DNA from: Thiothrix unzii
GTDB lineage: Bacteria > Pseudomonadota > Gammaproteobacteria > Thiotrichales > Thiotrichaceae
NCBI RefSeq assembly: GCF_017901175.1
Contig: NZ_CP072796.1
Coordinates: forward strand, 1-34,476
Length of the DNA stretch: 34,476 nt
Reading direction: 5' to 3'
Below are positions 1 to 34,476 of the stretch, one piece after another; position 1 is the stretch's first letter, and every line of letters begins with the position of its first letter. The position numbers and the translations under genes were made by a program. Below the pieces are notes generated by a model. It was not told where the DNA came from, searched no databases, and saw nothing but the letters and a program-made list of their open reading frames with translations.

Positions 1-192
1 CGCTTACTGGTACGGATGTTGAAAAATGATTGGAAGCGAACGCAAAAAGGCGAGTTTCCCTACCCTGAACCCTTCATCACGTTTTGTGGTAGACACCAGA
101 AAGCCAAAACCATTACCACCCAAGAGGCGAGCCAGAAAGCGCGGCGCAAACTCAGGCAAGCTACAAGACTTTCCCCTGCCGAATCAGGGTAG
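1..192 (+). CDS. Basic protein of unknown function, C-terminal 63 residues (continued from 33922)
   Basis: Frame 1 is open from the first base to a TAG at 190-192. It continues the frame that leaves the right edge, so this is the C-terminus of the 248-residue protein. The segment is strongly basic (repeated Lys, Arg and Gln towards the end) and contains an aromatic/proline patch followed by a Cys-Gly-Arg-His stretch. Another frame starting at base 26 overlaps it but is an out-of-frame shadow. Confidence 0.65.
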   Translation, partial: RLLVRMLKNDWKRTQKGEFPYPEPFITFCGRHQKAKTITTQEASQKARRKLRQATRLSPAESG

Positions 193-498
193 TAGGGTGG
201 GTTTGGTAGCAGAAAAACCGGCGTGGTAGCTGGAAAAACAGTGGTAAGTCATGGGCTTAGCGGCAACGTTCTATCACGCCTTTATCTTGCACTACACCTA
301 CGACCCATCAGTGCTTGTTTTCCTCGCTTTGTGTATTAGCTAGTTACGGCTAATATCGGCTAACAGTTTGTCCTACCAGTGATGCGACTTTTGGTTTTTT
401 TGCTAGTTCGGTTATTGCATCCACTAACTAAGTTAGTTACAGTGAATGTACAACTCATCCCTTGGTTGTTGGAGCTTGACTTCATCGCTTTGGGACGG
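193..498. other. Intergenic region, no gene seen
   Basis: No convincing gene. It holds two near-identical short direct repeats (GTGGTAGC followed by a purine-rich run ending AAAAAC) at about 205-236, repeated GGCTAA motifs near 340-365, and a perfect dyad ACTAACT/AGTTAGT around a central A at 423-437. The dyad could be an operator for the downstream NYN gene. Nothing else is supported. Confidence 0.4.
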
Positions 499-525
499 AA
501 AAACCGCCTATAATGGCGGTTTTTT
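499..525 (+). terminator. Rho-independent terminator
   Basis: The arms AAAAACCGCC and GGCGGTTTTT form a perfect stem around a six-base loop and are followed by T residues. It lies 19 bases before the NYN gene, so it ends a transcript from the left or acts as an attenuator in the NYN leader. The loop sequence happens to be TATAAT. Confidence 0.7.
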
Positions 526-543
526 CATTTCTGCCGTACCCCT

Positions 544-1218
544 ATGAAAACAACACTCTACATTGACGGCTTCAACCTCTACTACGGGGTACTGAAAGGC
601 AGCCCCTACAAATGGCTCGACGTGGTGAAGCTATTCACCCATATTTGCCAAGAACAAAACCCCGATGCTGAAATTGTCGCTGTGAAGTTTTTTACTGCCC
701 CAGTGAAAGGCAAAATTGCCACCCGTGGTGAACAGGCGGTGATGTCACAGAATGCTTACCACAAGGCTTTGCGGACGCTGTACCCGGACTTGTTCCAAGT
801 CATTGAAGGCTATTTCATCCTTGAAGCAGGGGGAATGCCGCGCTACCAGAACCCGCTGGTGAAAACTGACCGGGTGAACGTCTGGCGATTGGAAGAGAAG
901 AAAACTGACGTAAACATTGCCCTGCATCTGTACCGTGACGCTTACAAGGGCATGGGACAATTGGTGTTGGTTTCCAACGATTCGGATATTGTCCCGGCAC
1001 TGGAGGCAATACAGGAAGATTTCCCGCAATCCATAACCGCTACGATCATGCCGCGCCTCAAGCCAGCGGGTGGTGAAGCTCGACCGCCTAACGCGGAACT
1101 GTCAAACCTTTCACACTGGACACGGCATTACATCCTTGAAGAAGAGTTAAAAGCCTGCCAGCTCCCCAATATGATCCCGACCAAAAAGCGGGCTGTTTAC
1201 AAGCCTGATTACTGGTGA
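544..1218 (+). CDS. NYN-domain (PIN-like) ribonuclease
   Basis: A 224-residue protein with the NYN-domain pattern. An N-terminal hydrophobic strand ends in I-D-G-F-N (D8, N11), a central K-K-T-D motif puts an acidic residue at D122, and V-S-N-D-S-D follows at residues 143-148. In NYN/PIN-like nucleases these acidic residues bind the metal for RNA cleavage. No signal peptide is visible, so it should be cytoplasmic. NYN proteins are known as RNases acting on structured or stable RNAs; the substrate here is unknown. It lies downstream of the 248-aa basic protein, and on the circular map downstream of the giant RNA-like element, which makes an RNA target tempting but unproven. Confidence 0.8.
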   Translation: MKTTLYIDGFNLYYGVLKGSPYKWLDVVKLFTHICQEQNPDAEIVAVKFFTAPVKGKIATRGEQAVMSQNAYHKALRTLYPDLFQVIEGYFILEAGGMPRYQNPLVKTDRVNVWRLEEKKTDVNIALHLYRDAYKGMGQLVLVSNDSDIVPALEAIQEDFPQSITATIMPRLKPAGGEARPPNAELSNLSHWTRHYILEEELKACQLPNMIPTKKRAVYKPDYW

Positions 1219-1258
1219 GTCTTTTAGGCAAATAGGATGTTGGAAAAGGGTAGGGTAT

Positions 1259-1289
1259 TTGCAAGAATGCTGAAAAATCGGTCTATAAT
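1259..1289 (+). promoter_or_regulatory. Candidate sigma-70 promoter for the lipoprotein gene
   Basis: A perfect TATAAT at 1284-1289 is preceded by TTGCAA at 1259-1264 with a long 19-base spacer. The predicted start of transcription lies about 25 bases before the TTG start of the lipoprotein. Confidence 0.5.
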
Positions 1290-1319
1290 GGGCGGCTTTT
1301 TTCTGGGCTACGAATAACA

Positions 1320-1733
1320 TTGAAACAACCAATCATTACGCTGGCAGTAGTCGGCATCGCTGCGGTTTCCCTGATGGGCTGTCAACTGAAAGAAGATTCG
1401 ATGGACTACTTCCAGAATGAATCTGAGGTAATGATCATCAAGGGCGAGAACCACGACCTGAACATTGAGAACCGCCTTGACCGGGTGTCGTTGTATGGCA
1501 GCGTGGATATTACCCACGATCAGGCAGGGCTGGCGCAAGCATTGCGGCTGAAAGGGGTGGTGGATGGCATGGTATCCACGTTAGCAAAGGAACAAACGAA
1601 AGGTGTCTTGCCTGCCAAAATCGTGCCTATCTTGTACTACAGCATACCCGTTCTTCCAACGCCTCCAGCAACCGACAATGTGCCGCTGTCTGGCTTTGGC
1701 ATCCAGCAAGCTGTTCCAACACGTTACGGATAG
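1320..1733 (+). CDS. Small lipoprotein, 3' end probably displaced by the metal cassette
   Basis: A TTG start gives a 137-residue product with a short hydrophobic signal and a lipobox ending L-M-G-C at residues 18-21, so it is probably lipidated and anchored in the envelope. The body is polar and acidic with no recognised domain. The last ~35 codons run antisense through the end of the merR gene and become proline-rich. I infer that the original C-terminus was lost where the metal-resistance cassette joined, and that the present end is read-through into it. No ATG alternative exists close to the signal sequence. Confidence 0.55.
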   Translation: MKQPIITLAVVGIAAVSLMGCQLKEDSMDYFQNESEVMIIKGENHDLNIENRLDRVSLYGSVDITHDQAGLAQALRLKGVVDGMVSTLAKEQTKGVLPAKIVPILYYSIPVLPTPPATDNVPLSGFGIQQAVPTRYG

Positions 1734-2043
1734 CCTGCAAATCCCGAATTTTGGCATCGACTTCCGCCAGATGTGCCTGTACCAGTTGGTCGGCTTCATG
1801 GCAAGGCTGCTGGGGTTGGTCTGCCAGTTGCAGCAGGGAACGGATTTCTTCTAGCCCAAACCCCAAGGATCGCCCACGCCGGATGAACCGCAAGCGTTTG
1901 ACATCCTCCCCGTCATAATACCGATAGCCGCTGGCTGAACGGGTGGGGATCGGCAATAACCCGCTGCGCTCGTAATAGCGGATGGTTTCCACTTTCACGG
2001 CAGATTGTTTGCTTAACATGCCGATGGTTAGTTTTTGTTGCAT
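1627..2043 (-). CDS. MerR-family metal-responsive regulator (ZntR/CadR/PbrR-like)
   Basis: This 138-residue protein has the MerR architecture: N-terminal winged helix with E-T-I-R-Y-Y-E-R at residues 19-26 and G-Y-R-Y-Y at 39-43, then a long dimerisation helix and a metal loop. Metal ligands are visible as C81-H82, C115, H122-C123 and a terminal C134-C135, the pattern of Zn/Cd/Pb sensors rather than of mercury MerR. It is divergent from the CDF transporter gene, and the shared intergenic region carries a MerR-type promoter with a 19-base spacer. It should activate the efflux cassette when metal is bound. The exact metal cannot be read from sequence. Confidence 0.88.
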   Translation of the reverse strand: MQQKLTIGMLSKQSAVKVETIRYYERSGLLPIPTRSASGYRYYDGEDVKRLRFIRRGRSLGFGLEEIRSLLQLADQPQQPCHEADQLVQAHLAEVDAKIRDLQAIRNVLEQLAGCQSQTAAHCRLLEALEERVCCSTR

Positions 2044-2046
2044 GGC

Positions 2047-2077
2047 TTGACCCTATAGCGACTACAGGGTTTAGCAT
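2047..2077 (+). promoter_or_regulatory. MerR-type promoter/operator for the efflux cassette
   Basis: TTGACC (2047-2052) and TAGCAT (2072-2077) are separated by 19 bases, the over-long spacing typical of MerR-activated promoters. An inverted repeat ACCCT/AGGGT (2050-2054 and 2066-2070), with inner TA/TA, lies between the two elements where MerR-family dimers bind. The promoter faces the CDF gene at 2107. Confidence 0.8.
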
Positions 2078-2106
2078 AACCCCAACGTAACCCTTTGGAG
2101 AAATGT

Positions 2107-2739
2107 ATGAGCGCACAATGCGGTTGTAACCACAGTTGCAGCACCGAAGCCAAAACCCCACACGGGCGTTACCGCCTGATTTTATGGTTGGCGTTGCTCA
2201 TCAATGCCGCTATGTTTGGGGTAGAAATGCTGTTTGGGGTATGGGCGCAATCGGCTTCTTTGCTGGCGGACTCGCTCGACTTTTTCGGCGATGCAGCCAA
2301 CTACGGTATCAGCTTGTGGGTACTGGGTATGGGGCTGGCTATCCGCGCCAAAGCGTCCTTGTTGAAAGCCGCAACGATGGCAGTATTTGGGGTGTGGGTA
2401 CTGGGGCGTACTGGCTGGGGACTATGGGCGGGAAACTTACCGGATGCCATGACGATGGGCAGTGTCGCACTGCTGGCGCTGGCGGCTAATGTGGCGGTTG
2501 CTGCCATGCTGTACGTTTACCGTGAGGGTGACAGCAATATGCGCAGCGTGTGGATTTGCTCACGCAATGATGCCATCGGCAATGTGGCGGTGGTATTGGC
2601 GGCGGTTGGGGTATTCGGGACAGCTTCCGGTTTGCCTGACCTGATCGTGGCGGGAGTGATGGCTACTTTGGCTTTGAGTGGGGCGTGGCAGATGTGGGGT
2701 TATGCGCAACAGGACTTGCACCGTGCCGCCGCTGTCTGA
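2107..2739 (+). CDS. Cation diffusion facilitator (CzcD/ZitB-like) transporter
   Basis: A 210-residue inner-membrane protein with about six hydrophobic segments. It matches CDF exporters, which move Zn, Cd or Co out of the cytoplasm against protons. Acidic site residues are seen as D55/D58xxxD62 in an early helix and N154-D155...N159 in a later one. The N-terminus has a small Cys/His cluster (C-G-C-N-H-S-C). It is shorter than typical CDF proteins because it lacks the C-terminal cytoplasmic domain. I chose the ATG at 2107 because GGAG sits six bases upstream; an upstream TTG at 2095 is less likely. First gene behind the MerR-type promoter. Confidence 0.82.
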   Translation: MSAQCGCNHSCSTEAKTPHGRYRLILWLALLINAAMFGVEMLFGVWAQSASLLADSLDFFGDAANYGISLWVLGMGLAIRAKASLLKAATMAVFGVWVLGRTGWGLWAGNLPDAMTMGSVALLALAANVAVAAMLYVYREGDSNMRSVWICSRNDAIGNVAVVLAAVGVFGTASGLPDLIVAGVMATLALSGAWQMWGYAQQDLHRAAAV

Positions 2740-2803
2740 TGTATTTTTCCGCTGGTCTTCTGAGTGCTTGCGTTGTATCACCGTGCTGGTATACGCTGCA
2801 CGC

Positions 2804-3169
2804 ATGAAAAAACCAATCATCCAGCGTTTACTGTCGTTCTTGCTTGCCTGCGTTCTGCTGGGGCAAGTACAGGCGGCTATGGCTGATTGTCATATTGATG
2901 TTGTTCATACCGGGCATGACATTCACACCGCCCACCTCGTCAATGGTGGGAAGCATTTAGTGACATGGGATGGGCATGGACATAGCGGACAAAGCAGTGA
3001 TGTAGAAAACCATCAACACTGTTGCCATACCACAACGGCAAGTATTGCTCTCCCTGTCGTGTCTGTGGCGCTGCCATCGTCGAAAGCTATCAACATAACT
3101 TCAACCTTTACGCTCGACCATTACCGCGATCCTCTCGCCGATCTACTGATACGCCCACCCATCGCCTGA
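2804..3169 (+). CDS. CzcI-like secreted His-rich metal-binding protein
   Basis: This 121-residue protein begins with a signal peptide (basic start, hydrophobic run, A-x-A-type site near residues 24-26). The mature part is rich in His and Cys, including D-C-H, H-T-G-H, H-G-H-S-G and H-Q-H-C-C-H. Its size, location and composition match CzcI-type proteins, periplasmic regulators or metal buffers at the start of czc operons. I start at the ATG at 2804 because the frame upstream does not give a signal sequence. It lies 64 bases after the CDF gene. The CzcI assignment rests on composition and context. Confidence 0.65.
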   Translation: MKKPIIQRLLSFLLACVLLGQVQAAMADCHIDVVHTGHDIHTAHLVNGGKHLVTWDGHGHSGQSSDVENHQHCCHTTTASIALPVVSVALPSSKAINITSTFTLDHYRDPLADLLIRPPIA

Positions 3170-3221
3170 ATTTGTTTTCACTCAACCATTGGCTTGTTTA
3201 AAACATATTTAGGAATAGACC

Positions 3222-3623
3222 ATGAAAAACTTACTGTTAGCGGTAGTTCTACCGTTGCTGGCTGTCGGCTGTGCAGTCAATCCCGAAAAAACCGCCCTGC
3301 AAGCGCAAGGTATTAGTACTGATGGTGCGTCCACCGTAGCGTTCCAGAACGTGCACCTTGAAAACACCGCCAATGGCACAAGCCAAATACGCGGGAGTTT
3401 GGAGCGTATTGGGCGTGACCCTGTGCGCTTTGGGCATCTGGATTACACCGTGACCGATACCAGCGGCAAGGTGTTAGAGTCAGGCAAAGCCAACTACAGT
3501 GGCGCAATCAAACAACGCCACCCGCGTACCGCTTCGCGCTTTACCATTCCGCTCAAGCAAGCGTGGCAGCCCAGTTTGCATCATGCAACGCTGGTCTGGG
3601 ACGACAAAACCCACCAACAATAA
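3222..3623 (+). CDS. Lipoprotein of the metal-efflux cassette
   Basis: A 133-residue protein with a clear lipobox (L-A-V-G-C at residues 13-17), so it should be a lipid-anchored envelope protein. The mature region looks beta-rich, with alternating hydrophobic residues and a V-T-D-T-S-G-K-V segment that resembles small immunoglobulin-like periplasmic lipoproteins. Only a few His residues are present near the end. It is 12 bases upstream of the next gene and probably co-transcribed. Function unknown; a role in assembling or tuning the efflux complex is inferred from position. Confidence 0.7.
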   Translation: MKNLLLAVVLPLLAVGCAVNPEKTALQAQGISTDGASTVAFQNVHLENTANGTSQIRGSLERIGRDPVRFGHLDYTVTDTSGKVLESGKANYSGAIKQRHPRTASRFTIPLKQAWQPSLHHATLVWDDKTHQQ

Positions 3624-3635
3624 GGCGGACAAATC

Positions 3636-4187
3636 ATGCGAAAGTTACTTGCCGGTTGCGTATGCAGCCTAATGTTCGCCTGTGCCGCTGTTGCGGGTGA
3701 TGGGCATGACCACGGCGAAGAAAAAGCCGCTGCTGCCCCTGATTCCCCCGCTGCACCGCGTCTGGTGATGGAGTCTACCCAGTTTGAACTGGTAGGCACA
3801 TTGGAGGGTGACGGTTTGCACCTGTTCCTTGATGACCATGCCAGCAACGCCCCGGTAACGGATGCCAGTGTGGAACTGGACATTGCAGGGCAACGTATCA
3901 AAGCCGAACAAGAAGCGGATGGCAGTTACCATGCTGCAATGTCACAACCGCTCCCAGAAGGGGAATACGCGGTGATGGCAACCATTTTAGCCGGTGAAAC
4001 CAGCGACTTGCTGACGGGTGATCTGGATGTACACGCGGCGGAAGCGATGCACGTTGAACCCGCCACCGCCACTTCAGCCAGCGGTTGGGGCTTCTTGCCG
4101 TGGGTGCTGGGTTTGGTGGTCATTGCCTTGGCTCTCGTGGTGTTCACGTTGCGGCGTGACCGCCACCAACGGAGGGTACAGGCATGA
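3636..4187 (+). CDS. Membrane-anchored periplasmic accessory protein with GDGHDHGE motif
   Basis: This 183-residue protein has a signal peptide ending near residue 20, then G-D-G-H-D-H-G-E at the mature N-terminus. A beta-rich domain (about residues 40-135) resembles the accessory or N-terminal domains of heavy-metal adaptors, followed by a single transmembrane helix (about 150-172) and a basic cytoplasmic tail. It is therefore probably a periplasmic domain tied to the inner membrane. Its stop overlaps the adaptor start (ATGA), so translation is coupled. The motif and its codons are repeated almost base for base at the start of the adaptor, suggesting a duplication or conversion of a metal-binding segment. 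Confidence 0.72.
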   Translation: MRKLLAGCVCSLMFACAAVAGDGHDHGEEKAAAAPDSPAAPRLVMESTQFELVGTLEGDGLHLFLDDHASNAPVTDASVELDIAGQRIKAEQEADGSYHAAMSQPLPEGEYAVMATILAGETSDLLTGDLDVHAAEAMHVEPATATSASGWGFLPWVLGLVVIALALVVFTLRRDRHQRRVQA

Positions 4188-5290
4188 AACCAACTGCATT
4201 TTTGTTGATCGGTGCATTGTTGTTACCCGCGCTGGCAATAGCGGGTGATGGGCATGACCACGGCGAAGCTGCCCCGACCGCTGCCAACCCCAATGCCCCG
4301 CAACGCCTGCCGGATGGCAGCGTATTCTTGCCGAAAAAAACCCAACGTTTCATTCAGGTGCGTACCCAACCTGCGACGCTCGAAACCTTGCCGCGTAGCC
4401 TTATCCTGAATGGTCAGGTGGTGGCGGGTATGGATGCCAGCAGCAAAGTGCAGGCATTGCAAGCCGGACGGCTCGACATTGCCAATGGTAGCTTGCCAGC
4501 GATTGGCGACAAGGTAGAAAAGGGGCAAGTATTGGCTACCCTCACCCTTGCCAAAGATGCACAGGAAGGTACGAACCAAGCCGCCGAAGCTGCCGATTTG
4601 CAAGAACAACTCAAGCTGGCAGAACTGGATTACCAGCGGCTACAAGGGCTAGGCGACCTGATTCCACGCCGTGACGTGGATACCGCCGCTGCGACGGTAC
4701 GCAGCCTGCAAGCCCGTCTTGCCGTATTCCGCAAAGGGGCAAAAGGCGTTACCGAAACCGTGCGCTCCCCCATCAGTGGCATTGTCACCGCCAGTTACGC
4801 CGCCAACGGGCAAGCCGTACAAGCAGGCGACTTATTGCTGGACATCATCGACCCCAGCAAATTGCAGGTGGAAGCCGTCACCTATGACCCTGCCTTACCC
4901 GCTAACATTGCTGCCGCTAACGTCACCATCGGTAAGCAAACCCTCGCACTCCGCTATCAAGGCAACAGCCAACAATTACGCCAACAAGCCTTACCCCTGC
5001 GCTTCAGTGTAGAAGGTGAAACACTTGCCCAGCTCGCCGCAGGTTCACCCGTCCAAGTGACCGTGCAAACCCGTGAAACGCTGCAAGGTGTCGCTGTCCC
5101 CGCTGAAGCCCTCGCCCGTAACCCCAGTAACCAAACGGTGGTATGGGTAAAAACCACGCCGGAACAGTACGCGCCGCGTGTGGTGCAATACCAGCCGCTG
5201 GACGGGGAACGGGTGATGATTACCGCCGGTTTGCCAGACGGTGAGCGCGTGGTGGTGCAAGCCACCAATCTGATTAACCAAATCCGTTAG
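4184..5290 (+). CDS. czcB: RND efflux periplasmic adaptor (CzcB/CusB type)
   Basis: The 368-residue product is a membrane-fusion protein that links an RND pump to an outer-membrane channel. It has a signal peptide (about 1-20), the His/Asp motif G-D-G-H-D-H-G-E, a biotinyl-lipoyl-like half at about 65-130 (G-D-K-V-E-K-G-Q), a coiled-coil hairpin around 130-185, the second lipoyl half with S-P-I-S-G-I-V and a beta-barrel/membrane-proximal end. It overlaps the preceding gene by four bases and is nine bases from the pump gene. No outer-membrane factor gene (CzcC type) is present anywhere in the window, so the channel must come from elsewhere. Confidence 0.88.
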   Translation: MKPTAFLLIGALLLPALAIAGDGHDHGEAAPTAANPNAPQRLPDGSVFLPKKTQRFIQVRTQPATLETLPRSLILNGQVVAGMDASSKVQALQAGRLDIANGSLPAIGDKVEKGQVLATLTLAKDAQEGTNQAAEAADLQEQLKLAELDYQRLQGLGDLIPRRDVDTAAATVRSLQARLAVFRKGAKGVTETVRSPISGIVTASYAANGQAVQAGDLLLDIIDPSKLQVEAVTYDPALPANIAAANVTIGKQTLALRYQGNSQQLRQQALPLRFSVEGETLAQLAAGSPVQVTVQTRETLQGVAVPAEALARNPSNQTVVWVKTTPEQYAPRVVQYQPLDGERVMITAGLPDGERVVVQATNLINQIR

Positions 5291-5299
5291 GAGGCTGCC

Positions 5300-8200
5300 A
5301 TGTTTAACTGGTTATTGAACGCCAGCCTCGGCAACCGCCTGCTGGTGCTGGTGGCGAGTGCCATGCTGATGATTTACGGCGCGTTGCAACTGCCGCAAAC
5401 CGCCGTGGATGTCTTCCCCGACCTCAACCGCCCCACCGTCACGCTGATGACCGAAGCGGGTGGCATGGCTCCTGAAGAGGTGGAACGCCTGATCAGTTTC
5501 CCACTGGAAACCACCCTCAACGGCTTGCCAGGGATTGAGTCGGTACGCTCGGTATCCAGTGCCGGGTTGTCGTTTGTGTACGCGGTGTTTGACTGGGATA
5601 CGGACATTTACCGCGCCCGCCAGATGGTCAGCGAACGGCTGGGCGCGATGGAAAGCGGTTTGCCTGCTGGGATTGTGCCGCAAATGGGGCCGGTGTCGTC
5701 AATCATGGGGGAAATCATGATGGTGGCAGTGCCGATTGACCCCGCCAAAATTGACCCAATGGCAGTCCGTGAGTATGCCGACTGGGTGTTACGCCCGCGC
5801 CTGTTGTCGATTGCTGGCGTGGCGCAAGTCATCCCGATTGGTGGGGAAGTGCGCCAGTTTCAGGTACAGCCGGATATGCGCCGCATGACCGATCTGGGAA
5901 TTAGCCTTACGCAGTTGGCGGATGCGCTGGAAGGGTTTGCCAATAATACCTCTGGCGGGTTCATGGAACTGAGCGGCAAGGAATACCTGATCCGCCACAT
6001 TGGGCGCACTTCCAGCCTTGAGGATTTGCAGAACCTTGCGATTACTGCCACGGCGGGGCAACCGATTTTGCTCAAACAGGTGGCAAGCGTCACCTTTGCC
6101 CCCAAGGTCAAACGCGGGGATGCGGGGTTTAACGGTCAGCCTGCGGTGATATTGGGTATTCAGAAACAACCCGATGCGGATACTATCCAGCTTACCCAAG
6201 CGATAGAAACCGCGTTGGAGTCGATGAAAACCAGCCTGCCGCAAGGCATGGCAGAGCCGCGTGTGACCTTCCGCCAAGCCAGTTTCATTGAGGCTTCCAT
6301 CGGCAATCTGGAACACAAGCTGGTATTGGCATCACTGCTGGTGATGGTGATTTTGTTCCTGTTTTTGGGGAATTTCCGCACCACCTTGATTTCACTGATG
6401 GCAATCCCGTTGTCGATTTTGTGTACGGTGCTGGTATTCCGCTATTTGGATTTGTCGATTAATACCATGACGCTGGGCGGCTTGGCGATTGCGATAGGAG
6501 AACTGGTGGATGATGCGGTGGTGGGGGTCGAAAACGTGATTCGCCGCTTGCGTAATAACCGCTTGCACAAAACCCAACTTGCGCCCTTGAAGATCGTGTT
6601 GCACGCCACGCTGGAAGTGCGGTCGGCGATTGTGTACGCCACCATTATTGTGGTGCTGGTGTTTTTGCCGCTGTTCGCCTTGCCGGGGATGGAGGGCAAA
6701 CTGTTTGTGCCGTTGGGCATTGCCTACATTACCTCGATTCTGGTGTCGATGCTGGTGTCTGTGACCCTCACACCCGTGATGGCGTATTACCTGCTACCGA
6801 ATATGAAACAGCTTGACCACCCTGAACCGTGGTTGGTGCGCTGGCTCAAGCGTGGTTATGCCAAGGCGCTGGAAACCGTGCTGGATTACCCGCGTACCTT
6901 GCTCGGCATAGGCGCGGTGGCGGTATTGCTGGCGGGTAGCCTTGTGCCGTTGTTCCCGACCACGTTTTTGCCGCCGTTCAATGAAGGCACGTTGTTGGTG
7001 AGTGTGCGTTTGACCCCCGGTGTGACCTTGGCGGAATCGGTACGCATTGCCGCCAAAGCCGAAACCTTGCTGCAAGACGTGCCGGAAATTGCCCATGTCG
7101 GGCGACGTTCCGGGCGGGCAGAACTGGATGAACACGCAGAAGGGGTACACAACAGCGAACTGGACATTGCCTTAAAACCGTCAGAACGCTCAATGGATGT
7201 GGTGTATGGCGACATCCGTGCCCGCCTTGCACCGTTGCCAGTAAACGTGAGTATCGGGCAACCGATTTCCCACCGTATCGACCATATGTTGTCAGGGGTC
7301 AGGGCGCAGATTGCCATCAAGTTGTTTGGCGATGACCTCGACACGCTCCGCGCCCAAGGCGAACGCTTGCAACAAGCACTGGCGACGGTGGACGGCGTGG
7401 CAGACTTGAACATGGAAAAACAAGTGCTTGCCCCACAAATCAAGGTGTATGTGGATTATGCAGTAGCGGGGCAGTACGGGCTTTCAGGGGCGGCATTGCT
7501 GCGGGAACTGCAAATGTTGGTGGACGGCGCAACCATCAATGAAATCGTGGATGGCAACCGCCGCTTCAAGCTGGTGTTGCGCTTGCCGGAGGCGGCACGT
7601 TCCACCACCCAATTGCAGGATCTGCTCATCAGTACCCCACTGGGGCAAGTGCCGTTAAGTAAACTCGCCAAAATTGAGGAAAGCGACGGCCCCAACCAAG
7701 TGTCACGGGATAACGGGCAGCGGCGCATTGTGCTGTCCGCCAACGTGCAGGGTCGGGCTTTGTCAGAAGTGGTGGTGGATATGCGGGCAAAAGTGGCTGA
7801 TTTCACGTTACCAGAAGGCTACTTCATCACCATTGGTGGGCAGTTTGAGGCGCAGGAACAAGCGGCGCAACGCATCACGCTATTAGCGGCGGTAGCGGCG
7901 TTGCTGGTGTTTTTGACCCTGTATAGCCGTTACCAGTCCACCACGCTGGCATTGCTGATCATGGCGAATATTCCGCTGGCATTGGTCGGCAGCGTGATTG
8001 GGCTGTGGCTGTCGGGGCAACCGTTGTCGGTGGCAGCACTGATTGGTTTTATTACGCTGGCGGGTATTTCCACCCGTAACGGCATCCTCAAAACCAGCCA
8101 TTACCTCAACCTGATGCGGCTCGAAGGGGAAAGTTTTACCCGTGCGATGATTATTCGGGGGTCACTGGAACGCCTGTCCCCAGTGCTGATGACGGCATTG

Positions 8201-8404
8201 GTGGCAGCGTTCGCGCTCATGCCGCTGCTGTTTGAAGCCGAACAGCCGGGGACGGAAATTCTGCATCCGGTGGCGGTGGTGATTTTTTCCGGGCTGATCA
8301 GCTCAACCCTGTTGGATACCTTCCTCACCCCCGCCATGTTCTGGCTGTTTGGGCGCAAACCAGCGGAAAAGCTGCTGGATATGGCAAGCGATGAAGCCCT
8401 GTAA
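5300..8404 (+). CDS. czcA: Heavy-metal RND efflux pump (CzcA/CusA family)
   Basis: At 1034 residues this has the usual length and repeat structure of HME-RND proton/metal antiporters: 12 transmembrane helices with two large periplasmic loops. The conserved opening V-D-V-F-P-D-L-N-R-P-T-V is present. The proton-relay helix carries E401-L-V-D404-D405-A-V-V-G-V-E-N, which differs from the D-F-G...D-G-A-V-V form of classical Co/Zn/Cd CzcA and the form of Cu/Ag CusA, so I do not assign the metal. A strong GGAGG lies in front of the ATG. The second half has the expected related helix motif near L-A-G-I-S-T-R-N-G-I-L. Confidence 0.92.
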   Translation: MFNWLLNASLGNRLLVLVASAMLMIYGALQLPQTAVDVFPDLNRPTVTLMTEAGGMAPEEVERLISFPLETTLNGLPGIESVRSVSSAGLSFVYAVFDWDTDIYRARQMVSERLGAMESGLPAGIVPQMGPVSSIMGEIMMVAVPIDPAKIDPMAVREYADWVLRPRLLSIAGVAQVIPIGGEVRQFQVQPDMRRMTDLGISLTQLADALEGFANNTSGGFMELSGKEYLIRHIGRTSSLEDLQNLAITATAGQPILLKQVASVTFAPKVKRGDAGFNGQPAVILGIQKQPDADTIQLTQAIETALESMKTSLPQGMAEPRVTFRQASFIEASIGNLEHKLVLASLLVMVILFLFLGNFRTTLISLMAIPLSILCTVLVFRYLDLSINTMTLGGLAIAIGELVDDAVVGVENVIRRLRNNRLHKTQLAPLKIVLHATLEVRSAIVYATIIVVLVFLPLFALPGMEGKLFVPLGIAYITSILVSMLVSVTLTPVMAYYLLPNMKQLDHPEPWLVRWLKRGYAKALETVLDYPRTLLGIGAVAVLLAGSLVPLFPTTFLPPFNEGTLLVSVRLTPGVTLAESVRIAAKAETLLQDVPEIAHVGRRSGRAELDEHAEGVHNSELDIALKPSERSMDVVYGDIRARLAPLPVNVSIGQPISHRIDHMLSGVRAQIAIKLFGDDLDTLRAQGERLQQALATVDGVADLNMEKQVLAPQIKVYVDYAVAGQYGLSGAALLRELQMLVDGATINEIVDGNRRFKLVLRLPEAARSTTQLQDLLISTPLGQVPLSKLAKIEESDGPNQVSRDNGQRRIVLSANVQGRALSEVVVDMRAKVADFTLPEGYFITIGGQFEAQEQAAQRITLLAAVAALLVFLTLYSRYQSTTLALLIMANIPLALVGSVIGLWLSGQPLSVAALIGFITLAGISTRNGILKTSHYLNLMRLEGESFTRAMIIRGSLERLSPVLMTALVAAFALMPLLFEAEQPGTEILHPVAVVIFSGLISSTLLDTFLTPAMFWLFGRKPAEKLLDMASDEAL

Positions 8405-8436
8405 TTTTTAACTGTTGAATACCAAGGAGATAACCC

Positions 8437-8985
8437 ATGAAATTGTTACCCACGTTGTTAATCGCCTGCGGTTTGCTGGCTTCCCCAATGGTGTTGGCGG
8501 AAGAGCCACCCAAGCACGGTGAAACCGGACACGACCATGCAAAAGATCACGGGCAAACAACTACGCCTGAAACCAAACCGGAGGATACCCACAAAGGCGA
8601 ATCGGCGGAAGACCACGCCAAACACGAGCAAGAAGGGCATGATCACGCCCACGATGACAAACCCCATCACGGTGGTATTGTGGCGGTAGTCGATGAAATC
8701 CATCACGAACTAGTGACGGCGGAAGATGGTAAAGTCAGCCTATATGCCGAAGGTTTACCGCAAGGTGACGCACTCAAGGCGGTCAAAGTTCGCCTGACCG
8801 TGTTGAAAGGCAAAGACAAACAAGAAGCCGACTTAACGTTGGTGGAAGGGGATGAGCCGCGTTTTGATGCGCCAGCGGAGATGAAGCTGGGCGCGGGTGA
8901 TAAGGTGGTGGCGATGATCCAGCCAGCCGAAGGCAAGCCACGCATGGCGAAGTTTGAGATGCCGACTGAAACACCCGCCAAGTAA
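8437..8985 (+). CDS. His-rich secreted metal-binding protein
   Basis: A 182-residue protein with a signal peptide (about 1-21). The His/Asp/Glu-rich segment at residues 25-80 has repeats such as H-D-H-A-K-D-H and H-D-H-A-H-D-D, followed by a beta-rich folded domain (about 80-180) with no Cys. It is probably a periplasmic metal buffer or metallochaperone feeding the pump. It follows czcA by 32 bases with AAGGAG in front and is the last gene of the efflux operon. The fold is not recognised; the folded part resembles small periplasmic beta domains. Confidence 0.72.
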   Translation: MKLLPTLLIACGLLASPMVLAEEPPKHGETGHDHAKDHGQTTTPETKPEDTHKGESAEDHAKHEQEGHDHAHDDKPHHGGIVAVVDEIHHELVTAEDGKVSLYAEGLPQGDALKAVKVRLTVLKGKDKQEADLTLVEGDEPRFDAPAEMKLGAGDKVVAMIQPAEGKPRMAKFEMPTETPAK

Positions 8986-8992
8986 TATTCTG

Positions 8993-9352
8993 ATGGCATC
9001 AGTAGGCGGTAGTAATCTGGCGGGCATTGCCCAATATAACGAACGGTTGGTGTTACAACTGATTCGGCGTGCGCAAAGCCTTACCAAGGCGGACATTGCC
9101 CGCATTACGCATTTAAGTGCTCAAACTGCTTCTGTCATTATCAACAGGCTATTGGCAGAAAAACTGTTATGCAAACAGAAACCCCGTCATGAAGTCGGTA
9201 AAGTAGGGCAACCTGCCATACCGATTAGCCTTAACCCTTCCGGTGCTTATTCGTTAGGGGTGAAAATTGGGCGACGGGGGTTGGATGCGGTTTTAATCAA
9301 TTTCACGGGGGGAATTCTCCGGCGTTGGGTTCCTCTGCATAAAGGTACGTAA
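8993..9352 (+). pseudogene. ROK-family regulator, N-terminal fragment
   Basis: The 119-residue frame matches the beginning of ROK/NagC-type regulators. The winged helix-turn-helix (residues ~12-60, with L-T-K-A-D-I-A-R and T-A-S-V-I-I-N-R-L) is followed by the V-G-Q-P-A-I-P-I-S-L-N motif and the start of the sugar-kinase-like domain, then a stop. Full ROK regulators are near 400 residues, so about 70 percent is missing. The break lies just before the serine recombinase gene, consistent with a deletion or recombination boundary. A DNA-binding stub could still be made but is unlikely to respond to a sugar. Confidence 0.7.
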
Positions 9353-9375
9353 CCCACCACAGGATTTAGCCCCAG

Positions 9376-9972
9376 TTAAGCTTTTGCGGAATGCTCATTC
9401 CTGAGTTCCTTGATCCTGTCTGTTGGGAAATAGCGGTAAAAGGCTGTCCTGCCGATCCCAAGCTGGTCAATCACGTCACCAATGAAAGGGTAGTTCTCCG
9501 TGTCTTTGAGTAAGGCTTCTGCCTGCTTGATGGCCTGTTCATTCATGGCCTTTGGCCTCCCTCCCCGTCGCCCACGCCTATTGGCTGCGGCAAGACCCGC
9601 ACGGGTATTCTCGACAATCAGTTCCCGCTGGAACTCATCGAAAGCGGCGGTCATGTGGAAAAACAGCCGTCCTTCAGAGGTGCTGGTGTCGATGTTTTGG
9701 GTCAACACTTTGAGGGCGATTCCCCGCTCGTGGATATTTGCTGCCGTTTTGATAACTTGCGTCAACGAACGCGCCAACCGGGAAAGTTTCCAGACCACCA
9801 GCGTGTCCCCTTTTCGCAGGTAATCCAGTGCCGCCAGCAATTGTGGCCTGTCCCGATGCGAGCCAGATGCTTTTTCCGTAAAAACTTTTTCGCACCCCGC
9901 AGCTTTAAGGGCATCCATCTGGAGGGCGGTGTTTTGGTCTATGGTAGAGACGCGGGCATAACCAATCAGCAT
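9376..9972 (-). CDS. Serine recombinase, resolvase/invertase family
   Basis: This 198-residue protein starts Y-A-R-V-S with catalytic S9, has the L-S-R-L-A-R-S motif (R65, R68) and the E-helix region, then a C-terminal helix-turn-helix (about 160-185). This is the complete small resolvase/Pin-Hin type. Such enzymes resolve plasmid dimers or cointegrates or invert DNA. The gene faces away from the partition operon, with a perfect dyad at 10091-10110 upstream that could belong to its recombination site. It is not part of the Tn3 element, which has its own resolvase. It may serve multimer resolution of the plasmid. Confidence 0.9.
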   Translation of the reverse strand: MLIGYARVSTIDQNTALQMDALKAAGCEKVFTEKASGSHRDRPQLLAALDYLRKGDTLVVWKLSRLARSLTQVIKTAANIHERGIALKVLTQNIDTSTSEGRLFFHMTAAFDEFQRELIVENTRAGLAAANRRGRRGGRPKAMNEQAIKQAEALLKDTENYPFIGDVIDQLGIGRTAFYRYFPTDRIKELRNEHSAKA

Positions 9973-10090
9973 GGCAATTTATTCCTTAATGGGCTTGATG
10001 TAACTGTAAAAGAATGCCAGTTTCAGGACAAGGAAAACGGGTATGATTTGGCGGCAACCGCCTGCCTTTGGGGATGTGACATGACGCATC

Positions 10091-10110
10091 CCTAAAACGA
10101 CCGTTTTAGG
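10091..10110. promoter_or_regulatory. Perfect dyad upstream of the serine recombinase
   Basis: The nine-base arms CCTAAAACG and CGTTTTAGG surround AC. The dyad lies 118 bases upstream of the recombinase start and at the end of the partition operon. It could be a recombinase binding site or an operator. It lacks a T-run, so a terminator is less likely. A small GGCGG/CCGCC hairpin lies at about 10050. Confidence 0.45.
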
Positions 10111-10167
10111 AACAAAGGATTCCAAGACTACTGAAAATCATCCAAAAATGGTTAGCCAATACTCTTT

Positions 10168-10223
10168 AAAAGCTAAATTGCGAGCTTTTAGGCTTTTAGG
10201 CTTTTAGGCTTTTAGGCTTTTAG
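10168..10223. repeat. Centromere-like repeats at the end of the par operon
   Basis: An AAAAGCT/AGCTTTT inverted pair (about 10168-10190) runs into five tandem copies of the 8-base unit GCTTTTAG (10184-10223). The array overlaps the last codons and stop of the small par gene. The same CTAAAAGC core occurs in the inverted repeat upstream of parA, so both ends of the operon carry the same motif. Confidence 0.65.
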
Positions 10224-10524
10224 TGATTTTCCGTTGAATCTTGTATGCCTCTAAAGAAAGTTCTAATAATTCTACGAACTTAAGGTCGTCTTCAAAGGCA
10301 ATTCGCTTGAACTCCTTGAGGAAGTCGCCGCTTACCCGCGTACCGAATGCTTCGGTTCGACCAGTTTTGCGAGCTGGTCGTGACAATTTTACGGTGGCCT
10401 CATTAGGAATAACTGCTAAAGCAATTGGAGCAACTTCTGGAGCACTTAGGTTATCTCCCGCCGCCTCTACTTGTGGTGGATCACCAAAACGGTTACGTTT
10501 TTTCAGTTTCGATAAATCAGCCAT
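10204..10524 (-). CDS. Small partition partner (ParB-like adaptor / ribbon-helix-helix type)
   Basis: A 106-residue basic protein directly downstream of parA with a two-base gap. It has a flexible polar N-terminus and a C-terminal part (about 60-106) starting near R-V-S-G-D-F-L-K-E-F-K that looks like a ribbon-helix-helix domain: one short strand then two helices. This is the form of ParG-like centromere-binding proteins paired with ParF/ParA ATPases. I infer that it binds the CTAAAAGC repeats at both ends of the operon and stimulates ParA. The RHH call is by pattern only. Confidence 0.65.
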   Translation of the reverse strand: MADLSKLKKRNRFGDPPQVEAAGDNLSAPEVAPIALAVIPNEATVKLSRPARKTGRTEAFGTRVSGDFLKEFKRIAFEDDLKFVELLELSLEAYKIQRKITKSLKA

Positions 10525-10526
10525 GA

Positions 10527-11147
10527 TTACAACCTATCTGTGATGGACTGAACAAGTTCATCTGCCCGTTCATTCAGGCTTTTGTAGCGCGTTTCTGTCA
10601 CCGCCAGACCATCATTCTGTGCTTGCCGATACGCAGGTTTTTCTGGCAAGTGCCCTTTAAAGCAGTAATGACCCGCTTGCGTAATGTAGTGATTAGCGTC
10701 CTGTATTTCTGATTCGGTACTTACTCTGACCAAAGCGATACCGATACGCTCAGGTGGCACGCCTTTCTTGACCAGCTCATGGGCAAGTAAAACCGTTGGA
10801 ATTAAGTCATCACGACTCGCTCCAGTGGGTAGCACCAGCAAGTCTGCTACCTTGGCAATCTCCAACGTAGCAGTGCTGGCACGAGGCGCACCATCCAAAA
10901 TCAGGATGTCGAAACTCTCTGCCAATTCAAGCGCATCTCTCACTTTACCAAACACTTCCACCGAACCTACGGGATCATTCCCGTTATTCAGCCGATGGCG
11001 ATGCCATTCCGATACAGTACCCTGCTGGGTATCCAGATCAGCCAGCTTGATGGATAAACCACTCTTTTTCGCCTCACACGCAAAAGCACGGGCAAGAGTA
11101 GATTTACCAACCCCCCCTTTCTGCGAAAGAAATGCAATGATTGCCAT
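10527..11147 (-). CDS. parA: ParA-family partition ATPase
   Basis: This is a deviant Walker-A ATPase: K-G-G-V-G-K-S-T at residues 10-17, D-L-D-T-Q-Q-G at 37-43 and the I-L-I-L-D Walker B at 81-85. It is 206 residues from the ATG at 11147, the size of small ParF-type partition ATPases with no N-terminal DNA-binding domain. An alternative TTG start at 11159 adds four residues and has a better-spaced AGGA, so the true start is open. It forms an operon with the small partner gene and drives plasmid segregation over the nucleoid. Confidence 0.9.
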   Translation of the reverse strand: MAIIAFLSQKGGVGKSTLARAFACEAKKSGLSIKLADLDTQQGTVSEWHRHRLNNGNDPVGSVEVFGKVRDALELAESFDILILDGAPRASTATLEIAKVADLLVLPTGASRDDLIPTVLLAHELVKKGVPPERIGIALVRVSTESEIQDANHYITQAGHYCFKGHLPEKPAYRQAQNDGLAVTETRYKSLNERADELVQSITDRL

Positions 11148-11165
11148 GTTGTAACCCAAAATAAT

Positions 11166-11187
11166 TCCTATAGGAGTGACTATAGGT
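11166..11187. promoter_or_regulatory. CTATAGG repeats in the parA leader
   Basis: Two copies of CTATAGG, the first inside the palindrome CCTATAGG, lie 7-30 bases before the parA start. They probably belong to the promoter or operator for autoregulation. Confidence 0.4.
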
Positions 11188-11198
11188 CAAAACGCCTT

Positions 11199-11268
11199 AA
11201 AAGCTAAATAGTCTAAAAACTTAAGAGCTAAAAAGACTAAAAGCATGAAATTAGACTATTTAGCTTTT
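11199..11268. repeat. Centromere/operator inverted repeat upstream of parA
   Basis: Perfect 18-base arms (AAAAGCTAAATAGTCTAA at 11199-11216 and its complement at 11251-11268) flank a 34-base spacer that holds a third, degenerate copy of the unit. It lies upstream of parA, where small RHH partition proteins bind. It shares the AAAAGCT core with the array at 10168-10223. Confidence 0.7.
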
Positions 11269-11319
11269 AGACTCTTAGTGGTGATGATGCAGGATATTTA
11301 GGATCGAGAGAATGGGACG

Positions 11320-11481
11320 ATGTTTGATTTGTCTTTTCTTGATGTTAAGAATTGGTATCGCTTACACGTACTGAGTGCCTACCCTGCCCCGGAACGTCGC
11401 GGCGGTGGAAAAATTGGCTTCTTCAAAATTGCCTATAACCTGCGGATGGGAAAACCTTTACCTTCCAATCCCCACAAATAA
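11320..11481 (+). CDS. Small protein of unknown function (53 residues)
   Basis: An ATG opens a 53-codon frame encoding a compact, basic, aromatic-rich peptide with W-Y-R-L near residue 13 and a G-G-G-K-I-G-F-F-K stretch in the middle. It is followed two bases later by a strong hairpin, which supports a real short transcript. The ribosome site is weak (GGGA four bases upstream). No family recognised. Confidence 0.4.
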   Translation: MFDLSFLDVKNWYRLHVLSAYPAPERRGGGKIGFFKIAYNLRMGKPLPSNPHK

Positions 11482-11483
11482 CA

Positions 11484-11503
11484 AAGCCCGCTTAAGCGGG
11501 CTT
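11484..11503 (+). terminator. Hairpin after the 53-residue ORF
   Basis: Perfect eight-base arms AAGCCCGC/GCGGGCTT around TTAA, immediately after the stop codon. There is no long T-run, so termination may be weak. Confidence 0.5.
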
Positions 11504-11655
11504 CGCCAGAATTTCTTCTGGTATTCAGAACACCTTTACCGGACTTGGCCTGACCTCTTGGGTAGCGGGATGTCTGGAAAACCAGTCTGCAACATCCTGA
11601 ATCACGTATCTGTGATGTGTTTTCATCATAAGAAATTGCAGCAGTAACTACAATA

Positions 11656-11874
11656 TCAAGCTTCAACCACACACAACCGACACAAGCCACCATCTGTGGC
11701 ATCACGGAAAGCATCCAAATAGACTTTAGAACCTACTGGAAACCATTCCAAAAAATCCAAAACCAACCCTAGTTGTAGGCATGGAAGCCCTGTCGCAGGC
11801 TTCCAAATAGGGTTAGCCGTATCTGTAAAATGCTTAATTGATTGATATTTATACAGGGGGGGGGTAAACTGCAA
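11656..11874 (-). CDS. Possible small ORF with a poly-C tract near its start
   Basis: This 72-residue frame from a TTG has a plausible amino-acid mix in its second half (L-V-L-D-F-L-E-W-F-P-V-G-S-K). A run of nine G on the + strand (about 11856-11864) falls at codons 4-7, so slippage would switch the frame on or off. No family recognised and no good ribosome site; it may be a remnant. Confidence 0.25.
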   Translation of the reverse strand: MQFTPPLYKYQSIKHFTDTANPIWKPATGLPCLQLGLVLDFLEWFPVGSKVYLDAFRDATDGGLCRLCVVEA

Positions 11875-11941
11875 CTCCCCTGATTAATAATAAAAGCACG
11901 GGGTTAGTTCGGTATAAATTAAGTATGTTGTAAACCTTTGT

Positions 11942-11976
11942 GGCACGTTCTCCCCTGTTCGTGCCTTTTCTTTTTT
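11942..11976 (+). terminator. Intrinsic terminator in repeat B copy 1
   Basis: The GGCACG/CGTGCC stem with a 12-base loop is followed by TTTTC and six T. It is conserved in copy 2. Confidence 0.65.
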
Positions 11977-12020
11977 CCTGCCCATGCAAAGCTCTTCATA
12001 AGCATGATGTTACGTATTAA

Positions 12021-12042
12021 TTTGTAACAACATTGTTACAAA
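12021..12042. promoter_or_regulatory. Perfect GTAACA/TGTTAC palindrome (operator-like)
   Basis: Ten-base arms TTTGTAACAA and TTGTTACAAA surround CA. The second copy (22486-22507) has one mismatch at the last base. Related GTAACA half-sites occur at 27115-27155. It is probably the binding site of a dimeric repressor, which I cannot identify. Confidence 0.55.
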
Positions 12043-12155
12043 TCGGAGTGACTACCCATCAGATGGCTTATCCCCTATTGCCCTCACCAACCTTTTTTAA
12101 ACCTCAAATGTGCTAGTCAATTGATACGGCATTGGGTAAGTCGTCCAAAAGTAAA

Positions 12156-12180
12156 AAGCCCACCGGGTTACGGCGGGCTT
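12156..12180 (+). terminator. Hairpin of the AAGCCC/GGGCTT type
   Basis: The AAGCCC/GGGCTT outer stem and CCG/CGG inner stem are separated by one A-C mismatch. A-rich before, with no T-run after, so on the minus strand it would end with a T-run and could terminate leftward transcription. Confidence 0.4.
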
Positions 12181-12327
12181 CTTGGAACTTCCTTCAAGAG
12201 ATCAAACTTTGAGGGAAGTCCCGATTCTACATAATTGGCTATAAATCGCGCAACGACAAAAAGTGAATGCGGACAAGGTGTTAATGCTGTTGCTCACAGG
12301 TATATCCACGGGTTCTGGGGATAACGC

Positions 12328-12373
12328 TTGCAATACGGTAGTAGGGAAATACAACAATACTGCCGTATTGCAA
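12328..12373. promoter_or_regulatory. Inverted repeat with 11-base arms upstream of DUF29 gene 1
   Basis: TTGCAATACGG (12328-12338) and CCGTATTGCAA (12363-12373) are perfect complements. A third half-site CAATAC lies just before the right arm and forms a tighter dyad with it. It sits about 80 bases before the DUF29 start. This may be an operator; module 2 lacks this sequence. Confidence 0.45.
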
Positions 12374-12453
12374 ATGTTACATTTCCGCTTGCACTTCCCC
12401 CTACCCTACCTACCTGCTACCCTCAAGCTATCGACAACACAGGAGGCACGGAC

Positions 12454-12900
12454 ATGGGTGCTGTAGCTTACGATCAAGACCTTTACAGTTGGTCACTGGA
12501 ACAGGCAAGGCTGTTACGTGAACGCAAGTTTGACCAAATTGACCTAGAACACATCATTGAGGAAATCGAGGACATGAGCAAATCAGAAAAACGGGCATTA
12601 GAATCGTTTTTGGAAACCCTGCTCATGCATTTACTGAAATGGCAATACCAGCCGTTTTATATAGGCCGCAGGAGTTGGGAACTGACTATTATTGAGCAGC
12701 GTAAGCGGCTCAAGAAACACATGAGGGAAAACCCCGGTCTTAAATCCAAACTGGAAGAGGCCATTCTGGATGCCTACGACTTGGCAAAATCCGGTGCTGA
12801 AAAAGAAACGGGAATCCCCTCCGCTAGCTTCCCTGAAACCTGCCCTTGGGAGTATGAGCAATTTATTAATCCTGATTTCTGGCCTGAACCAACCGAATAA
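12454..12900 (+). CDS. DUF29-family protein, module 1
   Basis: The 148-residue product has the DUF29 pattern: an opening Y-D-Q-D-L-Y-S-W, then L-E-H-I-I-E-E-I-E-D-M near residue 33-43, L-L-M-H-L-L-K-W-Q-Y-Q near 60-70, and a C-terminal C-P-W-E-Y-E-Q-F segment. DUF29 proteins are small, mostly helical, cytoplasmic and of unknown function, common on plasmids and in cyanobacteria and proteobacteria. I chose the ATG at 12454 because AGGAGG lies nine bases upstream; an upstream in-frame ATG is unsupported. The leader and first codons are the same as in the module 2 copy at 25962, while the rest has diverged. Confidence 0.8.
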   Translation: MGAVAYDQDLYSWSLEQARLLRERKFDQIDLEHIIEEIEDMSKSEKRALESFLETLLMHLLKWQYQPFYIGRRSWELTIIEQRKRLKKHMRENPGLKSKLEEAILDAYDLAKSGAEKETGIPSASFPETCPWEYEQFINPDFWPEPTE

Positions 12901-12901
12901 A

Positions 12902-12925
12902 AAAAGCCGGGTTCCCCCGGCTTTT
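12902..12925. terminator. Bidirectional terminator
   Basis: The arms AAAAGCCGGG/CCCGGCTTTT around TTCC work in both directions. It lies between the convergent DUF29 gene and the large membrane protein gene. Confidence 0.75.
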
Positions 12926-12936
12926 CCATTTCCTGA

Positions 12937-14442
12937 CTAAGCGAGAATGTACTTAGGCTTGCCATTTGAGTAATCCGGGTTAGGAGTCAGCACCCCCTCA
13001 CCCACTGCCCGCGCTTGCCAGTTCAACCAAATTCGCCCCATTTCTTGAACCGTCAACCCCGTTTTGTCTGCCCCGCTTTTGGTGCGTTGGCTAATAAACC
13101 GTTTTGCATCCCGTGCGCCGGGAGAAATGGTTTGGTTGGAAACCTGCCCTACCCAGTCTGGATAAAGGTCGGTTTCTGTCTGCTGCGCCGTATCCGTCAA
13201 CCGTTCCGTGCTACCGTTTTGTGACCGTGCGAGCACGGTATCAGCAACCGTTCCAGACCGTGCGGGCACGGTGTCCGTAACGGTTGGTAGGATGGCCGGA
13301 GTAGGGCGGTCGAGTGGTGCATCCCGGAACTGTTGCCCCCCTTGGCGCAACTCAGTACGGTAGGTCATGCCAGCCAATTCCATTGCCTTGGCAAGCTGTT
13401 CCGGGGATTGCTTGAAGCCGCTGCTTTCACGCACTTGCAGGTTATCCAGCTTGTCGGCGGCACTGTGGTACACCTGTTCCCGTGCCTGTTGTGCCTTCGC
13501 CATTTCGGTGGCGATGGTTTCCCCCGTTTTGTGGAGCAGGGAAGCACTGCCAGTTTGTAGGGTTGGTTCAGGCTTGACGGTGGCTACTGGAGGTTTTGCC
13601 AACTTGTCGGCATTCATTCGGCGTAGGGCATTGCCATAGGCAAACACAGCAAGGATGTGTTGCAACTCAAAGATGGTAATCATCACCGCCACTGCCACAA
13701 TCATGCCGTCATTGGTGTCACCACCCACCACCTTGCCGACCACTTTGAACATGGGCTTGTCGAAACGCTCAAGCAGCTTTTCATTGTGGGCGTTGGTTTT
13801 ATCCACCAGCTCACCGCTGACGGTTGCGGCGGTCTGGTTAGCCATGTCGATAGCCTTCAATGCACCTGTGACTTTGCCCTCGCTGACATGGCAATCCTTC
13901 ACACGGCCTTGCTTGAGCATTTCTTGGCACTTGTTCAAATTGGCTTGCGCTTTCATCAGTGCATCCGTCAAGGCAGGGGAGGTGTTGATGGCCACACTCC
14001 CCACCTCGGCAGGTTTCAACAACCCCACCTGTTCCGCTGCATTGTTGCTGATGTGTTGTTGGTTACTGGTTGCGCTGAACAACTCAAACAGGATACCCGC
14101 AGAAGCAAACAAGACCATCGCGAAGCGTTGCCCCGCCGTCATGTGGAAACCCTCAGAGCGGTTTAAAGCGATGTCCTCGTAAACCGCCTCCTTGCTGGAG
14201 GCAAGGAAATAGGCAAGGATAAAACTGGTCACAGAAAATATTGCCAAGGCAATGTATTCGTTACTGTTGTTTTCAAGAAACGACGCAATACCCCACACAT
14301 CAGAGACGTACAGCATAAACACCGCAACAATGTACAAACAAAATGTTGCCCACCGCGCCCACTGCATCAGGTGATAAGCGCGTACTGCCCGTGCCTTGGC
14401 ATCGAAGATGGCGGCGGTGTCGTTTGTAAACATGGATTTCAT
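12937..14442 (-). CDS. Large membrane protein of the replicon module, copy 1
   Basis: A 501-residue protein with four predicted membrane helices at about 31-50, 63-82, 106-124 and 246-268. The loop between helices 3 and 4 (about 126-245) should face the periplasm and has two Cys (172, 184). The ~230-residue tail would be cytoplasmic, with a helical part (about 300-360), a low-complexity linker and a C-terminal ~45-residue unit ending K-Y-I-L-A that contains a possible helix-turn-helix. Residues 1-383 match copy 2 with only a few changes; from about residue 384 the two diverge sharply. The gene follows the small membrane gene by 12 bases and is downstream of rep. Family unknown. Confidence 0.75.
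   Translation of the reverse strand: MKSMFTNDTAAIFDAKARAVRAYHLMQWARWATFCLYIVAVFMLYVSDVWGIASFLENNSNEYIALAIFSVTSFILAYFLASSKEAVYEDIALNRSEGFHMTAGQRFAMVLFASAGILFELFSATSNQQHISNNAAEQVGLLKPAEVGSVAINTSPALTDALMKAQANLNKCQEMLKQGRVKDCHVSEGKVTGALKAIDMANQTAATVSGELVDKTNAHNEKLLERFDKPMFKVVGKVVGGDTNDGMIVAVAVMITIFELQHILAVFAYGNALRRMNADKLAKPPVATVKPEPTLQTGSASLLHKTGETIATEMAKAQQAREQVYHSAADKLDNLQVRESSGFKQSPEQLAKAMELAGMTYRTELRQGGQQFRDAPLDRPTPAILPTVTDTVPARSGTVADTVLARSQNGSTERLTDTAQQTETDLYPDWVGQVSNQTISPGARDAKRFISQRTKSGADKTGLTVQEMGRIWLNWQARAVGEGVLTPNPDYSNGKPKYILA
13198..13286. repeat. Paired palindromes in the variable 3' end of the membrane gene, copy 1
   Basis: Two palindromes with arms ACCGTGC/GCACGGT lie at 13224-13239 and 13257-13272, 33 bases apart. 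CAACCGTT (13245) and AACGGTTG (13279) flank the second one. They encode a repeated peptide (T-V-x-D-T-V-x-A-R-S), so coding repeats are the simple explanation, but a DNA site is possible. Confidence 0.5.
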
Positions 14443-14832
14443 GGTGATTCCCCCTTAAAACATCCCAACCAGCAAAAACATCCCTAAACAGATCAACAGC
14501 GTTTCAGCGTCGTCGTACCCCGTCAGCACCGCATAGGTGAAGAACAGGGCAAGCGCGAATTGCCCAGACAAGGCAATCGCCGAAACGCCAAAAAGCTGAA
14601 AATACGTAAAGATGCAGTAGGCGATGTAGAGCAGGGCAGTCACAGCCAACAGCCGCACTACCACATGGAAGAACAACGCCCAATCGACAGGGGCAGGGTG
14701 GTTAGGCGTGGATACCGTCGTATCCCTAGGGGTAGTAGCGTGGTTGTCTGTAAAGTGTTCGCGCACAGACGGGCGCAGGTTGCTATCATGCGTGTGCATT
14801 TTCAGTTTCCCGTATAAATTGAAAGTGAAGTC
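13295..14832. repeat. Long duplication, copy 1 (with 27878-29416)
   Basis: About 1.54 kb near-identical to 27878-29416. It spans the first ~383 codons of the large membrane gene, the whole small membrane gene and its leader. Identity stops abruptly inside the large gene and again just before rep. It is a possible substrate for homologous recombination within the plasmid. Confidence 0.9.
14455..14799 (-). CDS. Small membrane protein of the replicon module, copy 1
   Basis: A 114-residue protein with a polar N-terminal tail (about 1-38) and three hydrophobic segments (about 42-65, 72-92 and 98-114), ending in the last helix. It lies between rep and the large membrane gene and is probably co-transcribed with both. 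It is almost identical to 29038-29382. The composition resembles small plasmid membrane proteins that pair with a larger partner. No family recognised. GGGA eight bases upstream of the ATG is the likely ribosome site. Confidence 0.7.
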   Translation of the reverse strand: MHTHDSNLRPSVREHFTDNHATTPRDTTVSTPNHPAPVDWALFFHVVVRLLAVTALLYIAYCIFTYFQLFGVSAIALSGQFALALFFTYAVLTGYDDAETLLICLGMFLLVGMF

Positions 14833-14873
14833 CTGTGCTGGCTGTAGGAGGCCAGTGCAGGGCGATCTTGGCT

Positions 14874-15803
14874 TTACGCCTCTTTGGGCTTGCGCCCGCG
14901 TTTCTTTTTAGGTGTTTCGCCTCCTTCTAATGGCATATCAATCTGTTCTGCATATTTCCAAGAAAACTCTAAAGAACCCACTCGTTTCTTATTTTCTTTA
15001 TCCTTTATTGCCTTGAATTCAATATCCATATGACATTTAGCTTTCAGTTCTTTTATCGGCTTATCAATACAATGTGCTTTTATATCTCCGTAAATATAAC
15101 TTTCTGGAACATCAAGAGAATTACGGTAATCTTCTACTGATATAAGTAATCGTTTAGTATCTTTCCATTGCATTAGGAGTTCATAAAGTCGCCATGAGTA
15201 TGTTGATTTAAGGTCAACTGTACTTTGTAGTTTGTAAATAATTTTATCGCCATTATTTAACATGGATAAACTAGGAGAAACTTCTGGGCTAAAACGTAAT
15301 TCAACCCAACCTTCACCTGTATGATATTTTGCTGACGATACCCAATGTATTTTTTCAGTTGTACGTCCTTTGGGTGTTTCTCTCGTAATGGTAATGTAGC
15401 GATTAAATAAAGCGTCTGCTGCTTCCTGTAAGTCTCTGTAGAAATTCTTTGAGCCTTTAACTCCCATTTTCTCTGCATAGTCAACAGCCACAATCCTGAC
15501 AACCAACTGACTAGGCTGTGGAGCTGTAGGGTGTATCTTGGAAACGGCATATCTGATAAGTCGCGTCTGGTGAATCGTTAACCCATGTGCAGCTTTTACC
15601 AACGCCTTTGCTAGATGTATCTCCCCATCATGCCCATATATGGTCTGCAAATTGTCAGGCGGAGGAGATAATCTACTTCTCTCTATGATCTCACCAGTAG
15701 GCGGCGGTGTAGACTGCAACCGTTTTCGTGCCTGCTCCCATGTCTCGCCAGGACGGGCATTTTTACTGATATATGAATCATCAATACGTTGTTCTTCTAC
15801 CAT
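14874..15803 (-). CDS. repB: Rep_3-family replication initiator, module 1
   Basis: A 309-residue Rep_3/RepB-type initiator made of two winged-helix domains. Visible marks are the opening helix L-T-I-H-Q-T-R-L-I-R-Y near residue 76, W-V-S-S-A-K-Y-H in the middle, and the S-W-R-L-Y-E-L-L-M-Q-W-K motif near 205 typical of the second domain. A basic tail (K-K-K-R-G-R-K-P-K) ends the protein. I start at ATG 15803; a GTG two codons upstream overlaps the likely AGG site. The gene is clearly more AT-rich than its neighbours, suggesting a different origin. It should bind the 22-base iterons upstream at 15898-16029. Confidence 0.85.
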   Translation of the reverse strand: MVEEQRIDDSYISKNARPGETWEQARKRLQSTPPPTGEIIERSRLSPPPDNLQTIYGHDGEIHLAKALVKAAHGLTIHQTRLIRYAVSKIHPTAPQPSQLVVRIVAVDYAEKMGVKGSKNFYRDLQEAADALFNRYITITRETPKGRTTEKIHWVSSAKYHTGEGWVELRFSPEVSPSLSMLNNGDKIIYKLQSTVDLKSTYSWRLYELLMQWKDTKRLLISVEDYRNSLDVPESYIYGDIKAHCIDKPIKELKAKCHMDIEFKAIKDKENKKRVGSLEFSWKYAEQIDMPLEGGETPKKKRGRKPKEA

Positions 15804-15897
15804 GAACACCTACCAAAACAAGAAATATGGAATCATATTTATCTTAATATATTTAATATATGAAGTCAACTTTGACTACATATTATTGTGAGTAATG

Positions 15898-16029
15898 CCG
15901 TCTTTTCTTCATACTTGCACCGTCTTTTCTTCATACTTGCACCGTCTTTTCTTCATACTTGCACCGTCTTTTCTTCATACTTGCACCGTCTTTTCTTCAT
16001 ACTTGCACCGTCTTTTCTTCATACTTGCG
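15898..16029. repeat. Six 22-base iterons of origin 1
   Basis: Units begin at 15898, 15920, 15942, 15964, 15986 and 16008, each starting CCGTCTTTTCTTCATA and ending CTTGCA. All six are essentially identical. The 22-base period places each Rep on the same helix face. A seventh, partial copy lies at 16142-16160. Confidence 0.9.
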
Positions 16030-16040
16030 CAGTGCGCAAG
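16024..16040. promoter_or_regulatory. Palindrome next to iterons 1
   Basis: Arms CTTGCGCA/TGCGCAAG around G overlap the end of the last iteron and border the AT-rich region. It may be a Rep or host-factor site. Confidence 0.5.
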
Positions 16041-16187
16041 ATAATATTTTTCATTTATTATCAATAACTTAAAATGTAATATTTTTTCTCTACAATCTTT
16101 CTTACAAGTTGTTTACAAATATTCTTACAAACAAAAGAAAACACCGTCTTTTCTTCATAGAACGCTATTGTGTCAAAACACTTTATA

Positions 16188-16228
16188 GGGTGAATTTAAA
16201 CAAACGACACCAAAGTCCCATAGGATTT
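16188..16228 (+). repeat. Solo Tn3-type terminal repeat
   Basis: This 41-base segment begins GGGTGAA and ends CAAAGTCCCATAGGATTT, matching the terminal repeats of the transposon at 17802 with a few changes in the middle. It has the same orientation as the left end. It is therefore a leftover end or the outer end of a larger element that would carry the RNA-like block. Confidence 0.75.
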
Positions 16229-16295
16229 GAAATCCATGCACTGCAAGAAGCAAATCACATTCAAACCTATAGCCCGGAAACACGTCAGGCAGATA

Positions 16296-16409
16296 GTCAC
16301 GTAAGTGACCATAAGGAACGGGCTACGCCCGTGAGTATCTGTGGGTGCTAACGCACCCAAGGGAAAGGAGCGTCTACGACGCGCGTATTGAGCCGCTACG
16401 CGGCTTTTT
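16296..16409 (+). ncRNA. Ladder of five perfect short hairpins
   Basis: In a row: GTCAC/GTGAC with loop GTAA (16296-16309), CGGGC/GCCCG (16319-16331), GGGTGC/GCACCC (16343-16358), GCGTC/GACGC (16370-16382) and AGCCGC/GCGGCT followed by TTTT (16391-16409). Four of the loops are TAC or TAAC closed by C-G. The last hairpin looks like a terminator. This suggests a small structured RNA or the 5' region of the larger RNA. Module 2 has no equal. Confidence 0.45.
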
Positions 16410-16504
16410 GGTGATTAACCATGAAGAGCTATAGATAGAGCCATTAAAACGCTTAAAAGCGATTCTGCGCGGTTCTAACAACATTCGTGCAAACTTGAAC
16501 TTCA

Positions 16505-17801
16505 CCAGATGGGGGTTTACCCCCATACCCCCAGTCTTGCAGGGCGCGAGGCAGGGTGAGTGGTAGCTTGAAACGTATCACTCGCGGGTGTAACTCGTGC
16601 GAACGTGGAAGACCGTCAGTTCTGGCTTTAATGCCAATAGAGCCGCAGTAGCGGGATTACGCGGCGTAAGGCCATCACTTCGATTTACTGGAAGTGCGCC
16701 GCTACAAAGGGGCAAGCCCCTTTATCCAAAGAGTCCACCCGTGCCGCTGGGTAGATATAGTTTTATCCGAGTTGAGTCACCTCAAGCATTCAGAATTCCC
16801 CCCCGCCAAAGGCAAGGGGGAATGGTTTGCGCCGGTGCCGCGCTGTCTGGGTAGCCAAAAGCTGGAAACGCCGCGAACGGCTTCTACCCTGTACCAAACC
16901 GGAGGTTTGCACACGGTGCTTTGCTGATCACACGGACTGCGCCAACAGCCCGCCCCTGATCAAGTGCCTATCCGTCCCCCGCCAAGGGGACACGCTTGTT
17001 ACTGCCGCAGGCTTTCGGCTTGTTGATGGATATATTTATATCCATCAACTGCATGAACAGGATGCCACTCCTGTTGTTTTCATGCTCGTGTTAAGGCTTC
17101 GACCATATCGCCCCAACACTTTCCCGCCTACTTGCCTGCTCTCCCACTCTGCTACCATCCCGCCCCGGAGCCACCGGGAACGGTTAAACTGGGCAGAGCT
17201 TCCCACGTTAGCTTGCATTGTCGCTGTTATGCGCCGCTGCCCTCCATTTGCTTGCTAGGCTACGCCTTTTGCCGGGTTTCCCCGTCAATTTCCACCCCGC
17301 GAGATTCCAAAGCCGGTGGTGTACTCACAAACAACTTTCATTGGGCATGGCCAGACTCTCAGTCACGGCTCACAACAACTTACCCCATAGCATCCTCGTG
17401 TGATGCATTTACAGGCTTGAGCTATCCAGCGATCTTTCCGGCTTGCGCCAAAAAGTACCAGCGTCTCCAGGTTTCCCCTCCACGCCCTGACACCTCACGG
17501 TATCCTCAGCAGCCCACCTGTGGGGCTTGGGTTATACGGTCTCCCGCATCCCCCAAGGCGGATTTGTAACATTTGTTGCCAAATGGTTACGCACCACTTC
17601 AACACAAACAGGGTTTCACCTATCACTAGGTTCCCGTTTCCGTGTCGCCCAATCCCCGGCTTATCCGGTCGGATTGGGTCGGAAGGTGGGATTGCACCAC
17701 CTAACGCCCGTCGTAGCCGCGCCAGCTTAATTACAAGCACGCGGCTTCAGCAGTAACTGTCCCTAGGTTGGCAGCCTAAGGACTCACACAAGTGGCTGCT
17801 T
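16505..17801 (+). ncRNA. Candidate giant structured RNA, copy 1 (3' end cut by Tn3 element)
   Basis: About 1.3 kb without a convincing gene, homologous to 31520-33193. Many stems are visible, for example CGGGT/ACTCG (16585-16597), CACTTC/GAAGTG (~16677), ACCG-GGAA-CGGT (~17167), GCATC/GATGC (17390-17406), a bulged hairpin at 17566-17590, CCCAATCC/GGATTGGG (~17650-17675) and AGCCGCG/CGCGGCT (~17715-17745). Differences from copy 2 keep the pairing, and G-U pairs are possible only in + strand RNA. Ends are estimates. The match to copy 2 stops where the transposon begins. Class unknown; the size recalls ornate large RNAs such as GOLLD, ROOL or OLE, but I do not recognise any of them here. Confidence 0.65.
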
Positions 17802-17842
17802 GGGTGAACTTGCATAAACGTCATCAAAGTCCCATAGGATTT
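17802..17842 (+). repeat. Left terminal inverted repeat of the Tn3 element
   Basis: Complementary to 22317-22357 over about 41 bases with one T/C difference in the middle. It starts GGG as Tn3-family ends do. Confidence 0.9.
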
Positions 17843-17864
17843 CGGTGATGACGATCTAAGGGGG

Positions 17865-18165
17865 TTGAAGTCCAACAGAACGAAAACCTACGCTAAGCAC
17901 CACAACCGCACGTTGAGCCGCCAGCGAATAAGTTCCCCGCGTTTAGCCGTGGCGGTAGCACAACCGCCTATCTTGCCAATGCTGAATACAGCACACGAAC
18001 AGCATTGTTCCGCACGACTACAGCACTATTCAGACTGGAATAGCATTACCCAGCATTATTGCAGCATTCCAACAGCATTATTCCGCAATGCTAATTGGCT
18101 GCTACATAAATGCGGAATAACGCTGATTGTTGCTGGAAAATGAGGTTAGAAGTCGATGGCAAGAT
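17865..18165. repeat. CAGCATT-rich repeat region in the transposon left arm
   Basis: No gene seen. From about 17980 to 18130 the motif CAGCATT or CAGCAYTATTC recurs at least seven times. One copy with ATTCCGCA and its complement TGCGGAATAA forms an inverted repeat around 18075-18125. It may be part of the resolution site or a transposase/resolvase binding array. Confidence 0.45.
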
Positions 18166-18167
18166 GT

Positions 18168-18207
18168 GTATTTGCTATACCGCCACAAGTGACGGCACAG
18201 CAAATAC
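18168..18207. promoter_or_regulatory. Dyad GTATTTGCT/AGCAAATAC
   Basis: Nine-base perfect arms 22 bases apart, spanning 40 bases, the size of a resolvase subsite pair or a regulator site. It lies between the repeat region and the tnpR 3' end. Confidence 0.4.
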
Positions 18208-18282
18208 TAGGTAACTTATTCGCCTTCGGCTCAACGATCTTGCCCTTGCAGGGAGTGGGCGCGGTAGGCATGGTAGTGGCAT

Positions 18283-18321
18283 GGATGAATGTAACAAACA
18301 ACACCAAAGTCTCATAAAATT
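18283..18321 (+). repeat. Degenerate internal terminal-repeat-like sequence
   Basis: It starts GGATGAATGT and contains CAAAGTCTCATAAAATT, aligning over ~39 bases with the transposon ends at reduced identity and in the left-end orientation. It is probably an old end left by an earlier insertion. Confidence 0.6.
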
Positions 18322-18389
18322 CGCTACTATCCCGCGACAATTATCTTGTCCGGTCAGTTGCTGAATCATGAAGCCACCTTAGCGTGACC

Positions 18390-19043
18390 TCATTTTTCTT
18401 CATGCGGTACACACTTGATCCTGTTCAACCCATGCTTCTTGAGCCAGTTATAAAGGTTTGCTTCGGTGGTGTGATACCGCTGTGCGATGAACCGTTGCGT
18501 TGCGCCATTCACCAACAACCCTTCGATTTCTGGACGGAACGCATCCAGTTTGCTTTTGCCCGGCCCTTTGGGGCGACCAAGGATGAAGCCTTGCGCCTTT
18601 TTGGCACGTAACGCCTCTGTCGTGCGCTGTGAGATCAGGTCGCGCTCAATTTCCGCTGCCATCGAAAATGCCAAGGCAATGATCTTGCTCTGGATGCTGT
18701 GGTCAAGCCGCCAACTGCCCTTTACCGAATAGACGCGGATACCCTTGCGGGTGGATAGTGCCAGTATCTCCATGCACTCCAACATACTGCGCCCCAAACG
18801 TGAGAGTTCCGCGACGATAAGCGCATCGCCATCCTGCAACGCCTCCAGCACCTGCGCAATTTGACGCTCACGCCATGACTTCTTCCCCGAAGCAACCTCC
18901 TCAACAAATGTTACCTTGCCAAGGTCGTGATGGTTGGCGAAGTACAGGATGTCTGCCTTGTTTTTTCCAGTGTCTTGACCCTGTGTTGATACCCGCAGGT
19001 AAGCGACGGTTTTCGGGGCTGGGGAAGCTGTTTTTGCCGTCAT
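18390..19043 (-). CDS. tnpR: Tn3-family resolvase (serine recombinase)
   Basis: A 217-residue serine recombinase: Y-L-R-V-S with S19, then L-S-R-L-G-R-S at 79-85, an E-helix region (S-M-A-A-E-I-E-R-D-L-I-S-Q-R-T), and a C-terminal helix-turn-helix (about 175-205). It should resolve cointegrates formed by TnpA. It is divergent from tnpA, with a dyad between them that is the likely crossover region. It is unlike the other recombinase (9376-9972) in its N-terminus and C-terminal domain, so it belongs to this transposon. Confidence 0.88.
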   Translation of the reverse strand: MTAKTASPAPKTVAYLRVSTQGQDTGKNKADILYFANHHDLGKVTFVEEVASGKKSWRERQIAQVLEALQDGDALIVAELSRLGRSMLECMEILALSTRKGIRVYSVKGSWRLDHSIQSKIIALAFSMAAEIERDLISQRTTEALRAKKAQGFILGRPKGPGKSKLDAFRPEIEGLLVNGATQRFIAQRYHTTEANLYNWLKKHGLNRIKCVPHEEK

Positions 19044-19080
19044 GTTTTACCTTCCATAAAAACCTGAAAAACAGGCTTAT

Positions 19081-19108
19081 TTGATAGGTTTCCTTATAGG
19101 AATATCAA
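19081..19108. promoter_or_regulatory. Dyad between tnpR and tnpA (candidate res core)
   Basis: TTGATA and TATCAA at the ends surround CCTTATAGG, making a 28-base dyad between the divergent genes, the usual place for res sites and for the shared promoters repressed by resolvase. Confidence 0.6.
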
Positions 19109-19198
19109 GCCTTTTTGCCTAATCTTTCTTATCGTATAAATGATCGTTTTCAGTGTAGCTGCATCTTTAACCCACTTCCCCTTTTGAGAGTCCGCCCT

Positions 19199-22100
19199 AT
19201 GGCAAGAATGAGAATCTTCAACCGTTTGGAAGAGGATGCATTTGAATCACCTCCCGTGTTCAACAGTGCGGAACGAAAACGGTTTTTCTCCTTGCCATTA
19301 GCATTGGAAGAACCGTTATTGGGTCTGCGGACACCTACCAACAGGGTTTGCTTCTTGGTGGTGGCAGGTTATTTCAAGGCACGGCACAAGTTCTTTTCCC
19401 GGCAATTCCGTCAGACGGATATTGAGTATGTCGCAAGCCAGATGGGTGTGAACCCGGCAGTGGTTTCCATTGGCGCTTACGGCAAGGAAACGTATGCCCG
19501 CCATCAACGGCTAATCTTGGCACACTTCGGCTACCGCCCCTTCGATGGTACGGCAAAAACCGCCATCGCCAACGAAATGGCGGCCTTGGTGCGCGTCCAG
19601 TCCCGCCCCAAACTGGTGTTGCTGGAAGGCATCCAAATGCTTACCCGCGAGAAAGTTGCGCTCCCCAGCTACAACGTGCTGGCTGACCTGACGGTCGCCG
19701 CGATCGACCACCACCATGCCCGGCTCCTAAAAACCGTCAACGACCATCTCAGCAAAATCCAGCGTGACCAGCTCGATGCCCTGCTGGAGAAGGAGCCGGA
19801 TAATGGCGATGGGGAGGGTTGGCGTTACCACCTCACGTTGCTGAAGAAAGCCAACCAGTCCACCCAACCGTCAAAAATCAAGGCCAATCTGGCTGACATG
19901 GATACCTTGCAGGCACTTTACCTTGACCTTAAGCCGGTAGTGGAACGCTTGGGCTTGGGTTACGGACACACCCGCCACTACGCCTACACCGTCATCAAGG
20001 CACGGATTTCCCAAGTCATGCAGCGTTCCGATAATGACTGTTACCTGCACCTGATTGCCTTCATCGCGTACCAAACCTTCAAGCTCAATGACACCCTGAC
20101 CGACACGTTGCTGGGTGTGGTGCAGGCGGCAACCAATGCCGCATTGAAAGACCAAAAGGAAACCTACTTCAAGGCGCGGGAGCAACACCGCCAATCCCTT
20201 GCTACCCTTGTTGAGCAGCTACGCCAGAATGTCCACGGTGCATTGGATGCCATCCGGCAAATCGTGGCGGATGGGCAATTGGGTGATAACCAAAAACTTG
20301 CCCTGATCAGTGCGGCGCTGGACACGGAGGATGCCACACCTGCACAGGTCGACAGGCACATCGAGGGGTTCAAGCAAGAGGTGGCGGAACTCCAGCATAG
20401 CCAAGACTACCTCACCCGGCTGGAGGCACACTCCCTCAAACTGCAACACCGCGCCGCCGACATCGTGCGGCGGATACAGTTTACGCCAGACTGCAACAAA
20501 CCGGCGTTGTGGGAGGCGCTGCGGCATTACCAGAAAAGTGACGGCAACCCTGACAAGGGTGCACCCACTGGCTTCCTGTCCACTGAACAGTGTGCCGCAC
20601 TGACCGGCCCGGACGGCAAGTTCCGCATTTCGCTGTACAAGGCATTGTTGTTTGTTGGGGTTGCCCAAGCCATCAAGTCCGGGGCATTAAACCTCATCCA
20701 TTCGGAGAAATACCGCTCCCTCGGTGAATACCTGATCCCCAAAACCGACTGGGTGGCGAACCGCGCCGAATACCTGCACCGCGCCCAGCTCGACCGTTTC
20801 GCCGATTGCAGTGCCACCTTGGCAGCACTGGGGCAAGAGCTGGATGGGCGTTACCAGCAAACCAACCAGAACTTCAAATCAGGCAACAACCCGTACCTGA
20901 CAGTACGTGCCAATGGCAGCATCCATGTCAGCACCCCCAAACTGGGGGAAGTCGAATCCCGCTCATTGGGGGATTTTTTCCCGGAACGCAAATACATCCC
21001 GATGCTTGAGATGCTGGCGACGGTAAGCCATGCCAGCGGTTTCCTTGATGAGTTCGTGCATTGGCAGGTTAAGCACCAGCGCACCCGACCTGCCAAGAAA
21101 ACCCTGTTTGCCGGTATCATCGGCTACGGCTGTGACATTGGCCACCACAAGCTGGCGCAGATTTCCCAGCAGATCGACGGGGGTGAGTTGGACAACACCG
21201 TCAACTGGTATTTCTCGCTCCAAAACGTGCAGGCCGCGAACGACCGCATCCTACAGTTGACTGACCGGCTGGGTTTGCCGGACATCTACCGCAGCAGCCC
21301 CGGTGTCCTGCATACCTCCAGCGACGGCCAAAAATTCGGGGTGGCGGTGGATTCCCTGAACGCCAACTACTCGTTCAAGTATTTGGGGAAAGACAAGGGT
21401 GTCAGCGTGGCAACCTTCATCGACATGCGCCACCTGATGTGGCATTCCACGGTGATCAGCGCCTCCGAACGTGAGGCCGCCTATGTGATCGACGGGCTGA
21501 TGCACAATGATGTGGTCAAAAGTGACATCCATTCGACCGACACGCACGGGTATTCGGAAGTTGTCTTTGCGGTCACTTACCTGCTGGGGCCTGAGTTCGC
21601 ACCCCGGATCAAAGGGCTTGGGAAACAGCACCTCTATGCCTTCAAATCCCGCAAGCATTATGAAGACCAAGGCCATGTCCTGTTGCCAGATCACACCATC
21701 CGCACCCACCTCATCGAAGCGCAGTGGGATGAAATCCTGCGCTTTGTCGCCACCATCCGCTTGAAAGTGACGACCGCTTCCCAGCTCTTCAAACGCCTGA
21801 ACTCCTACTCCAACCAGCATCCGTTGTACCAAGCGTTGAAGGAGTTTGGGAAAATCATAAAAAGCCGTTTCATCCTGAAGTACTACGACGATTGCCAATA
21901 CCGGCAAGCCATCGAGAAGCAGCTCAATAAGGGGGAAAGTTCCAACAAATTTTCCAAGGCCGTCTCCTTCGGGAACAACCCGGCATTCACCCAAGGCGAG
22001 AAGGAAGACCAAGAGGTTGCTGAGGGTTGCCGCCGCCTGATCAAGAACGCTGCGGTATGCTGGAACTACCTTTACCTGTCACGGGAGCTGGCTACCGGAA

Positions 22101-22264
22101 AGGATGAAACCCGGAAGACAGAACTGCTTGATGCCATCCGCCACGGGTCTGCCCTGACGTGGAAGCATTTTAACCTGCATGGGGAATTCGATTTCTCGGA
22201 TGAACGCATGGTCGATTCAGTGGGTTTGGCGATCCCCAAAAAACTGGGCGGCTGGCAGGGCTGA
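19199..22264 (+). CDS. tnpA: Tn3-family transposase
   Basis: About 1021 residues from the ATG at 19199, normal for Tn3 TnpA; an in-frame start at 19115 would add 28 unconvincing residues over the promoter. The N-terminal DNA-binding part includes the DUF4158-like opening (R-K-R-F-F-S-L-P and F-L-V-V-A-G-Y-F-K-A). The C-terminal catalytic part has S-S-D709-G-Q-K-F-G and S-T-D781-T-H-G-Y-S-E, the first two acidic residues of the DDE triad at the expected spacing. The third is further on and I do not pin it. It catalyses replicative transposition from the 41-base ends. The frame is intact, so the element may be active. Confidence 0.93.
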   Translation: MARMRIFNRLEEDAFESPPVFNSAERKRFFSLPLALEEPLLGLRTPTNRVCFLVVAGYFKARHKFFSRQFRQTDIEYVASQMGVNPAVVSIGAYGKETYARHQRLILAHFGYRPFDGTAKTAIANEMAALVRVQSRPKLVLLEGIQMLTREKVALPSYNVLADLTVAAIDHHHARLLKTVNDHLSKIQRDQLDALLEKEPDNGDGEGWRYHLTLLKKANQSTQPSKIKANLADMDTLQALYLDLKPVVERLGLGYGHTRHYAYTVIKARISQVMQRSDNDCYLHLIAFIAYQTFKLNDTLTDTLLGVVQAATNAALKDQKETYFKAREQHRQSLATLVEQLRQNVHGALDAIRQIVADGQLGDNQKLALISAALDTEDATPAQVDRHIEGFKQEVAELQHSQDYLTRLEAHSLKLQHRAADIVRRIQFTPDCNKPALWEALRHYQKSDGNPDKGAPTGFLSTEQCAALTGPDGKFRISLYKALLFVGVAQAIKSGALNLIHSEKYRSLGEYLIPKTDWVANRAEYLHRAQLDRFADCSATLAALGQELDGRYQQTNQNFKSGNNPYLTVRANGSIHVSTPKLGEVESRSLGDFFPERKYIPMLEMLATVSHASGFLDEFVHWQVKHQRTRPAKKTLFAGIIGYGCDIGHHKLAQISQQIDGGELDNTVNWYFSLQNVQAANDRILQLTDRLGLPDIYRSSPGVLHTSSDGQKFGVAVDSLNANYSFKYLGKDKGVSVATFIDMRHLMWHSTVISASEREAAYVIDGLMHNDVVKSDIHSTDTHGYSEVVFAVTYLLGPEFAPRIKGLGKQHLYAFKSRKHYEDQGHVLLPDHTIRTHLIEAQWDEILRFVATIRLKVTTASQLFKRLNSYSNQHPLYQALKEFGKIIKSRFILKYYDDCQYRQAIEKQLNKGESSNKFSKAVSFGNNPAFTQGEKEDQEVAEGCRRLIKNAAVCWNYLYLSRELATGKDETRKTELLDAIRHGSALTWKHFNLHGEFDFSDERMVDSVGLAIPKKLGGWQG

Positions 22265-22316
22265 AAATGGGAAGTGGGAAATGGGCGCTACGCCTTACTG
22301 GCTATGGGTTTGCGCA

Positions 22317-22357
22317 AAATCCTATGGGACTTTGGTGACGTTTATGCAAGTTCACCC
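22317..22357 (-). repeat. Right terminal inverted repeat of the Tn3 element
   Basis: Ends ...AAGTTCACCC and pairs with the left end. It lies 53 bases after the tnpA stop. Confidence 0.9.
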
Positions 22358-22515
22358 AATAAAAGTACGGGGTTAGTTCGGTGTAAATTAAGTATGTTGT
22401 AAACCTTTGTGGCACGTTCTCCCCTGTTCGTGCCTTTTTTTTCCTGCCCATGCTAGGCTCTTCATGCACGAAGTTTGCGTATCAATTTGTAACAACATTG
22501 TTACAAGTCGGAGCA
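22358..22515. repeat. Repeat B, copy 2
   Basis: It matches 11889-12050: leader, GGCACG/CGTGCC terminator hairpin with eight T (22411-22442) and the TTTGTAACAA dyad at 22486-22507 with one mismatch. It starts at the first base after the transposon's right end. Confidence 0.65.
22411..22442 (+). terminator. Intrinsic terminator in repeat B copy 2
   Basis: GGCACG/CGTGCC stem followed by eight T. Confidence 0.65.
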
Positions 22516-22527
22516 ACCGACTACCTC

Positions 22528-23007
22528 TCAGGTGATTTGGTTGGTTGTTCTATAATTAGATAAGTACCTTCCAATCCCTGCCCCGTCGATGTGTCGGGGA
22601 ACTTGGTACATGGTTGTTACTGTGAGGAAATCCCCAAGGGTCTTGTTCTCCACGTGCCTCAAAATGAGCAAGGCATCAGGTGCGAGGCGCATCACCAGCT
22701 TTACTTTGCTACTCTCCTCGCTTGAAAAGAAATGTCCCGGTTGCCCAAGCTTTTCATACAGCAGTTCACAGACGTTTTTGCTTTGTGTTTCCAGCCAGTG
22801 CTTGTGTTTGCGTTCTATGTGGGTCTTCCCCCAACTTGCCGTCCCCGTTTGCAGGCAGATCGGTAGTTCACAAGAAAACCCTTGGATTGTCTTGGGGGGA
22901 AGCCTTGCCCAGTGGGTTTGTCCGTTGACCATCCAAAAATCAAAGTGATGGTTGTTGCCTGTTGATGTGAATTCCATTTGCTGATTTTCGGAAAATAAAA
23001 TGCGCAT
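22528..23007 (-). CDS. Unknown protein, possibly a small nuclease-fold (BECR-like) toxin
   Basis: A 159-residue soluble protein with no signal peptide. The central part has an H-I-E-R-K-H-K-H-W motif (about residue 63-71) followed by a helix and beta strands with R-L-A-P-D-A-L-L-I-L-R-H and L-T-V-T-T-M-Y. The order of His, basic and Thr residues recalls BECR/RelE-like or phage barnase-EndoU-type nucleases, but this is pattern recognition only. No partner antitoxin gene is adjacent. The gene runs toward repeat B and its GTAACA dyad. If real, it may be a toxin or an RNA-processing enzyme. Confidence 0.5.
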   Translation of the reverse strand: MRILFSENQQMEFTSTGNNHHFDFWMVNGQTHWARLPPKTIQGFSCELPICLQTGTASWGKTHIERKHKHWLETQSKNVCELLYEKLGQPGHFFSSEESSKVKLVMRLAPDALLILRHVENKTLGDFLTVTTMYQVPRHIDGAGIGRYLSNYRTTNQIT

Positions 23008-23389
23008 GATACCTGATAAACGGCAACGATTTGACGGGGGTTTCCTGTATTGCGATAATGACCCTACGTTGTTTGAAGACGAACGTGCCAGCCTGAGGTA
23101 ATCGCAGAGGGCTAGGTCATAGGAGCAAAAGCACAGTTACCCATGACGTGCTGAACGTGGAGCAAAGCAATTTGCTTGGTGAATCAGATTAAATTCTGAC
23201 GCTGCGGGCGACGTTCCAACTACCCAACAAAAGCCACCCCCTGGGGGTGGCTTTTCTATTTTAGGATCGTTACCGCTTGATTACCTTTTCAATCCAAGAA
23301 ATTCCAAGCCACCCTAATAGGTTGTAAGTATTTGGTCTAACGTCTTTTGACTGGGTGAAGCCGGAGCGGGTAAGGTTCATAACAACCTT
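23008..23389. other. Intergenic region with a strong terminator
   Basis: No gene seen. A very strong terminator lies at 23229-23255 and nothing obvious upstream needs it on the + strand. The ~200 bases before it (from about 23030) could encode a small RNA. No clear promoter was identified. Confidence 0.35.
23229..23255 (+). terminator. Strong intrinsic terminator
   Basis: AAAAGCCACCCC/GGGGTGGCTTTT around CTG, then C-TATTTT. Works on both strands. Confidence 0.75.
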
Positions 23390-23581
23390 TTATTTACGTT
23401 TGCACCAAAAGAGGCTTAAAACCAGCGTTACCCCAGAAGCAGAAAATAGGGATAAAAGTGTGTTGGGTGTTGAACCAAGCGGCACATTTTCCCATAACCA
23501 ATCAGCTGTAAAAGCTTGCCAAAGAAACATTCCCACAAATACAAACAGTAGGCGAAGCTTCAGGGTGTTAACACATGCCAT
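23390..23581 (-). CDS. Small membrane protein, possible immunity protein
   Basis: A 63-residue protein with two hydrophobic segments (about 9-27 and 40-58) and a basic end. GAGGG lies seven bases before the ATG. It starts ten bases after the stop of the glycine-zipper peptide gene, on the same strand, which is how small membrane immunity proteins follow class II-like bacteriocin genes. No family match recognised; the role is inferred from context. Confidence 0.6.
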   Translation of the reverse strand: MACVNTLKLRLLFVFVGMFLWQAFTADWLWENVPLGSTPNTLLSLFSASGVTLVLSLFWCKRK

Positions 23582-23591
23582 TTTTTTCCCT

Positions 23592-24059
23592 CTAATTACA
23601 ACCTAATTGGTGAAGAGTGCCACCGCCGACAGTACCTGTCAGCATTCCTCCGGCAGCGCCCGCCGCAGCCGCACCAACTACTGCCCCAACGGGGCCGCCC
23701 GCAGCAAGCCCACTAACCGTACCGAGTACCAAACCACCTGCCCCGGCTGCGAGTCCATTTTCTGCGATAGATTTAACTGCCCCATCAGAATCACAAGTAT
23801 TGCCAGTATAACGGCTGGTCGCTTGCTGGGGAGGTGTTTCTGGTGGCATTTGTGGCGGTACGGCATCGTCCGCATAAGCGACAGAACTTCCTGTAATGGT
23901 GCTTAATACGCCATCCAGTAACTTTCCAACGTGCTCATCAACATCGGGATGTTCCGAGGGAAATAGAACTTGGGAAACGTCAGTTTTCCTGTCATTCATT
24001 TGCCAATGATCGGGCTGAAATCGGGCAGCATTAGATGTGGTTTTTGTTGAAATATCCAT
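23592..24059 (-). CDS. Bacteriocin-like peptide precursor with C-terminal glycine zipper
   Basis: The product has 155 residues if started at ATG 24059, which has AGGA nine bases upstream; a longer frame to 24080 is possible. The first ~85 residues are polar and acidic. After a proline-rich linker (about 70-85) comes a hydrophobic C-terminus of alternating Gly/Ala/Val with many G-x-x-x-G steps, closing with L-G-C-N. A second Cys precedes the zipper (T-C-D-S-D), so a disulfide is possible. The zipper resembles colicin V and class IIb pore-formers. No double-glycine leader or export genes are seen. An alternative is a glycine-zipper membrane protein of other role. Confidence 0.55.
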   Translation of the reverse strand: MDISTKTTSNAARFQPDHWQMNDRKTDVSQVLFPSEHPDVDEHVGKLLDGVLSTITGSSVAYADDAVPPQMPPETPPQQATSRYTGNTCDSDGAVKSIAENGLAAGAGGLVLGTVSGLAAGGPVGAVVGAAAAGAAGGMLTGTVGGGTLHQLGCN

Positions 24060-24308
24060 ATTAAACAATCCTATTAACATAAATCTGAGTCTTTATTCTA
24101 GCCATAAAATAGGTCGGTTTAGGAATTGAACACGGCTGCAAGGTGAAAGGTAGGAAAATAGTGATCAGCGGTTAATAAGTGGCATAATTTTGAGAAAGTT
24201 ACCCTATTTCACGATTTTTCTTATCGAAATTACTTTTACCACTTATGCTAGAATCTGCACCTGCCCACAAATGGCAAACTAAATAGTTACAATAATGCAG
24301 CCCAGTTA
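24060..24308. other. Divergent intergenic region
   Basis: AT-rich region between divergent genes and probably holding promoters for both. I cannot place -35/-10 pairs with confidence and see no repeats. Confidence 0.3.
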
Positions 24309-24554
24309 ATGACCATGACCCACTTAGATATTGCTTGGTACTTCGCCACGATACGTTGGCTTCCTCTTTTCCTGTTTGTCAGCATCGGCATTGCTGACCT
24401 TGTGGCACAGGCAGGCCGTAGCGAGCCAGTCCATTGGGTATTTCTGGCCATTTGCATTACTTTTGGCCTCCTGCTGTTTAGGGTTGGCTGCATCCTGATG
24501 GACTGCCAATCGGCTACGCAACCAAAATCAATACCCGTAGAAGGTAAAAAATAG
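24309..24554 (+). CDS. Small two-helix membrane protein
   Basis: 81 residues with two hydrophobic helices (about 15-35 and 41-62) and a polar tail. Divergent from the bacteriocin-like gene. No clear ribosome site before the ATG and no family recognised. Its position would suit a second immunity or export helper, but there is no direct support. Confidence 0.5.
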   Translation: MTMTHLDIAWYFATIRWLPLFLFVSIGIADLVAQAGRSEPVHWVFLAICITFGLLLFRVGCILMDCQSATQPKSIPVEGKK

Positions 24555-24647
24555 CCTGTTTGTTAATGCTTGATTTTAACGCTTATCAGAATTGCTTTAA
24601 AATCAATCGTGTGATTATAATACAAGCATAAGAGGGGGCTGTTAGAT

Positions 24648-24893
24648 TTGAATAAGGAAACGCTGGGGGAAATGGCTGGTGAAATTGCCAAGCTATTGCA
24701 TGGGCGTTCCGATCTTCCTAATACGAGCAGTTTGTCGACCCACATAGGGACACTTACCACGAGGAGTGGGATCTTAGTGCAGGTGATTGTTAGTGATACC
24801 AGTGGTAATGCGGTGTTGTCAGTTAGCGTTGAACTCCGTGCGCCACAGAAAAGCCCATCACAACTGACATTGATCAACCGAGTCCATGATTAA
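24648..24893 (+). CDS. Small soluble protein of unknown function
   Basis: 81 residues from a TTG start, with a G-rich ribosome site about ten bases upstream. A short N-terminal helix is followed by beta-strands with V-Q-V-I-V-S-D-T-S-G-N-A-V-L-S-V-S-V-E-L, a regular two-strand pattern. Not recognised. Confidence 0.5.
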   Translation: MNKETLGEMAGEIAKLLHGRSDLPNTSSLSTHIGTLTTRSGILVQVIVSDTSGNAVLSVSVELRAPQKSPSQLTLINRVHD

Positions 24894-25016
24894 CTGCGCG
24901 TCAATCATGATTTTCAGTATTCTACATTCAACCCAAGGTATTAAAAAATAACAGGCTAGATTTCTAACACCGAGGGAAAAAGTTGATTGGGCGGAACTCC
25001 ACTTTTGCCGTCCAGT

Positions 25017-25059
25017 GACGGGCTATGCCAGTGATGATCCTTACTGACATAGCCCATCA
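25017..25059 (+). promoter_or_regulatory. Long interrupted hairpin before the 65-residue gene
   Basis: GGGCTATG/CATAGCCC, then one mismatch, then CAGT/ACTG around a ten-base loop. It ends 16 bases before the next start codon, so it could control translation or be an operator. Confidence 0.5.
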
Positions 25060-25074
25060 CGAACACGCCAACCA

Positions 25075-25272
25075 ATGGATAACACGATGCAAATAACTGA
25101 AAAAGAAATCGAAGAGGCACTTCTGCTATTAAGCGAGGCTCATCAACAATTGTTGGATGCTGGTCACTACGGCGTGGATTTGCTGGTTTTTCGAGCTATT
25201 CAACTTTTGAGGGATTGTCCACCTCACCGTTTTAAGAGCATTAATCCACCGAGTCTACTTTTACAATCATGA
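25075..25272 (+). CDS. Small helical protein of unknown function
   Basis: 65 residues: an acidic helix (T-E-K-E-I-E-E-A-L-L-L-L-S-E-A) then a second helix (L-L-V-F-R-A-I-Q-L-L). It is followed by a terminator at 25284, which supports a real gene. Two possible ATG starts four codons apart. Not recognised. Confidence 0.5.
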   Translation: MDNTMQITEKEIEEALLLLSEAHQQLLDAGHYGVDLLVFRAIQLLRDCPPHRFKSINPPSLLLQS

Positions 25273-25283
25273 AATCCCTTTGG

Positions 25284-25315
25284 GGCATAGATTTTACTGC
25301 CTATGCCTCTTTTTT
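25284..25315 (+). terminator. Intrinsic terminator
   Basis: GGCATAG/CTATGCC stem followed by TCTTTTTT. Confidence 0.75.
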
Positions 25316-25324
25316 AGGGAATGA

Positions 25325-25522
25325 CTATCCCTGCCGGTAGAAAATAGTCTCGCACTGATGACAATGGAATTTGCTTTGGCGGCTTCTCAACAAGCGTTGC
25401 CACCAAGTGGGGGAAGAGCGTCTGACAAAAGCATTGCAGGCGGGGCACGCCGCCACATTGGCCGCAACATAGGGACTGAGCGGGGTGTTGTAGGGGATGG
25501 TGGCTGATAGTGTCCTTCTCAT
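25325..25522 (-). CDS. Small zinc-ribbon protein
   Basis: 65 residues with two Cys pairs, C-P-A-C near residue 26-29 and C-H-Q-C near 54-57, separated by a basic W/R-rich linker: a treble-clef or zinc-ribbon layout that usually binds nucleic acid or protein. I chose ATG 25522 because AGGA lies six bases upstream; a longer frame extends to 25579 through structured leader DNA. Convergent with the 25075 gene across the terminator. Function unknown. Confidence 0.6.
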   Translation of the reverse strand: MRRTLSATIPYNTPLSPYVAANVAACPACNAFVRRSSPTWWQRLLRSRQSKFHCHQCETIFYRQG

Positions 25523-25544
25523 GGGGCTTCCTTGCCAAAGATGG

Positions 25545-25599
25545 ACACCGGGGCGGGCGATCCCCGGTGTGCCGGTCAAGCAACACGGACTGTTGCTTG
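25545..25599 (-). promoter_or_regulatory. Two tandem perfect hairpins in the zinc-ribbon gene leader
   Basis: ACACCGGGG/CCCCGGTGT (25545-25570) and CAAGCAACA/TGTTGCTTG (25577-25599), both perfect nine-base stems. They stand 23-77 bases upstream of the start codon on the minus strand and may form a leader RNA structure or operators. Confidence 0.5.
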
Positions 25600-25961
25600 C
25601 TTACCTCACAACGCAAGACCTATTTGAGGACGGTGGGGTTCCCTTCCCTAATCTGTTTTTTTATCCATGAACTCGGTTGCAAGCTGAATGTAGGCTTAAT
25701 AGTGATGTTTGTCATGTTAATTTCTCAGTATGGTTAAAAGTTATTCACTTGAAAATGAATAATATATTGAATGGGTGAGCTTTGGCGATAACGTGCTGGG
25801 AAGCAGCAGCATGAACCAGTCAATACATCCGAAAATATGCCATCGAGAAGATAGCCAAGGATGGGTGATTTAATATTCACGCAGCCTACTGGTGGTCGAC
25901 ACTTCCCCGCCCTGCCCCTACCTGTTACCCTCAAACTATCGACAACACAGGAGGCACTGAC
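25600..25961. other. Leader region of DUF29 gene 2
   Basis: No gene supported. A TATTCA/TGAATA hairpin lies at about 25744-25763. The last ~45 bases, including the AGGAGG ribosome site, match the leader of DUF29 gene 1, so the duplicated module begins near 25915 on this side. Confidence 0.5.
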
Positions 25962-26405
25962 ATGGGTGCTGTAGCTTACGAAACTGATTTTTATGGCTGG
26001 ACATTGGAGCAGGCTGATTTGTTGCAGTCTGGGAAATTTGACAAGGTTGATTTAGGAAACCTGATAGAGGAATTGCATATCATGAGTGCCCGCGAACGTA
26101 GAGAGCTGATTAACCGTTTGCGAGTTTTAATGATGCACTTATTGAAATGGCGATACCAGCCATCTTACCGTGGACGTAGCTGGGAACTGACGATCAATAA
26201 TCAGCGTGATGAACTAGCGATACACTTAGAAGATAACCCAAGCCTTATGCCAAGAATCCCTGAAGCGACGATCAAGGCGTATCCTATGGCGAAACGTGAT
26301 GCTGAAAAAGAAACCGGCATTCCGGGTAAACAGTTTCCCGTTGATTGCCCGTGGACATTTGAGCAACTCATGGACGCGGAGTTCTGGCCTGAACCAGTTG
26401 AATGA
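25962..26405 (+). CDS. DUF29-family protein, module 2
   Basis: 147 residues, same family and same first six residues (M-G-A-V-A-Y) as the copy at 12454, but clearly diverged through the middle. Helix pattern, L-M-M-H-L-L-K-W-R-Y-Q and the final C-P-W-T-F-E-Q-L are conserved. AGGAGG lies upstream. It stands at the same module position as copy 1, on the far side of the membrane protein genes, though here two small genes intervene. Function unknown. Confidence 0.8.
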   Translation: MGAVAYETDFYGWTLEQADLLQSGKFDKVDLGNLIEELHIMSARERRELINRLRVLMMHLLKWRYQPSYRGRSWELTINNQRDELAIHLEDNPSLMPRIPEATIKAYPMAKRDAEKETGIPGKQFPVDCPWTFEQLMDAEFWPEPVE

Positions 26406-26446
26406 GAAAGGCCGGGTTAACACTTTTTCTTGTAACAGGAGAGCAT

Positions 26447-26902
26447 ATGAAGCTATTTGTCGTTATTTCACTGGCAGCCCTGTTGGCTGGTTGTGCCACA
26501 CCCAATGATGCAGTGAGTAATAAATCATCGTCACAGCATGGCAATGCAGCAATACGCTACAACCCTGAGTCAGTGCAGATGGTTAGCATTGATGGGAAGG
26601 CATATCCACGCCCTACGCTTGCACAAGCTGTCGTAACGGGACAACCCGATACGTATGTCACGCCCGGTAAACATAAAATTGTGGCAACACTCGATTTTAG
26701 GATTCAAGGCTTCTCCCGGACTGTTTCGCCAATCCCTAAAGAAGCCTGCTTCATTGCGGAGTCTGGCAAAACTTACAATGTTAGTGCGCTAATAGTACCA
26801 AGGAAGCTCTTTGATACAACAACGCCAATTGACTGGAATCCAGTCATTTCTGAATTTGTTACGGCACTCGATGCAAAAAATGTCACCCAGACGTGTAATT
26901 AA
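26447..26902 (+). CDS. Lipoprotein of unknown function
   Basis: 151 residues with a lipobox L-L-A-G-C at residues 12-16, so a lipid-anchored envelope protein. The mature domain looks beta-rich with two later Cys (in E-A-C-F and near the C-terminal T-C-N), which could form a disulfide. AGGAGAG lies in front of the ATG. It follows DUF29 gene 2 by 41 bases and may be co-transcribed; module 1 has no equal. Family not recognised; the P-G-K-H-K-I-V-A-T-L segment resembles small PEGA-like lipoproteins. Confidence 0.72.
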   Translation: MKLFVVISLAALLAGCATPNDAVSNKSSSQHGNAAIRYNPESVQMVSIDGKAYPRPTLAQAVVTGQPDTYVTPGKHKIVATLDFRIQGFSRTVSPIPKEACFIAESGKTYNVSALIVPRKLFDTTTPIDWNPVISEFVTALDAKNVTQTCN

Positions 26903-26937
26903 TTTGCGTCTCCTCATGCCAAGCCATAAATAACAAA

Positions 26938-26953
26938 GCCGCCGGAAGGCGGC
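26938..26953 (+). terminator. Hairpin after the lipoprotein gene
   Basis: GCCGCC/GGCGGC with a GGAA loop, then CTGTTT. A weak T-run, so a modest terminator. Confidence 0.5.
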
Positions 26954-27111
26954 CTGTTTCCCCAAGAGCATCAGGCTAAACCTGACGGTCAAGGGGGGAG
27001 TTGTGGATTCATACTATGGCATTACCGCGATAACTACAATGCGCTTGCTCACCGGCTTCCTCCGCCGTTTTGCTTCTCTGCCCTACCCTATCTCACTGGG
27101 TATTTTTAAGT

Positions 27112-27160
27112 GGGTAACAATTTTGTTATTGCTGATGGGTAACAGATTTGTTATTATTAA
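27112..27160. promoter_or_regulatory. GTAACA/TGTTA half-site cluster
   Basis: Two imperfect dyads: AACAA/TTGTT at about 27117-27128 and TAACA/TGTTA at about 27139-27153. They resemble the palindrome of repeat B and lie upstream of the 89-residue gene. Possibly the same regulator. Confidence 0.4.
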
Positions 27161-27193
27161 CCCATTGAATCCCATTAAGCAGGCATCTCTAAC

Positions 27194-27463
27194 ATGGCAA
27201 GCACGACGAAAACTTTTACAATCAGTGGCTCGGTTTGGGTCAACAAAGAATGGGAAGAATGCTTATTAGTTGACGTTAAAGCCAATACGGTAAAGCAGGC
27301 AATGGAGCGGTTTGCCACCAAACATAAAAGCTTTTTTCTGCGTCATTGGAAATTTGAAGTTCATCAGTGGAACTCTGATAAACCCGATTATTTTACTTTC
27401 TACAGAGATTTGGTATCCGGCAAGTTTCAGCAAGAGAACCCCGTAACCGCCAACGGGGTGTGA
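27194..27463 (+). CDS. Small soluble protein of unknown function
   Basis: 89 residues with a mixed alpha/beta pattern: strands T-F-T-I-S-G-S-V-W-V and E-C-L-L-V-D-V-K-A, then a helix (V-K-Q-A-M-E-R-F-A) and aromatic-rich C-terminal strands. The ribosome site is weak. Convergent with the large membrane gene. The V-x-A-x-T-V-K-Q-A-M pattern resembles small proteins with a predicted ferredoxin-like fold. Not recognised further. Confidence 0.5.
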   Translation: MASTTKTFTISGSVWVNKEWEECLLVDVKANTVKQAMERFATKHKSFFLRHWKFEVHQWNSDKPDYFTFYRDLVSGKFQQENPVTANGV

Positions 27464-27540
27464 CCAGCGCCGCCCCAACCCTTTCCCATGCGTGTTTTCC
27501 TCTTGGTTGCGGGCAAGGCTTGCGCCCTGCCCTTGGTTGA

Positions 27541-29025
27541 TTAAGCCAAAAGGTATTTCTGCTTACGGTTGCCGGGAACGTATTCAGGATTAAGCGTTAA
27601 CTTTCCCTCGGCTACAGCCCTGTCACCGAACTGCTGCCAAACCTCTGAGAGCTTGGCCTTGTTGAAACCTAACTGTTTGGAATCCACATGGGTGTTCACA
27701 AAGTCAGAAAAAACACTCTCTGATACCTTCACACTGCCCTCCACTACCCCGCCGATCCATAGGGGGTAAAGGTGAGTGATTTCCCCTTTCTCACTACCCT
27801 TTAGGTAGTCCGGGGTAGTCGGGGTAGCGGGCTTGTTTGGGGTAGCTGTCCCACTACCCTTTAGGTAGTCTGGGGTAGCCGGAGTAGGGCGGTCGAGTGG
27901 TGCATCCCGGAACTGTTGCCCCCCTTGGCGCAACTCAGTACGGTAGGTCATGCCAGCCAATTCCATTGCCTTGGCAAGCTGTTCCGGGGATTGTTTGAAG
28001 CCGCTGCTTTCACGCACTTGCAGGTTATCCAGCGTGTCGGCGGCACTGTGGTACACCTGTTCCCGTGCCTGTTGTGCCTTCGCCATTTCGGTGGCGATGG
28101 TTTCCCCCGTTTTGTGGAGCAGGGAAGCACTGCCAGTTTGCAGGGTTGGCTCAGGCTTGGTGGTAGCTACTGGAGGTTTTGCCAACTTGTCGGCATTCAT
28201 CCGGCGTAGGGCATTGCCGTAGGCAAACACGGCTAGGATGTGTTGCAACTCAAAGATAGTAATCATCACGGCTACTGCCACGATCATGCCGTCATTGGTG
28301 TCACCACCCACCGCCTTGCCGACCACCTTGAACATGGGCTTGTCGAAACGCTCAAGCAGCTTTTCATTGTGGGCGTTGGTTTTATCCACCAGCTCACCGC
28401 TGACCGTTGCGGCGGTCTGGTTAGCCATGTCGATAGCCTTCAATGCACCCGTGACTTTGCCCTCGCTGACATGGCAATCCTTCACACGGCCTTGCTTGAG
28501 CATTTCTTGGCACTTGTTTAAATTGGCTTGCGCTTTCATCAGTGCATCCGTCAAGGCAGGGGAGGTGTTGATGGCCACACTCCCCACCTCGGCAGGTTTC
28601 AACAACCCCACCTGTTCCGCTGCATTGTTGCTGATGTGTTGTTGGTTACTGGTTGCGCTGAACAACTCAAACAGGATACCCGCAGACGCAAACAAGACCA
28701 TCGCGAAACGTTGCCCCGCCGTCATGTGGAAACCCTCAGAGCGGTTTAAGGCGATGTCCTCGTAAACCGCCTCCTTGCTGGAGGCAAGGAAATAGGCAAG
28801 GATAAAACTGGTCACAGAAAATACTGCCAAGGCGCTGTATTCGTTACTGTTGTTTTCAAGAAACGACGCAATACCCCACACATCAGAAACGTACAGCATA
28901 AACACCGCAACAATGTACAAGCAAAATGTTGCCCACCGCGCCCACTGCATCAGGTGATAAGCGCGAACTGCCCGTGCCTTGGCATCGAAAATGGCGGCGG
29001 TGTCGTTTGTAAACATGGATTTCAT
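27541..29025 (-). CDS. Large membrane protein of the replicon module, copy 2
   Basis: 494 residues. It is the same as the protein at 12937-14442 for the first ~383 residues apart from a handful of substitutions (for example I/S at 63), with four membrane helices and a periplasmic loop containing two Cys. From about residue 384 it differs completely: a repeated T-P-D-Y-L-K-G-S linker, a new middle part, and a C-terminal unit that keeps only the pattern W...R-A-V-x-E-G-x-L-T-x-N-P...K-Y-x-L-A. I infer a constant membrane part and a variable, probably cytoplasmic, specificity part. Family unknown. Confidence 0.75.
   Translation of the reverse strand: MKSMFTNDTAAIFDAKARAVRAYHLMQWARWATFCLYIVAVFMLYVSDVWGIASFLENNSNEYSALAVFSVTSFILAYFLASSKEAVYEDIALNRSEGFHMTAGQRFAMVLFASAGILFELFSATSNQQHISNNAAEQVGLLKPAEVGSVAINTSPALTDALMKAQANLNKCQEMLKQGRVKDCHVSEGKVTGALKAIDMANQTAATVSGELVDKTNAHNEKLLERFDKPMFKVVGKAVGGDTNDGMIVAVAVMITIFELQHILAVFAYGNALRRMNADKLAKPPVATTKPEPTLQTGSASLLHKTGETIATEMAKAQQAREQVYHSAADTLDNLQVRESSGFKQSPEQLAKAMELAGMTYRTELRQGGQQFRDAPLDRPTPATPDYLKGSGTATPNKPATPTTPDYLKGSEKGEITHLYPLWIGGVVEGSVKVSESVFSDFVNTHVDSKQLGFNKAKLSEVWQQFGDRAVAEGKLTLNPEYVPGNRKQKYLLA
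27793..27869. repeat. Paired palindromes in the variable 3' end of the membrane gene, copy 2
   Basis: Two copies of ACTACC/GGTAGT around CTTTA, at 27793-27809 and 27853-27869, 60 bases apart, with GGGGTAG repeats between. They encode the repeated D-Y-L-K-G-S. Copy 1 carries two different palindromes at the corresponding place. Confidence 0.5.
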
Positions 29026-29416
29026 GGTGATTCCCCCTTAAAACATCCCAACCAGCAAAAACATCCCTAAACAGATCAACAGCGTTTCAGCGTCGTCGTA
29101 GCCCGTCAGCACCGCATAGGTGAAGAACAGGGCAAGCGCGAATTGCCCAGACAAGGCAATCGCCGAAACGCCAAAAAGCTGAAAATACGTAAAGATGCAG
29201 TAGGCGATGTAGAGCAGGGCAGTCACAGCCAACAGCCGCACCACCACATGGAAGAACAACGCCCAATCGACAGGGGCAGGGGGGTTAGGCGTGGATACCG
29301 TCGTATCCCTAGGGGTAGTAGCGTGGTTGTCTGTAAAGTGTTCGCGCACAGACGGGCGCAGGTTGCTATCATGCGTGTGCATTTTCAGTTTCCCGTATAA
29401 ATTGAAAGTGAAGTCC
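27878..29416. repeat. Long duplication, copy 2 (with 13295-14832)
   Basis: Near-identical to the module 1 segment and in the same orientation. Crossing over between the two would split the plasmid into two circles, each carrying one rep and one origin. Confidence 0.9.
29038..29382 (-). CDS. Small membrane protein of the replicon module, copy 2
   Basis: 114 residues from the ATG at 29382, identical to copy 1 except for one visible change (P for H near residue 34). Three hydrophobic segments. I prefer this start because it is the conserved one; a longer frame reaching 29433 runs into non-conserved sequence. It lies 12 bases before the large membrane gene and 90 bases after the rep stop. Confidence 0.7.
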   Translation of the reverse strand: MHTHDSNLRPSVREHFTDNHATTPRDTTVSTPNPPAPVDWALFFHVVVRLLAVTALLYIAYCIFTYFQLFGVSAIALSGQFALALFFTYAVLTGYDDAETLLICLGMFLLVGMF

Positions 29417-29472
29417 CGCCTCAGAAGGCTCAATTTCTGGGGTAGGGCGACTATGTTACAAATAGTTACAAT

Positions 29473-30741
29473 TTAAGCTTCTGCTTCATCCTCCTTGTCG
29501 GCATTCGCCGCATCATACATCTCACGTTTTTGGGCAAATTCCGCTTTCAGTAGCTCAGCTTGTTGCCACAGCTCGGCACTGCCTTGCGCCTTGGATTGCT
29601 GTTGCAGTGCTTTGATCTCATTGATCAGGTTGTTCAGGTCGGCAAGGGTCACAGCCGGTGGGGCGGCTGGTGCAGCGGTTTTAGCAGCCTGTTGTTGCTC
29701 GATCTCCCAGTCATGCCCGTAGTCAATAGCCAACGCGCCACTGAGGTAGCCTGCGTAGTTTTTAGAGGCATGAGCGTTGCTATACAGGATGTTACGTTTC
29801 ACGTAATCAAAGCCCTGTTGCTGTTCGGCAGCCTCAATCGTTGCGCGTACTGCCTTTTTGGCCCGGTGGGCTTCGGGGACAAAGGACAGTAGGGTAGCTA
29901 CTAAGTCCAAGTCAGAATCCAAGCCGGGGAGGGTGGTTTGCGCTGGTGTCAGCGGCTGTTGCAGGAACAGTTCCGGGCGTTGGATCGGGAAGACCCGGAA
30001 GCTGATGGATGCGACACGCCGACCGTGGCGGATTTCGTCGTATTCAAAACTGATGTCGGCTTTGGCAGAGAGTTCTTTTTTAGCTGTTTCAAGAACCCGC
30101 CGTTTAAAGTCTGGATACTCAGAATAAAGCTCCATAGCAGCTTGTGGCTTATCAAACTTATCCTGTCGTGGGATAGCTTCGATGCTGACTCCCAAAACCT
30201 TACGCAACTCACTCAATTCAAAATCATAAGTTTTAGCATAAGGATTATGATCGCGTTTTTGCTTGAGTAGCATATACAGGCGTAGTGTGTACTGGCTTTT
30301 AAAGCTCAGCAGCATAGTGAGTTTGTACTGCGTGAAGTTGCTTTTAAGGTTAAGCAGGAAGGGGATCATGGCCTCACTCAGTTGCACATCAACCATCCCT
30401 GTACCATCGACATATTCTGCTTGTGCCATCCACGTCGTCTGCACTAAACGTCCCGGAGATTTGATTTCGACGTAACGTGTGACAATGGAATGGGTAATTT
30501 TCTTCATTTCCTCATAGGCAGAACCCTTAGCCACACCGAGAAAATCTGCAAACTCCGCAACAGGAATACGGTAAACCGTCATTTTAGTGTCATTTGGCTG
30601 CACTTTAGACATGACAGTGAACAATAAACGCATTTCACCCAAAGGCAGAGCATAACGTGCTGATACCAATTCATTGGACTGCGTGACAATCGCTGATGAG
30701 CGAGGGAGCTTCCTTCTCTGTTTTCTTAGTTCCTTGACCAT
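29473..30741 (-). CDS. repB: Rep_3-family replication initiator, module 2
   Basis: 422 residues. The N-terminal two-winged-helix part (about 20-265) has Rep_3 marks: L-V-S-A-R-Y-A-L-P-L-G-E-M-R-L-L near residue 25-41, Y-R-I-P-V-A-E-F-A near 60, S-Q-Y-T-L-R-L-Y-M-L-L-K-Q-K-R near 150. The C-terminal ~150 residues are an Ala/Gln-rich, helical extension with a coiled-coil-like end not present in Rep 1. It shows no useful sequence similarity to Rep 1 beyond the family pattern. It should bind the 21-base iterons at 30855-30975 and the inverted copies over its own start. CAGG of an inverted iteron serves as the apparent ribosome site. Confidence 0.88.
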   Translation of the reverse strand: MVKELRKQRRKLPRSSAIVTQSNELVSARYALPLGEMRLLFTVMSKVQPNDTKMTVYRIPVAEFADFLGVAKGSAYEEMKKITHSIVTRYVEIKSPGRLVQTTWMAQAEYVDGTGMVDVQLSEAMIPFLLNLKSNFTQYKLTMLLSFKSQYTLRLYMLLKQKRDHNPYAKTYDFELSELRKVLGVSIEAIPRQDKFDKPQAAMELYSEYPDFKRRVLETAKKELSAKADISFEYDEIRHGRRVASISFRVFPIQRPELFLQQPLTPAQTTLPGLDSDLDLVATLLSFVPEAHRAKKAVRATIEAAEQQQGFDYVKRNILYSNAHASKNYAGYLSGALAIDYGHDWEIEQQQAAKTAAPAAPPAVTLADLNNLINEIKALQQQSKAQGSAELWQQAELLKAEFAQKREMYDAANADKEDEAEA

Positions 30742-30744
30742 CGA

Positions 30745-30775
30745 CGAAACCTGACAAATTTGTGGTGAAACCTGA
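30745..30775. promoter_or_regulatory. Inverted iteron operator over the rep 2 start
   Basis: One full and one half iteron in the opposite orientation (GAAACCTGACAAATTTGTGG, then TGAAACCTGA) directly before the rep ATG. Inverted iterons at rep promoters are the standard sites for autorepression by Rep dimers. Confidence 0.75.
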
Positions 30776-30854
30776 AGTTTTTTTTGCTTCTTACTGTTAA
30801 GCCTAACTACAGCTCAGTTTTATTAGGCATTAAACGAAACTTCAGCGAAGATTA

Positions 30855-30975
30855 CCACAAATTTGTCAGGTTTCACCACAAATTTGTCAGGTTTCACCAC
30901 AAATTTGTCAGGTTTCACCACAAATTTGTCAGGTTTCACCACAAATTTGTCAGGTTTCACCACAAATTTGTCAGG
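30855..30975. repeat. Six 21-base iterons of origin 2
   Basis: Units starting CCACAAATTTGTCAGG at 30855, 30876, 30897, 30918, 30939 and 30960 (last one truncated to 16 bases). The period is 21 against 22 in origin 1, and the sequence is unrelated. Confidence 0.92.
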
Positions 30976-31020
30976 ATTAAAAAGATAATTATTTGATTAA
31001 ATTAGATAAAAACACGCTAC

Positions 31021-31519
31021 AAACATCTTAAACAGTATAAACAAGAAAACAAACAAACAGCATCACCCTGACAAAAACACTGCTTACACCACAAAACCGG
31101 TCAGTTTGTTTGTTTTTTAGCTACGCTTAGGGAAGGAAGAGGGGAACAGCCAATAAATTACCCAACCACCTTTTAGCCCTTTTATACCCTTTCGGGTAAG
31201 TACCTTTCCCTTATTGCCCTTTCCCAACCCTTTGTCCCTTTATCAACCGTTTTTGCGGCAATACACCAGCGAGACATAACGCCCACATCCATCCCCATGC
31301 ACCAAATTCTGCGACAGTTTCTTGAAAGTATGGTTTTCAGACATTCCTTGCACCAAATACCGGTCTTTTGCTCCTATGCTCACGCATAACCCAAGCTGTC
31401 GGCATATTTGCAGACCATGCCCACAGCGTAGCTGATGGCCTGCTTGCTATCTGTTGCAGCAATCACATTTCGCTGTTGGCTGTTACAGCCACTAGGGAGA
31501 GTATGCACATAGCTGCACT
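31021..31519. other. Region between origin 2 and the RNA block
   Basis: No gene supported. It holds a CAAACAAAC/GTTTGTTTG inverted pair with CCTGAC/GGTCAG inside (about 31050-31117) ending in a T-run, possibly a terminator, and a pyrimidine-rich stretch with six CCCTTT motifs at 31176-31243 spaced roughly ten bases apart. The rest shows nothing clear. Confidence 0.4.
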
Positions 31520-33193
31520 TCCCGCCACATGAGGGGTAAATCTCCATGCCACCAGTCTTGCAGGGCGCGGGGAAATGGGGTGGTAGCCTAAAACGCACCA
31601 CGCGCGGCTGTAAGCCGTGCAAACATGAAAGGCCGCAGTGCATGGGTTTAACGCCGGTAGAGCCGCAGTAGCTGGATTGCGCGGCATAAGGCCACCACTT
31701 CGATCACTGGAAGTGCGCCGCTACAAAGGGGCTTGCCCCTTTACCCCAAGAGTCCGCCCGTGCTGCTGGGTGGATATAGTTTTATCCGATTTGAATTTGA
31801 GGACACCATGAAAAAACTGGGTTTGGCAATGCTGTTTATGCTGGCGGGTTGTTCAATGGACTATTCCGTTGACTTAGGCAATGGGTATAGCTACGAGCAT
31901 TGGGGGAACAATTTCATAGCCCACACCGTAGCCGGGGAGATGCGGGAAGTTATCACTGGGCAAGTGGATTCCTACCTGAAAAAAGAGGCTTTTGTCCTTG
32001 TCGTTCAAACCGCTCCTGCCGCGCCGGGAAAGCGTTACTACGTGCTGGATATAGGTGCCGATAACCTTCAGCAATTCACTGCCAAAACCGACTTTTTGCA
32101 AAGTGCGAAGCAGTTTGGATTTACTGACGTAGAGCTTCAGAAGCTGGAAAAGTAATTGTCAAAAATTCAGAATCCCCCCCAGCCAAAGGCAAGGGGGGAT
32201 AGTTGCACTGTACGCCGTGGCTTGCGGGGCTTGCGCCCGATCATGTCTCCAGCCAAAGGCTGGAAACGCCGCGAACGGCTTCTACCCTGTACCAAACCGG
32301 AGGTTTGCACACGGTGCTTTGCTGATCACACGGACTGCGCCAACAGCCCGCCCCTGATCAAGTCCCTATCCGTCCCCGCCAAGGGGACACGCCTGTTACT
32401 GCCGCAGGCTTTCGGCTTGTTGATGGATATATTTATATCCATCAACTGCATGAACAGGATGCCACTCCTGTTGTTTTCATGCTCGTGTTAAGGCTTCGAC
32501 CATATCGCCCCAACCCTTTCGCGCCTACTTGCCTGCTCTCCCACTCTGCTACCATCCCGCCCCGGAGCCACCGGGAACGGTCAAACTGGGCAGAGCTTCC
32601 CACGTTAGCTTGCATTGTCGCTGTTATGCGCCGCTGCCCTCCATTTGCTTGCTAGGCTACGCCTTTTGCCGGGTTTCCCCGTCAATTTCCACCCCGCGAG
32701 ATTCCAAAGCCGGTGGTGTACTCACAAACAACTTTCATCGGGCATGGCCAGACTCTCAGTCACGGCTCACAACAACTTACCCCATAGCATCCTCTGCGGA
32801 TGCATTGACAGGCTTGAGCTATCCAGCGATCTTCCCGGCTTGCGCCAAAAAGTACCAGCGTCTCTAGGTTTCCCCTCCACGCCCTGACACCTCACGGTAT
32901 CCTCAGCAGCCCACCTGTGGGGCTTGGGTTATACGGTCTCCCGCATCCCCCAAGGCGGATTTGTCAGGGTTTCCCCATGACGCACCACTTCAACACAAAC
33001 AGGGTTTCACCTATCACTAGGTTCCCGTTTCCGTGTCGCCCAATCCCCGGCTTATCCGGTCGGATTGGGTCGGAAGGTGGGATTGCACCACCTAACGCCC
33101 GTCGTAGCCGCGCCAGCTTAATTACAAGCACGCGGCTTCAGCAGTAACTGTCCCTAGGTTGGCAGCCTAAGGACTCACACAAGTGGCTGCTTG
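31520..33193 (+). ncRNA. Candidate giant structured RNA, copy 2 (with a gene in one loop)
   Basis: Homologous to 16505-17801 over its whole length, with ~99 percent agreement in the second half by eye and more divergence in the first. Diverged positions keep stems: CGGCT/AGCCG (31605-31617) replaces CGGGT/ACTCG; a bulged hairpin at 32963-32981 replaces one of different sequence and length; GCATCC/GGATGC (32787-32803) replaces GCATC/GATGC. The lipoprotein gene 31808-32155 interrupts it where copy 1 has a short TTGAG/CTCAA hairpin. Single-base indels between copies argue against a protein. The + strand is favoured by G-U pairs and GGAA loops. Ends are estimates; see 33194-33755 for a possible 3' continuation. 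Confidence 0.65.
31808..32155 (+). CDS. Small lipoprotein inside the RNA-like block
   Basis: 115 residues with lipobox M-L-A-G-C at residues 11-15, so a lipid-anchored protein. The mature part is a small alpha/beta domain (Y-Y-V-L-D-I-G-A-D-N-L near 77-87) with no recognised family. GAGG lies six bases before the ATG. The gene replaces a four-base hairpin loop of copy 1, and structured sequence flanks it on both sides. This is how genes are carried in peripheral loops of large RNAs such as self-splicing introns, though this is not evidently an intron. Confidence 0.7.
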   Translation: MKKLGLAMLFMLAGCSMDYSVDLGNGYSYEHWGNNFIAHTVAGEMREVITGQVDSYLKKEAFVLVVQTAPAAPGKRYYVLDIGADNLQQFTAKTDFLQSAKQFGFTDVELQKLEK

Positions 33194-33755
33194 TGCTTTT
33201 GCGTTGCGGATAGATGAGGCATTGCGCCCCATGCAATCAGCATAAAACCGTGATGCTCCGGTTTGGCGTGCCGGATCAGCACTGTCGCAGGCATTGCGCC
33301 CCACGTTGCAGGGCGCGTCTGCGCCCCAGTTTTTGGATTCCCTTCCACCGCACTGGATGGCGGTTTACCGATTGCCGGTTCTTCCGGCTACCTGACGGTG
33401 GGCAGGTGCAGTGGAAAACCGTCACTGCGCGATGTCCTTGTCACCCAGTGTCCCTCCTAGACACCTCGTAAAGTCCCCTTGCGGGGTCACCACCAGCTCA
33501 CCCGAAAGCAAGCCGCCCTGTGCTAGTGGCACAACAGGGCTTTACAGGGTTCGCGCCCAAACTGTGAGGTTCGGTCGCTAAGGGGCAACGTCATTCACTG
33601 CCTGATGACAGTGCCGGAGACGTGCAGCCGGTGCACACACTGACCGTTCAAAACGGCCGCTTCCCCTGTGGTGTTCAGGGGTGTACGGGAAGCTAAGGGA
33701 CTGCTCAGGGTGGAACAGCACACATTGAAACTTTTTTCGCTGCGGTATATTTTCG
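33194..33755 (+). ncRNA. Structured non-coding region, possible 3' continuation of the RNA
   Basis: No gene supported. Stems include GGGCGC/GCGCCC with loop GTCT (33311-33326), CCGG/CCGG around TTCTT (~33379), GTGTC/GACAC (~33448), CCCC-TTGC-GGGG (~33476) and GCCCTG/CAGGGC (~33510-33535). GGCATTGCGCCCCA occurs twice (about 33219 and 33291). Copy 1 has no counterpart because the transposon begins at the point where the two diverge. Confidence 0.45.
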
Positions 33756-33800
33756 CGTTATCCGGGCGCAAAAGCACCCGGATAACGGAATCTCCTTTTT
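33756..33800 (+). terminator. Strong hairpin with T-run, candidate end of the RNA
   Basis: Perfect 11-base arms CGTTATCCGGG/CCCGGATAACG (33756-33787) and a six-T run at about 33796. It is the first strong terminator-like site after the RNA block. Confidence 0.55.
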
Positions 33801-33823
33801 TGTCCCCTACGGGCAATAGCTTC

Positions 33824-33874
33824 TTTTATGACATCCCCTACGGGATGCCATAAAACCGCCTGCTTCCAGCAGGC
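33824..33874 (+). terminator. Two further hairpins before the 248-aa gene
   Basis: TTTTATG/CATAAAA and CATCCC/GGGATG with loop CTAC (33824-33855, one mismatch), then GCCTGCT/AGCAGGC around TCC (33858-33874). They may insulate the basic-protein gene or form its leader. Confidence 0.55.
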
Positions 33875-33921
33875 AAGCAACACCTGAACCTGACATAAAA
33901 ACAACCACTCACAAGGAACCC

Positions 33922-34476
33922 ATGAACCTGATTATTGCCCACAAAACCGACCTGATGCGGCGCGTCCTGCATCTGGTCAGCCACGGTTATGCGTACTGGA
34001 TCGCCGGTGAAATTGCCCCGGCCAAAGTGGACGGTTTTGCCCTCAAATGCAACGACCGCTACCACACCCACCGTACCGAAATGCAGCGTTACCGTGCCAA
34101 GAAAAAAGGTGAAGCCAACACCCAATTGGTGATGTGGCAAGATCAAACCGCCAAAAACGCCCCGGTGCATTGGTGGTTGTTGGCTACCAAGGGCAGTGGT
34201 CTGGTGCATGAGCTGGAGAAGTTGACCATGATCCGTGACAGCCGTCCTACCCTCACCGGCTACGAGCTGGTGATGACTAACCGTAAACGCCGGGACAAGG
34301 ACAAACCCGACAAGAAGCTCAAACCGGGCTGGACATGGCGCATGACCGCTGAAACCTTTGAGGGTTGGAAAGAGCGCATTAAAACCGCCGTCAGGCACAA
34401 CAGCGACAACCAGATTAGGCAAGCCTTGCACAGCCTTGGTGGTGTCCCCGGTTTTAGGGAATGCCGGGTACAAGCC
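33922..34476 (+). CDS. Basic protein of unknown function, N-terminal 185 residues (gene continues at base 1)
   Basis: The frame opens at an ATG preceded by AAGGA five bases upstream and has no stop before the right edge. It ends on a complete codon, and the same frame is open at base 1, so I read one 248-residue protein split by linearisation of a circle. The protein is soluble, rich in Lys/Arg (a cluster of Arg, Lys and Asp around residues 120-135) and in Trp (paired Trp near residue 83). I see no signal peptide or membrane segment. I do not recognise the family. It follows a long structured non-coding region with tandem hairpins at 33756-33874, and precedes a NYN nuclease gene. A nucleic-acid-binding role would fit its charge but is only inference. 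Confidence 0.7.
   Translation, partial: MNLIIAHKTDLMRRVLHLVSHGYAYWIAGEIAPAKVDGFALKCNDRYHTHRTEMQRYRAKKKGEANTQLVMWQDQTAKNAPVHWWLLATKGSGLVHELEKLTMIRDSRPTLTGYELVMTNRKRRDKDKPDKKLKPGWTWRMTAETFEGWKERIKTAVRHNSDNQIRQALHSLGGVPGFRECRVQA

Follow-up and report, generated by a model that had tools for sequence, protein, structure and literature searches.

Two copies of a plasmid RNA in Thiothrix unzii probably belong to the circularly permuted group II ribozymes, and their neighbour AcpG may be a maturase-like protein

The window, 34,476 nucleotides of Thiothrix unzii contig NZ_CP072796.1, looks like a Thiothrix plasmid (its best record is a 21 kb one of T. fructosivorans, which matches at 95% over 58% of positions 1-15000), and it carries a block of about 1.3 kb twice. 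The initial annotation took this block for a giant structured RNA of a new kind, read from the plus strand. The question raised by the locus is what this RNA is, from which strand it is read and which protein might work with it.

BLAST between the two copies bore out the repeat of about 1.3 kb as two related blocks, with 94% identity between 16782-17802 and 32159-33193 and, in a second matching pair, 83% identity between 16505-16775 and 31525-31794. The compensatory changes and the 1-base and 6-base indels listed in the initial annotation were also present in the two-copy alignment. However, the span 16505-17801, reported as a single element, fuses two features, because the 83% block is found again on contig C1 of this genome, accompanied by a relative of the small lipoprotein-like ORF of copy 2 (locus L114, 1218-1619), and no ribozyme match was found in that C1 region. 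The first 0.3 kb or so is a separate block, and CGGGT/ACTCG, which had served as the G-U example, falls inside it and outside the ribozyme. The statement that the repeat holds no convincing gene fails for copy 2, where an ORF of 115 codons (31808-32155) sits between the two parts; its N-terminal sequence looks like a lipoprotein signal, and it gave no Pfam match. The separate block was common to several plasmids of the genome (the two window positions above, 1584-1754 in L114, and 1130-1200 and 10244-10314 in L115), and in copy 2, as on C1, it lies upstream of the lipoprotein-like ORF; its hairpins have pairs that change together.

The rest of each copy is, very probably, a circularly permuted (CP) group II ribozyme of the 'T-large' type on the minus strand, which is the best explanation of the locus (PMC8637638, cited throughout from excerpts). 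The duplicated RNA is a known published class, here with additional members. The proposal of a large structured RNA with covariation therefore held, while its novelty, its plus strand and its borders did not, the class being published (PMC8637638) and the first ~300 bases being excluded. A known family of intron type explains the block, an outcome that the initial annotation had named as speaking against its own proposal, though no Rfam 15 family reached threshold at the ribozyme copies. On the minus strand of 17 loci, the class signature runs from P2 with a GCCA-type loop through D5 (AGC; bulge UG or UC), D6 and its bulged A, the AAU and a variable linker to the start of D1, which is opened by GGGCGACACGGAAACGGG or close variants. 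Both window copies have D5 with the AGC triad, about five pairs and a UN bulge, D6 with a bulged A, D5-D6 placed 5' of D1, and a 3' splice site (NU) preceding the 5' splice site (GGGCG); acpG, a frequent though non-obligatory neighbour of the class, is present as well (33922 to 192 over the joint). The order P1-P2-D5-D6-3' splice site-linker-5' splice site-D1, as well as the covariation and the strand, could be read from the sequence itself.

The features shared with 'T-large' as described in PMC8637638 are D5 and D6 before D1, the NU and GGGCG splice motifs, a short linker, the bulged A in D6, P1 and P2, a size of about 900 nt, a plasmid location and acpG nearby; unlike 'T-large' elsewhere in that account, the window plasmid has two copies, with identical linkers and a different D1 hairpin. 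Two of the in vitro RNAs of PMC8637638 come from pPNAP05 and A. radioresistens, and both pPNAP05 (L025) and an A. radioresistens plasmid (L018) were among the homologues found here.

From the two-copy alignment, copy 1 of the ribozyme was placed at 16855-17802 and copy 2 at 32245-33195, both on the minus strand, with the 5' end of copy 1 at the high coordinate and its 3' border approximate; comparisons of 17 loci and 51 sites gave the domains. Each copy is about 950 nt, a usual size for the CP group II class (average ~900 nt, PMC8637638) and not one that places it among the largest bacterial RNAs, as had been suggested. The P1 hairpin (17789-17802; 33178-33195 in copy 2), located from sequence and repeat matches, is followed by the P2 hairpin with GCCA in its loop (17759-17783; 33150-33174), and both are predicted in the consensus fold. 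The outer P1 pairs of copy 2 are replaced in copy 1 because a Tn3-type end starts at about 17800 and shortens P1 there. Then come D5, the catalytic domain with the AGC triad and a two-base UG bulge (17716-17747; 33107-33138; from the alignment and pair counts), and D6 (17676-17709; 33067-33100), whose bulged A at 17679 (33070 in copy 2) is the predicted branch point. Between the 3' splice site, AAU (17673-17675; 33064-33066), and the 5' splice site, GGGCG (from 17650; from 33041), lies a 22-nt linker that is identical in both copies (17651-17672; 33042-33063) and is predicted to be excised as an RNA circle. The D1-to-D4 region, with GGGCG first (16855-17650; 32245-33041), takes its domain names by analogy with PMC8637638 and was treated as one stretch, at the level of a consensus fold. 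It includes a D1 hairpin (17566-17590) that the two-copy alignment showed to be exchanged for a different hairpin in copy 2 (32963-32981).

GOLLD, ROOL and OLE are large RNAs that are present on mobile elements, and the window RNA is likewise large and on a mobile element; unlike them, it has a different architecture and no Rfam match to them. A new giant RNA class read from the plus strand, perhaps one that forms a cage as GOLLD and ROOL do, would suit its size, covariation, lack of an Rfam match and presence on plasmids. The strand comparison, made on 16 of the 51 sites, aligned as whole elements, showed otherwise: the minus-strand consensus fold scored -425 with 497 G-U and 67 A-C cells, and the plus-strand fold scored -317 with 83 G-U and 174 A-C cells. 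Since G-U cells outnumber A-C cells on the minus fold and the reverse holds on the plus fold, the ribozyme strand is minus, and the direction first given was wrong for the ribozyme. As the D5, D6 and splice-site signature also fits the published ribozyme class, we give a new class almost no credence.

The pairing of D5 and D6 was counted over 49 segments, 48 of them distinct, and 94.6% of cells were paired. Double changes were seen in 17 of 21 pairs (49 loci), with 159 double-change cells observed where shuffles gave 41.8 and slid registers 12-55, and there were 56 G-U vs 10 A-C cells when one invariant U-G pair was left out. For the P2-D2 pseudoknot, a 7-base complement was present in a hairpin loop of both copies, the mean run being 5.88 vs 5.82 in shuffles (43/49 sites); for EBS1-IBS1, both copies have an AATCC in D1 able to pair with GGATT ahead of the splice site, with mean runs not above shuffles. 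That the locus is a degenerate ordinary group II intron, its protein lost and its domains not permuted, could explain the group II-like D5, D6 and splice-site motifs. It is extremely improbable, since D5 and D6 stood 5' of the GGGCG splice site in 49 of 49 loci counted, P1 and P2 come before D5, and the D5/D6 pairing was kept through many double changes. The CP ribozymes of the window share D5, D6, the branch A and a GUGYG-like 5' splice site with canonical group II introns, and differ from them in the reordered domains and in having no ORF in the RNA.

Distant BLASTN found homologues of the block in 35 plasmid records, from genera including Escherichia, Acinetobacter, Azotobacter, Paraburkholderia, Halomonas, Gluconacetobacter and Deinococcus, and in 34 of the 35 the best match lay where the plasmid gene table, itself incomplete, has no annotated feature. 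The phages searched gave no match to the block, and 2 of 63 genomes of the host family had one, namely the host's own and one 27-base match. The splice-site pattern was met in 34 stretches of 84,980 species genomes and in none of the viral contigs; its sole hits in 398 genomes of the phylum were the two sites of the window itself, and the reversed control had none. At a Pandoraea locus (L017 2876-4141), the ribozyme has an IS256-type gene as its neighbour, and D5 is not where it would be expected.

The remark that the block lies next to the origin in both modules was correct, as each copy is beside a Rep3-type initiator gene (Rep3_N) and iteron-like short direct repeats. Because there are two Rep3 initiators, each adjoining repeats and a ribozyme, the window may be two fused plasmids. 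The rep genes near both modules, and some transfer-like genes near the element elsewhere, would fit a DNA element, a replication or transfer origin conserved as folded DNA. The widely used cold-expression plasmid pMtBL (NZ_AJ224742, Pseudoalteromonas TAC125) has the ribozyme signature (5' splice site at 3244, plus strand) and acpG (110-817, plus strand) on one strand, outside OriR. Its minimal origin OriR was mapped to 1918-2759 (PMC10033558, excerpts), and vectors with OriR only replicate but get lost over generations, whereas whole pMtBL is stable, which the authors connect with a partition system (PMC6848147, excerpts). The ribozyme RNA is therefore not the pMtBL origin, its 5' splice site being outside OriR and origin-only vectors replicating without it. 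Relatives moreover show ribozyme activity in vitro (PMC8637638), and a DNA element is thus very unlikely compared with a CP group II ribozyme.

In RNAs from five species, the bulged A of D6 attacked the downstream 5' splice site in vitro, and in a second step the freed end attacked the 3' splice site; the products were a small circular RNA and a branched, T-shaped one (PMC8637638). By analogy, the window copies would release a circle of 22 nt and leave a branched RNA of roughly 930 nt. Their linker of 22 nt is within the published range of 15-86 nt (PMC8637638), and linkers across the 51 sites were 14-74 nt. The same mapping gave 32 nt for Polaromonas, equal to the published value, and 62 nt for A. 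radioresistens vs 50 published (PMC8637638). In Polaromonas cells the RNA was expressed and processed RNA was not seen, according to the excerpts of PMC8637638.

What is new here is the fold and role that the models make likely for AcpG. The frame of acpG stays open over the joint of the circular record (33922-34476 and then 1-192, plus strand, stop codon at 190-192; 248 codons in all), was identified by a profile match and stands head-to-head with ribozyme copy 2. Among the 50 records having a site, acpG was within the fetched stretch of 40, head-to-head on the opposite strand in 40/40; PMC8637638 reports other orientations too, and in pMtBL both parts are on the same strand. The AcpG profile matched TTHC007 of pTT8 in its plasmid (E 9e-14), the type AcpG locus in PMC8637638. 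In the excerpts of that paper, the discoverers expressed surprise that CP group II RNA should manage with no maturase, and they recognised no homology for AcpG.

Predicted models of two AcpG proteins, which are 32% identical, both ranked group II proteins first over nearly full length. All 28 matches listed for the first model with at least 150 aligned residues were named as reverse transcriptase, telomerase, viral RNA polymerase or Prp8, and so were 13 of the 14 listed for the second at that length, the 14th (4ty8) having a title without a molecule name. A weak profile alignment ran collinear with motif C, the region of motif E and the thumb. These three observations argue against a likeness that is a chance arrangement or a generic alpha-beta fold, with AcpG acting elsewhere and the RNA still a CP group II ribozyme; such a coincidence is possible but rather doubtful. 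No conserved aspartate pair corresponding to the YxDD catalytic aspartates was found in AcpG (one acidic residue among 8 invariant columns), and for this reason AcpG is not classed as a reverse transcriptase. In a Pfam search up to E 10, neither RVT_1 nor GIIM matched any of 7 AcpG proteins, and such matches as there were belonged to chance families.

On these models, we lean towards AcpG as a polymerase-dead, finger-less descendant of a group II intron protein and the dedicated maturase of a domain-reordered ribozyme. RNA and RT-derived cofactor would form a plasmid-borne pair in which mobility has been traded for plasmid upkeep, a partnership of the same kind as that between the RNA core of the spliceosome and Prp8. 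AcpG would be a shortened maturase whose modelled parts resemble the palm and thumb of the canonical group II intron-encoded protein, unlike which it has no conserved catalytic aspartate pair and, by length and model range, no fingers. Unlike Prp8 it is bacterial and ~230-250 aa, and the comparison is one in kind that claims no direct kinship. From the fold comparison, it may bind the ribozyme RNA and help it fold, in cis or from another plasmid. In Novacetimonas hansenii C110, the ribozyme (L024) and acpG (L120) are on separate sister plasmids.

The RNA was found in 21 of 5426 E. coli genomes. All 15 large plasmids with the RNA carried acpG, and all 7 plasmids of ~3 kb with the RNA were without it, which indicates that AcpG is not strictly needed; L009 and L027 are E. 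coli plasmids of this small kind. One of the 7 strains with such a small plasmid holds both kinds, the ~3 kb plasmid without acpG and a large plasmid with both parts. The role of CP group II ribozymes is described as not known in PMC8637638. The RNA-protein complex might help to maintain the plasmid, for instance through reverse splicing into the nucleic acid of competitors; this is the least certain step and is put forward tentatively. Should AcpG prove to be a maturase derived from an RT, it would be the protein that was missing, and the complex could be reconstituted in vitro. Like Prp8, it would then be an RT-like protein that lost its polymerase activity yet remained with a group II RNA in rearranged form, a point with a bearing on how the spliceosome arose. 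As pMtBL, a well-used genetic system for which a plasmid-free strain exists, has both ribozyme and acpG, the function is directly testable.

Several further features of the plasmids were observed. In the window an NYN-domain gene (544-1218, plus strand) follows acpG, and in Azotobacter a PIN-domain gene does (L011 9331-10338, plus strand), which may be coincidence. Four related Tn3-type ends, three direct (16188-16228, 17800-17842 and 18283-18316, plus strand) and one inverted (22317-22359, minus strand), surround ribozyme copy 1 and the resolvase and transposase genes. An Rfam traJ-II match lies beside the Tn3 genes (18157-18254, plus strand; 42.3 vs a cut-off of 40 bits), an Rfam sroH match of 99 bits was found on this plasmid (11483-11624 of the window, minus strand), and HlyD-family and AcrB-family efflux genes occupy 4184-8404 on the plus strand.
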